NCBI GenBank assembly: GCA_018831055.1
Contig: JAHJRE010000137.1
Coordinates: 1 to 43,321, forward strand
Length of the DNA: 43,321 nucleotides
Direction of reading: 5' to 3'
DNA from: Bacteroidota bacterium
GTDB lineage: Bacteria; Bacteroidota; Bacteroidia; Bacteroidales; B18-G4
Shown: positions 1 through 43,321 of the stretch, piece by piece
Position numbering within the stretch: the first letter of the stretch is position 1
Layout of the letters: each line of letters begins with the position of its first letter
Position numbers and translations under genes: made by a program
Notes under the pieces: model-generated
Seen by the model: the letters and a program-made list of their open reading frames with translations, nothing else
Told to the model about the DNA's origin: nothing
The model's database searches: none

Positions 1-18
1 CCCGTATGATCAGAAAGA

Positions 19-62
19 GCGTGGGGCGGCGGGCTTCGCCCGCCGCCCCACGCCTCTGTTTT
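19..62 (+). terminator. Strong GC hairpin, probable rho-independent terminator
   Basis: Perfect 16-bp arms at 19-34 and 38-53 enclose a TTC loop and are followed by a T-rich stretch (ctctgtttt, 54-62). It would end a plus-strand gene lying left of the window. The arms are nearly all G and C, so on the minus strand it would also fold, but no T tract follows there. Confidence 0.7.
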
Positions 63-80
63 ATTAGGCACCACGCCGTC

Positions 81-285
81 ATCCCGGCGTAAGCCGGGAT
101 CTGGCATCCGTCACCCCGGTGAAAACCGGGGCATCCCGGTGTAAGCCGGGACATCCCGGTGAACCCGGGGCATCCCGGCGAAAGCCGGGATCTGGCATCC
201 CCGTCATCCCGGTGTAAGCCGGGACATCCCGGTGAAACCCGGGGCATCCCGGCGAAAACCGGGACATCCCGGCGTAAGCCGGGAT
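81..285. repeat. Array of about nine 20-bp palindromic GC-rich units
   Basis: Units of the form atcccgg(c/t)g(t/a)aa(g/a)ccggg(a/g) follow each other at about 20-bp spacing (units begin near 81, 113, 133, 153, 172, 206, 226, 246 and 266). Each is itself a short inverted repeat, CCCGG...CCGGG. A spacer beginning ctggcat recurs at 101, 192 and 286, giving a higher-order period of about 91-94 bp. Open frames across it on both strands are low-complexity products of the repeat and not genes. A diverged single unit with the same architecture lies at 4322-4337. Confidence 0.85.
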
Positions 286-300
286 CTGGCATCCCCGCAC

Positions 301-533
301 ATGCCGGGACGGGACAGCCTAACATAATCCCCCAGCCCCCCTGTGACTTTTTCCCAATTCCCCGTCTAATGTTTGTTAAAAAACGTTTATAAAATATTTT
401 TTGTGCTTTGTACCGGGATTCAATTTTTAGCATATTATTGCACGCTTTTTCAAATACCGGGGCGTAAAATACAAGGTGTTGAAAAGCAGGAAATTATATT
501 AGGTTCTTTACATTAACTTTTTAATCATTTTAA
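301..533. other. AT-rich intergenic region upstream of the kamA operon
   Basis: No gene is recognisable. The stretch turns sharply AT-rich after the GC-rich repeat array and should hold the promoter of the operon starting at 534. I see several T-rich blocks but no clear TTTG-N19-TAnnTTTG match, so I do not place a promoter here. Confidence 0.4.
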
Positions 534-1775
534 ATGATCACTAAAAATCTGCATGTTTCAAAATCTATCCTTGAACTGGATGATTTTGAAGAACCTCCGC
601 CTCTGAACGGAAAGAACCGCTCAACCCTCATGGCCGAACCGGCCCACGTTTCGTTTCATACTTCCCAGAAAACCATCGTCTTCCGCGAAAGATTCTTTCC
701 AGGAATCACGGATAATGAATGGAATGACTGGAAATGGCAGATACGGAACAGCTTCACTTCTTTTGAGGCATTGAGCAGGGTCCTGAGTCTATCGGCGGAT
801 GAGATCGGCTTCAAAGAGCAATCGTTGAATCTGCCGGTGCGTATCACTCCTTACTATGCCAGCTTGCTGGATGAGTTCGATTCGCTACAGCCTCTGCGGC
901 GAACCATGGTACCTGTGATGGATGAGCTGATGGTCTCCCCCGGGGAGGCTTCCGATCCGCTCGGAGAGGAACACGACAGCCCCGTTCCGCTGATCATACA
1001 CCGTTATCCCGACAGGGCGCTGTTCCTGGTTACGGACTTCTGCTCGGCCTATTGCCGCTACTGCACAAGATCGCATTTGGTATCGAAAAAGCAACACGCG
1101 GGGTCCAGACTGATCGATGGTGCCATCCAATACATTGCCAATCACCCGGAAATCCGCGATGTGATCATCTCCGGCGGCGATCCGCTCACTCAGTCGGACG
1201 AGCGCCTGGAGTATATCCTCTCAAGCCTGCGGGCCATCCCACACCTGGAGATCATCAGGATTGGCACCAAGGTACCGGCCGTACTCCCCATGCGGATTAC
1301 GAAAAAGCTCACTAACATGCTGAAGAAATTCCATCCGCTGTTCATGAGCATTCATTTTACGCATCCCGACGAGATGACTCCCGAAACCGGCCATGCCTGC
1401 AATATGCTCGCCGATGCCGGGATACCCATGGGCAGCCAGACCGTCCTGCTTAAAGGCATCAACGATATGGAAGGTGTATACCGCAAGCTGACCCACGAGC
1501 TGCTGAAGGTGAGGGTGAAACCTTATTACCTCTATCAGTGCGACCCTATCCCGGGTTCCTCACATTTCAGGACAAGCGTGGAAGCCGGACTGGATGTGAT
1601 ACGCAACCTACGGGGCTTTACCTCGGGTTATGCTGTACCGCATTATGTGATCGATGCTCCGGGTGGGGGAGGAAAGATTCCGCTGCTGCCCGAATACGTT
1701 ACCGGCAGGGAGAACGGAGATATCCTGCTGGTCAACTATCAGAAAAAGGTGTTCCGGTATCCGGATTATATGTAG
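534..1775 (+). CDS. kamA: KamA-family radical SAM aminomutase (lysine 2,3-aminomutase-like)
   Basis: 413 aa, the usual size of lysine 2,3-aminomutase. The radical SAM cluster motif CxxxCxxC is at C170, C174 and C177 (CSAYCRYC), after the family stretch HRYPDRALFLVTD. The PLP-binding motif PGGGGK ends at K381. In the clostridial enzyme, two aspartates (D293, D330) bind the epsilon-amino group of lysine. Both have counterparts here: the D of YQCDP and D374 in DAPGGGGK. Glutamate 2,3-aminomutases replace them, so a lysine-like substrate is more likely. The expected reaction is migration of the alpha-amino group to C3. EpmB, the EF-P-modifying relative, lacks this C-terminal architecture and has no EpmA partner here. 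It is the first gene of a four-gene operon with two ATP-grasp ligases and a GNAT, so the beta-amino acid is probably ligated and acetylated. Family is sure; the exact substrate is inferred. Confidence 0.9.
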   Translation: MITKNLHVSKSILELDDFEEPPPLNGKNRSTLMAEPAHVSFHTSQKTIVFRERFFPGITDNEWNDWKWQIRNSFTSFEALSRVLSLSADEIGFKEQSLNLPVRITPYYASLLDEFDSLQPLRRTMVPVMDELMVSPGEASDPLGEEHDSPVPLIIHRYPDRALFLVTDFCSAYCRYCTRSHLVSKKQHAGSRLIDGAIQYIANHPEIRDVIISGGDPLTQSDERLEYILSSLRAIPHLEIIRIGTKVPAVLPMRITKKLTNMLKKFHPLFMSIHFTHPDEMTPETGHACNMLADAGIPMGSQTVLLKGINDMEGVYRKLTHELLKVRVKPYYLYQCDPIPGSSHFRTSVEAGLDVIRNLRGFTSGYAVPHYVIDAPGGGGKIPLLPEYVTGRENGDILLVNYQKKVFRYPDYM

Positions 1776-1802
1776 GCTTTAACCGTTTAATTTTTACAGA
1801 CC

Positions 1803-2795
1803 ATGATCATCGGACTCACATATGATCTCCGTTCGGCTTATCTTGCCATGGGCTATTCCGAGGAGGAAACCGCCGAATTCGACCGTGAAAGCACCATCGA
1901 TTCCCTCGATGCCACCTTGCAGGATCTGGGATACCAGACCCGCCGCATCGGGCATCTCAGGCAATTGATAGAACGGCTGCAACAGGGAGAAAGCTGGGAC
2001 CTGGTTTTCAACATCTGCGAAGGCATGCACGGCATAGCCCGCGAAGCCCAGGTCCCGGCCCTGCTGGATGCATACCGCATCCCCTATGTCTTCTCATCCC
2101 CCCTCGTGATGGCCCTTACACTCGATAAGTCGATGGCCAAAAGGGTTGTTCGTGACGCCGGTATCAACACACCGGATTTTATCGTTGTCAACAAAACATC
2201 GGATATCAACCATGTCCGTCTTCCCTTCCCTCTCTTTGCCAAACCCCTTGCGGAAGGCACAGGGAAAGGGATCAACGGGAAATCGGTGATCCGCGACAGG
2301 AAAGAACTGAACGATACCTGTACCTACCTGCTGAAGGAATTCAGACAACCCGTGATCGTGGAAGCCTTCCTGAGCGGACGGGAATTCACCACCGGCATCG
2401 TGGGTACCGGCGATCGGGCCCGCTGCGTGGGAACCATGGAGATCATCCTGAACCATAAAGCAGAACAGGATGTATATTCCTATACCAATAAGGAAGAATG
2501 TGAATCGTTGGTAAAATATGTTGCCACCAAAGGAAAGGAAAAGGAGGAATGTGAACAACTGGCCCTGGATGCATACAGGGTTCTGGGCTGTGAGGATGCC
2601 GCCAGGGTGGATATACGCTACGATGCTGATGGCCGGGCTTCTTTTATGGAGATCAACCCCTTGCCCGGACTCCATCCTGAACACTCCGACCTGCCCATCC
2701 TGGCTGGACTGAATGGGATACCTTTCCCCGAACTGATGAAGATGATCATGGATTCGGCGGTCTCTAAGATCACATCAGCCATTCATAAAACCTAG
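1803..2795 (+). CDS. ATP-grasp ligase, D-Ala-D-Ala ligase-like (1)
   Basis: 330 aa. The N-terminal third carries a Ddl-like segment (DLVFNICEGMHG, then PALLDAYRIPYVFSSP) followed by the ATP-grasp region (LDKSMAKRVVRDAGI, then FAKPLAEGTGKGI). The C-terminus has the metal-binding signature ARVDIR...FMEINPLPGL, with the E and N expected to hold Mg-ATP. Ddl enzymes normally read EVNT.PG in this place, and the active-site tail differs, so I read it as a carboxylate-amine ligase of unknown substrate and not a cell-wall Ddl. It lies 27 bp after kamA and 8 bp before a second ATP-grasp gene of the same family. Likely role (inference): joining an amino acid to the beta-amino acid made by the KamA protein. 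Confidence 0.85.
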   Translation: MIIGLTYDLRSAYLAMGYSEEETAEFDRESTIDSLDATLQDLGYQTRRIGHLRQLIERLQQGESWDLVFNICEGMHGIAREAQVPALLDAYRIPYVFSSPLVMALTLDKSMAKRVVRDAGINTPDFIVVNKTSDINHVRLPFPLFAKPLAEGTGKGINGKSVIRDRKELNDTCTYLLKEFRQPVIVEAFLSGREFTTGIVGTGDRARCVGTMEIILNHKAEQDVYSYTNKEECESLVKYVATKGKEKEECEQLALDAYRVLGCEDAARVDIRYDADGRASFMEINPLPGLHPEHSDLPILAGLNGIPFPELMKMIMDSAVSKITSAIHKT

Positions 2796-2803
2796 CCGGT
2801 AAT

Positions 2804-3757
2804 ATGAAAAAGGCAATCATCCTGATCAACGCCCTGGGCCCGGATGCGGGACCTGATGAAATCGATGTTCTCAAACAGGCAGAAGCCATTGAACATGCAC
2901 TGCTGGAACTGGGATATGCAACGGAACGGCTCTTTCTCGACCTTGACCTGAAACATGCCGCCCTAAAGCTCCAGGAAGCATCACCCCACTTTGTCTTTAA
3001 CCTCGTGGAAAGCCTCGATGGCTCCGGCAACCTTATCCACCTTGGTCCCACCCTGCTGGAACATCTGAAGATCCCTTTTACAGGATGCGGCTCCGAAGCC
3101 ATGTACATCACCAGCAATAAGATCCTGGCCAAAACCCTGATGCAACAGAAAGGCATACCTACCCCCCACTGGTTCGAAGATCCTTCGGATGCCATGCCGG
3201 ATAAGCATTATATCGCCAAACCGATGTGGGAGGATGCATCCCTGGGTATAGGCGACGGCAATATCCTGCCGGGTGATCCCGTTGTGATCCGCAACTTCCT
3301 GGAAAATAACAGGAATTACCGTTATTTCTTTGAAGAATACATCGAAGGACGGGAGTTCAATATTTCTCTGCTTGCCGGAACGGTCCTGCCCGTGGCCGAG
3401 ATCGAGTTCCGCGGCTACCCCGCCGGCAAACCCCGTATCGTGGGATATGAGGCAAAATGGCAGGAAGGTTCATTCGAATATGAGAATACGGTTCGCTCTT
3501 TCGGGCTTGATAGCAAGGATACAAAGCTTACCGGGCATTTAAAGGATATTTGTCTTCACTGTTGGTCCCTTTTCGGTTTATCGGGCTATGCAAGGGTTGA
3601 CTTCCGGGTGGATCAGAAGGGCAGGCCCTGGGTGCTGGAAGTCAATGCAAATCCATGCCTGTCGCCGGATGCCGGATTTGTGGCCGCTGCCGACAGAGCG
3701 GGCATTGGTTTTACCAGGGTTGTTGAACGAATTATAAAGGATATATGGAAAGTATAA
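2804..3757 (+). CDS. ATP-grasp ligase, D-Ala-D-Ala ligase-like (2)
   Basis: 317 aa, homologous to the preceding gene but clearly diverged. It shows FNLVESLDGSGNL, PTLLEHLKIPFTGCGSEA, the nucleotide-binding segment NKILAKTLMQQKGIPTPHWF, and the metal-binding end ARVDFR...LEVNANPCLSPDAGF. LEVNANP is a canonical ATP-grasp ending. Two successive ligases in one operon fit two successive amide-forming steps, or a heteromeric enzyme. Its last codons overlap the start of the GNAT gene by 13 nt, so the two are probably translationally coupled. The substrate cannot be told from the sequence. Confidence 0.85.
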   Translation: MKKAIILINALGPDAGPDEIDVLKQAEAIEHALLELGYATERLFLDLDLKHAALKLQEASPHFVFNLVESLDGSGNLIHLGPTLLEHLKIPFTGCGSEAMYITSNKILAKTLMQQKGIPTPHWFEDPSDAMPDKHYIAKPMWEDASLGIGDGNILPGDPVVIRNFLENNRNYRYFFEEYIEGREFNISLLAGTVLPVAEIEFRGYPAGKPRIVGYEAKWQEGSFEYENTVRSFGLDSKDTKLTGHLKDICLHCWSLFGLSGYARVDFRVDQKGRPWVLEVNANPCLSPDAGFVAAADRAGIGFTRVVERIIKDIWKV

Positions 3758-4230
3758 GTTTCAGGAAGGAAGTCAGGAAAAGCGATGTGGAGACCGTACG
3801 GGAAATGGTGACAGGAACGGGTTTCTTCAACCGGGAGGAGATTGATATCGCCGCCGAACTGGTTATGGAAAGGCTTGAAAAAGGCGAGGCCAGCGGTTAT
3901 GAGTTCATCTTCCTGGAGCTCGACGAGACCACCGTAGCTTATTCCTGTTTCGGCAGGATACCCCTCACTAAAAGCAGTTACGACCTCTACTGGATCGTGA
4001 CCAATACCCAATGGCGCAACCGCGGACTGGGCAAGATACTCCTGAAAGAAACCGAAGAGGCCATCCTGAAAGAAAATGGAAGTGCCGTTTACGCAGAAAC
4101 CTCCTCCCGGGAACAGTACCTCCCAACCCGGAAATTTTACGAAAACAACGGCTATCTGCTTAAAGCCCGCTTCGAGGATTATTACGACAGGGGTGATGAC
4201 CTGGTGTTTTATGTAAAGGGGTTGGCTTAG
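3745..4230 (+). CDS. GNAT-family N-acetyltransferase
   Basis: 161 aa, a single GNAT domain. Acetyl-CoA motif A is visible as WRNRGLGKILLKETE (R-x-x-G-x-G pattern), after the beta-4 strand DLYWIVTN. The end SSREQYLPTRKFYENNGYL matches the usual ARxFYExxGF C-terminal part. It overlaps the second ATP-grasp gene by 13 nt. In archaea and some bacteria lysine 2,3-aminomutase (AblA) is paired with an acetyltransferase (AblB) to make N-epsilon-acetyl-beta-lysine, an osmolyte. AblB is larger, so this is at most an analogous step. It may acetylate the product of the two ligases (inference). Confidence 0.85.
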   Translation: MESISFRKEVRKSDVETVREMVTGTGFFNREEIDIAAELVMERLEKGEASGYEFIFLELDETTVAYSCFGRIPLTKSSYDLYWIVTNTQWRNRGLGKILLKETEEAILKENGSAVYAETSSREQYLPTRKFYENNGYLLKARFEDYYDRGDDLVFYVKGLA

Positions 4231-4300
4231 AGCAGGTTAGTAGAAGATAGATTGCAAGGATGATACTTGTTTTTGCAGGTTTAATGCTGGATAGTATTTC

Positions 4301-4394
4301 ACCACAATAGTCACAACCTGTCCCGATGAAAATCGGGAATAGAACACATTAGTTTTATATGATTACTATTGTGTTCTATTGTGCCTATTGTGGT
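4301..4394. repeat. Nested inverted repeat that can fold as a three-way junction
   Basis: The outer arms 4301-4316 (accacaatagtcacaa) and 4379-4394 pair with one mismatch. Inside lie a hairpin 4322-4337 (cccgat, GAAA loop, atcggg) and a second inverted repeat with 4339-4348 pairing perfectly with 4370-4379. It sits between two convergent genes (GNAT ending at 4230 and the T9SS gene ending at 4418), so it could serve as a two-way transcription end or be a palindromic repeat element. No long T tract follows on either strand. Confidence 0.6.
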
Positions 4395-4417
4395 TACATT
4401 CTCTCATTCTTCACCAC

Positions 4418-5917
4418 CTACTTAATCACAAGAAGCCCGGAACTAACCCTCATACCTGCTGCCTCCACAGTAACATGATAAACACCTGATGTAAGAACAA
4501 GACTATTGTCCGTTACCAGGTCCAATCTCCAGGAATGGGTTCCCTCTTCCTGAAAAACCGGGGCCGGCCGGTAAACGATCACTCCCCTGGAATCTGTCAC
4601 AGTCACCCGAACTTCAGATGCCTTATTTAGTGTATATTCCAACCTCACGCTTTCCCTTGCCGGATTGGGGGAAAGGGACAATTGTATTCCTGTTTCGCTG
4701 CTATGTTCATTCAATCCTCCCAGGCAATTCAAATCCCGCGAATGGTATATTTTCCAATGTCCATATTCATAAGCTTCCCAAAGCAGATAATTATACCAGC
4801 AATAAAGTGGAGTACTTTCTCCCAGGAAGAACTCCGGATTCCTGTTGGGGCATCCCAGGTTTGAAAAGTTTTCCAAATAATAATAATCATCAATATATGG
4901 ATTCTCATTGAGGAATATCTCATTATTACCCCCAACAGGATAGGTACATGCCAGGTAGTTTCCTTCCATATACAACGCTGAGGTAATATTTTTGCTGTTT
5001 GGCAAATACTCTCTGATGGCAACATCCGGAGGACCGGTCTGCTGGAAATAATACTCTGTTCCGTGCATTACATCGTCCCTTCCCACTCCGATGGGGCTCC
5101 AGAAGGAATCAACATGTTCCGTAGAAAACGCCAGAAGGTAACTATTATATGCCTTGTCGTCGGTGAGACCCACACAATTACCCCCATTATAAAATATCTC
5201 CGGTTCGCTCCATCCGCTGTCATAATCCCATTCACTCTGATAAATAAATGCACTGCTGTCGGTATTCCGGATCCACAGCACTTTGCTGTTTTCCAATGTC
5301 CAGCATCGAAATACAGGATCGGTACAGTTACCGCTATCAATAACCAGTGGTTCGGTAAAGTTTATCTGACCATCATCATTGTACAAAAAACAATGCATGA
5401 CCTTCCCCCCCTGTATCCATGCAATATCATTGGAATACCAGTAATCATACAAAAAACCGCTTGAAGCAACATTCAGCTGTGTTTCATCCTCCGGTGTTGT
5501 GGCAAATGGAATGGGATCGGAAATGTATCCTCCCGAAGACAGTTTAAGATAATAAATATCCTGGTTCCCCGCTTCATCTGTCTGATACATAATGTATAGC
5601 GTATCAGCAGGGAAATAATCCGTTTCCACCACCACCGGATGGGTATAATGCACCCCGGGTGTGCTCAATAAGGCTGCAGCAGCATTGCCATGAAGCAACT
5701 CCTGGTGCCAGAGGGCAGTGGCAGTAGAATCTGACCACCGTTCCCAGAAAAGGTGCAATTGTTCGACATCATTGTCCTGGAACACGCTCAGATAAGGATT
5801 GGTGTTGTTATCCATAGTATCTCCCAACACTGCCGGATCATCCCACTGACCCCGAACACTGCTGACCAGGAAAACAAAAAGAATCGCAAAAAACACTTTA
5901 AACATTACACTTGCCAT
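4418..5917 (-). CDS. Secreted protein with T9SS C-terminal sorting domain
   Basis: 499 aa. The signal peptide covers about residues 1-23 (FFAILFVFLVSSVRGQ). The body is rich in aromatic residues and Asp/Asn, and looks like a beta-propeller made of short repeats (for example DTLYIMYQTDEAGNQDIYYL, VLWIRNTDSSAFIYQ). I recognise no catalytic motif. The last 80 or so residues are a type A T9SS sorting domain: LSLSPNPARESVRLEY, then GVIVYR, then LTSGVYHVTVEAAG and VSSGLLVIK. The protein is expected to cross the outer membrane by the Por system and be anchored or released. It is flanked by convergent and divergent genes, so it is probably monocistronic. A second Met five codons in is an equally possible start. 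Confidence 0.85.
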   Translation of the reverse strand: MASVMFKVFFAILFVFLVSSVRGQWDDPAVLGDTMDNNTNPYLSVFQDNDVEQLHLFWERWSDSTATALWHQELLHGNAAAALLSTPGVHYTHPVVVETDYFPADTLYIMYQTDEAGNQDIYYLKLSSGGYISDPIPFATTPEDETQLNVASSGFLYDYWYSNDIAWIQGGKVMHCFLYNDDGQINFTEPLVIDSGNCTDPVFRCWTLENSKVLWIRNTDSSAFIYQSEWDYDSGWSEPEIFYNGGNCVGLTDDKAYNSYLLAFSTEHVDSFWSPIGVGRDDVMHGTEYYFQQTGPPDVAIREYLPNSKNITSALYMEGNYLACTYPVGGNNEIFLNENPYIDDYYYLENFSNLGCPNRNPEFFLGESTPLYCWYNYLLWEAYEYGHWKIYHSRDLNCLGGLNEHSSETGIQLSLSPNPARESVRLEYTLNKASEVRVTVTDSRGVIVYRPAPVFQEEGTHSWRLDLVTDNSLVLTSGVYHVTVEAAGMRVSSGLLVIK

Positions 5918-5999
5918 ATAAATCTTAATTTTAAATGATAATTTTTCTAAATATATAACAATTCTCTACGTATTCCAAAAAATATTCCACTTAATACAC

Positions 6000-6063
6000 C
6001 TTCCCACCCTCTCTTCTCCCCTCTCCCTTCTCCCTTCTCCCTGTTCCCCATTTTCTTTTTCCC
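6000..6063 (+). other. Polypyrimidine tract upstream of the AAA gene
   Basis: Almost only C and T on the plus strand, with short repeated blocks of ctcccttctcc type; the only purines are a few isolated bases. It ends directly at the -7 element of the promoter at 6064. Such polypurine-polypyrimidine tracts can adopt triplex (H-DNA) structure; whether this one does is not visible. Confidence 0.5.
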
Positions 6064-6071
6064 TATATTTG
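6064..6071 (+). promoter_or_regulatory. Bacteroidetes -7 promoter element TATATTTG
   Basis: Exact TAnnTTTG match 36 bp upstream of the ATG at 6108. No good TTTG -33 box lies 19-21 bp upstream, where the polypyrimidine tract sits. The in-frame TTG at 6069 lies inside this element, which argues against using it as a translation start. Confidence 0.5.
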
Positions 6072-6107
6072 CACTTCTCACTATTCCTGAAAGACATTTT
6101 TGCCATT

Positions 6108-8753
6108 ATGAACAACTACAAATTCAAATCCCTGCAGGCTTTCAACTGGGATACTCCTGTTAACAAAAAGAAAAAATACCGTCAGGTATTCGACCGCTGG
6201 GAACTGACTTATCTCGGTGTTGAGCTGGCTTTTTTCAACAAAAAGTTTGACGAAAGCGACTGGGAAGCAAAATTTTCTTTTAAAGCCTTTACCCTGCATA
6301 ACGGGGAAAAAGACCAGGAGATCTGCAATATCGAGGATACCTTGAAAATCACCAAAGAGAAGAACGAGGTGATCATCGACAAAGGCTGGGGCGACAGCGA
6401 ACCAGGGAAATTCTGGAAAAAGCGCGATTACTTGTGGGAAGCCTATATCGATGGCAAACCGGTCGGTTCAGCAAAGTTTTACATTGAAGATAATGGGGTA
6501 GTCAGTCAGGATAATAACCCGTATTTTGATGTGGTTTCACTGAAGCTATACGAAGGGCCGGATGAAAACAAACCTGAAAAGGAAAGGGTTTATCTGCGGA
6601 GGTTTAACACCTCCCGGACCCGATATATCTTCGGGGAATTCCGGTTTATAAACCAGCTTCAGAAAGACTGGCTCTGCGAGGTGTTTTTCAATTATTTCGA
6701 CGACACGGGATTGCTTGTGGGCAGGATACCTTCCCTCGACCATATTGTCCGCCAGGAACCCGGCGACGATGTCATCACCATCACCCACGGCTGGGGCCAT
6801 AAAGATCCGGGATCCTGGAAAAAAGACGATTATACCCTGGAAATAGAATACATGGAAACGGTGGTTGCGGTGGTTCCTTTTAATGTAGGCGATAAAAACC
6901 AGGAAGAGCTCAAGGAAGAATCCGCCATTCCGAAAATGTCCGAAAAAGCGGAAGACAAGGTCAATGATTTTGCGGAGTCTCTTCGCGAAGCAAAAGAAAA
7001 GCAAGACAGGCAGCCGGATAAAAAGGCGCTCGAATCGGCTATGAAGGAACTTGATGAACTCATCGGGCTGGAGAAGATCAAAGCGCAAATACGGGAACAT
7101 ATTGCATACATCGATTTCCTGAGAGTAAGGGAAGAAATGGGGTATAAGGAGGAAGAAACCCTCAGTTTGCATAGTGTATTTACAGGAAACCCGGGCACCG
7201 GCAAAACCACCGTTGTACAGATGCTTGGGAAGATCTATCATGCCATGGGACTGCTCTCCAAAGGTCATGTGCATACGGTTGAGAGCTCCGACCTTATTTC
7301 AGGATATGTGCGTCAGACAGGACAGATGACGCAGGAAGAGATAGAAAAGGCCCGTGGGGGGATACTCTTCATCGATGAAGCCTACATGTTGTTTAAAAAA
7401 GGTGCCGACAACGATTTCGGTACTGAGGCCATTGCCGCCCTCATCACTGAAATGAGCGACGGGAAGGGCGATATTGCCATCATGGTGGCAGGCTACCCCG
7501 GTGAAATGAAGGATTTCGTCGAATCCAACCCCGGACTGAAATCCAGGTTCAGGTATTACTTCCATTTCGATGATTACACACCCCAGGAACTCATGAAAAT
7601 AGCCGGATTCATTGCCCGGAAAAAGATGGTTGCACTTTCAGAAGCCGCCTTTGATCTTATGGAAACGGAGGTGACACGGGCATGGCGGTTGCGCGATAAA
7701 TCCTTTGGTAACGCCAGGATGGTAACCGGTATCATCGACGATGCCAAGATCAACCTGGGCGTTCGCATCATGAGGGATATGCAGAATAATCACCTGAATA
7801 AAAAACTCGTCAGCACTATTGAGGAGGAAGACATCCGTGATGTGTTCATTTCCACCGGTAGAGCCCGGGTCGATATCCCCACCGACGAGGAACTGCTTGC
7901 CGAAACCATGAAGGAAATGGATCAGCTTATCGGACTGAATAATATCAAGGAGGAGATCCGCAACATGATCAAGCTCGTCAGGTATTATCGCGATATAAAC
8001 AAGGATGTGCAAAAAGCTTTTCCCGTACACAGCATATTCACAGGAAACCCGGGAACCGGCAAGACAACCGTCGCCAGAATCATGGGGAATATTTACAAGT
8101 CGCTCGGAATTCTCGAAAGAGGACATTTGATTGAAACCGATGCCAGCGACCTCATTGCCGGATACCTCGGACAAACGGCGCTCAAGACACGCGATAAGAT
8201 CAACGAGGCCATGGGCGGGATACTGTTCATTGATGAAGCCTATTCGCTGACCGAAGGACTACATCCTGAGTTTGGTAAGAAAGCAGTCTCCACCCTGATC
8301 AAGCAAATGGAAGACCGGAGAGGTGAGTTCTCGGTCATCGTGGCCGGGTACAGCATGCCTATGGCCGAGTTCCTGGAATCCAATCCCGGGATAAGGTCCC
8401 GTTTCGATCAAACCTTCCTTTTCCAGGATTTCCTGGAAGATGAACTGTTTGAAATTGCTTCTCTCATGTTCCGCAATTCCGGATTACAACTGGAAGATGC
8501 AGCCGGCCAATACCTCAGTGAGTACCTGAAACATCTGTACCAGGGCCGCAACCAGTTTTTCGGCAATGCCCGGTCGGTGAGGAAAATCGTTGAACGAACC
8601 GTCAGGAAACAAAACCTGCGCATGGCATCACTCCCCTCTGCCGGGAGGACCGCATACCATATTCATACGGTCACACTCGATGATATCAAGGATTTCCCCA
8701 TGGAAGAGTCGGTTTCTAGGAAACCTATCGGATTTAAAAGAGAAGGAGAGTAG
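6108..8753 (+). CDS. Double-AAA+ ATPase of the CbxX/SpoVK type with duplicated N-terminal beta domain
   Basis: 881 aa from the ATG at 6108; the frame is open back to a TTG at 6069, but that TTG lies in the promoter. The N-terminal 270 residues hold two copies of a beta-rich domain, each ending in GWG...PG.(F)WKK.DY (GWG at residues 93 and 228, period 135). A charged, coiled-coil-like linker follows (about 285-315). AAA domain 1 has Walker A GNPGTGKT at 360-367 and Walker B ILFIDEA with D423-E424. AAA domain 2 has Walker A at 646-653 and Walker B with D709-E710. Each AAA domain is preceded by LIGL..IK..I, as in CbbX (Rubisco activase) and SpoVK. Both ATP sites look intact. No Rubisco or sporulation genes are near, so the likely role is remodelling of an unknown protein complex in the cytosol. 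It is convergent with the permease gene, 14 bp away. Confidence 0.88.
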   Translation: MNNYKFKSLQAFNWDTPVNKKKKYRQVFDRWELTYLGVELAFFNKKFDESDWEAKFSFKAFTLHNGEKDQEICNIEDTLKITKEKNEVIIDKGWGDSEPGKFWKKRDYLWEAYIDGKPVGSAKFYIEDNGVVSQDNNPYFDVVSLKLYEGPDENKPEKERVYLRRFNTSRTRYIFGEFRFINQLQKDWLCEVFFNYFDDTGLLVGRIPSLDHIVRQEPGDDVITITHGWGHKDPGSWKKDDYTLEIEYMETVVAVVPFNVGDKNQEELKEESAIPKMSEKAEDKVNDFAESLREAKEKQDRQPDKKALESAMKELDELIGLEKIKAQIREHIAYIDFLRVREEMGYKEEETLSLHSVFTGNPGTGKTTVVQMLGKIYHAMGLLSKGHVHTVESSDLISGYVRQTGQMTQEEIEKARGGILFIDEAYMLFKKGADNDFGTEAIAALITEMSDGKGDIAIMVAGYPGEMKDFVESNPGLKSRFRYYFHFDDYTPQELMKIAGFIARKKMVALSEAAFDLMETEVTRAWRLRDKSFGNARMVTGIIDDAKINLGVRIMRDMQNNHLNKKLVSTIEEEDIRDVFISTGRARVDIPTDEELLAETMKEMDQLIGLNNIKEEIRNMIKLVRYYRDINKDVQKAFPVHSIFTGNPGTGKTTVARIMGNIYKSLGILERGHLIETDASDLIAGYLGQTALKTRDKINEAMGGILFIDEAYSLTEGLHPEFGKKAVSTLIKQMEDRRGEFSVIVAGYSMPMAEFLESNPGIRSRFDQTFLFQDFLEDELFEIASLMFRNSGLQLEDAAGQYLSEYLKHLYQGRNQFFGNARSVRKIVERTVRKQNLRMASLPSAGRTAYHIHTVTLDDIKDFPMEESVSRKPIGFKREGE

Positions 8754-8767
8754 GCACTCCCCTATCA

Positions 8768-11119
8768 TCATTCATAGCGTAATGTCTCCGCAGGATTTCT
8801 TGATGCTGTGCGAAGGGCATGCAGGCTGACCGTCACCAGTGAGATCAGAATAGAAAGTACAGCCGCCAGTATGAAGTACCATACGGATATCTCCGTGTGA
8901 TAAACATAGTTCTCCAGCCAGTTTTTCATGGCATACCAGGCAACAGGCCATGCAATGATGTTGGCTATCAGAACCCAGCGCAGAAAATCCCTCGTCATCA
9001 GGTACATAAGCAAAGATGTGTTCGCCCCGAAGACTTTTCGCACGCTGATCTCACGGGTGCGTTGCTCTGCCATATAGGCGGCAAGTCCGAACAAACCCAG
9101 GCAGGAGATCAGAATAGCCAGCAGGGTAAACAAACGAAAAATACTACCCATCTTCTTTTCATTCCGGAAGGTATTGTTATACTCAACATCCAGGAATTTG
9201 ACCTCCACCGGGAAATCCGGATTGAATTTCTTCCATGTTGCTTCCATCTGTTCTATGGCTGCATCACGGTTCTGCATGTTGATCCTGGCATAAAGGTAAT
9301 TCCCATGATCCGGATTCAGTACCATGATCATTGGAGATATTTCATATTCCATGGGAAGATGATGGAAGTCTTTAACGACTCCGATGACCTCGTACCTGTT
9401 ATCTGGTCCCCAGGAAACCCATTTCCCCAAAACCTCCCTGTCGGAGATGATACCGGCAAACTTTTCATTGATCACAATTTTTACCGTATCCGTTGAGAAC
9501 TGTGCATCATAAAAGCGTCCCTCCTTGAGTTCCAGCCCCATGGTTTCCAGATAATTATAGTCTACAAAAGTAAAACCTACCAGAACGTCATCATCAGGAT
9601 TCTTACCCTCCCAGGCTATACCTCCGCTGTTACTTCCCATCCAGAAAGGAAGGGAATTGCCGCGGGTAACACTCAGGATATTAGTATTCTGCAGCAGGTC
9701 TGTTTTCATAGGTTTGTAATTGCTGTTGATCGAACCGTTCATCTCCATAAATACAACATGCTCCCTGTCAAAGCCGGTATCGGTATCCTGCATGTAATTC
9801 ATCTGCCTGAAAATGATCATGGTGCATATGATAAGTATGATGGATAACGAAAACTGAAAAACCACCAGCGCCCTGCGGAAGATCTTGCCACCTTTCCCTC
9901 TCAAAGCTTTACCCTTCAACACCCCTGCCGGTCTGAAACGGGAAAGAAACAACGCAGGATAGCTTCCTGCAAGAAAACCCACGAATACAAGGATAGCAAT
10001 GAGAGCCAGCAAATTAACAGGATCCTGGATAGAAAAATGCAGTTCAGCATCTATAAAAGCATTGAAAGAAGGGAGAACAAAATAAACGATGACCAGGGCT
10101 AAAAGGAATCCAATCACCGTCATCAGCAAGGATTCCCCGAAAAACTGGCCCATGACCTGGGAACGTGTGGCTCCTATCGTCTTCCGGATACCTATCTCCC
10201 GGCTCCTGCGCGACGATCTGGCCGTGGAGAGATTCATGTAGTTGATACAGGCTATGATAAGAATCAGCAAGCCTACCACGGAAAAAATATATACATATTG
10301 AATATCCCCTCCTTTGCCGTCGAAAGAGAATAAATGCACCTTCTCAAAAGGGAACAGAAAAAGGGTTACTGTGCTTTCTTCCAAAGGAACCTCATTTTTA
10401 ATACTGATGAAGTCCTTTATTTTTTCGTTTACTTCCCGGTAATCTGCATTTTCATGCAATTCGGCGTAAACATAATATGTATTCCACCCGTATCGATCAA
10501 TGGTATAACCCATTTTTTCAACATGTTCAAACGGGATACAAAGCCCAAAGCGGAAGGATGAATTGGCCGGATGCTTTTTAACCACTCCGCTTACCTTAAA
10601 CTGGTATTCATTGTTCAGCGAAAGGACTTTCCCCAGTGGATCCTCCTCGCCGAAATATTTCCTGGCCATTTCATCCGACAATACTACGGAGTTAAAATCA
10701 TCAAAATAATGAGAAGGATCGCCCGCAAGATATTCAAAATCTATCATTTCAAATATCTGCGGATCGGATAACAATATCCTTTCTTCAAAAACCTTATCGT
10801 CATATCTTATTATTCCGCCCATCCAATAGTACATGAATGTATTAAGGATTTCGGGTATTTCCTCACGTATATCTTCGGCGATGGGTCCCGGCATGCAGGG
10901 CGTTGTCAGCGGACCGGTGGTATATTGCTGGGTTTGCACCAGTCGGTATAAACGGTCTGATTTGCTGTTAAAACGGTTGTAGCCGATTTCACTGCTAACC
11001 CAAAGAAAAATCAAAATGCTGCAGGCTATCCCGGTCGACAATCCAAGAATATTTATGAAGGAAAAACCCTTCTGGCGAATGAAATTCCGGAGGGCGGTAA
11101 TCATATAATTCTTCCACAT
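8768..11119 (-). CDS. ABC transporter permease of the MacB/FtsX family (orphan)
   Basis: 783 aa. The N-terminal MacB periplasmic core domain follows TM1 (GFSFINILGLSTGIACSILI). The first FtsX unit has three TM segments, from about residue 275 (VYIFSVVGLLILIIACINYM) with the signature NLSTARSSRRSREIGIRK. A second periplasmic domain and a second FtsX unit (FTLLAILISCLGLFGLAAYM, then EISVRKVFGA) follow. This duplicated layout is common in Bacteroidota. These proteins work with a MacB-type ATPase and often a membrane fusion protein; neither is within the window, so its partner must be elsewhere. It is probably monocistronic. Substrate unknown: efflux, lipoprotein handling or mechanotransmission are all possible. 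Confidence 0.9.
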   Translation of the reverse strand: MWKNYMITALRNFIRQKGFSFINILGLSTGIACSILIFLWVSSEIGYNRFNSKSDRLYRLVQTQQYTTGPLTTPCMPGPIAEDIREEIPEILNTFMYYWMGGIIRYDDKVFEERILLSDPQIFEMIDFEYLAGDPSHYFDDFNSVVLSDEMARKYFGEEDPLGKVLSLNNEYQFKVSGVVKKHPANSSFRFGLCIPFEHVEKMGYTIDRYGWNTYYVYAELHENADYREVNEKIKDFISIKNEVPLEESTVTLFLFPFEKVHLFSFDGKGGDIQYVYIFSVVGLLILIIACINYMNLSTARSSRRSREIGIRKTIGATRSQVMGQFFGESLLMTVIGFLLALVIVYFVLPSFNAFIDAELHFSIQDPVNLLALIAILVFVGFLAGSYPALFLSRFRPAGVLKGKALRGKGGKIFRRALVVFQFSLSIILIICTMIIFRQMNYMQDTDTGFDREHVVFMEMNGSINSNYKPMKTDLLQNTNILSVTRGNSLPFWMGSNSGGIAWEGKNPDDDVLVGFTFVDYNYLETMGLELKEGRFYDAQFSTDTVKIVINEKFAGIISDREVLGKWVSWGPDNRYEVIGVVKDFHHLPMEYEISPMIMVLNPDHGNYLYARINMQNRDAAIEQMEATWKKFNPDFPVEVKFLDVEYNNTFRNEKKMGSIFRLFTLLAILISCLGLFGLAAYMAEQRTREISVRKVFGANTSLLMYLMTRDFLRWVLIANIIAWPVAWYAMKNWLENYVYHTEISVWYFILAAVLSILISLVTVSLHALRTASRNPAETLRYE

Positions 11120-11256
11120 GATAACAAAAAATTAGTTTATCAGAATACTGGAGAAAATGAAAAAGATTACAATAATCGGTGTAATTTATAATCATTTCAG
11201 ATAAAGGCCGGGTGCTCTGTCAACCTGAGGGAGGGAAAAATTTTGTCTGGCCAAAA

Positions 11257-13311
11257 TTATTTACTGATGAACTTTCGACTGAAAACATTACCCTCTGCTT
11301 CAATCCGTAGAATATACATACCGGCGGGAAGGTTTCCGGGATGGACCCTGATCCTGTTTTCACCATCATGGATCATGATCTTTTCCGAAAATATGCTTGC
11401 TCCTGCGAGATCCAAAAGTTCTTTCCTGATCATGGTAGCCTTTTCAGAGTAAATTGTTAACCATGCTTCGCCGGAAGAGGGATTAGGGAAGATACCCGTT
11501 ATCATCCTGATCCACGATGGCAAATTCTCATCGATACCCTGTACAATCTGATTGTCCATAATAATGAGTTGAATACCGCTGACGACCGGTTGACTGCCGG
11601 TAATGCTGAAATGAACAGGATTCATGGTTTTGCCTACAATTTCACCCAATATGTAATAATTTCCCCATGCAAGGTCTTTAAAGGTGAAGTATCCATTTTG
11701 GTCGGAATAGTCGATCCCAATGCAGGAACCGTTCTCATTAAAAATCATGACGGGGATGCCCTGGGCGGGAGAGTCTGTGCCGGTAAAAATATTTCCTGAA
11801 ATGACGCCGTTTCCTGGCTGAACGCTTTCAAAAGGCACGAGATGAATGTCGGCATTGTAAATGTCAATCTCCAGGTGGATCAGGGATGCTTCTTCCCAGT
11901 GTATCACGTCCCCATAATACGTAGGAGCATAATTGTCAGCATAATCCGAGAATTCGGCCGGAATGGCTTTTACATAATAATTATTAACGCCAAAAGGATA
12001 AAAGAAATAATAACCCAGAGTGCTGATCCCGGTTTGGTACTCGCCAATCAATGCGCCATTATGCATTTTATATCCGTTTGCGCTCCCATCCTCAAGTTTC
12101 CCTGTCCCGGCAAATACATTCCCCCCCAGTACAAGGTCACCATCAACAGTTAGCATCAGCGGTCCGGATGGCTCCGACTCACAGATCTCTACTCCCAATG
12201 AATCCTGATAAGTAGCAGTGACTTCATACCTGTAGGTCCCGGGCTGAAGGAAAGAGTCGATGTAAAACGTATCCGCAACGGGACTCGTATTGAGCTTTAC
12301 ATAATTCCTGTATACATTATATCCTCCCAGAAAGAAATTGATTCCCGTATTACACAATTCCAATCCGAAAAAGACATCATTTTGTATTACGCCGCCAATT
12401 GTTACCTTATCGGGAATTAGTCCGGATTGTGTAAATAAACCTCCGGCAATGCCGGTTCCTGCAGTACTCAAAAACGATAAGTCCATAACAAATCCTGTTT
12501 CAATCCCTTCAGGAAGGGCTATTTGTACAAGTTCTGCACCCGAACCGCTCTGGCTGAAACCCCACAAGTAGGGTCCTCCTGAACTCCAGTCATCATAAGC
12601 AAAACCATAATAATTACCGTAAGCACCGACCGGGAAACTATTCACCAGTGCGCCTGTTAGCCTTTCTATAACCATAATATCGGTCGACCAGTTGTTGGCA
12701 TAAAATACATCCTGATCATGATCATAAGCCAGAGCCCTTGCTATATCCGGAATTACTATGCTGTCTGCCGGCAACACCGAATTGAAATCCATGATAAATA
12801 AGCGGTCGGTGGCATCACTACCATACATCAATCCCCCGTTCTCAACATAGGCTAAGTCGCGTATCCTTTCCACTCCTGCTATAGAAAACTCTCCGACAAG
12901 AGATCCGTCAATCCCATACCGGTAAAAAGAAGATCCGTTCCACTTGGCTGTGTATAGGTAATTCCCGTCGGATTCTGCCCCGGCCTCTCCATCATTCACC
13001 GCCAGCGGGAAATTAAACTGAACATCCCATTGATCCCTTTGCGATTGTCTGTTCATGATTATCCTATGAACAGGGCTGATATCAATACCTGTATCCTGAG
13101 CATTTATATCCCGGGGCTTTTCCGCGAACTGTAATGGTTCGACAGGGGCATGCCAGGACAATACTGCCTCATCCCCGGATACGCTTCCTGTTAACTGATC
13201 CGGTGGCATGCAGGAATCCGCCCTGCTCTCCAGCCCATATAGCTCACCCGACTGGGCAGAAGCCAGATGGATCAGGAGTAAGAAGCCAAGAACAGGTAAT
13301 ATGCTTTTCAT
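11257..13311 (-). CDS. Secreted T9SS protein with propeller, carboxypeptidase-regulatory-like and sorting domains
   Basis: 684 aa. The signal peptide ends near residue 20 (VLGFLLLIHLASAQ). After a short FN3-like start (SGDEAVLSWHAP) comes a propeller-like region, about residues 90-320, with repeats such as YRYGIDGSLVGEFSIAG and LFIMDFNSV. An FN3-like segment follows (GGYNVYRNYVKLNTSPVADT). Around 505-590 there is a carboxypeptidase regulatory-like beta-sandwich (GVISGNIFTGTDSPAQGIPV, YFTFKDLAWGNYYILGE). The T9SS sorting domain ends the protein (GIFPNPSSGEAWLTIY, LPAGMYILRIEAEG). It lies 63 bp downstream of the anti-sigma gene on the same strand, so it may belong to that operon or be a target of the sigma factor. 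No enzyme motif seen. Confidence 0.85.
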   Translation of the reverse strand: MKSILPVLGFLLLIHLASAQSGELYGLESRADSCMPPDQLTGSVSGDEAVLSWHAPVEPLQFAEKPRDINAQDTGIDISPVHRIIMNRQSQRDQWDVQFNFPLAVNDGEAGAESDGNYLYTAKWNGSSFYRYGIDGSLVGEFSIAGVERIRDLAYVENGGLMYGSDATDRLFIMDFNSVLPADSIVIPDIARALAYDHDQDVFYANNWSTDIMVIERLTGALVNSFPVGAYGNYYGFAYDDWSSGGPYLWGFSQSGSGAELVQIALPEGIETGFVMDLSFLSTAGTGIAGGLFTQSGLIPDKVTIGGVIQNDVFFGLELCNTGINFFLGGYNVYRNYVKLNTSPVADTFYIDSFLQPGTYRYEVTATYQDSLGVEICESEPSGPLMLTVDGDLVLGGNVFAGTGKLEDGSANGYKMHNGALIGEYQTGISTLGYYFFYPFGVNNYYVKAIPAEFSDYADNYAPTYYGDVIHWEEASLIHLEIDIYNADIHLVPFESVQPGNGVISGNIFTGTDSPAQGIPVMIFNENGSCIGIDYSDQNGYFTFKDLAWGNYYILGEIVGKTMNPVHFSITGSQPVVSGIQLIIMDNQIVQGIDENLPSWIRMITGIFPNPSSGEAWLTIYSEKATMIRKELLDLAGASIFSEKIMIHDGENRIRVHPGNLPAGMYILRIEAEGNVFSRKFISK

Positions 13312-13374
13312 AAATACTTATTTTTCATTTATTTATAAAGAGGTTTAGTACAAGTTAAAAGTTGTATCACTATT

Positions 13375-14667
13375 TTAAAATTCATAAAGAAATCCAGCCT
13401 TAAAACTACCCGATAGCGTATTTTTTCCGTTGTTTCCCTTGTAAAGGGGTTTAGGGTAATAATGAAAGGCCGGTTCCAGTATTAATCTCCAGTTCTTCCC
13501 GATTTTCCAGGAAAAAGCCAATCCCCCGCTAAAGCGTATGTAGTTTTCCCTCCGGATGGCCGGTTCGGATCCTGTGCCCAGAATTCTCGAATTTCCATTC
13601 AAAGTATAACTGTTTTTCTCCAGGATGCCCAGTTGTGTGATAAAGGCTCCTCCTGCTTTAAGCGAAAGGGAAAAACCATCTTGCCTGTACACCGTCAGAC
13701 CAAGCATGACCGGAACATGAAAGTATTGATACCTGGTCGTTAAACTTGTACCCGAAGTATGATCAACCGAGTCAAAAACCTCCACTGTAGTTGTATAATA
13801 ATGAACCGTTCCTGTGTTAGGATCGATATAAATAGAATCAACATATTCATAAGTATCAACCAGTTCATATTCCCTCCAGGAATAATCCGATTTTGTTTCA
13901 TCCGAGCTGATCGCATAACCCAGACCGGCTTCCACTGAAAACCGTTCATATTGCCATCCAATAATGAATTCTCCGGATGCCCAGGTCTTCATATCGGTAT
14001 CCTGCCATAACCCTCCGGAGAAAAAATGCTGATATTCGATAGCCGGACCTAAATACCAATACTGTTCAGGACGGTTGAAATCACAGTCCCGGTATTGGTC
14101 CTGCCTGTCGTGTCCACCTTTTACTATTGTCTCAGTCTGCAACGGAATGAACGCCTGAAGATCCAACTCTAAAGCCTCTGGTGAAAGCAACGGCAGCCAT
14201 GAAATACTGTAATCCTCCAAACAAATACTTTCTTCCGGATCCTGGACAACTGCTTCCCGTAGGAGTGTTTCCTGTTGCATGTTTATTATGTCATCAAGAG
14301 GAACATCAGCAGACCTGACAACATTCCTTGAATCCGGAGTATTTGCAGAAATTATGGTATTATTCCTTGCAGGGGTATCAACGGGTTGTTTGATATGGTC
14401 TTGATGATCAAAATACCAGAAAACACCTCCTGTGACCAGGAAGGCAAGTGGAATAATCAGCCACAGTGCCATTCTAACACTATCCCATCTGTTAAGCCCT
14501 GATTCAACTCCTTCCCACACTGAAACCGGGACATGATGGACAGGAAGACCGGAAACATCCATGAGCGGCAACCTGCTGTCAATCTCGTCCCAAACAACGG
14601 CAGGTGCTTTTCTCAGGGGCAATTCCCTGATAGCATTAGTCAGAATATTTCTGTTCTTCTCCTGCAT
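13375..14667 (-). CDS. Putative anti-sigma factor fused to an outer-membrane beta-barrel-like domain
   Basis: 430 aa. The first 60 residues are cytosolic and charged, with two copies of a short motif (APAVVWDEIDSRL and VPVSVWEGVESGL). One TM helix follows at about 66-84 (ALWLIIPLAFLVTGGVFWYF), with no cleavable signal peptide. After a linker of about 100 residues, the C-terminal half (about 200-430) has the alternating pattern and final aromatic (GSFKAGFLYEF) of an outer-membrane beta-barrel domain. Its start is 1 bp after the stop of the ECF sigma gene (TAATATG arrangement), so the two are coupled. The likely role is a membrane-bound regulator of that sigma factor. How one polypeptide could span from the inner-membrane side to a barrel is unclear; the barrel-like part may stay periplasmic. 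Confidence 0.75.
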   Translation of the reverse strand: MQEKNRNILTNAIRELPLRKAPAVVWDEIDSRLPLMDVSGLPVHHVPVSVWEGVESGLNRWDSVRMALWLIIPLAFLVTGGVFWYFDHQDHIKQPVDTPARNNTIISANTPDSRNVVRSADVPLDDIINMQQETLLREAVVQDPEESICLEDYSISWLPLLSPEALELDLQAFIPLQTETIVKGGHDRQDQYRDCDFNRPEQYWYLGPAIEYQHFFSGGLWQDTDMKTWASGEFIIGWQYERFSVEAGLGYAISSDETKSDYSWREYELVDTYEYVDSIYIDPNTGTVHYYTTTVEVFDSVDHTSGTSLTTRYQYFHVPVMLGLTVYRQDGFSLSLKAGGAFITQLGILEKNSYTLNGNSRILGTGSEPAIRRENYIRFSGGLAFSWKIGKNWRLILEPAFHYYPKPLYKGNNGKNTLSGSFKAGFLYEF

Positions 14668-14668
14668 A

Positions 14669-15184
14669 TTAGATCCAGTCTCCTTTTAATAGTCTTTGTA
14701 AATATCTCTTTGAATGATAAAGCTGCGATTTGGAGGTGCCCTCCGAAATGCCCAGCATGGTGGCTACCTCCTGATGCTTATAACCTTCCACTTCCACAAG
14801 GAGAAATACCAGCCTGTATCCCTCCGGCAGGCTGAGGATGGCCCGTTCCAGGTCTTCACCCCGCATGGGCTCCGGCCATTCAACAGGATGTCCGTTTATC
14901 GGATCATCGGTAAACTGTATCCGTTTATACTTCCTCACGACCTTAAGCGATGTCCGGATAACAATACTTTTTATCCAGGAAGCCAGTGCCTGCCGGTTCC
15001 TAAGGTGTTTGATCTCTCTGAAAATATTTATGAATGATTCCTGAAGGGCGTCGGCAGCAAAACCTTCATCACCGGTTATTCGGAAAGCAATGGAGAACAT
15101 CGCATCGCAATAATTGTCATAAAGCCTCTTCTGTGCAGCCCGGCTGTTGCGGATGCATCCTTCAATCAGTTCTGCCTCTTCCAT
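14669..15184 (-). CDS. ECF-type RNA polymerase sigma factor
   Basis: 171 aa from the ATG at 15184. The frame is open 13 codons further, to a TTG at 15223, but the usual ECF start (MEEAELIEGCIRN) favours the ATG. Region 2 is at about residues 15-85 (AQKRLYDNYCDAMFSIAFRI, then FADALQESFINIF-type core and ALASWIKSIVIRTSL). Region 4 is at about 115-168 (LSLPEGYRLVFLLVEVEGY, then helix-turn-helix VATMLGISEGTSKSQLYHSK). It is followed 1 bp later by the membrane anti-sigma candidate. Targets are not visible; the adjacent T9SS gene is a plausible one. Confidence 0.93.
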   Translation of the reverse strand: MEEAELIEGCIRNSRAAQKRLYDNYCDAMFSIAFRITGDEGFAADALQESFINIFREIKHLRNRQALASWIKSIVIRTSLKVVRKYKRIQFTDDPINGHPVEWPEPMRGEDLERAILSLPEGYRLVFLLVEVEGYKHQEVATMLGISEGTSKSQLYHSKRYLQRLLKGDWI

Positions 15185-15338
15185 GCCGGTAAAATACCCG
15201 GCTGTTGTCCCGTATTTATTCAATGTTGAAGCTTCTTACATGCAAAGAGTTTGGAAATATTAATTTGGTTGCATGATGATTTTAAATAAAATTGAAGCAT
15301 GAAATGATTATTTAAGATAAAGCATCATGTATTGAATA

Positions 15339-15363
15339 AAAAAGGGGCCAGAGGCCCCTTTTT
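15339..15363 (-). terminator. Rho-independent terminator of the 951-aa T9SS gene
   Basis: Arms 15339-15349 (aaaaaggggcc) and 15353-15363 with an AGA loop lie 22 bp past the stop codon of the minus-strand gene. A-rich and T-rich flanks on both sides allow it to work in either direction. Confidence 0.8.
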
Positions 15364-15384
15364 CATTAGACACTTTCCTAATTA

Positions 15385-18240
15385 CTACTCTATGATGAGT
15401 TTTCTCACCACAGCTTCGTTACCTGACCAGATCTGTACGATGTACAATCCGGTGGCGTAATTTCCTGTATTGATGCTGATGGTTTTGTTATCAGCTTTCA
15501 GCACATCGATTTCCTGACCCATATTATTGAATATTCTTACTTCGTTGATCGGGTCAACGGAAGTAATGGTCAGATGGTCTTTGGCCGGGTTGGGGAATAT
15601 AACCAGAGATTCATCGCTAACAGTTGAAGGATTGCTGATACCAACCGGTGGGATGATGACTTCGAAGCAAACATCGTCGAAGTATGCCTGCGGGCTGTTA
15701 CCTGCTGAAGCCCATGCGTAGAAGTTTGCACCTCCCAGAGTAAGGGCACCCGGGTCTCCAAAGGTTCCCAGGGTCCATTGCCATTCAACAACCAGCTCTC
15801 CGTCTACCCAGTATTCGGCCCAGTCGGTGTTCAGGTCAACGATAAGTTCGTTGTGAATCCAGGTATCGAAATCAAAGTTGAAGGTAGCTGCTGCTGCTGC
15901 ACCAGCATCAACCGTGGCAAGGCCGTCGGCATCATATTGTACCTGGAAGCCCCATTCAACACCCGGTACAATATCCTTCTGCAGGTTAAAATAACCGCAG
16001 AATCCGTCGGCAACATACATCATCAGGCTGAAGCCAAATTTACCGGAAGCATAGTTCTCATCGTTGAAAAGGCGGACTAGGTCGGTTGATCCTTCTACCA
16101 GGAATGAATTATCAGGGCTGAAAGAAACGACATCCGAAACCATGGCATCCTCAGCACTACCGGGATTGTTGCTCCAGGTTGTCCAGGGATCTCCCAACTG
16201 TAATGCAAGGTAATCATCCGCTGTAAGGTCGTCGAAATAATCGCAACCATCGTCAATCATCATATCGAAGCATACGTCATCAAAATATGCTAAGGGAGAA
16301 TTTCCTGCTGAAGCCCATGCATAGATGTTCATGCCACCCAGGGTAAGGGCTCCCGGATCTCCGAATGTTCCGAGGGTCCATTGCCATTCAACGATCAGGT
16401 TTCCATCGACCCAATACTCTGCCCAGTCGTTGTCGAGGTCAACAATCAACTCATTGAATATCCATGTGTCGAATGCGAAATTGAAGGTAGCAGCACCGGC
16501 ACCTCCGGCATCAACGGTAGCAACACCGTCAACATCGAATTGTACCTGGAAGCCCCACTCAACGCCGGGAACTATATCTTTCTGGAGGTTGAAATAACCG
16601 CAATTTCCATCGGCAACTAACATGTAATGGCTGGCAATCCATTTTCCTTCAGTGAGGTTTTCATCATTGTAAAGCCTTACCAGGTCAGTGCTACCTTGTA
16701 TAACAATTGAATTATCCGGGCTGTTGGAAACAACATCGGTAACAGTAGCATCTTCGGCACTTCCCGGATTATTGCTCCAGGTTGTCCAGGGATCTCCCAA
16801 TTCCAGTGCAACAAAATCACCCGGGGTGAGAGCATCAAAGTCTTCACAGGGTGATGGCGGCATGGCCGGCTGATAATTAACATCGTCGAAATAGAACATG
16901 GGGTCATCGCCTGCAGGTGCAGCGGCAAAGATATCCATGGCACCAAGCTGGTTCAGGCCTTGTCCTCCGCTGGCTTCAAGGCTCCATTGCCATCCATGAA
17001 CATATTGAGCATCCACATAATGCTCTGCCCAGTCGCCGTCGAGGTCAATATAGGTTTCCACCATGAACCATTCCCCGGTGGGATAGGTAAACGTTGCCGA
17101 ATTGGAACCGCCGGCATTGATGTATCCTGTTCCGTCGGAAGCAAAATAAACCTCGAGCGCCCACTCAGTCCTTTCACCGGTAAACTCATGCAGCAGGTTG
17201 TAGTATCCACCATAACCGGGTTCTACATACATATACATGCTAACGCTGTACATCCCTTCTGTTTTGTCACCAAAACCAAATATCAGGTCAGTGGAGCTTC
17301 CTTCAACAAGAACGGAATTAACACCGCTGAATGCCTGGGCATCTGAAATTAAAGCATCTTCTGCCGAACCCGGATTATTGCTCCAGGTTGTCCAGCAAGG
17401 ATCCTGTACAGCCAGATAATCCCCTACTACATAAGAATCAAAATCGCTGAAATAAGGATCGCAGGAAACTGCACCTCCATAAAGCCAGTCAACAATGTCC
17501 ATCAACAGGTCAGCCTGAACGACCGGATCGGAAATTGCGGCAAAAGAAACCGTGGTGAAGATGGTTTTGAAAGCCCTCATCTCGTGCTGCACGGCAGCCA
17601 TTCCCGAGGGAGCCGGCGAGGTTACTTCAAAAAGGTCCATTCCTACATGGGCAATGATCTCATCGATGTAAAGGCCTTCACGTCCGGATGTAAAAATATC
17701 CTGGACTTCAAAGCTATACCCTTCGGCAAGTGAACCGGCTACACCGTCAACCATACCAAGATCGGGAGCAAAAACACCCCAGAAATCCTGGAAAACCTCC
17801 CTTAGGCCAAGGTAATCATAGGGAAATTCCCCTGACTGGAAAATGCCAGCACTCGGGAAACGGTCATAAAGGTAATCCTGGCCTGAAAAGAATAGCTTTC
17901 CTCCTCCATCAAGGTAGGATGCCAGGTTCGCCTCATCGTTATCGGTCATGGTCTCACTACCGCTCCATACCTCGCCCGTAAACCAGATGATAATGTCGTA
18001 CATCTGCATAGTGGCCAGATCCGGACCGTCGTTGGCTCCATCCACAACTTCAAAATAAGTATAACTGTAACCATTGGCATCCAATGCCGCTTCATAATAT
18101 GGCCAGCAATCAGTGAAATCTCCGGTCCATGCACTTCCATCCCTGTCAACTGCAAGGATCTCCTGCGCATTTACCGAATTAAACAAGAAAAAAACTGATG
18201 ATAGGAAAATCATCAGAAATGCACGCGTAAATCTTTTCAT
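15385..18240 (-). CDS. Secreted T9SS protein with three tandem lectin-like repeats
   Basis: 951 aa. The signal peptide ends near residue 25 (SVFFLFNSVNAQ). Residues about 26-258 form a domain starting ILAVDRDGSAW, with IIIWFTGEVWSGSETMT and LFFSGQDYLYDRFPSAGIF. It is clearly homologous to the 342-aa protein at 30770 and resembles a glutamine-amidotransferase-like or flavodoxin-like Rossmann fold, but I see no catalytic residues. Three repeats of about 200 residues follow, each with DPWTTWSNNPGSAEDA (DPCWTTWSNNPGSAEDA in the first), a WGFQV-type strand, DWAEYWVDG and YFDDVCF. They look like concanavalin/LamG-type jelly rolls. Repeats 2 and 3 are very similar to each other, repeat 1 less so. 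The C-terminus is a T9SS sorting domain (VIFPNPAKDHLTITS, TGLYIVQIWSG). Own terminator, probably monocistronic. Surface adhesin or carbohydrate-binding role is plausible but unproven. Confidence 0.88.
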   Translation of the reverse strand: MKRFTRAFLMIFLSSVFFLFNSVNAQEILAVDRDGSAWTGDFTDCWPYYEAALDANGYSYTYFEVVDGANDGPDLATMQMYDIIIWFTGEVWSGSETMTDNDEANLASYLDGGGKLFFSGQDYLYDRFPSAGIFQSGEFPYDYLGLREVFQDFWGVFAPDLGMVDGVAGSLAEGYSFEVQDIFTSGREGLYIDEIIAHVGMDLFEVTSPAPSGMAAVQHEMRAFKTIFTTVSFAAISDPVVQADLLMDIVDWLYGGAVSCDPYFSDFDSYVVGDYLAVQDPCWTTWSNNPGSAEDALISDAQAFSGVNSVLVEGSSTDLIFGFGDKTEGMYSVSMYMYVEPGYGGYYNLLHEFTGERTEWALEVYFASDGTGYINAGGSNSATFTYPTGEWFMVETYIDLDGDWAEHYVDAQYVHGWQWSLEASGGQGLNQLGAMDIFAAAPAGDDPMFYFDDVNYQPAMPPSPCEDFDALTPGDFVALELGDPWTTWSNNPGSAEDATVTDVVSNSPDNSIVIQGSTDLVRLYNDENLTEGKWIASHYMLVADGNCGYFNLQKDIVPGVEWGFQVQFDVDGVATVDAGGAGAATFNFAFDTWIFNELIVDLDNDWAEYWVDGNLIVEWQWTLGTFGDPGALTLGGMNIYAWASAGNSPLAYFDDVCFDMMIDDGCDYFDDLTADDYLALQLGDPWTTWSNNPGSAEDAMVSDVVSFSPDNSFLVEGSTDLVRLFNDENYASGKFGFSLMMYVADGFCGYFNLQKDIVPGVEWGFQVQYDADGLATVDAGAAAAATFNFDFDTWIHNELIVDLNTDWAEYWVDGELVVEWQWTLGTFGDPGALTLGGANFYAWASAGNSPQAYFDDVCFEVIIPPVGISNPSTVSDESLVIFPNPAKDHLTITSVDPINEVRIFNNMGQEIDVLKADNKTISINTGNYATGLYIVQIWSGNEAVVRKLIIE
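15655..17465 (-). repeat. Three tandem copies of a roughly 600-bp coding repeat
   Basis: The block gctccaggttgtccag recurs at 16171, 16773 and 17380 (spacing 602 and 607 bp), marking the three domain copies in the 951-aa protein. The copies at about 15655-16250 and 16256-16850 keep long runs of near-identical bases; the copy at about 16860-17465 has diverged more. This points to a recent second duplication, and such repeats can expand or contract by recombination. Confidence 0.85.
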
Positions 18241-18323
18241 GACGAACTGTTTTGGTTAATAATTAAACTATCGGGTTTGCTAGTGGCTTTAAATATAGTA
18301 CATTTTTTATGAAATAGGTAAAA

Positions 18324-18689
18324 TTGTCAGAAAAAAAAATTGATTTCGAAAAAATACTTGTATATTTTAGTCTTATGTTCTTATCTGTATATGTAAATAT
18401 TCGTTTTGTTGAAAAAAAGTTTTCTCCGGAAGGTTACGTTTGGGGTGATTCCGGTATTAAAGGAAAAACCGGGGTTATGAACAAGTTTTATGAGATTGAT
18501 TATCTGTTTGATGAGCTTTACCTGGGCCGGGCTAGTACAGATCAAACCAGGCAACTGGTAAACAGCATCCTGGAAGACCCTGAAATATATGAGTATTGTA
18601 AATTCAGCAAGGAGATAAATGATGAGTTGTATACTTATATCTTCGTGAAGAATGCCATCCCCCCGAAAAAACCCAAAAGGCTGGAATAA
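18324..18689 (+). CDS. Small hypothetical protein with one TM-like segment
   Basis: 121 aa, not recognised. It would start with a TTG; the first ATG in frame, at 18375, would cut into the hydrophobic segment (ILVYFSLMFLSVYVNIRF, about residues 11-28), so the TTG start is preferred, with a weak AGG upstream. The rest is soluble and charged (FYEIDYLFDELYLGR, DPEIYEYCKFSKEI) with natural-looking composition. Its stop codon touches the stop of the opposite gene (18689/18690), so the two genes converge with no spacer. It could be a small membrane-associated protein. Moderate confidence that it is expressed. Confidence 0.5.
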   Translation: MSEKKIDFEKILVYFSLMFLSVYVNIRFVEKKFSPEGYVWGDSGIKGKTGVMNKFYEIDYLFDELYLGRASTDQTRQLVNSILEDPEIYEYCKFSKEINDELYTYIFVKNAIPPKKPKRLE

Positions 18690-19109
18690 TTATTTGTTTA
18701 CAGTCAAACCCTTCAGCGAATCAATCCGGTAGGAATAAAAGACCTGCCCATTTTCAATGTATATCATTTCATCCGAAGTTTTCATATTTATCCTGATCTG
18801 GTCAGAGGATGAGATTTTATCAATTGCATCGTTTTGATAGCGGGATAGTGTTTCTTCCCTGGTTTTAAGATACTTACCGGAAAGCAAAGTAATTTGCTCC
18901 AGGGCCGGGCTGTATTTTTCAGGTTGACCCGAATCTTCCAGAGAGATCCTCATGTCTCCCGACACTCTCCATTCCAGATCCTGATAAACCATCGACTTTT
19001 CTACATGAACGGAGTGCCTGGAGATATTCCGCTTATCGGAACATGTTTCGTGTTTGCAGGCAAAAAAAGCAAAACAAACCAGAAGAGTAACCATTGTTTT
19101 ATTTGACAT
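18690..19109 (-). CDS. Hypothetical lipoprotein
   Basis: 139 aa. The N-terminal hydrophobic stretch MVTLLVCFAFFACKHE ends in a lipobox-like FFAC, so the mature protein would begin at the cysteine and be lipid-anchored. The remainder shows alternating polar and hydrophobic strands (LEWRVSGDMRISLED, DQIRINMKTSDEMIYIENGQ) without a family I recognise. It converges directly with the small gene at 18324. No other gene is close on its strand, so it is likely transcribed alone. Confidence 0.65.
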   Translation of the reverse strand: MSNKTMVTLLVCFAFFACKHETCSDKRNISRHSVHVEKSMVYQDLEWRVSGDMRISLEDSGQPEKYSPALEQITLLSGKYLKTREETLSRYQNDAIDKISSSDQIRINMKTSDEMIYIENGQVFYSYRIDSLKGLTVNK

Positions 19110-19352
19110 ATCTCTCAGATATTGACATTTAATAACCGGAGAAAGCCTTTTTGGTTTGGATTTAATGGCCTCCTAAACCGGGGTTCGGATCGTTAATCAA
19201 TAAGACTGGGATTTAAAAACCTGGTGTTAATTGGGATCGTTATTACCAGGATCACGGTTAGATGTTTTGCTTCACAAATATAATAAAAAACGCAGGCAAA
19301 GAAAAAATTTATATGCCTGTTAAACGCAGAAAACATCTCATAGTTACAAAAA
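19110..19352. other. Intergenic region without recognisable gene
   Basis: AT-rich sequence between the lipoprotein gene start and the terminator of the 1031-aa gene. I see no RNA gene, repeat or convincing promoter in it. It must hold the promoter of the minus-strand lipoprotein gene. Confidence 0.4.
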
Positions 19353-19380
19353 ACCGGAAAAGACCAACGTCTTTTCCGGT
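19353..19380 (-). terminator. Rho-independent terminator of the 1031-aa gene
   Basis: Perfect 12-bp arms 19353-19364 (accggaaaagac) and 19369-19380 with a CAAC loop, followed on the minus strand by a T run (complement of 19348-19353). It lies 26 bp beyond the stop codon of the gene ending at 19407. Confidence 0.85.
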
Positions 19381-19406
19381 ATGAACCCTGAAATCTTTGT
19401 TGCAAT

Positions 19407-22400
19407 TTAGCGTACAATAGTAAGTTTTTGTATAAAACCATCTCTATCCTTTACGATATAAATCCCCTGGCCCAGTCCGTTTGTTTCCATTCGATCTGTA
19501 TTATTTTCTTTGCGTATCAACTGACCATTAAGGGAATACACACTGATATCCGTAGTTTTATTGAAATATACAATTCCTGTTTTGCTGGGGTTAGGATACA
19601 ATTTGAAACTGTTACTTTCCTGGTTGTTCGTTCCATTATGAATACCAACCACGCCGCTGATCTCAAAAACAGCAAGTGTGCCGCTGATTTCGTAACCTAC
19701 TACCAGCAAATCCTTTCCTGAAGGATGATCAGTTTTAGAGATGAAATACAAACCTTCAGGGCTGATATCACCTGAGCCTGTAGGAAAATCAGCAGTGTTG
19801 ATATAATCCAGGAAAAGTGGAGAAAGCGGGTTTGTGACATCGTACATCATGATGCCGCCTGTTCTTTCCAATCCAATAAAGGCAAGTGTATATCCTTCAA
19901 TTTTTCCGGTTGCTAAACCTTCGGGTTCCGGTCCCTTATCATCGCTTCGGGCCTTAAACTCAAATACTCCTTCGTCAAAATTGCAATTGAAATAATCAGG
20001 ATAGGCAGAAAAAGTAATCTGCTCAAAATCATCACCATTATCAAAAACCATGTTCCCAAATCGGTCAAAGATGGAAAAAGAGCGGGCCCCAAAAGAATGA
20101 ATGTACTCGGACTGACCATCATTATTAATATCGGTATTCAGCATGGATAATTTCAAGCGTCCAAGCATTGTATCATTTTGTAATTCAGCCATATTGGGGA
20201 AATAATCAGGATTTAAATCGAGGTTCTTAACACGTTCTTCTTCAGCATCCCTTGAATCCCCTTCATTTACTGTTATAACATAAGGTTTATCGTTAAACAT
20301 GATGGTTCCCAATGCATCAGGCATATGCATGCCCCAGGTTGGATGATTTGTAATATCAACCAAATCAGCTTTATCGCTTGCATCAAATCCAAAATTCTCA
20401 TCAAACGAAATAATACCAAGCGAAATAACATCGGAAATACCTGCGCCAGAAATGCCAAAGTCGTTATCGTTCAGTACCGCCAGGCTCCCATCAGGAAGTA
20501 ATGTCAATCCTTCGGCTTTATCGCTGGGCATATAGCCAATGGAAGGAAGATTAAGCATTTTTATTTTATAGACCGGCTGAATTCCGGCTGTATCCAAATT
20601 ATCTGCCGTGTACATTTCAAGTGTGAGATCATTCAGTCCGGAAGAGGTCATCTTGTTCGACAAAGCTGTCCCAAGAATATCTGTGGCTCCATTCAGGTCA
20701 ATCATAAAAACATATTTCTTTCCATCCTCCTCGCCCGGTATGCTGGAATCCCTTTCAAAAACATAAAACCTTCCGTTACCTGCATAAACGGCATCCCCTA
20801 TTTTATCGGTCCTTCCGAGCGCATAGCCACTGTTACGGTTACGTTCCAGGAGGTAAACATGTTCCGATACAGGGTTCCCCTGCATATCAATTCCTAATAT
20901 GCGTAATACATCCGATTTGTTCTTGGTACTGCTGTTCGGATTGTACATAGGTGATTGTATGAAAGCATAAATAATTTCCTGATCCGGGTCAAAAGCAATA
21001 GCTTCGAACCCCCTGTTGGTCCACCTTTTCTTGTAAACCTCCGGAAGTGTTTCTGCACCAAAGGTTCCGGCAGGTTGTCCTCCCAGTGCACCGGTTCCCT
21101 GCGGAACGAATCTTTCGATCAAAATGCCATTTTCATTGAATTTGTATATAGCAGGACGATACTCGTCACACATCCAGAAGTTCCTGTCATTGTCGCGGAA
21201 AATCCCTTCGAAGTCACCTCCGAAAAAATCATATGGCAAGGCATGATAATAAACATCATTAACCGTATCATGGTAATCATGGTTCGGGTAAAAAATTTCA
21301 TCAACATAAGCCACTGGTACTTCATCAAATCCTTCCACATTTCCCCTTCCTGAAATCGGAGTTGTTCCGTCCTGGCGAAACAGAAAAATAAAATCATTTT
21401 CATTTAGTGTAACGGTGCCTGATGTTTTATCCAAAGTTAATTTTACTATCCTGGCTTGATATTCAGGCAGTTTGAAGGGGCTCAGGTTTTGGAAGGGAGC
21501 CGGTACTACATTGGCCTTTGCCACGGCATCCGAATTTGGGCCCCTGTCAGGAATTGCATAGAAAACCCATTCATTTTCCGATGATTGCACCGGATCAAAA
21601 TATAATCCTGAAAAACCTCCCAGATAGATCGGATCGGCACCCGTATATACCGGAGTTCCCAGCACCGGAAACGTCAGTAGTTCATTCAGAAAATATTGTT
21701 CCAGCATAGGCGAGCCCTTGCTATGATCTTTCAATCCCAAAGGCAGGATATCCACAATCTTGGCCTGGGCAATGTCAACAACTGCAAGTCCGTTGTTTTC
21801 CTGTAATGAAACGTATGCGATGGCATCATCTTCGCTGATTGTGATAAACTCCGGTTCAATGTCCTGAGCAACACTATCTGCATCATCAAAAATACGGATC
21901 CCCCTGTTAATCAGCGAGTATCTCATTTCATTATAAGCGCTGAAAGAAGCAGTATTAACAACAGGACTGGCTGCGCCCCCTGAAATATCAATGATGCTTA
22001 TGCTTCCTTCGGGATTTATTTCATCACTCGGTTCACCTTCATTAGCAACTAAAACCTTCATCCCGTCGTGGGTAAATTTTACCATATCAGGCAAAGCTCC
22101 CACGCTTACTTCGCTGATAATTGAATAATCATCCGTGTTGATGAACATGACTTTCCCAGGATCAGTTTTCGGATCAGCAGCAACCGACATAGCAGCGATT
22201 CCGCTGTGTATGTCAATATGTGTTACACCGTCACCGAATGCTGAGAAATCAATGCCGGTTATGTAAACGGGCGATTGATAATCGGAAAAATCATAAATAT
22301 CAACAGTGGAATTGGGACTGTTCAATATCCATAAACGTTGATTTTCCAAGTCATAGGAAACAATTTCCGCGGCAGATTCTTCGCCGATCGGAATACTGAT

Positions 22401-22502
22401 AACATGTTCCAGAGACAGCCCATCCTGGCCAATCATCTGAAATGAATTCACCAGGAAAAATAAAAATATAATTCCTGAAAGAAATGGTAATGGTTTTTTC
22501 AT
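19407..22502 (-). CDS. Choice-of-anchor I / esterase-like phytase-domain protein with T9SS domain
   Basis: 1031 aa. The signal peptide is at residues 1-25 or so (SGIIFLFFLVNSFQMIGQ). The choice-of-anchor I propeller begins at about 30 (YDLENQRLWILNSPNSTVDI, MVKFTHDGMKVLVANEGEPS). It is interrupted at about 265-690 by a phytase-like esterase insert (GFSGLYFDPVQSSENEWVFY, YAIPDRGPNSDAVAKAN, FDGDFEGIFRDN-type and RTDKIGDAVYAGNGRFYVFE). The propeller resumes with FNDKPYVITVNEGDSRDAEE and GPEPEGLATGKIEGYTLAFI. The end is a T9SS sorting domain (FKLYPNPSKTGIVYFNK, LGQGIYIVKDRDG). This is the known layout of large secreted alkaline-phosphatase-like proteins; phosphoester hydrolysis is possible but catalytic residues are not proven here. 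Monocistronic with its own terminator. Confidence 0.87.
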   Translation of the reverse strand: MKKPLPFLSGIIFLFFLVNSFQMIGQDGLSLEHVISIPIGEESAAEIVSYDLENQRLWILNSPNSTVDIYDFSDYQSPVYITGIDFSAFGDGVTHIDIHSGIAAMSVAADPKTDPGKVMFINTDDYSIISEVSVGALPDMVKFTHDGMKVLVANEGEPSDEINPEGSISIIDISGGAASPVVNTASFSAYNEMRYSLINRGIRIFDDADSVAQDIEPEFITISEDDAIAYVSLQENNGLAVVDIAQAKIVDILPLGLKDHSKGSPMLEQYFLNELLTFPVLGTPVYTGADPIYLGGFSGLYFDPVQSSENEWVFYAIPDRGPNSDAVAKANVVPAPFQNLSPFKLPEYQARIVKLTLDKTSGTVTLNENDFIFLFRQDGTTPISGRGNVEGFDEVPVAYVDEIFYPNHDYHDTVNDVYYHALPYDFFGGDFEGIFRDNDRNFWMCDEYRPAIYKFNENGILIERFVPQGTGALGGQPAGTFGAETLPEVYKKRWTNRGFEAIAFDPDQEIIYAFIQSPMYNPNSSTKNKSDVLRILGIDMQGNPVSEHVYLLERNRNSGYALGRTDKIGDAVYAGNGRFYVFERDSSIPGEEDGKKYVFMIDLNGATDILGTALSNKMTSSGLNDLTLEMYTADNLDTAGIQPVYKIKMLNLPSIGYMPSDKAEGLTLLPDGSLAVLNDNDFGISGAGISDVISLGIISFDENFGFDASDKADLVDITNHPTWGMHMPDALGTIMFNDKPYVITVNEGDSRDAEEERVKNLDLNPDYFPNMAELQNDTMLGRLKLSMLNTDINNDGQSEYIHSFGARSFSIFDRFGNMVFDNGDDFEQITFSAYPDYFNCNFDEGVFEFKARSDDKGPEPEGLATGKIEGYTLAFIGLERTGGIMMYDVTNPLSPLFLDYINTADFPTGSGDISPEGLYFISKTDHPSGKDLLVVGYEISGTLAVFEISGVVGIHNGTNNQESNSFKLYPNPSKTGIVYFNKTTDISVYSLNGQLIRKENNTDRMETNGLGQGIYIVKDRDGFIQKLTIVR

Positions 22503-22737
22503 GATGCATTAATTTGAAATGTGTATTCGTTATTTCAATCACAAAATTCCTATAGAAAAACCCTATTTCTATTAAATGAAAATCATCAATTGATTAAAGA
22601 ATTGTTATAAGCAACTTTTTCCAATTTTGGTCAATGCAATAAGCTTCTGAAGGTTTTTGTGAGCTTTCAGGGGCTAATAAAAAGGCTGTTTTAATATTAA
22701 TTTTATGTTAATCGAACGGAGTCAAGGTTATAAATAA
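22503..22737. other. Divergent intergenic region between the 1031-aa gene and fusA
   Basis: AT-rich, no gene seen. It must carry the promoter of the minus-strand gene starting at 22502, but I find no clear CAAAnnTA element. The fusA promoter element lies at its right edge. Confidence 0.4.
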
Positions 22738-22745
22738 TAATTTTG
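22738..22745 (+). promoter_or_regulatory. Bacteroidetes -7 element TAATTTTG upstream of fusA
   Basis: Exact TAnnTTTG match, 67 bp upstream of the ATG at 22813, leaving a leader of about 60 nt. The -33 region does not match TTTG well. Confidence 0.5.
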
Positions 22746-22812
22746 CGCGGATTTTCCAGAGATCCTGAAAACATATAAACCAAATCTTTGTTATTACTTC
22801 AAACAAAAAATC

Positions 22813-24885
22813 ATGTCTCTCAAGAACTTAAGAAATATTGGCATTGCCGCTCATATCGATGCGGGCAAAACCACACTAACCGAAAGGATACTATTCTACA
22901 CCGGAATTAACAGAAAAATCGGGGAAGTCCATGATGGACAAGCTACCATGGATTTTATGAAACAGGAGCAGGAAAGAGGTATCACTATTGCATCCGCTGC
23001 TATATCCTGTGCCTGGAAAGACTCTCAGATAAATATAATAGATACTCCCGGCCACGTAGACTTTACAATAGAGGTGGAGCGTTCACTGCGTGTAATCGAT
23101 GGAATGATAGCAGTTTTTTGCGCTGTTGGGGGCGTTGAACCTCAGAGTGAGACCGTATGGAATCAGGCCGACCGTTATAAAGTACCACGCATTGCTTTTA
23201 TCAATAAGATGGACCGTACCGGTTCGGATTTTAACGATGTTGTCGGTCAAATGAATCAGTACCTGGATGCCAATGCCGTACCTTTTCAGTTACCCATTGG
23301 TGCAGAAGAAGAATTCAAAGGCATAATCGACATCATCGAAAAGAAAGCCTACATTTTCCAGGATAAGGATAGGATAGAAGTTGACATACCGGCTGAATAC
23401 AAATCGCAATGCCAGAAAGCCAGGGATTTCCTGGTGGAGAAGCTTGCCGAAGTGAATGATGAGATCATGGAACTTTTCCTGGAAGAAAAGGAGATCCCGG
23501 TGGAAATGCTTAAAACGGCAGCACGTGACGCCACCCTGAAGCTTATGATCACTCCGGTATTTTGTGGGGCAGCATATAAAAACAAAGGGGTTCAACTTCT
23601 TCTGGATGCTGTGATCGACTACCTCCCTTCTCCTTTCGACATCGGAGCCGTGGTTGGTATTGATGTGGACAATCCTGAGAAATCCCATACACGCAATCCT
23701 TCCCCCAAAGATCCTTTCGCTGCACTGGCGTTTAAGCTGATCAATGATCCTTATGTTGGTCAGCAGACTTTTATCCGCATTTATTCAGGAACACTTACAG
23801 GAGGATTGCAATTACTGAATTCCACCAAGGGAAAGATGGAAAGAACGGGCAGGATCCTGAAAATACATGCCAAAGACCGTGAAGAGGTGGATTATGCCGG
23901 ACCGGGGGATATTGTTGCTCTCATTGGCATGAAACTCACGAAAACCGGTGACACATTGTGTGACCCTGATCATCCTCTTCATCTTGAATCAATTAAGGTG
24001 CCGGTTTCGGTTATTGAAATGAAGATCAACCCTGCCAACAGGAAAGATCAGAGCAAGCTCGGGGAAGCCCTCAGCAAACTGGCCAATGAAGATCCTTCAT
24101 TCAATGTCAGGTTCGATCATGAAACTGAAGAAACCATCGTTTCAGGAATGGGAGAGCTCCACCTGGAGATCATTATCGACCGCCTGAAGGAAGAGTTTAA
24201 GGTAGAGGTGGAAGTTGGCGAGCCTTCCGTTGCTTATCGTGAAACGATCACAGCCGAAAAGGAAAATGATTACAGGCACTCGAAACAAACTGGTGGAAAG
24301 GGGCAATTTGCTCAGACTATGATCCGGATAGAACCCAATGAAGATATTGGCTATGAATTTGTTGACAAGATCAAGGGAGGTGTTATCCCCGCTGAATTTA
24401 TCCCTTCTGTAAACAAAGGTATCACCAAAACCCTCCATGACGGGGTACTCGCGGGATATCCCATTGTGGATGTCAAAGTCACCCTTCTCGACGGCAAATT
24501 CCATCCGGTTGACTCCAGCGACATGGCTTTCCAAACCTGTGCGTCAATATGCTTTAAACAAGCTTTCATGAAAGCCGGTCCTATCCTGCTTGAACCGGTA
24601 ATGAAAGTGGAAATCAATACTCCCGACGAATACATTGGAGAGATCGTGGGCAACCTGAACCGAAAACGCGGTAAAATAGAATCCATGAGAAGGTTCCGTA
24701 AAGGATCGCAAAAACTGGTCGGCTTTGTCCCGCTCAGTGAAATGTTTGGTTATGCTACGCAATTAAGGAATATATCAAGCGGAAGAGCCAATTATTCTAT
24801 GGATTTTTATAAGTACTTGCCGGTCAGTTCTTCCCTCCAGGAAGAAATAATCAGGAAAATCCGCGAACAGGAAAAGGAAAAGTAA
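22813..24885 (+). CDS. fusA: Translation elongation factor G (stand-alone paralogue)
   Basis: 690 aa, normal EF-G length. All GTPase motifs are intact: G1 AHIDAGKT (13-20), RGIT switch I, G3 DTPGH (77-81, with the catalytic His) and G4 NKMD (131-134). Domain II ([21 protein letters not shown]), domain III ([20 protein letters not shown]), domain IV ([20 protein letters not shown]) and domain V follow in order. It is alone, not in a str operon with rpsL, rpsG and tuf. The wording [20 protein letters not shown] and [15 protein letters not shown] resembles the spirochaete/mitochondrial EF-G branch more than the usual Bacteroidota FusA. It may be a second EF-G used under special conditions. Bacteroides thetaiotaomicron has such a starvation-induced EF-G2; equivalence is not shown. 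Confidence 0.93.
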
Positions 24886-24941
24886 TTGCAAGCATAACTA
24901 TTTCAGAGTTTTCCCGTATAAAACCCAAAGCCAAATTGTAC

Positions 24942-24949
24942 TATCTTTG
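24942..24949 (+). promoter_or_regulatory. Bacteroidetes -7 element TATCTTTG
   Basis: Exact TAnnTTTG match 29 bp upstream of the ATG at 24979 and 56 bp after the fusA stop, suggesting the 1143-aa gene has its own promoter. No clear -33 box. Confidence 0.5.
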
Positions 24950-24978
24950 AACCATTCTTATAACCAATCTTTATTAGT

Positions 24979-27900
24979 ATGCAATTCATAAAATTACTTC
25001 CGGTATTATTTCTGGCTCTTTCATTTATTATTTCTCAGGAAACACAGGGTCAGAAAGAAGTTTACACTAATCCCATTGTCCAGAAAGCTAAGCATTTCAG
25101 AGTAACGGAACCCCTTCGGGATATGGAAATGATTGTTCCCGGGCAGCGCGACCGTTCCTGGAAAGACCAGGTTATCCGTAATGAGGAAAACATCAAAACC
25201 AACCGCCACGACGGTTCCGACCCGGGGTTTGACCCTTCCGTTCAGCATAAAATGGGAGAAAATGAAAACAGGACAGTTTTTCAGAATTTCGATGGAGTAA
25301 ACAATATTAACGGGGTCTATCCGCCCGACACCGATGGCGATGTCGGTCCGAATCATTATTTCCAGATGGTGAATCTGTCGTTTGCCATTTACTCCAAAAC
25401 AGGTACACTATTATACGGTCCGGCTGACAACAGCACTTTGTGGAACGGTTTTATCGGTCCATGGACAGGCACCAACGACGGGGACCCCATTGTTTTATAT
25501 GATGAGCAGGCCGACCGTTGGCTCGCCAGCCAGTTTGCGGTGAATACATCCAATGGTACTTACTGGGAGTTGATCGCTATCTCCACTACGAACGATCCAA
25601 CCGGCTCCTATTACCAATATGCTTTTCAGTTTCCTGATTTCAACGATTACCCGAAGTTCGGAGTATGGCCTGACGGATATTACGCATCATTTAATATTTT
25701 CGGATCATACAACCGGGTAGCTGCTGCGGCTTTTGAGCGTGATTCCATGCTTGTCGGAAATCCGAACGCACAAATGATACTTTTCGACCTGCCCACAGGC
25801 AGTGATCCTTTCAGTATGTTGCCGGCCGATTTTGACGGGACACCGCCACCCGCAGGTACACCCTGCTATTTTGCCTATTTCAACGATGATGCCTGGGGTT
25901 ATGCCAACGACCAACTTCGTATATGGGAATTTGATACCGACTGGAACACTCCGTCCAACTCAACCTTTGGCGAATCGCAGACTCTTCAGACTTCAGCATT
26001 TGACTCGGAAATATGCACCGCCTTTCGCGGTCGTTGCATCCCTCAGCCAGCCACGACAAAAAAACTTGAAAGTATTTCCGACAGGCTTATGTTCCGTTTG
26101 CAATACAGAAATTTTGGAAGCTATCAGGTCATGGTTACCAATCATACTGTTGATGCAGGAAGCGGGATTGCAGGAGTACGCTGGTATGAACTGAGAAATA
26201 CCGGCAGCGGTTGGAACATACATCAGCAAAGCACATACTCACCCGATACTAAACACAGGTGGATGGGAAGTATAGCCATGGACGGTCAGGGAAATATTGC
26301 GCTCGGTTATTCAGTTTCCAATTCAACCACATTTCCATCCATTCGTTTTACAGGACGATTATCCGGTGATGCACTGAACCAAATGACTATATCGGAAGAA
26401 ACCATTATTGCCGGAACGGGATCACAAACAGGAGATGCCTGCCGCTGGGGTGATTACAGTATGATGTCGGTAGACCCTTCCAATCCCACAACATTCTGGT
26501 ATACCCAGGAATATATTCAGACCACGGGTACTGCATCCTGGAGGACACGCATCGCATCCTTTGAGATCCAACCACCCATGCCAACCGTTAATGCCGGAAA
26601 CGATACGGTGTCCTGTGAACAATTCCCCGTCTTCGTACACGGAAGCGCCACCAATTACAGCAGTGTGCTCTGGACCACGACCGGTGATGGAAGCTTCAGC
26701 ATGGCAACCATGTTAAACGCAATTTATACTCCAGGATCCGGAGATATCGCTGCCGGCGGTGTTGACCTGGTTTTGTCGGCTTTTGCCGTACCTCCACTGA
26801 CAGATACCGTGAGTGACACTATGCATGTTACCATTAATGTGAATCCCTCGATTAATGCAGGTAATGATACAACAATCTGTGAAAACCAGAATTTTGTTAC
26901 ACAACCTGTAGTTACAAATGCTGCCTCCATATTATGGCACAGCAACGGAGATGGTCATTTTAATGATTCCACACTGATCAATGCTACCTATTTCCCTGGC
27001 ACCAACGATAAAACCATGGGATTCGTCATGCTTGATGTGACAGCTTACCCCCTTGCTCCTTGTATGATGACATCGTTCGATATGATCAGCCTTACACTGC
27101 ATCATTTACCCACTGCTGAAGCAGGAAATAATGATACGATATGCGAAGGTGGAGCTACCATACTTCAGGGACAGGCTACCAACTTTTCGACATTGCTTTG
27201 GACTACCAGTGGCGATGGCACATTCAGCAACAATGCCATCCTGAATCCAGTTTATACACCAGGCCCGGGAGATATTTCCAGCGGAGGGGCCACCCTGACT
27301 CTGACAGCTTTCCCGACAGGGCCCTGTACAGCCAATGCACAGGATAATACCCAGCTTGTCATCAACGCCCTCCCTGTAGTAAATGCCGGACCTGACCAGT
27401 CAATCCCGTTTGGTACTATTACAACCCTTACCGGGTCAGCCACCGGAGGATCAGGAGATTTTACAATATTATGGACACCGGAGGAGCAGGTGGTTAACCC
27501 GCAAAGCCTTGTTACCGAAACAGTCAACCTCGAAACTTCAGTTGTTTTTACCTTAACTGTAACTGACAACATTACCGGTTGCGAGAACTCTGATGATGTA
27601 ACGGTAACTGTTACCGGAGGAGAACTCTCCGCTGAGGCCTCAGCCACACCTCCGGATGTTTGCCTTGGAAATACTACACAATTGGATGTACTCGCTTCCG
27701 GCGGATCCGGAGCCTACACTTACCTCTGGAGTTCAGATCCCCCGGGATTCACCTCTACACAGCAGAATCCCGTTGTAGCCCCACAGGAAGACATTTCCTA
27801 CATTGTTACTGTTGACGACGGTTTTAACAGCACCGAATCTTCTGTGGATGTGACCGTCCAGGAACCTGTTGTAGTCTCAGCCGGACCGGATACCACCATT

Positions 27901-28410
27901 TGTCACAATGAATATGTCCTGCTCCATGGCTCTGCACAGTTCCAAAGCAGTATTTTATGGACCACCAGCGGTGATGGTGAGTTTACCAGTCCTACTTTTA
28001 TTAACTCCATTTATATGCCGGGCGATGCAGATATTGAAAATGGCAGTGTGGTGCTTACCCTTACTGCACAACCCATATCACCATGTACTCAACCACAGGC
28101 AGATGATCTGACCGTAACCATAGAATACTGTCCCGGAACCATTGAACTGAAAGGTGAGAATACGGAAATCAGCATTATCCCCAATCCCAATACAGGAAGC
28201 TTCGACCTGTCGGTAAAGGGCTTGCAGTGTATCGAAATCTCGGTTAATGTCGTAGACTTGCTTGGCCAATCCTACTATGCTTCAACAAAGCCGGTAAACA
28301 AGGGATCTGTGAAAGAAAAACTGAATCTTGAATCGTTAAAGAAGGGAATCTATTTTATCAGGATTCAATGCGGTAATGAGTTGTTTTCCGAAAGACTGAT
28401 CATACAATAA
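24979..28410 (+). CDS. Large T9SS surface protein with PKD/SprB-like repeats
   Basis: 1143 aa. The signal peptide ends near residue 25 (VLFLALSFIISQETQGQ). Residues about 90-535 form a propeller-like N-terminal domain (NGVYPPDTDGDVGPNHYFQM, DPIVLYDEQADRWLASQFAV, CRWGDYSMMSVDPSNPTTFW). Then come four copies of an 85-residue Ig-like module starting P.VNAGNDT.IC and containing LWTT(T/S)GDG.F and YTPG..DI. Between copies 3 and 4 lie two PKD-like modules (GSGDFTILWTPEEQVVNP; GSGAYTYLWSSDPPGF). The T9SS sorting domain closes the protein (ISIIPNPNTGSFDLSVKG, KKGIYFIRIQCGN). A cell-surface adhesin or scaffold is likely; no catalytic motif is seen. Confidence 0.88.
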   Translation: MQFIKLLPVLFLALSFIISQETQGQKEVYTNPIVQKAKHFRVTEPLRDMEMIVPGQRDRSWKDQVIRNEENIKTNRHDGSDPGFDPSVQHKMGENENRTVFQNFDGVNNINGVYPPDTDGDVGPNHYFQMVNLSFAIYSKTGTLLYGPADNSTLWNGFIGPWTGTNDGDPIVLYDEQADRWLASQFAVNTSNGTYWELIAISTTNDPTGSYYQYAFQFPDFNDYPKFGVWPDGYYASFNIFGSYNRVAAAAFERDSMLVGNPNAQMILFDLPTGSDPFSMLPADFDGTPPPAGTPCYFAYFNDDAWGYANDQLRIWEFDTDWNTPSNSTFGESQTLQTSAFDSEICTAFRGRCIPQPATTKKLESISDRLMFRLQYRNFGSYQVMVTNHTVDAGSGIAGVRWYELRNTGSGWNIHQQSTYSPDTKHRWMGSIAMDGQGNIALGYSVSNSTTFPSIRFTGRLSGDALNQMTISEETIIAGTGSQTGDACRWGDYSMMSVDPSNPTTFWYTQEYIQTTGTASWRTRIASFEIQPPMPTVNAGNDTVSCEQFPVFVHGSATNYSSVLWTTTGDGSFSMATMLNAIYTPGSGDIAAGGVDLVLSAFAVPPLTDTVSDTMHVTINVNPSINAGNDTTICENQNFVTQPVVTNAASILWHSNGDGHFNDSTLINATYFPGTNDKTMGFVMLDVTAYPLAPCMMTSFDMISLTLHHLPTAEAGNNDTICEGGATILQGQATNFSTLLWTTSGDGTFSNNAILNPVYTPGPGDISSGGATLTLTAFPTGPCTANAQDNTQLVINALPVVNAGPDQSIPFGTITTLTGSATGGSGDFTILWTPEEQVVNPQSLVTETVNLETSVVFTLTVTDNITGCENSDDVTVTVTGGELSAEASATPPDVCLGNTTQLDVLASGGSGAYTYLWSSDPPGFTSTQQNPVVAPQEDISYIVTVDDGFNSTESSVDVTVQEPVVVSAGPDTTICHNEYVLLHGSAQFQSSILWTTSGDGEFTSPTFINSIYMPGDADIENGSVVLTLTAQPISPCTQPQADDLTVTIEYCPGTIELKGENTEISIIPNPNTGSFDLSVKGLQCIEISVNVVDLLGQSYYASTKPVNKGSVKEKLNLESLKKGIYFIRIQCGNELFSERLIIQ

Positions 28411-28449
28411 ACTTAAATGTTTGTATCGGTTATGGTTAAGAAAAAGTTA

Positions 28450-28505
28450 CAGGGTGCAGGCTACAAGTTACAAGTTGCAGGGTGCAGGGTGCAAGATACA
28501 AGATA
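28450..28505. repeat. Short imperfect direct repeats of gggtgca / tacaag
   Basis: The words agggtgcagg, tacaagtta, caagttgca and gggtgcaag alternate over about 55 bp after the stop of the 1143-aa gene. A related word (ggttacaagggtgcaac) recurs at about 30662-30678. This looks like degenerate repeat filler and no gene is present. Confidence 0.5.
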
Positions 28506-28554
28506 ACATGGAGTCTTTAACTTGATAATTATCATTCCTGATAATCATTAGAAT

Positions 28555-28588
28555 AAAAAAGGCTGGCTCAAATGGGCCAGCCTTTTTT
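28555..28588. terminator. Bidirectional rho-independent terminator
   Basis: Arms 28555-28567 (aaaaaaggctggc) and 28576-28588 with an 8-nt loop. It lies between convergent genes ending at 28410 (plus) and 28605 (minus), with A and T tracts on both flanks, so it can end both. Confidence 0.88.
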
Positions 28589-28604
28589 CGTTTTGAAAAC
28601 AATA

Positions 28605-30044
28605 TTAAGGAATATCGTAAATCTTCGAGTCATCCCTGTAACCCGGATTATCTTCATACCAGTCGGTATACGTGGTTCCTCCACTCTGTGCCCAGTCTCC
28701 AAAATGCAGGTGGGCATTGATAATGTCTTCTTTTTCAATTGGGTAATCAAACCTCTGGGGAATTTCTATGCCCCAGGGTAAGTTATTACTTGTTTTATAA
28801 TAGATACCCAAACCAGGGTTAGAGTTGTCATCTCCTGTACTGAAATATAATGGATTTGCTAAATCGGTAGGTGGATAATCAAAAAGATGGACCTCTTTGC
28901 CTCTTTCTTTGTTAACTATGATAAAAGGATTAAAATCTGCAAAGCCAAAGTCGTCCATTTCGTAATCATTCCCGGGTGTTGTCATTGTGATGTTAATAGT
29001 AACTGGGGTGATATATGCCTGGCTTTCTACAGTATTTATAAATCCGCCTCCATTGGGACCCATGAAACTATAAATATTATCAAATACAATTATAGTCGGA
29101 TAGGTCTGACCTGTTTCAAGACCATTGGCATTGTTGGTAATGATACTTTCCGAATAATTCATCCCTGTTGCCACCAGATCATTATTCAATCCACTCAAAG
29201 CAGAGGGGAGGTTAAAACCGAATCCGTTCCTGTAGCCTGCCCCGCTGGCCCGGCAATCAAAAGAACCGAATATCTCCACAACATAATTTGAGGCGTTGGT
29301 TACTATCTGGAACCGGTACTCCACAACAAGGTCGTTGAAATCATAATCCCCCTTATCAGGCCATAGATCCTCAAACGCGAGGGAACCCGGACCATAAGAC
29401 GGGTAATAATTATTGTATGCTCTATCAGGATCGCTTGGATAATCATCCTGATCATTGGGAACTCCATCACCATCGGTATCCGGTGATCCTGCCTGCAAAG
29501 GGACACATCCATTGGTCGGATCACTATAATACTGGCCGCCTACGCTGATGTCATCGATGAGTCCCCTTGAATTGCCACCCTGTCCTGTAAATCTGAAATA
29601 CAGCTTATTGATTCCTGAGATGGTCTCTGTGATACTTACTGTGCGCAAAGTCGTGAAATTTCCTGAATAGCTTTCGGTATAAATCACAGTTTCATTCAAA
29701 CTAGTATCTATGACTACAATTTCCAGGGTACGCCATGTTCCGTTGTTGGCTGTCATTTTGTGCTTGCAATCAATTTGTGAGGATCCGCTGAAGAGAATCC
29801 AGGGAGTAGTAACTCCGTTGGGGCTTCCAACACCCCCTGTAAGCTGACCGGTACGGCCACCGTAAACACCACTGATAGCATTGGCGCCCGTCTGGAAAGT
29901 TGTTCCCGGAAACTCCCAACAGTTTCCCTGCTCCAAACCTCTGTCACCAGATTCAAAGTCCATGGTTACAACCTGAGCATTCCCCATTCCAAAAGCTGCC
30001 AGAATGATGAAACACAACATGAAAATCTTTTTATAACGATTCAT
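28605..30044 (-). CDS. Secreted LruC-domain protein
   Basis: 479 aa from the ATG at 30044. The frame opens 5 codons earlier (30059), but those codons contain GGAGGG, a good ribosome binding site 7 nt before the second ATG, which decides the start. Signal peptide MLCFIILAAFGMGNAQ. The N-terminal jelly-roll-like domain (VVTMDFESGDRGLEQGNCWE to LIDDISVGG) is followed by a calcium-binding TSP3-like loop (DTDGDGVPNDQDDYPSDPD). The LruC domain follows: SLAFEDLWPDKGDYDFNDLV, then FGFNLPSAL, then DFGFADFNPFIIV and the late HLFDYPPTDLA. There is no T9SS tail, so export is by Sec to the periplasm or surface by another path. It lies 17 bp behind the lipoprotein gene, in one operon. Confidence 0.88.
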   Translation of the reverse strand: MNRYKKIFMLCFIILAAFGMGNAQVVTMDFESGDRGLEQGNCWEFPGTTFQTGANAISGVYGGRTGQLTGGVGSPNGVTTPWILFSGSSQIDCKHKMTANNGTWRTLEIVVIDTSLNETVIYTESYSGNFTTLRTVSITETISGINKLYFRFTGQGGNSRGLIDDISVGGQYYSDPTNGCVPLQAGSPDTDGDGVPNDQDDYPSDPDRAYNNYYPSYGPGSLAFEDLWPDKGDYDFNDLVVEYRFQIVTNASNYVVEIFGSFDCRASGAGYRNGFGFNLPSALSGLNNDLVATGMNYSESIITNNANGLETGQTYPTIIVFDNIYSFMGPNGGGFINTVESQAYITPVTINITMTTPGNDYEMDDFGFADFNPFIIVNKERGKEVHLFDYPPTDLANPLYFSTGDDNSNPGLGIYYKTSNNLPWGIEIPQRFDYPIEKEDIINAHLHFGDWAQSGGTTYTDWYEDNPGYRDDSKIYDIP

Positions 30045-30061
30045 TGTTTTTCCCTCCATGA

Positions 30062-30460
30062 TTAAATTGTATCCTGAACATAAGAAAACCTGATCTCATT
30101 GCTGATAATGTCAATGATCTCATTGGTTCCACCATAGATAAACCTTACCTGGGTTTCTGTAACCGGGATCTTCAATTCTCCCTTATAACCCTGGCTCAAT
30201 TGCATAAAATGTTTCAGGTAAGTCATACCATTCATCGACTGAATGTACATTGTACTTCCGTAATTCAACGGACTGGGAAGAGGATCAACTATAACATCAA
30301 CCAGCATGGTTGTTTGCCAGTTGAAATTTTGCGGTACAACCAGATCATCTGTACTGGTTACCTTTGGCGTGGTATCTTCCTGTTCTTCACTATCCTTTTT
30401 GCAGGATATTGCCAGAATGATCAATACCATCAAAGTGGTTAACGAAAGGACTTTTTTCAT
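30062..30460 (-). CDS. Small lipoprotein in operon with the LruC protein
   Basis: 132 aa. The SPII signal is clear: MVLIILAISCKKDSEEQ, lipobox AISC with the acidic stretch that often follows surface-exposed Bacteroidota lipoproteins. The mature part is one beta-rich domain (PQNFNWQTTMLVDVIVD, YKGELKIPVTETQVRFIYGG). The phrase NFNWQTT with a V.V.I.D strand resembles a segment found at the start of longer LruC-family proteins. The pair may therefore be a split form of one surface assembly (inference). It is the first gene of the two-gene operon. Confidence 0.75.
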   Translation of the reverse strand: MKKVLSLTTLMVLIILAISCKKDSEEQEDTTPKVTSTDDLVVPQNFNWQTTMLVDVIVDPLPSPLNYGSTMYIQSMNGMTYLKHFMQLSQGYKGELKIPVTETQVRFIYGGTNEIIDIISNEIRFSYVQDTI

Positions 30461-30597
30461 AAGTTGCTTAATATTAATAATTATAAAATCACCGGTTTGT
30501 GATAAAAGGGCTAGATGTGTATTGGTTGAGGCTAAAGTGGTAATCTTGTAGAAACTAATAAGAAAACCATCCTCTCAAGCATTCATGCAAACAATTA
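30461..30597. other. Leader of the lipoprotein/LruC operon
   Basis: No gene seen. If the -7 element at 30598-30605 is used, this is a 5' leader of about 130 nt. I see no riboswitch-like structure. Confidence 0.35.
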
Positions 30598-30605
30598 CAA
30601 ATATA
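30598..30605 (-). promoter_or_regulatory. Bacteroidetes -7 element TATATTTG on the minus strand
   Basis: CAAATATA on the plus strand is an exact TAnnTTTG on the minus strand, facing the lipoprotein/LruC operon. No good -33 box at the expected distance. The rest of 30606-30769 is AT-rich and must contain the promoter of the plus-strand gene at 30770. Confidence 0.4.
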
Positions 30606-30769
30606 CAATAAAGTACATAGTTGTAATAAGGGCGATTATGTTTACGCATTGCCATGATAAAAGGTTACAAGGGTGCAACGTAAAAAAGAAATCGATGATT
30701 TATTCAATAGGGACGATTTTTTTTGTATATTTCTCCTCCCAATTCAAGTATTAACCAAACTTCAAGACC

Positions 30770-31798
30770 ATGAGAAATTTTACCTTTTTCGTTACTTTGT
30801 TTTTAGCAGGAATGCTCACATTTAACAGCAATTCGCAAAGCATTCTATGTGTCGACCGTGACGGCAGCTTCGAAGCCGTTGATGTTTATACCGACGACTG
30901 GCAGTTTCTGCAGCCGGCTATGGATGCCCTGGGATATTCATATACCTATTTTGAGGTACAGGACCTAACCCAGAACGGTCCGGATCTTACTACCATGAAC
31001 CAGTATGATATCATTTTCTGGTTTACAGGAGAAGCATGGACAGACAGTGAAACCATGACGAACGACGATGAGTTCAACCTCCTGCTTTATCTTACCCTGA
31101 ACAACGGAAAACTCTTGCTTTCAGCTCAGGATTATCTTTACGACCGCTATTCTTCAGCCGGAACGTTCGACCCTGGCAGCTTCCCATATGACGCCCTGGG
31201 ATGCACCGAAGTCGTACAGGATGTTTGGAACATTGAACCAGATACAGGAAATATTGTTGGTGTTGCCGGATCCCTGGCCGAAGGAATGCATATCACCGTG
31301 TTTGATATCTATACCGAACTAAATGCTGATGATGGGTTATATATAGATGATTTCGTCCAACATCAGGGACAGGACATGCTTGAAGTCGTATTCCCGGAAC
31401 CCACCGGGATTGGCGCTTATCAGTTTGAAGGTGCAAGCTTCCGCACCATTTTCTCCACAGCATCCTATGCTGCTATCGTTGATCCTATGGATCTTGAGGA
31501 GCTACTGGACCGTTCCTTTGCCTGGTTGCTCGGAACAACAGGTATCAACACCAATAACATCAACAGCAGCGGAGATATGCTGATCTATCCTAATCCTGTT
31601 AAAGACATCACACGCATTGGATGTAACCAGGTAATGAATGAGATCTGGGTTATCAATACAACCGGACAAGTGGTTCAGCATTTCAATGTCGGTGACTACA
31701 AAACAACCCTTAATGTTAGCGGCCTTAATACGGGTATTTACCTCATCCGGGCACAAACAACACAAGGAATGGTTACTGCCAGAATGATTGTTGAGTAA
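30770..31798 (+). CDS. Secreted T9SS protein, paralogue of the 951-aa protein N-terminus
   Basis: 342 aa. Signal peptide TLFLAGMLTFNSNSQ. Residues about 23-258 match the N-terminal domain of the 951-aa protein almost end to end: ILCVDRDGS, YSYTYFEVQDL, YDIIFWFTGEAWTDSETMT, LLLSAQDYLYDRYSSAGTF, VGVAGSLAEGMHITVFDIYT. This is followed directly by a T9SS sorting domain (MLIYPNPVKDITRIGCN, LNTGIYLIRAQTTQG), without the lectin-like repeats. The FWFTGE and SAQDYLYDR blocks are the most conserved and probably mark the core of the fold. Function unknown. The gene stands alone with a palindrome after its stop. Confidence 0.87.
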   Translation: MRNFTFFVTLFLAGMLTFNSNSQSILCVDRDGSFEAVDVYTDDWQFLQPAMDALGYSYTYFEVQDLTQNGPDLTTMNQYDIIFWFTGEAWTDSETMTNDDEFNLLLYLTLNNGKLLLSAQDYLYDRYSSAGTFDPGSFPYDALGCTEVVQDVWNIEPDTGNIVGVAGSLAEGMHITVFDIYTELNADDGLYIDDFVQHQGQDMLEVVFPEPTGIGAYQFEGASFRTIFSTASYAAIVDPMDLEELLDRSFAWLLGTTGINTNNINSSGDMLIYPNPVKDITRIGCNQVMNEIWVINTTGQVVQHFNVGDYKTTLNVSGLNTGIYLIRAQTTQGMVTARMIVE

Positions 31799-31808
31799 GG
31801 TTTTTTTA

Positions 31809-31842
31809 CAGATGACATCTCCCCCGGGGGAGATGTCATCTG
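31809..31842. promoter_or_regulatory. Perfect 34-bp palindrome upstream of the DUF362 gene
   Basis: Arms cagatgacatctccccc (31809-31825) and its exact reverse complement (31826-31842) meet without a spacer, 15 bp before the ATG at 31858. The T run (about 31800-31807) comes before it instead of after, so it does not look like an ordinary terminator for either strand. It could be an operator for a dimeric regulator or a hairpin near the ribosome binding site. Confidence 0.6.
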
Positions 31843-31857
31843 CTTATAATCATCGCC

Positions 31858-32757
31858 ATGAAAAGACGTACCTTCGTTAAATCAGGAATTGTTCTTGGTG
31901 GAATGGCATTCCTGGGATCATCCTTATTTTCAAAATTGGCTGCCGGAGCAATTAAGGAAGATATATTTTCAATATCCGGTGATGATCCTTTGAAAGGTAT
32001 TCCGGATCTGCTTAATGCTCTGGGAGGAATAGAACAATTTGTCAGAAGTGGTAATTCGGTTGGAGTACTGGTTAATTCCCCCTGGAAGGAAAGAGGCTTT
32101 TATACCGATCCCGACGTAGCCCTGTCGGTGATCCGCTTATGCAAAGATGCCGGAGCCGGTAAAATAATATGCTATAAACCTGTTAGGGATGGGTATTGGG
32201 AAAGCAGCCGGTACTTTAACGAAATGGAATCGATAATCAGGGAAATCGAATATGGAGAAGAAAGGATGACGCTGACCATCCCGGATGGTCAGGAATTAAA
32301 ATCTGCCGAAGTCTTCAGGGTTTTTACAGAAACGGATGTATTTATAAATATTCCTGTTGCCAAACATCACAATGGCACACTTTACTCCGGAACACTGAAA
32401 GGCTTAATGGGTGTTTCCTCAGGAACAACCAACCGTTTTATGCACAGTCCGGATGGTGAATATACATCTAGCAAGCAGGATTATCTTGCACAATGCATCG
32501 CAGATCTAAATCTGATAAGGCAACCTGACATTTGCATTGTGGATGCTATCGAGTGCGCCCTGGAAAACGGACCCCGGGGGCCAGGCAAAACAATACGCCC
32601 CAACCGGATCCTTGCCAGTACCGATGTTGTGGCCATTGATGTTTATGCCTCCACTCTGATGGGCATAAACCCTGCGGATATCTCTACTTTTAAGTATGCA
32701 GGAAATCACAATCTGGGAAAGAGCAATATTGAAGAAATCACAGTCAAAGCATTTTAA
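31858..32757 (+). CDS. Tat-exported DUF362-family protein
   Basis: 299 aa. The N-terminus has a twin-arginine signal (KRRTFVK) and a hydrophobic stretch (GIVLGGMAFLGSSLFSKLAAG). The rest follows the DUF362 pattern: SVGVLVNSPW, DPDVALSVIRLCKDAGAGKI, FINIPVAKHHNGTLYSGTLKG, MGVSSG, DICIVDAIECALENGPRGPG and ASTDVVAIDVYASTLMG. Many family members carry extra Fe-S clusters, but I see no ferredoxin-type CxxCxxC here, so this is the short type. Its biochemical role is unknown in general; Tat export suggests that it folds with a cofactor before leaving the cytosol. A perfect palindrome precedes its start. It converges with the membrane-NTPase gene 26 bp away. Confidence 0.85.
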   Translation: MKRRTFVKSGIVLGGMAFLGSSLFSKLAAGAIKEDIFSISGDDPLKGIPDLLNALGGIEQFVRSGNSVGVLVNSPWKERGFYTDPDVALSVIRLCKDAGAGKIICYKPVRDGYWESSRYFNEMESIIREIEYGEERMTLTIPDGQELKSAEVFRVFTETDVFINIPVAKHHNGTLYSGTLKGLMGVSSGTTNRFMHSPDGEYTSSKQDYLAQCIADLNLIRQPDICIVDAIECALENGPRGPGKTIRPNRILASTDVVAIDVYASTLMGINPADISTFKYAGNHNLGKSNIEEITVKAF

Positions 32758-32783
32758 TCGCAAAAAATAATATCCTGCTATTT

Positions 32784-34484
32784 TTAATTACTTTTTATTA
32801 TAGATGATAGCTTTTCTTTAATGTTATCATCGGAAATGTCTAAACAGGTAGATTTTTTCTCTTTTACCCACCATTTTTTCCGTACAAGTTCCGTTAGACT
32901 TTGTCTGACAACCCATACCATTTTCCCTTCGTATTCATCAATTTTCTCTAAAGAAGGACCCCATCCACCACCTGAAAGCTCAAGCGGTCCGATTTCATCA
33001 ATAATCAAGAGAGGTGATCTATTCCGTATAGCAACAAGGATGATATCATTCCCTTTATTAATGGTTTCCGGATTAAAAAAATACCTGCCTTGGTGTACCC
33101 ATCCTGATTCCCCCTCCAAACGACATAAAACAAACATTTCACCAGAGGGGAGGTCTATAAGATCATATCCCTTAAATATTCCTTCCTCAAAATGTTTAAC
33201 CGACAAAAACCCTCTTGAACCGGGGAGATGATCAGATGCATCTATCAAATTTTTTAGCAATCCTGTCTTTCCTGAATCAATGGGTCCTGTCAGGATGGTC
33301 AATGACCCTGAATAAGTATTTCTTTTTTCATTAAACAAATCACGTCCCCGGGCAATAACCTGCGCGAGTGATGATACCGGACGGGAGATAATATCACGTG
33401 GTTTGATGGAGCCGTCTGTCATTTCCGGTAGCACAGAAAAAGCCAGCTCCATGGCATCATATAACCTTGACAAACCTCTTTTTGTCAATAACTCGCGGAC
33501 AACAGGGCTTCTGAGTTCAACGCTGATAGCAGCAAAACCCGCTACAATTACCAGAGCTCTCACTACCATTTTTATTCCTGCTAACAATCCCCCCATTTGA
33601 AATAGATTCCTGGAGCTAAAGCCCTCCCAGAAAAATGAAGTTATAACCACCAGTAACGTTAACTGAATCCAGAAACCGGGTTTTTTCAGGTATCGCAACG
33701 ACCTTTTATAATAATAAGCTACAATTGCAGTAAACGACAATGAAAGGGCAAATCCGGCGATAAGATGATCCGTATTCAGCAGGAATAAGGAAACAAAAAT
33801 CATGATCAAATAGAACAGTATCAATGGAAGGGAGTAACTGCCCTGCTTGTTTTCGGGAAATACCGAATGCAGATCAATCTTTCTTTTATTTGCTGTATCC
33901 CCCAACTCCCTGTTAATAATTGCAGAACGTCTTCCTGCCATTATACCGGCAATAACAGCAAATATACCTGCTGCCACATAAATAAGACAAAGCAGGATAA
34001 ATGCTTCCAGTGGTCTGACATTCTCAAGGGATAGTTGCCGTACAGCAAAATTGTATAGGTTCTCAAGAACCCTTACAAAGTCTGCCCCGTAAATGATAAG
34101 CAATGTGATTATTTTATGGAACAATGCGCTTACCACCCCTGCAATGCCTCCCAGAAGATACCCGATAATATTTCTTCCGGCGAGGGTGATAAACAATTCC
34201 ATCAGTAATGCCTCGGCCAATATACCGGTCATGGGGCCAATAATTATCGCGCTTGGTGAAATTGACTTCATCAGAGCACAGATAATTCCTGCCCTGAGGA
34301 TCAAACCTCTCTCTTTCCATATCTGCAGGAAACCCGTCATAAGAGCTACAGATATCACTGAAAGCAGAGTGCCTGAGAATGGTACCCTCAGATTGTGAAG
34401 AAAACTACCCAGGATTATTTCATTTCCTGCCCATAAACTGCCAATGATGGCTGCTTTTAGCCACAATGTAGAGGATGCTTTCAT
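32784..34484 (-). CDS. Multi-spanning membrane protein fused to THEP1-like NTPase
   Basis: 566 aa. Residues 8-185 contain five or six TM segments. The start (LWAGNEIILGSFLHNLRVPF, PMTGILAEALLMELFITLAG) resembles an ECF-transporter S component. Residues 219-325 hold four more TM segments, followed by an amphipathic region (RSPVVRELLTKRGLSRLYDA) reminiscent of the coupling part of EcfT/CbiQ. The C-terminal third is a P-loop NTPase of the THEP1 family, with Walker A GPIDSGKT (400-407) and Walker B LLIIDEIGPLEL (492-503). THEP1 enzymes hydrolyse NTPs. No ABC-type signature (LSGGQ) is present, so this would not be a normal ECF transporter. Its start overlaps the end of the DUF218 gene by 4 bp. Substrate unknown; the transporter reading is inference. 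Confidence 0.75.
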   Translation of the reverse strand: MKASSTLWLKAAIIGSLWAGNEIILGSFLHNLRVPFSGTLLSVISVALMTGFLQIWKERGLILRAGIICALMKSISPSAIIIGPMTGILAEALLMELFITLAGRNIIGYLLGGIAGVVSALFHKIITLLIIYGADFVRVLENLYNFAVRQLSLENVRPLEAFILLCLIYVAAGIFAVIAGIMAGRRSAIINRELGDTANKRKIDLHSVFPENKQGSYSLPLILFYLIMIFVSLFLLNTDHLIAGFALSLSFTAIVAYYYKRSLRYLKKPGFWIQLTLLVVITSFFWEGFSSRNLFQMGGLLAGIKMVVRALVIVAGFAAISVELRSPVVRELLTKRGLSRLYDAMELAFSVLPEMTDGSIKPRDIISRPVSSLAQVIARGRDLFNEKRNTYSGSLTILTGPIDSGKTGLLKNLIDASDHLPGSRGFLSVKHFEEGIFKGYDLIDLPSGEMFVLCRLEGESGWVHQGRYFFNPETINKGNDIILVAIRNRSPLLIIDEIGPLELSGGGWGPSLEKIDEYEGKMVWVVRQSLTELVRKKWWVKEKKSTCLDISDDNIKEKLSSIIKSN

Positions 34485-35236
34485 TCCATTTGACTGTCAT
34501 TATATCCAGAATCACGCTCTTTCCTGAATTTTAAAACCATATAATCTTTGGCAAGGGCGGCAAACTCCCTTAACACCCTCTTCCTGCACCACTGCCAATC
34601 CCGCCAATTGTTCATCTGATATTTACCCCCAGGATCCATACTTGCAATTCTGTAATTAACCGATATAGTTTTATCAGCGATCATTTTTACTCTTCTTTGA
34701 TGATACAGGGAAGTGACCAGAATAAGCTTATCGACACCATGTGCGATGGCTATGCTATCTGCATTCACACAATTTTGATAGGTATTCCGGCTTTTAAATT
34801 CAAATATGACCGGAATTTCAAGCCCGGTTCTATCCCGCAATCTGTCGGTGATCATTTGTTTAAAAAGGGAAGTATCCTTTAAGTTCCCTTCAGAAACTAC
34901 GAAAGTACGGGACCGTTGAAGGTAGAGGTCAGCAGCAGCATCAATCCTTTCTACCGTGCTGTTTCTCCAATAATCCTGAGACATCATCCCTGCTCCGTAA
35001 ACAACAATCATTTCTCCATAATTATCCGCAATGGATTCTCCATTATCCAATCCGGAAAGCATTTTTTTCAGGACAAAAGGGGGCATTACCAGGATTATGG
35101 TGGCTATTACAATCAGGGGATACAGGAATTTCCCTTTTAATAAAAAACTAAAGCGTTTCAGGATCATCTTCCCGGTTGAATAAATGCAAACACTGGATTT
35201 GAAGATGTAAAAATAACGATATTTGCTATGCCTCAT
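34481..35236 (-). CDS. DUF218 (SanA/ElyC/YdcF-like) membrane protein
   Basis: 251 aa. One TM helix lies at about residues 35-56 (FLYPLIVIATIILVMPPFVL), followed by the DUF218 domain: MIVVYGAGM, RIDAAADLYLQRSRTFVVSE, ESRNTYQNC-type block (FKSRNTYQNCVNADSIA) and KLILVTSLYHQRRVKMI. Family members act in envelope biogenesis; the reaction is unknown. An internal ATG at 35167, after GGGAAG, would remove 23 residues and place the TM helix at the N-terminus, and may be the real start. The stop overlaps the start of the membrane-NTPase gene by 4 bp (ATGA), so the two are translationally coupled and may form one system. Confidence 0.8.
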   Translation of the reverse strand: MRHSKYRYFYIFKSSVCIYSTGKMILKRFSFLLKGKFLYPLIVIATIILVMPPFVLKKMLSGLDNGESIADNYGEMIVVYGAGMMSQDYWRNSTVERIDAAADLYLQRSRTFVVSEGNLKDTSLFKQMITDRLRDRTGLEIPVIFEFKSRNTYQNCVNADSIAIAHGVDKLILVTSLYHQRRVKMIADKTISVNYRIASMDPGGKYQMNNWRDWQWCRKRVLREFAALAKDYMVLKFRKERDSGYNDSQME

Positions 35237-35608
35237 TAAGCATAGTTACAAGCAAGCCTAAAAGATGACACAACTACCATCAACGAGACACTAAAACCAT
35301 CGACCTTTGACATCTTGACCTGACTTTTCAGGCTACCTTAACTCGGCAGACAATTTCGCTGTATTTCGACACAGACCAGCAGACCAACTTGGCAATACAC
35401 AAGCCTACCCAAGAAGAAATAAAACACCCCACCGCACCAAAAAATGAATTTCTGCCACCGCACAAGTGGCACATTTGGCATTGCCCTCCTCACAAGCCGA
35501 CCCTTCTGCAAAACCAAAAGAGCCACTTTTTCTCCACGCACCGGAGTCAACAGAGATCAACAATACTGCATTTGTAGAAACAATACTTAAAATAATTTTC
35601 ATAAAAAG
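35237..35608. other. Intergenic border between chromosome backbone and defence operon
   Basis: 370 bp without a gene I can support. Short open frames on both strands around 35340-35600 are rich in His, Pro, Lys and Gln and look like chance products. No tRNA, integrase or att-like repeat is visible. Base composition is AT-rich on the right and mixed in the middle (accgcaccaaaaaatgaa, gtggcacatttggcattgcc), which resembles degenerate intergenic repeats in this phylum. Confidence 0.4.
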
Positions 35609-35639
35609 TTTGGAAATTAAAAAACTTTACTTACTTTTG
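35609..35639 (+). promoter_or_regulatory. Exact-consensus Bacteroidetes promoter of the defence operon
   Basis: TTTG at 35609-35612, 19 bp spacer, TACTTTTG at 35632-35639: this fits the primary sigma (SigAbfr) consensus TTTG-N19-TAnnTTTG exactly. The start codon follows 24 bp later with an AAAGGA ribosome binding site at about 35652-35657. It is the best promoter in the window and probably drives all genes to the right edge. Confidence 0.8.
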
Positions 35640-35663
35640 TAGCGTCATTACAAAGGAATAAAT

Positions 35664-36221
35664 TTGAAAAAGCTAATTAAAGATATTACAAACATCCAAA
35701 CTGGACTCTTCGCTAAGCCTGCTGGCATTGGTGAATTGGTGTATCTACAGTCCAAGCATTTTGACGAATATGGGCAATTACTTTCTACACTTCAGCCCGA
35801 CTTGATGGCTGAGGGTATTTCTGAAAAGCATCTACTAAAAGATGGTGACGTGCTGTTTGCTGCAAAGGGAACAAAAAACTTTGCAGCCCTTTTTGAAAAC
35901 TTCAACAAACCATCTGTAGCTTCAACTTCTTTTTTCGTATTAAGACCAACCGACAAAAAGATACTTCCTGATTATCTGGCTTGGTTCCTTAACAATCACT
36001 CCACACAGACACTATTAAAAAGTCAAGCTATTGGCACTTCCATTCCTTCTATTTCAAAACAAGTTTTGGAAAATCTGGAAATAGCAGTGCCGGATATCGA
36101 AACACAAAAAGCGATTCTTCAAATCACTAAGCTTCGTAACAAGGAGAAAGCATTGAAGCAGGAAATTGAAACACTTCGTGAAAAACAAATTCAACAACAA
36201 ATAATCAACGCAATAAAATAA
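35664..36221 (+). CDS. hsdS: Half-size type I restriction specificity subunit (HsdS, single TRD)
   Basis: 185 aa, about half of a normal HsdS. It starts with TTG after AAAGGA. Residues 1-140 form one target-recognition domain with the usual landmarks (GDVLFAAKGTKNFAALF, PDYLAWFLNNHSTQTLL, GTSIPSISKQVLENLEIAVP). The tail IETQKAILQITKLRNKEKAL continues into one coiled-coil spacer helix. Half-size HsdS proteins are known to dimerise and give a symmetric recognition site. It precedes hsdM by 5 bp. A full-length HsdS is encoded four genes later, so the operon has two specificity proteins. It could instead be a regulatory or antagonist subunit; it does not look broken. Confidence 0.85.
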   Translation: MKKLIKDITNIQTGLFAKPAGIGELVYLQSKHFDEYGQLLSTLQPDLMAEGISEKHLLKDGDVLFAAKGTKNFAALFENFNKPSVASTSFFVLRPTDKKILPDYLAWFLNNHSTQTLLKSQAIGTSIPSISKQVLENLEIAVPDIETQKAILQITKLRNKEKALKQEIETLREKQIQQQIINAIK

Positions 36222-36226
36222 GTATC

Positions 36227-37789
36227 ATGGCTAAAATAACACAGAAAGACATCAACGATGCAGTTTGGAAAGCTTGCGACACCTTTAGAGGGAGTATTGA
36301 TCCAAGCGTTTACAAAGACTATGTGCTTACCATGCTGTTCCTGAAATACCTCAGCGATGTGCATGATGATAAAATGGAAGGCTACTTGAAAAAGTATAAT
36401 GGTGATGCAGAACGTGCAAAACGTGCCATGCAACATGAACGCTTTATTGTACCGGAGCACAGCCATTTTAAATTTCTTTTCGATTCACGCAATGAAGCCA
36501 ACATTGGTGAACTCATCAACATTGCTTTGACTGATTTAGAAGAAGCCAACCGTGAAAAGCTATACAGTGAAGACGGTGCAGGGATATTCCAAAATATTGA
36601 CTTTAACAGCAGCAAGCTGGGCGAACCCAAGGATAAAAATCAACGACTGAAAACCTTGCTTATTGATTTTAAATCGGATAAACTGGATTTGCGTCCATCG
36701 CATTTAGATGGCAACGACATTATTGGTGGTGCTTACATGTTCCTGATTGAAAACTTTGCCAGTGATGCCGGAAAAAAAGCAGGTGAATTTTTTACGCCAA
36801 AAGAAGTTTCTACGCTTATTGCTAAACTTACCAAAAGCAAACCCGGTTCACGTATATGTGACCCAACCTGTGGTTCTGCTTCTCTTTTAATTAAAGCAGG
36901 TGAAGAAGTAGGCTCAGATAATTTCTCACTTTTCGGACAAGAAGCAAACGGAAGCACCTGGGCATTGGCAGTGATGAACATGTTTTTGCATGGCTTTGAC
37001 AATGCTACCATCCGTTGGGGCGATACCATTCGCAACCCGAAACTGAAAGAAGGCGATACCTTGATGAAGTTTGATACCGTAGTAGCAAACCCTCCTTTCT
37101 CCTTAGATAAATGGGGAAAGGTAGAAGACAAGGATGGCGAAAAAACCACTGTTAGCTACGACCCTGAAAGCGATAAATACAACCGTTTTTGGAGGGGTGT
37201 ACCACCTAAGAGCAAAGGTGACTGGGCATTTATCAGTCACATGATTGAAACGCTGAATGAACACGGCAAAGCAGGAGTAGTTGTGCCGCATGGTGTATTG
37301 TTCCGTGGCAGCAGCGAAGGTCGTATACGTCAACGCACCATTGAAGAAAACCTGCTCGAAGCGGTGATTGGTTTACCTGCTAACCTGTTTTTTGGCACAG
37401 GTATTCCGGCAGCTATTCTCATTTTTAACAAGCAAAAAAGCAGCAACAACTTCTTGTTTATTGATGCAAGCAAGCAATATGAAAGTGCCAAAAACCAAAA
37501 CAAGCTGCGAGCAAGCGATATTGAACACATTGTAAAAACCTACCGTGATTTTACAACGGGCAAATTACAACCTGGTGTGGTGGAAGATAAATTCAGTTAT
37601 GTAGCCACACCCGGAGAAATACAAGAAAACGACTTTAACCTAAATATCCCTCGCTATGTGGACACGTTTGAAGAAGAGGCCGAAGTGGATATTGCTGCCG
37701 TACAAAAGGAAATTGAAAAATTAGAAGATGAACTAAAAACGGTGCAGGCTGAAATGGACAAATACCTTAAACAAATAAATGCTTTTTAA
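36227..37789 (+). CDS. hsdM: Type I restriction-modification DNA methyltransferase HsdM
   Basis: 520 aa, full length. The N-terminal helical HsdM domain (about 8-150; VWKACDTFRGSIDPSVYKDY, MLFLKYLSDVHDD) is followed by the N6-adenine methylase fold. The SAM-binding motif I is DPTCGSAS from residue 212, after GEFFTPKEVSTLIAKL. The catalytic motif IV is NPPF at 288-291. The C-terminal coiled coil (VQKEIEKLEDELKTVQAEMD) should contact HsdS. It methylates adenine at the site chosen by the S subunit, and would act with HsdR for cleavage; hsdR is not in the window. The next gene, a CD-NTase, begins 2 bp after its stop. Confidence 0.95.
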   Translation: MAKITQKDINDAVWKACDTFRGSIDPSVYKDYVLTMLFLKYLSDVHDDKMEGYLKKYNGDAERAKRAMQHERFIVPEHSHFKFLFDSRNEANIGELINIALTDLEEANREKLYSEDGAGIFQNIDFNSSKLGEPKDKNQRLKTLLIDFKSDKLDLRPSHLDGNDIIGGAYMFLIENFASDAGKKAGEFFTPKEVSTLIAKLTKSKPGSRICDPTCGSASLLIKAGEEVGSDNFSLFGQEANGSTWALAVMNMFLHGFDNATIRWGDTIRNPKLKEGDTLMKFDTVVANPPFSLDKWGKVEDKDGEKTTVSYDPESDKYNRFWRGVPPKSKGDWAFISHMIETLNEHGKAGVVVPHGVLFRGSSEGRIRQRTIEENLLEAVIGLPANLFFGTGIPAAILIFNKQKSSNNFLFIDASKQYESAKNQNKLRASDIEHIVKTYRDFTTGKLQPGVVEDKFSYVATPGEIQENDFNLNIPRYVDTFEEEAEVDIAAVQKEIEKLEDELKTVQAEMDKYLKQINAF

Positions 37790-37791
37790 TT

Positions 37792-39021
37792 ATGCTTACA
37801 AAAGAACAAAAACAACAATTCAGCGATATTCTGGAAGAGTTAGGCAAGACGCTTGAAATCACAAAAGAACAGTATGATGCAGCAGTTAAAAGCTATAAAT
37901 ATGTTGGTGAATGGCTTTCAAAAGACGATTCTCCACTTGCAACCTATAGTCCAGAGATACTACCACAAGGCTCATTCTTGTTGCAAACAATGATAAGACC
38001 AATACATGAGGAAGACGAACTTGATATCGACCTTGTATGTAAGCTCGAAAAGATACAAGCCAGTTGGACACAGTACGAGTTAAAAAAACTTGTTGGTGAT
38101 AGACTAAAAGCAAATGGTATTCTTAACAAACTCTTGGTGATACCTGACGGTAGAAGGTGTTGGACTTTGCAATATGCTGAATCAGCTAAGTTTCATTTAG
38201 ATGTATTGCCATCAGTTGTAGCAACTGGTTATAGAACAATATTAGAAAAAGCGTTTTCGGCAACTGATTTGACAGATACAAATACATTGGGTATTCGAAT
38301 AACAGATAGAAATACCCCAAATTATAGAACATCGACAAATCTTCGTGAGTGGTTAAAAAGTAACCCATTCGGTTATGCTATTTGGTTTCAAGATCGCTGT
38401 AAAATAGTGACAAGAGAAGTGAGGATGATGAGTGAAGCAATTCAACCTGTTCCTAAATACCAAACTGATAAATTGCCGTTGCAACGTGTAGTTCAAATCC
38501 TGAAGCGTCACCGTGATATGATGTTCAATGGTGATGAGCATAAGCCAATTTCAATCATCATAACAACTTTGGCTTCCAGAGCCTACGCAAAAGAAACTGA
38601 TATAATTGATGCTTTAATAAATGTGGTTACCAAAATGAGAAGTCATATTTCAGACACGAATCCTTTTACAGGAGCAAACGAAAAATGGGTAAGCAACCCT
38701 GTTCATCCCGAGGAAAATTTTGCTGATAAATGGAAGGAATTTCCGGTTAGACAAACCAATTTTTACAAATGGCTTGATGCTGTAGAATTGGACGTGAAGA
38801 ATATTGTTGCACAACAAGGTAAGGGTTTACAGTTCATCAATGAATCAATGGTGAAGCCATTTGGTAAAGATGCTGTTACCAAAGCATTCAGTAGTTATGG
38901 TGAAAAATATTTGAAGCAACGTGAAAGTGGTGCAATGAAAATGGCAGCAGGAACGGGAATGCTGGGTGAAACCGGGAGAACTTCTGTTCCCCAACACAAA
39001 CCTTTTGGTAAAAATGAGTAG
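37792..39021 (+). CDS. CBASS CD-NTase 1 (cGAS/DncV-like nucleotidyltransferase)
   Basis: 409 aa. The polymerase-beta-type nucleotidyltransferase core is visible: QGS at 59-61, the metal-binding pair D78-x-D80 (DELDIDLVCKLEK) and a third acidic residue D137 (KFHLDVLPSVV). It is the typical CD-NTase layout with a C-terminal helical bundle (QVVQILKRHRDMMF-type segment RVVQILKRHRDMMFNGDEHK). It should make a cyclic di- or trinucleotide on phage infection. The last 30 residues are Gly-rich and probably flexible (TGMLGETGRTSVPQHKPF), as in CD-NTases whose C-terminus is conjugated by an E2 partner. The E2-like gene overlaps it by 8 bp. It starts 2 bp after hsdM. The product cannot be predicted safely from sequence. 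Confidence 0.88.
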   Translation: MLTKEQKQQFSDILEELGKTLEITKEQYDAAVKSYKYVGEWLSKDDSPLATYSPEILPQGSFLLQTMIRPIHEEDELDIDLVCKLEKIQASWTQYELKKLVGDRLKANGILNKLLVIPDGRRCWTLQYAESAKFHLDVLPSVVATGYRTILEKAFSATDLTDTNTLGIRITDRNTPNYRTSTNLREWLKSNPFGYAIWFQDRCKIVTREVRMMSEAIQPVPKYQTDKLPLQRVVQILKRHRDMMFNGDEHKPISIIITTLASRAYAKETDIIDALINVVTKMRSHISDTNPFTGANEKWVSNPVHPEENFADKWKEFPVRQTNFYKWLDAVELDVKNIVAQQGKGLQFINESMVKPFGKDAVTKAFSSYGEKYLKQRESGAMKMAAGTGMLGETGRTSVPQHKPFGKNE

Positions 39022-39487
39022 AAAGTCGCTTGTAATACAGGAAGGTACTCTTAAGTCCTATTTCCCCGGAAGCCAAATAAAGCGAAAGGGGGAATCGGAA
39101 CTCACATGGATTGGAGTTGTTACGCCATCTCCGCTGAGTGCTACCTATAAATTAAAGCTACACTACAAATATAATGAGGGAGCTAAGGTATATGTAATTG
39201 ACCCAAAACCATTGAAATTGGCAGTAGGGCAAGTTGTTTTACCACACGTTTACAGTACGCCAGACCAACGGCTATGTCTCTATTATCCTAAAGACAAAGA
39301 ATGGAACACAGGTATGCTCTACGTGCATACATTAATCCCATGGGCATGTGAATGGCTTTGCCATTATGAATTATGGGTGGCTACAGGGACTTGGCATGGT
39401 GGAGGAATATATCACCCAACCGAGGCTGAAAAACAAGCCAACAAACAAAAAGAAACAATTGATGAAGCAAGCAGCAGTAATAAATAA
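39014..39487 (+). CDS. CBASS E2-like protein (stand-alone, type II-short)
   Basis: 157 aa from the ATG at 39014, which overlaps the CD-NTase stop by 8 bp; the frame is open further left (38966) but inside the CD-NTase gene. The layout matches an E2 ubiquitin-conjugating fold: strands YKLKLHYKYNEGAKVYVIDP, then LPHVYSTPDQRLCLYYPKDK with H78 and a candidate catalytic C88, then W97, then a C-terminal helix region LIPWACEWLCHYELWVATG and the family ending WHGGGIYHP. This corresponds to the HPN...C...W pattern of E2s. Known type II-short CBASS systems carry an E2 without an E1 or JAB protease, and it primes the partner CD-NTase. No ThiF-like E1 and no JAB gene is present within the window. It links CD-NTase 1 to a conjugation step. 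Confidence 0.78.
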   Translation: MSRKSLVIQEGTLKSYFPGSQIKRKGESELTWIGVVTPSPLSATYKLKLHYKYNEGAKVYVIDPKPLKLAVGQVVLPHVYSTPDQRLCLYYPKDKEWNTGMLYVHTLIPWACEWLCHYELWVATGTWHGGGIYHPTEAEKQANKQKETIDEASSSNK

Positions 39488-40667
39488 TTTAATGGAGGAA
39501 AGGAAGCCTTTTTACAATTCTACGATACCAACAGATTGGAGTGTAAGTACAGTTGGCGAAGCATTTGAAATTTGTAACTATTTACGTTTTCCAATAAGCG
39601 AAGAAGAACGGAAGAAAATCCAAGGCCTTTTCCCCTATTATGGTCCAACAAAAATTCAAGACTATATTAACGAATATAGAATAGAAGGGAAATATGCTTT
39701 AATCGGAGAGGATGGCGACCATTTTTTAAAATGGAAGGAATTGCCAATGACACTTTTGGTAGAAGGCAAATTCAATGTTAACAATCATGCACATGTAATA
39801 AAAGGCACGGACAACCTTACTGAGTGGTTTTTCTATTATTTTAACCACAAAGAACTAACTCCATATTTGACAAGGCAAGGAGCTGGAAGATACAAACTAA
39901 CCAAGCAATCACTAGAAAAAATCCCGATTGCATTGCCAAATATTGCGGAACAAAAAGCTATAACAACGATTATAAGAACCTGTGATGCTAATGTTGAAGT
40001 AGTTGAGAAACTTATTATCCAAAAAGAACTCCGCAAAAAATGGCTCATGCAGCAATTACTTTCGGGGAAAAGAAGACTGAATAGCTTTAATGGTGAAGTA
40101 AAAACAAAAGTTGTAGGACAGTTTATAAAAGAAGTTTCTGAAAGAAATAAGGACTTGAAAGTTACCAGAGTTCTCTCTGTTACAAATTCCAGAGGATTTA
40201 TAAACCAATCTGATCAATTTGATAGGTCGGTTGCTAGCGAAGATGCTTCAAACTATAAAATCGTAAAGAAAGGTCAGTTTGCATATAATCCTTCGAGGGT
40301 TAATGTTGGCTCACTTGATTTACTGAGAAATTTTGATGAAGGCATTTTGAGTCCAATGTATGTTGTGTTTTCAACAGACGAAAAACATCTACTTGCTGAC
40401 TTTCTATACTTTCATCTAAAAACACAATGGTTCTATGGTCATATTCCAATGTTCGTTCAGGGAAGCGTTAGAGATAGTTTATCATTTGATGGACTTTGCT
40501 CAATGAAGTTTTTTATTCCAACGATAGAAGAGCAAACTGCCATTGTTAGAGTTCTTCAAGCAGCAGATAAAGAAATATCGCTTTTGAAATTGAAAGCAGA
40601 AAAATTGCGAGAAAAGAAAAAAGGCTTGATGCAGCAATTATTAACCGGAAAAATCAGAATCAAATAA
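39462..40667 (+). CDS. hsdS: Full-length type I restriction specificity subunit (HsdS, two TRDs)
   Basis: 401 aa from the ATG at 39462, which overlaps the E2 gene by 26 bp; an ATG at 39492, 4 bp after the E2 stop, is equally possible. Two TRDs are present. The first runs from IPTDWSVSTVGEAFEI to LEKIPIALPNIAEQKAI and leads into the central helix RKKWLMQQLLSGKRRL. The second runs from KVTRVLSVTNSRGF to SMKFFIPTIEEQTAIVRVLQ and leads into EKKKGLMQQLLTGKIRIK. Two different TRDs give an asymmetric bipartite target. It is separated from hsdM by the CD-NTase and E2 genes, which is unusual. It shares little with the half-size HsdS beyond the general layout. The patatin gene starts 1 bp after its stop. 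Confidence 0.92.
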   Translation: MKQAAVINNLMEERKPFYNSTIPTDWSVSTVGEAFEICNYLRFPISEEERKKIQGLFPYYGPTKIQDYINEYRIEGKYALIGEDGDHFLKWKELPMTLLVEGKFNVNNHAHVIKGTDNLTEWFFYYFNHKELTPYLTRQGAGRYKLTKQSLEKIPIALPNIAEQKAITTIIRTCDANVEVVEKLIIQKELRKKWLMQQLLSGKRRLNSFNGEVKTKVVGQFIKEVSERNKDLKVTRVLSVTNSRGFINQSDQFDRSVASEDASNYKIVKKGQFAYNPSRVNVGSLDLLRNFDEGILSPMYVVFSTDEKHLLADFLYFHLKTQWFYGHIPMFVQGSVRDSLSFDGLCSMKFFIPTIEEQTAIVRVLQAADKEISLLKLKAEKLREKKKGLMQQLLTGKIRIK

Positions 40668-40668
40668 T

Positions 40669-41781
40669 ATGGCAGATACATTCAAAATATTATCCATTGA
40701 CGGAGGCGGCATCAGAGGCGTTTTCCCAGCCATGCTATTAGCCAACTATGAAGCAGAACTTAAAGCGAAAGGCGTTGAGAAATGGCAGGTGTATCAAAAC
40801 TTTGATTTAATCTGTGGTACTTCTACCGGGGGTATTATGGCAATTGCTCTTTCTTTAGGAATACCTGCTAAAGAGATTTATGAGATGTATTTGAATAATG
40901 CTGGTTTGATTTTCGGTGATAAAAAAAGTTTTATCAGACAGATATGGAGGTCGGCTCATAAACGTGATGAATTAGAGAAATTAGTTCGGGAAACATTTGC
41001 AAAACACAACAATGCTAAGGATCCTAGATTGGTTGATTGCAAGACACCTGTAATGATTCCTATTTATGATATGATGGAAGGTCGTCCATCAGTTTTAAAA
41101 AGCAAGTACCATCCAGCTTTTGTTCGTGATTTTCATATTCCGGCATATCAGGCGGCCATGGCAACATCTGCCGCACCAACCTACTTCGACCCTTATTCAT
41201 CAAGCTACACCGACTTAAACGACATTGAAAAACCCTTTGCCAATAAAATAGATGGCGGAGTTTGGGCAAATAACCCCACCCTAAACGGAATCATTGAAGC
41301 ACAAAAAGCCTTCGGGGTTAAACTTGAAGAACTTTCTGTTTTATCAATTGGAACAGGTCATCAGAAATTCTGTGATGCCGGCATTAAATATAATAAAGGA
41401 ATTATCAACTGGATTCTCCGACAGCTGAGAATCAAAAAGAAATCAGAAATGCGGAAAAAGTTTGGTATAAAATATTGGATTTACTCGGATGATAAAAAAA
41501 GACTGATTGATGTGTTTATGCAAGGGCAATCTCAACAAGTTCAAAACTTAATCAGCCTTTTGCACAAAGGAATTGATAAAGGTGAACAAGAAAATTTCAA
41601 GTATTTGCGAATTGACACAGAATTAAATGAAAGCTGCAACATTGAAATGGACGAAACGGATACCGAAAGACTTAAAAAACTTGCTGAAAAAGCAACCATA
41701 GAATTTCAAAACAATGCTACCAATATTATTAAGAATTTTGGGAGTGGCAGTCGGAGGACTGATTCTCAAAGAACTGTTTAG
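40669..41781 (+). CDS. capV: CapV-like patatin phospholipase, CBASS effector
   Basis: 370 aa. The patatin fold is complete: the oxyanion loop DGGGIRG (11-17), nucleophile S52 in GTSTGG (50-55), and the catalytic Asp D195 in DGGVWANNP (195-203). CapV is activated by cyclic dinucleotides and degrades membrane phospholipids, killing the infected cell. In known CBASS operons it is next to a DncV-like cyclase, as it is here (CD-NTase 2, 25 bp downstream). It starts 1 bp after the hsdS stop (TAATATG), so translation is likely coupled. The last residues (KNFGSGSRRTDSQRTV) are unlike a folded end, while another frame of the same DNA gives a hydrophobic stretch running into the next gene; a frameshift near 41735 cannot be excluded. 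Confidence 0.9.
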   Translation: MADTFKILSIDGGGIRGVFPAMLLANYEAELKAKGVEKWQVYQNFDLICGTSTGGIMAIALSLGIPAKEIYEMYLNNAGLIFGDKKSFIRQIWRSAHKRDELEKLVRETFAKHNNAKDPRLVDCKTPVMIPIYDMMEGRPSVLKSKYHPAFVRDFHIPAYQAAMATSAAPTYFDPYSSSYTDLNDIEKPFANKIDGGVWANNPTLNGIIEAQKAFGVKLEELSVLSIGTGHQKFCDAGIKYNKGIINWILRQLRIKKKSEMRKKFGIKYWIYSDDKKRLIDVFMQGQSQQVQNLISLLHKGIDKGEQENFKYLRIDTELNESCNIEMDETDTERLKKLAEKATIEFQNNATNIIKNFGSGSRRTDSQRTV

Positions 41782-41806
41782 CGATGACGAAATAAAATAC
41801 AACGAC

Positions 41807-42673
41807 ATGGCCAATACACATAACCAATTTTTAAAGTTCGAGCAAGCAATCTCACTTACAAAAGGGAAAAAGGATAAACTTACTTCATCCCGACAAGCTT
41901 TGCAAAAAAGCATTGTAGAATATTTCAAAACCAAAACGAAAGTTCCGGTACCTAAATTTTACATACAAGGTTCATACAAAATGAAAACAATGGTCGTGAA
42001 AAAGGACGGTAGTTACGATGTTGATTTAGGTGTTTATTTTCTTACCAAACCAACTATTGAGCCATTGACTTTACAAAAGTATGTAGCAGAAGCGGTGAAA
42101 GACCAAACCGTTTCTGGTATTGAGCATAAAGAAAAGTGTATCAGGGTAATTTACAAAGGCGATTTTGATATTGACTTGCCAGTCTATTACAAAATCCCAA
42201 ATAATAAACATCCATTTCTTGCCACAAAAACCAAATGGCAAGAAAGCGACCCAAAAGAATTATGCGATTGGTTTGAAAAGCAACGTAAGGAGAAAGATAG
42301 AGATGGTCAAATGCTTCGCTTGGTAAAATACTTCAAAACTTGGGCTTACCAAAGAAGCAGAAAAATGCCGAGTGGTATTGCTTTCAGTTTTTGGGTAGCC
42401 ACATTTTACAAACCGAACACTAGAGACGATATTGCTTTTTATGAAACTGCCAAAGCCGTAAAGAATTCATTTGGGTGGGAAACTGCAAGTAAGAACCCTG
42501 CAACTCCAAGAGATGATTTTCTGGCAAAACTGGACGGCAATCAGAAAAGCAACTTCAAAGAGGCATTTAATGAACTGATAAAACAAGCGGAACAAGCTTT
42601 ACAGCAAGACAGTCTAACCAAAGCACTAAACATTTGGAAACAGCAGTTTGGGGATAAGTTTCCGGTAATTTAA
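41807..42673 (+). CDS. CBASS CD-NTase 2 (DncV-like cyclase)
   Basis: 288 aa from the ATG at 41807. The frame is open back to an ATG at 41714 inside the patatin gene, adding 31 mostly hydrophobic residues. I prefer the inner ATG because MANTHNQFLKFEQAISL is the usual beginning of this group. Numbered from there, GS is at 55-56, the metal pair is D71-x-D73 (YDVDLGVYF) and the third Asp is D123 in FDIDLPVYY. The later stretch KWQESDPKELCDWFEKQ and MLRLVKYFKTWAYQ...MPSGIAFSFWVA matches Vibrio DncV (KWINSDPKIVEDWF, RFMKAW). The likely product is a cyclic dinucleotide that activates the patatin. It lacks a flexible C-terminal tail (ends FGDKFPVI), unlike CD-NTase 1, so it is less likely to be an E2 substrate. 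Confidence 0.88.
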   Translation: MANTHNQFLKFEQAISLTKGKKDKLTSSRQALQKSIVEYFKTKTKVPVPKFYIQGSYKMKTMVVKKDGSYDVDLGVYFLTKPTIEPLTLQKYVAEAVKDQTVSGIEHKEKCIRVIYKGDFDIDLPVYYKIPNNKHPFLATKTKWQESDPKELCDWFEKQRKEKDRDGQMLRLVKYFKTWAYQRSRKMPSGIAFSFWVATFYKPNTRDDIAFYETAKAVKNSFGWETASKNPATPRDDFLAKLDGNQKSNFKEAFNELIKQAEQALQQDSLTKALNIWKQQFGDKFPVI

Positions 42674-42684
42674 AAAAGAAAGAT

Positions 42685-43321
42685 ATGGCATATAAAATAC
42701 CACAACTTCCTTTGGATTTCGGTTTAGAAACCAAAGCCATTCTAAAAAAAACGGCTGCTGCCCGCAGTGCATTGGCTGAGATGAAAGGGGCTGCCCTGAG
42801 CATTCCGAATGAAAGTATTTTAATCAGTACCCTTTCTCTACAAGAAGCAAAAGACAGTTCGGCCATAGAAAACATCATTACCACACATGATGAATTGTAT
42901 CAGGGCGATTACCTGAAAAAGGAGTTTAAATCCATCGCATCCAAAGAAGTACACAACTATGCAGAGGCATTGCGTTGGGGTTTTGCAACTGTTAGGCAAA
43001 AGGGAATACTGACAAACAACCACATCATTCAGATGCAGGCAACACTGGAAGAAAATGATGCAGGCTTTAGAAAAGTACCCGGCACAGAATTGAAGAATGA
43101 GCAAACGGGTGAAATAGTGTACACGCCACCACAAACCCATGATGAAGTAGTAGCTTTAATGAGCAATCTGGAACAGTTCATCAACGACAACGCACTCAGT
43201 GATTGGGATCCGCTGGTGAAAATGGCTATTATCCATCATCAGTTTGAAAGCATTCACCCTTTTTATGATGGCAATGGAAGAACAGGTAGGATTATCAATA
43301 TTCTGTATCTGGTAAAAGAAG
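42685..43321 (+). CDS. fic: Fic-family protein with N-terminal inhibitory motif (cut by window edge)
   Basis: 212 codons are visible and the frame runs off the right edge. The Fic motif HPFYDGNGRTGR is complete at residues 191-202. The inhibitory helix motif (S/T)xxxE(G/N) is present as S58-S-A-I-E62-N63, which marks class II Fic proteins whose AMP transfer is blocked by their own N-terminal helix. Family members transfer AMP from ATP to hydroxyl groups of target proteins. It starts 11 bp after CD-NTase 2 with a purine-rich AAAGAAAGA site, so it is part of the same operon. Fic genes of this type are often found inside type I restriction-modification operons, usually before hsdR. The target is unknown. 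Confidence 0.93.
   Translation, partial: MAYKIPQLPLDFGLETKAILKKTAAARSALAEMKGAALSIPNESILISTLSLQEAKDSSAIENIITTHDELYQGDYLKKEFKSIASKEVHNYAEALRWGFATVRQKGILTNNHIIQMQATLEENDAGFRKVPGTELKNEQTGEIVYTPPQTHDEVVALMSNLEQFINDNALSDWDPLVKMAIIHHQFESIHPFYDGNGRTGRIINILYLVKE

What the first reader, a model, noticed from the sequence alone, without database searches (positions are those of the whole stretch)
35609..43321. CBASS genes stitched into a type I restriction-modification operon
The order hsdS(half), hsdM, CD-NTase, E2, hsdS, patatin, CD-NTase, fic has gaps of +5, +2, -8, -26 (or +4), +1, +25 and +11 bp behind one exact-consensus promoter. Defence genes often lie side by side, but here CBASS genes separate hsdM from its full-length hsdS within one transcription unit. 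That would give co-expression and fixed stoichiometry, and suggests a functional link: abortive CBASS as a backup when restriction is overcome or when the methylase/specificity complex is disturbed. It may be a composite system not yet described. Co-transcription is inferred from spacing; functional linkage is speculation.
Basis: partly seen in the sequence, partly recalled or inferred. Interest (0 to 1): 0.85.

Follow-up and report, generated by a model that had tools for sequence, protein, structure and literature searches.

The report
Restriction operon carrying a CBASS cargo
A bacterial DNA-restriction operon carries genes of a second, unrelated anti-phage alarm system (CBASS) between its own genes, an arrangement that recurs in other bacteria, where this kind of restriction operon acts as a carrier for exchangeable defence genes.

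Summary
In detail: gene content, order, spacing and promoter are as described. The fic gene cut by the contig end continues on contig C98 of the same genome and is followed by hsdR (join inferred), so this is a type I restriction-modification (RM) operon with CBASS inside it. The order is not unique: 28 of 80 fetched loci with a relative of the first CD-NTase are embedded likewise. The host operon is a distinct build: half-hsdS, hsdM, [slot 1], hsdS, [slot 2], hsdR, usually ygjP. Its slots carry exchangeable defence genes (CBASS, Pycsar, Gabija, Qat, Shedu, Fic, RhuM, others). In two hsdM-based samples, 7 of 42 genomes have a CD-NTase inside this operon against 0 of 40 other type I operons (Fisher 0.012; 0.026 without the window); most of that comes from the first sample. 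Genes, and even parts of the cyclase gene, are exchanged independently. Shared operon membership is thus well supported; a dedicated functional coupling of CBASS and restriction is not shown, and diverse cargo argues against it. Ten searches of an open-licence library found no paper on CBASS inside a type I RM operon; other defence genes embedded there are known (PrrC, DarTG2, TgvAB). New variant of a known kind.

The parts
35609..35639 (+). Bacteroidota-type promoter TTTG-N19-TACTTTTG
   Evidence: same place in relatives
35664..36221 (+). half-HsdS: one target-recognition domain plus one long helix
   Evidence: Pfam Methylase_S; AlphaFold model pLDDT 92.6; Foldseek to Esub1 and HsdS chains; first gene in 30 of 32 close relatives, the other 2 cut by contig starts, and in 19 of 19 loci of a second sample
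36227..37789 (+). HsdM, type I adenine methyltransferase
   Evidence: Pfam N6_Mtase and HsdM_N; NPPF motif
37792..39021 (+). CD-NTase1 (slot 1 cargo)
   Evidence: PADLOC Cyclase 1.1e-133, Pfam DncV-like_NTFase 3.3e-9; GS and DxD motifs
39014..39487 (+). E2-like conjugating enzyme, no E1 or JAB found beside it (slot 1 cargo)
   Evidence: PADLOC E2 3e-49; candidate catalytic Cys in RLCLYYP (sequence)
39492..40667 (+). HsdS, two target-recognition domains (alternative start 39462)
   Evidence: Pfam Methylase_S, two stretches
40669..41781 (+). patatin-like phospholipase, CBASS effector (slot 2 cargo)
   Evidence: PADLOC Effector 1.2e-96, Pfam Patatin; GTSTGG and DGG motifs
41807..42673 (+). CD-NTase2 (slot 2 cargo)
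   Evidence: PADLOC Cyclase 3.1e-103, Pfam DncV-like_NTFase 1.1e-18 and SMODS 1.2e-11; GS and DxD motifs
42685..43321 (+). Fic protein, N-terminal part (slot 2 cargo); appears to continue on contig C98 1-457, followed there by HsdR 662-3886
   Evidence: Pfam Fic_N, Fic; HPFYDGNGR; contig C98

Best explanation
The locus is a type I RM operon of a distinct build (half-hsdS, hsdM, slot 1, hsdS, slot 2, hsdR, usually a ygjP-like metallopeptidase gene) that acts as a carrier for interchangeable defence cargo. Here slot 1 holds a CD-NTase with an E2 (the pair of 'type II short' CBASS) and slot 2 holds a patatin effector with its own CD-NTase, plus fic. All are expected to be transcribed from the promoter before half-hsdS. 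Restriction would be the first line; if a phage passes it, one or both cyclases make a cyclic nucleotide that turns on the patatin, which attacks membrane lipids and stops the infection together with the cell. Cargo is exchanged by recombination, guided by the conserved hsd genes and by cargo genes already present. Shown: gene content, order, spacing, recurrence, mosaic identity, cargo diversity. Inferred: co-transcription, layered defence, the recombination route. Assumed from the families: the enzyme activities.
For: Same kind of embedding in 28 of 80 fetched CD-NTase1 relatives; CD-NTase1 starts 1-3 bp after the hsdM stop in 17 of 29 embedded loci, window included. Half-hsdS stands first in 30 of 32 close relatives found by hsdM (2 contigs start at hsdM), 0 of 4 distant ones and 19 of 19 loci of a second sample. 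Cargo by profile: CBASS, Pycsar (L130, L201), Gabija (L143), QatA and QatC (L138), Shedu (L134), RhuM (L132), Fic, and candidate families. CD-NTases inside the operon in 7 of 42 genomes against 0 of 40 other type I operons; Fisher 0.012, without the window 6 of 41 and 0.026. Mosaic: against L005, hsdM DNA is 87-94% identical, the CD-NTase1 body 66-79%, its 3' end and E2 88-95%; against L002 the body is 92-97% and the 3' end, E2 and hsdS mostly 69-84%. HsdM identity exceeds RpoB identity in 11 of 12 genomes compared and equals it in the same-family one; in seven of other families it is 83-92% against 70-77%, which points to transfer of the operon.
Against: In the second sample 1 of 17 genomes had CD-NTases inside the operon and 4 had one elsewhere; one of the 17 (G894) has only cut operons. 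Eight of 33 half-hsdS genomes of the first sample were left out of the count, and genomes of one genus (g207) make up 6 of its 25, so they are not independent. Four of the 40 control loci lacked a recognised hsdM or hsdS. No expression or phage data. The join of C137 and C98 rests on 8 bases and an open frame. A number of cargo proteins scanned had no PADLOC match and many were not scanned.
Confidence: 0.75

Rival explanations
1. Dedicated guard: the RM complex (or its half-HsdS) keeps the CD-NTase silent, and inhibition or damage of the RM enzyme by a phage releases it, as EcoprrI does with the PrrC anticodon nuclease.
For: Recurrent embedding with 1-3 bp spacing behind hsdM; enrichment against other type I operons; PrrC precedent (PMC12707154, passages).
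Against: The same slots carry unrelated systems; CD-NTase1 bodies and hsdM are exchanged independently; 52 of 80 relatives are not embedded as fetched; no binding evidence.
Confidence: 0.15
2. Hitch-hiking: clustering of defence genes placed CBASS in a tolerant operon site; it is transcribed with RM but the two do not interact in function.
For: Diverse cargo; frequent CD-NTase1 relatives outside the operon; weak second sample.
Against: 0 of 40 other type I operons carry a CD-NTase by the models used; cyclase before and effector after hsdS in 19 of 26 loci, though descent within one clade accounts for much of that.
Confidence: 0.45
3. Two separate CBASS units: CD-NTase1-E2 has lost or lacks its own effector (a SAVED-HNH nuclease in many relatives), and only patatin-CD-NTase2 works here.
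For: Of 29 embedded loci, 16 have SAVED-HNH and no CD-NTase2 gene seen, 9 patatin with CD-NTase2, 1 (L010) both effectors with CD-NTase2, 1 (L053) patatin alone, 2 neither. L131 has patatin, CD-NTase2 and an E2 without CD-NTase1.
Against: Loci with CD-NTase1, E2 and patatin but no CD-NTase2 hit exist outside RM (L040, L042, L044, L049, L051, L069, L078) and inside (L053), so CD-NTase1 relatives can stand alone with a patatin. Of the 16, L006, L025 and L065 are cut by contig ends before hsdR and L071 has a different second cyclase.
Confidence: 0.35

Closest known systems
PrrC in the EcoprrI type IC RM locus
   Same: Abortive defence gene embedded in a type I RM locus (PMC12707154, passages)
   Different: Single anticodon nuclease, activated when the RM enzyme is inhibited; here a multi-gene CBASS and no such control shown
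RptR-RMS-DarTG2 island of enteropathogenic E. coli
   Same: Defence module between hsdS and hsdR; the authors call the site a potential recombination hotspot for defence systems (PMC12255303, passages)
   Different: DarTG2 in that one site, with a repressor gene first; here two slots, half-hsdS first, and CBASS split around hsdS
TgvAB in the Vibrio cholerae VPI-2 type I RM operon
   Same: Second defence system inside a type I operon (PMC11411939, passages)
   Different: Modification-dependent restriction, not a signalling system
Type II short CBASS (CD-NTase with E2 only)
   Same: CD-NTase1 with an adjacent E2 and no E1 or JAB beside it
   Different: The cyclase ends in ...KPFGKNE instead of a terminal Gly or Ala; the effector lies beyond hsdS and is followed by a second CD-NTase

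Membership tests
Type I restriction-modification | hsdM, hsdS and hsdR in one locus | tested here: met
   hsdR lies on C98, joined by inference
Type I restriction-modification | Methylates and restricts DNA | not testable with these tools
   NPPF in HsdM; in HsdR a GSGKS motif, but my simple DEAH-box pattern gave no match
CBASS | CD-NTase plus effector in one operon | tested here: met
   co-transcription inferred
CBASS | Cyclic nucleotide made on infection activates the effector | not testable with these tools
   No assay
Type II short CBASS | E2 next to the CD-NTase, without E1 and JAB in the locus | tested here: met
   no such gene among the eight scanned in the operon; rest of the genome not searched
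Type II CBASS | Last residue of the cyclase is typically Ala or Gly and is conjugated (PMC11153139, passage) | tested here: not met
   Tail ...HKPFGKNE; of 70 unfused relatives with a whole 3' end, window included, 5 end in Gly or Ala; 67 have F(x)G near the end, followed by 0-8 residues
PrrC-like guard in a type I operon | Embedded effector is held inactive by the RM complex | not testable with these tools
   No interaction data

The most novel reading that the evidence does not exclude
The half-hsdS/hsdM operon is a general guard-and-cargo platform: the RM complex, perhaps through the half-HsdS, senses phage anti-restriction or DNA damage and licenses whichever signalling system (CBASS, Pycsar or other) sits in its slots.
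Probability: 0.15. Interest if true: 0.9.

Novelty: new variant of a known kind. Interest (0 to 1): 0.6.

Why it matters
It gives a recognisable operon type (half-hsdS first, two slots) in which new defence genes can be sought by position, shows that CBASS and Pycsar genes sit inside restriction operons, and shows a CBASS cyclase gene exchanged in two parts: its body, and its 3' end together with E2. The many natural combinations make it testable whether restriction and abortive signalling work together.

Tried and rejected
Tried without result: close relatives among viral contigs with HsdM and with CD-NTase1 (none confirmed); CD-NTase1 in phages (one record, 44%) and plasmids (125 records, all under 60% identity). 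Rejected: hsdS shuffling through repeats shared with half-hsdS (the three direct families and one inverted pair found do not involve it). Dropped: EF-G as a marker, because the window's EF-G is a second copy and the C201 copy may be a paralogue too; RpoB used instead. Not claimed: that E2 acts on the CD-NTase1 tail. Tail and E2 identity go together given the body in 22 embedded loci (partial rho 0.58, 0 of 500 permutations) but hardly in all 64 (0.18, 1 of 500) and not in 42 standalone ones (0.05, 99 of 500), and the two lie side by side in the DNA. Left out of the enrichment count: the 4 genomes with distant HsdM and 8 of 33 half-hsdS genomes. Of these 8, seven operons are cut by contig ends (one of them, G580, also has a broken hsdM) and one, G506, shows no hsdS or hsdR behind hsdM; only G314 of the 8 was searched for CD-NTases (none). 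The 52 loci counted as not embedded include short contigs (such as L019, L054, L061) where the operon may be cut off, and L014, L066 and L073, which have a distant type I system within the fetched stretch. L002's half-hsdS value is a false match to hsdS and was not used.

Full report
Observation. The window is the whole contig C137 of a 4.19 Mb, 342-contig genome. Motifs expected of active enzymes (recalled) are present in HsdM, both CD-NTases, patatin and Fic; the E2 has a candidate catalytic cysteine. A promoter of the Bacteroidota type precedes half-hsdS; its -7 box is found at 24-46 bases before half-hsdS in 21 of 25 loci and the full motif in 11 of 25.

The operon is longer than the window. 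HSDR_N in the same genome hits C98 and C191. C98 begins with the missing Fic C-terminal part, in frame, its first 8 bases equal to the last 8 of the window, followed by a 1075-residue HsdR. The full order is therefore half-hsdS, hsdM, CD-NTase1, E2, hsdS, patatin, CD-NTase2, fic, hsdR (join inferred).

Recurrence. A scan of genome contigs with CD-NTase1 confirmed 140 relatives, of which the best 80 loci were kept. In 28 of 80 the gene lies behind the hsdM of this operon type, usually with half-hsdS before and hsdS and hsdR after it; some contigs are cut (L002 and L007 before half-hsdS; L006, L007, L025, L046 and L065 before hsdR). Record titles place them in Bacteroidota, Balneolota, Chlorobiota, Ignavibacteriota and Planctomycetota; many are metagenome bins, so single placements may be wrong (L046, called Chlorobiota, has HsdM 95% identical to that of a Flavobacterium, L052). 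With the window, CD-NTase1 starts 1-3 bp after the hsdM stop in 17 of 29; where the order could be read (26 loci, window included) the cyclase precedes and the effector follows hsdS in 19, both precede it in 6, both follow it in 1. On a tree of 81 CD-NTase1 relatives the embedded state needs at least 10 changes, at least 5 of them forced by well-supported branches, against a shuffled mean of 24; the clade of the window has 17 of 20 rows embedded. So embedding is kept within one clade and arose or was lost repeatedly elsewhere. The loci were found by likeness to the window, so 28 of 80 is not a prevalence.

Survey by hsdM. In 395 genomes of the phylum, 37 (the window's included) have a HsdM at E <= 1e-100. 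Of the 36 others, 32 carry the closer HsdM, and 30 of these show half-hsdS first (2 contigs start at hsdM); the 4 at 42-45% identity do not. ORF calling hid hsdM itself in L144, and in L210 of the second sample. The slots hold CBASS, Pycsar, Gabija, QatA and QatC, Shedu, RhuM, Fic and candidate families; not every cargo protein was scanned and several scanned ones had no match. Twenty-five genomes (window included) with the operon readable from hsdM to hsdR hold 8 CD-NTases by SMODS: 7 inside the operon (6 genomes) and 1 outside (G376). Forty other type I loci (one per genome, picked down the capped list; 36 show hsdM, hsdS and hsdR) hold none by profile panel, and the 8 CD-NTases that the two Pfam models find in 7 of those genomes all lie elsewhere. 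CD-NTases as such are thus about as common in both groups (7 of 25 and 7 of 39 genomes; G387 was in both sets and is counted with the first). A second sample, 395 genomes of the class, gave 17 new genomes (19 loci). One, G644, has 2 CD-NTases inside, again on both sides of hsdS with patatin and CD-NTase2 behind it (L202); 4 genomes have one outside, one of them below the family cut-off. Together 7 of 42 against 0 of 40, Fisher 0.012; without the window 6 of 41, 0.026; first sample alone 6 of 25, 0.002. The second sample is clearly weaker than the first, and the genomes are not phylogenetically independent. The profile panel was partly built from cargo of this operon type; the Pfam searches were not.

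Mosaic. Against the window L005 has HsdM 96, HsdR 97, E2 94, CD-NTase1 body 65 and tail 100% identity; L002 has body 97, tail 56, E2 72, patatin 92, CD-NTase2 92; L021 has HsdM 94, CD-NTase1 59, CD-NTase2 91, Fic N-part 98 (C-part 75), HsdR 96. DNA profiles in 150-base steps show the change at about 38790-38930 in both L005 and L002. HsdM and RpoB identities to the window's genome: G716 91/77, G887 83/76, G242 90/75, G668 89/72, G793 91/71, G803 92/70, G347 85/70, G644 78/76, G387 78/66, G313 71/60, G431 63/60, and the same-family G004 84/84. This favours transfer of the operon between families.

Half-HsdS. The model (pLDDT 92.6) is one recognition domain with one long helix; the nearest solved folds are Esub1 (8vsr, 8vsq; known to me here by entry title only, no paper with that name among the eight listed) and then HsdS chains. 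Its identity to the window is lower than that of HsdM in 15 of 15 loci that have both, as expected of a specificity part. Two half subunits could pair with HsdM for a second target; this is inference.

Which cyclase drives which effector. Patatin comes with CD-NTase2 in 9 embedded loci and without in 1; SAVED-HNH comes without CD-NTase2 in 16, three of them cut before hsdR; L010 has both effectors. The simplest reading is that slot 2 brings either a SAVED-HNH effector for CD-NTase1 or a patatin with its own cyclase, so CD-NTase1-E2 of the window may share the patatin or idle. Loci with CD-NTase1, E2 and patatin alone speak for sharing.

Literature. Passages were read in PMC12707154, PMC12255303, PMC11411939, PMC11153139 and PMC12409362; other papers were seen only as listings. 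None seen described CBASS inside a type I RM operon; the library holds open-licence papers only. Embedding as such is known.

Verdict. Real, recurrent, and better described as a two-slot RM carrier with CBASS as one of its cargos. A dedicated coupling remains open.

Noticed in passing
L130 7726-9129; L201 6311-7621 (locus read reversed): Pycsar cyclase genes in slot 2 of the same RM operon type (L130 by PADLOC PycC; L201 by likeness to it).
   Followed up: partly
L003, L009, L010, L011, L021, L053, L060: A GGDEF-type protein (Pfam match made on the copy in L009) sits behind patatin or CD-NTase2, or behind hsdS in L060; role unknown.
   Followed up: no
L009, L122, L046, L203: A three-gene block (calcineurin-like phosphoesterase, c10, c11) occurs behind hsdS in two loci and directly behind hsdM in two others, so cargo seems to move between slots.
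   Followed up: no
window 38900-39021 and relatives: CD-NTase1 tails keep an F(x)G motif followed by 0-8 residues (67 of 70 unfused tails), with no JAB-type protease seen in the operon of the window to trim them.
   Followed up: partly
window 22813-24885: EF-G copy only 50-56% identical to the nearest in 12 other genomes and 52% to a second copy on C201 of the same genome.
   Followed up: partly
window 2-433: Open frame on the - strand with repeated short peptides at the contig start looks like translated intergenic repeats.
   Followed up: no

What the first reader, a model, noticed from the sequence alone, without database searches (positions are those of the whole stretch)
39014..39487. Stand-alone E2-like protein paired with CD-NTase 1, no E1 or JAB
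H78, C88 and W97 follow the E2 pattern and the ending WHGGGIYH is a recognisable family mark. The gene overlaps CD-NTase 1, whose flexible C-terminus would suit conjugation, whereas CD-NTase 2 ends in a compact sequence. This supports a type II-short module (CD-NTase 1 + E2) beside a type I-like module (CapV + CD-NTase 2). What supplies the activated intermediate without an E1 in the window is open.
Basis: partly seen in the sequence, partly recalled or inferred. Interest (0 to 1): 0.65.

Follow-up and report, generated by a model that had tools for sequence, protein, structure and literature searches.

The report
E1-free E2 of a short CBASS
This gene makes a ubiquitin-conjugating-type (E2) enzyme that very probably clips and attaches the tail of its neighbouring immune-signal synthase without any E1 helper; that is a known kind of bacterial anti-phage system, found here in an unusual conserved setting, inside a restriction-modification operon and beside a second synthase.

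Summary
ORF 39014-39487 is a real stand-alone E2: PADLOC E2 E=8e-49, AF2 model best matched by the Serratia CdnG-E2 complex (VIA Z 15.1), purifying selection (dN/dS about 0.09), C88 and H78 in 78/78 full relatives. It overlaps CD-NTase 1 (CDN1), a relative of the cyclase in the same complex. 'Type II-short CBASS module' is supported. The question 'where is the E1?' is largely settled: the 96%-complete genome has no ThiF/E1 and no JAB hit, and the literature describes conjugation by a single E2.

CDN1 has a disordered tail ending HKPFG-KNE. Cyclases beside such E2s share [HN]xx[FY]G followed by 1-7 residues, so the tail must be cut to expose a conjugatable end; relatives without this E2 lack the motif. 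In 12 loci tail and E2 were inherited as one unit while the cyclase body was swapped.

New relative to the finding: hsdM-CDN1-E2-hsdS is conserved in 11 other Bacteroidota loci, followed by Cap5, CapV-CDN2, or both; this genome continues with fic and hsdR. So this is a type II-short CBASS interleaved in a complete type I RM operon. Its effector (CapV, shared with CDN2, or none) is unresolved.

The parts
35664..36221 (+). hsdS0: 185-aa half-size HsdS-like protein, first gene of the operon
   Evidence: Methylase_S PF01420 1.4e-11; conserved first gene in L025-L030 and L032-L035, 44-86% identity
36227..37789 (+). hsdM, type I methyltransferase
   Evidence: N6_Mtase 2.6e-98; TIGR00497 above cut-off
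37792..39021 (+). CD-NTase 1 (CDN1), CdnG-like cyclase and E2 substrate; catalytic G60 S61 D78 D80 D137
   Evidence: PADLOC cyclase 1.1e-133; PDB 9woo_A 3.6e-60, 8hsb_A 1.4e-38; catalytic residues invariant in A4
38926..39018 (+). CDN1 disordered tail (residues about 379-409) ending H402-K-P-F405-G406-K-N-E
   Evidence: pLDDT falling from 74 to 39 along the tail; G406 26/26, F/Y/H at 405 26/26
38818..38860 (+). recombination junction: upstream CDN1 body L031-like (93%), downstream tail + E2 L025-like (92-94%)
39014..39487 (+). stand-alone E2 (like the E2 domain of Cap2), catalytic C88, H78
39492..40667 (+). hsdS, type I specificity subunit (ATG 39492 likely)
   Evidence: Methylase_S 1.2e-23; start read from sequence
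40669..41781 (+). CapV patatin-like phospholipase effector
   Evidence: NF041079 CBASS_lipase 6.6e-76, above cut-off
41714..42673 (+). CD-NTase 2 (CDN2), tailless DncV/cGAMP-synthase-like; likely start ATG 41807
   Evidence: NF041078 3.6e-53, above cut-off; ends FGDKFPVI, no tail
42685..43321 (+). fic, N-terminal part; the remainder starts contig C98, followed there by hsdR (C98 662-3889)

Best explanation
The gene is the E2 of a type II-short CBASS. Shown by sequence and model: an E2 fold with invariant C88/H78, an adjacent cyclase with a disordered tail ending in aromatic-Gly plus extra residues, co-inheritance of tail and E2, no E1 found in the genome. Inferred: the tail enters the E2 active site, C88 attacks the peptide bond at the F405-G406 or G406-K407 position (exact bond not known), the last residues leave, and a cyclase~S-C88 thioester forms without ATP or E1. 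The E2 then passes the cyclase to a lysine, most likely on another CDN1 (poly-cGASylation as in Serratia), raising cGAMP-type signal output. The signal most likely activates the effector of the operon, CapV, which degrades the membrane. CDN2 lacks the tail and is probably not a donor in this reaction. The hsd genes form an ordinary type I RM system that shares the operon.
For: Both partners match the two chains of the CdnG-E2 complex 8hsb. SmCdnG ends VPKNTFYGE, the same motif class as the window's HKPFG-KNE. G406 is invariant in 26 cyclases down to 25% identity, within an otherwise variable tail; 48 of 53 distinct E2-adjacent tails fit [HNSK]xx[FYHE]G plus 1-7 residues, and the others still carry an internal Gly. 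In E1-containing type II systems the LAST residue is Gly/Ala (PMC10097602). Relatives without this E2 lack the motif: AGS_C-domain cyclases (L121-L123), Cap2-associated (L119, L120), other-E2-clade-associated (L118, L124, L125). No ThiF in the genome although 12 of 14 control genomes ring; no JAB. E2 identity tracks tail identity r=0.89 versus -0.13 with the body. PMC11153139 cites cyclase-cyclase conjugation for type II-short with only an E2; PMC12135389 lists E2-dependent cGASylation at Y405.
Against: No biochemistry here. The full Yan et al. 2024 paper is not held, so the E1-independent cleavage step rests on its abstract as remembered and on citations. The window tail has Pro-Phe instead of Phe-Phe/Tyr before Gly and three residues after it, so cleavage by this E2 is extrapolated. 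Tail and E2 are adjacent, so co-inheritance could be linkage around a conserved recombination site. The genome is 96% complete; an E1 could be missing. CapV as CDN1's effector is unproven.
Confidence: 0.83

Rival explanations
1. The CDN1-E2 pair is an orphan that lost its effector: its proper partner was Cap5 (HNH-SAVED), and CapV-CDN2 is an independent type I CBASS that landed behind hsdS. The E2 still modifies CDN1 but the signal has no reader.
For: L025 and L027 (and by size and position L034, L035) have Cap5 behind hsdS and no CapV; L033 has Cap5 and then CapV-CDN2; no SAVED or Cap5 match in this genome (neither search had a positive control genome).
Against: L036 and L086 have CDN1-like-E2-CapV with no second cyclase detected nearby, CapV 58-63% identical to the window's; the E2 is under purifying selection; six other loci keep CDN1-E2 together with CapV-CDN2.
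Confidence: 0.2
2. The E2 conjugates CDN1 onto a partner other than CDN1, for example CDN2, CapV or a host protein such as PspA, holding CDN1 inactive or linking the two cyclases.
For: Full type II Cap2 links a Bacillus cyclase to PspA (PMC11153139); two cyclases, one tailed and one not, recur in L005, L028-L032 and L082.
Against: No sequence feature identifies the acceptor; E2-linked operons without a second cyclase are the majority.
Confidence: 0.15
3. The E2 works with an E1 supplied in trans.
For: E2s in general receive their cargo from an E1; full type II CBASS has an E1-E2 fusion.
Against: No PF00899 match in the whole genome, with 12 of 14 controls positive; the tail continues beyond Gly, unlike E1 substrates of type II CBASS, which end in Gly/Ala.
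Confidence: 0.04
4. E2-like scaffold (UEV-like) without catalysis that merely binds CDN1.
For: The nearest eukaryotic folds include Tsg101 UEV domains, which lack the catalytic Cys.
Against: C88 and H78 are invariant across 78 relatives down to about 30% identity; in a scaffold they would be expected to drift.
Confidence: 0.04

Closest known systems
Serratia marcescens type II-short CBASS (SmCdnG + E2; PDB 8hsb, 8yjy, 9kkb; Yan et al. 2024 Nat Microbiol)
   Same: Same E2 fold (VIA Z 15.1, 30% identity), same cyclase family (E=1.4e-38), same [HN]xx[FY]G-x C-terminus, no E1/JAB
   Different: About 30% identity; tail is HKPFG-KNE; second tailless cyclase and CapV present; genes interleaved with hsdM/hsdS/fic/hsdR
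Full type II CBASS (Cap2 E1-E2 fusion + Cap3 JAB, e.g. Vibrio DncV, Bacillus cereus)
   Same: Conjugation of the cyclase C-terminus through an E2 cysteine
   Different: No E1 domain, no Cap3; tail continues past the Gly instead of ending in Gly/Ala
Second clade of stand-alone CBASS E2s (PADLOC PDLC00859/871/872, 210-274 aa; L118, L124, L125)
   Same: Stand-alone E2 directly behind a CD-NTase
   Different: Longer protein and different cyclase tails (KPWQRC, KPWRCR, KPYGY)
DarTG2 embedded in a type I RM system of E. coli (PMC12255303)
   Same: A defence module inserted among hsd genes of one operon
   Different: Different module; inserted between hsdS and hsdR, not on both sides of hsdS

Membership tests
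Type II-short CBASS (CD-NTase + stand-alone E2) | CD-NTase with intact catalytic residues | tested here: met
   G60 S61 D78 D80 D137 invariant in 26 homologues; PADLOC cyclase 1.1e-133
Type II-short CBASS (CD-NTase + stand-alone E2) | Adjacent E2 domain with catalytic Cys, no E1 domain | tested here: met
Type II-short CBASS (CD-NTase + stand-alone E2) | No E1/JAB in operon or genome | tested here: met
   PF00899 and PF14464 give no match in the 96% complete genome
Type II-short CBASS (CD-NTase + stand-alone E2) | Cyclase tail with the motif seen in the E2-processed SmCdnG | tested here: met
   HKPFG-KNE versus NTFYGE of SmCdnG
Type II-short CBASS (CD-NTase + stand-alone E2) | Effector gene in the operon | tested here: inconclusive
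   CapV lies downstream of hsdS, but CDN2 could be its cyclase
Type II-short CBASS (CD-NTase + stand-alone E2) | E2 cleaves and conjugates the cyclase; conjugation boosts signal | not testable with these tools
   Needs biochemistry
Full type II CBASS (Cap2/Cap3) | E1 domain and JAB peptidase | tested here: not met
   the E2 ORF is only 157 aa
Full type II CBASS (Cap2/Cap3) | Cyclase ends in Gly/Ala | tested here: not met
   Ends G-K-N-E; rule from PMC10097602
Type I CBASS (CapV + CDN2) | Cyclase + effector, no ancillary genes | tested here: inconclusive
   CapV and CDN2 are adjacent and CDN2 is tailless, but the loci were selected by E2; independent occurrence of this CapV-CDN2 pair was not found in the phylum sample
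Type I restriction-modification operon | hsdM, hsdS and hsdR in one run | tested here: met
   hsdM and hsdS in the window; fic remainder and hsdR on contig C98; contig order inferred from the split fic gene

The most novel reading that the evidence does not exclude
The conserved interleaving is functional: the E2 attaches CDN1 to a component of the co-expressed RM machinery or to the tailless CDN2, so that restriction of phage DNA, or a mixed two-cyclase assembly, controls CBASS signalling.
Probability: 0.08. Interest if true: 0.8.

Novelty: new variant of a known kind. Interest (0 to 1): 0.45.

Why it matters
It extends E1-free, E2-driven cyclase conjugation (worked out in one Serratia system) to a Bacteroidota group and gives a sharp testable signature: an aromatic-Gly pair followed by 1-7 residues at the cyclase C-terminus, present with this E2 clade and absent without it. 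Natural recombinants that swap the cyclase body but keep tail plus E2 point to the tail as the E2's recognition unit. The conserved layout, with two cyclases and one or two effectors woven into a type I restriction operon, makes cooperation between restriction and CBASS a direct experimental question.

Tried and rejected
E1 in trans: rejected on the genome search. Non-catalytic UEV-like scaffold: disfavoured by invariant C88/H78. L029's 178-aa ORF between hsdS and CapV as a Cap5 remnant: rejected, no similarity beyond a 16-residue chance match. Pfam scan of 34 E2 homologues gave nothing. Promoter/terminator scan gave no more than shuffles, so operon limits rest on spacing and gene overlaps. 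An all-family E2 alignment (A1) was too diverse for the genome scan; a narrower one (A2) worked. The main paper on single-E2 CBASS is not held. The Fisher test printed used a hand-entered table of related sequences and is not relied on.

Full report
Observation. The ORF 39014-39487 (+) encodes 157 aa and overlaps the stop of CD-NTase 1 by 8 bp (ATGAGTAG). General libraries miss it (Pfam, NCBIfam: none), but PADLOC finds it with twelve models (eleven E2, one cyclase-E2 fusion; best 8.1e-49), and its only PDB sequence match is chain B of 8hsb, the E2 of the Serratia CdnG-E2 complex (1.2e-16). An AF2 model (pLDDT 82.7) matches 8yjy_B/8hsb_B best (Foldseek 5e-8, TM 0.7; VIA Z 15.1 over 136 residues, rmsd 3.6), then eukaryotic UEV/UBC folds at Z 7-8. 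Among relatives C88 is present in 78/78 full sequences, H78 in 78/78, W97 in 76/79. dN/dS to the nearest relatives is about 0.09 or lower. The WHGGGIYH 'ending' is at residues 127-134, not the end.

Partner. CD-NTase 1 matches 9woo_A (3.6e-60) and 8hsb_A, SmCdnG (1.4e-38). So both genes are related to the two chains of one solved complex. Catalytic residues are intact. AF2 gives an ordered body, a last helix 359-378 and a disordered tail 379-409 (pLDDT falling to 39). CD-NTase 2 ends at FGDKFPVI without a tail.

Tail motif. Across 26 cyclases adjacent to such E2s (the other 25 are 25-92% identical to CDN1), G406 is invariant, residue 405 is F/Y/H, and 402 is H/N/S, in a tail that otherwise varies. 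Of 53 distinct tails, 48 fit [HNSK]xx[FYHE]G followed by 1-7 residues; four diverged ones keep an internal Gly, and the fifth (L027) is a frameshift whose other frame reads HKPFGKHE. SmCdnG ends NTFYGE. In E1-containing type II systems the C-terminal residue itself is Gly or Ala (PMC10097602). So short-type cyclases need removal of residues before conjugation through that Gly or its neighbour. Comparison set: relatives of CDN1 or CDN2 without this E2 clade do not carry the motif. They have an AGS_C domain and no E2 (L121, L122; L123 by similar length and C-terminal sequence), an E1-E2 Cap2 (L119, L120), or the other, longer E2 clade with different tails (L118, L124, L125). These sequences are related, so this is a pattern rather than a formal test; L118's tail ending KPYGY partly resembles the motif.

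No E1. The genome (342 contigs, 96% complete) gives no PF00899 match, although 12 of 14 control genomes do, and no Prok-JAB match. [quoted passage not shown] 2024. My recollection of that paper's abstract (not held) is that the single E2 processes the cyclase C-terminus, forms a thioester, ligates to lysine and builds poly-cGAS chains that activate cGAMP synthesis. Y405 in SmCdnG precedes G406-E407, the position of F405-G406 here. Which bond is cut is not settled by my data.

Tail and E2 are inherited together. In 12 loci, DNA identity of the E2 correlates r=0.89 with identity of the CDN1 tail (38901-39012) and -0.13 with the CDN1 body (37881-38840); none of 5000 label permutations reached the partial correlation. 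The window is itself a mosaic: body 93% to L031 but tail+E2 59-64%; tail+E2 92-94% to L025 but body 65%; the junction lies at about 38818-38860, residues 343-356, just before the last helix. L025/L033 and L031/L032 show the same junction. Caveat: the junction lies in a conserved stretch and tail and E2 are adjacent, so linkage alone could produce this.

Neighbourhood. The order hsdM-CDN1-E2-hsdS is present in the window and in 11 other Bacteroidota loci (L025-L035, ten genomes; a half-size hsdS0 precedes wherever the contig allows). After hsdS comes HNH-SAVED Cap5 (L025 and L027 by Pfam/PADLOC; L034 and L035 by size and position), CapV-CDN2 (L028-L032, window) or both (L033); L026 ends after hsdS. 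HSDR_N follows in L025, L035 and L032. In this genome the rest of the window's fic gene and hsdR begin contig C98 (Fic residues 5-220 at the window end, 219-365 at C98 start; hsdR at 662-3889, 92% identical to L035 over its N-terminal 474 residues). That C98 follows the window is inferred from the split gene. Related but different layouts: L083 (hsdM-Cap5-CDN1-E2-fic-hsdS), L084 (CapV-tailed CDN2-E2 behind hsdS), L121 (hsdM-Cap5-AGS_C cyclase-hsdS-fic, no E2). Embedding of other defence genes in type I RM is known (DarTG2, PMC12255303); I found no held paper describing CBASS interleaved this way, which is weak evidence because many papers are not held.

Effector. Two readings remain. (a) CapV reads the CDN1 signal: L036 and L086 have CDN1-E2-CapV without CDN2, with CapV 58-63% identical to the window's. 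(b) CDN1-E2 lost Cap5 and CapV belongs to CDN2: L033 keeps both modules. I favour (a) modestly.

Verdict. A genuine, conserved E2 with an intact catalytic site, part of a type II-short CBASS: a known kind, in a conserved variant setting. Mechanism steps past homology are inferred.

Noticed in passing
window 35664-36221: A 185-aa half-size HsdS-like gene starts the operon in the window and in the relatives whose contigs reach it; it could be a half specificity subunit or a regulator of HsdS.
   Followed up: partly
window 41714-41810: The CDN2 ORF as listed overlaps CapV by 68 bp and would add a hydrophobic N-terminus of 31 aa; the domain match begins at residue 32, near ATG 41807. The same overlap is listed in L029-L033.
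   Followed up: no
L050 10824-12188: A single ORF starts as a DncV-like cyclase (Pfam) and ends in an E2-like sequence, downstream of a separate CD-NTase-E2 pair: a natural cyclase-E2 fusion.
   Followed up: partly
L031 5649-6527: A third DncV-like cyclase follows CDN2 in the same operon.
   Followed up: partly
L005 1821-5275: Fibrella plasmid operon CapV - tailed cyclase (HSFYG-E) - unannotated E2 - tailless cyclase: an independent two-cyclase layout with exactly one tailed cyclase.
   Followed up: partly
L121 (G116:C13) 162-11139, - strand: Type I RM operon with Cap5 and a cyclase whose AGS_C domain replaces tail and E2, in a slot equivalent to that of CDN1-E2.
   Followed up: partly
L030 9788-11313; also L029, L032, L033 downstream of CDN2: A 253-aa ORF follows CDN2 in L029, L030, L032 and L033; in L030 it is a GGDEF protein followed by a metallophosphoesterase. 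Possibly further nucleotide-signalling parts.
   Followed up: no
L118, L124, L125: A second clade of stand-alone CBASS E2s (210-274 aa) sits behind cyclases ending KPYGY, KPWQRC, KPWRCR, suggesting another tail code.
   Followed up: partly
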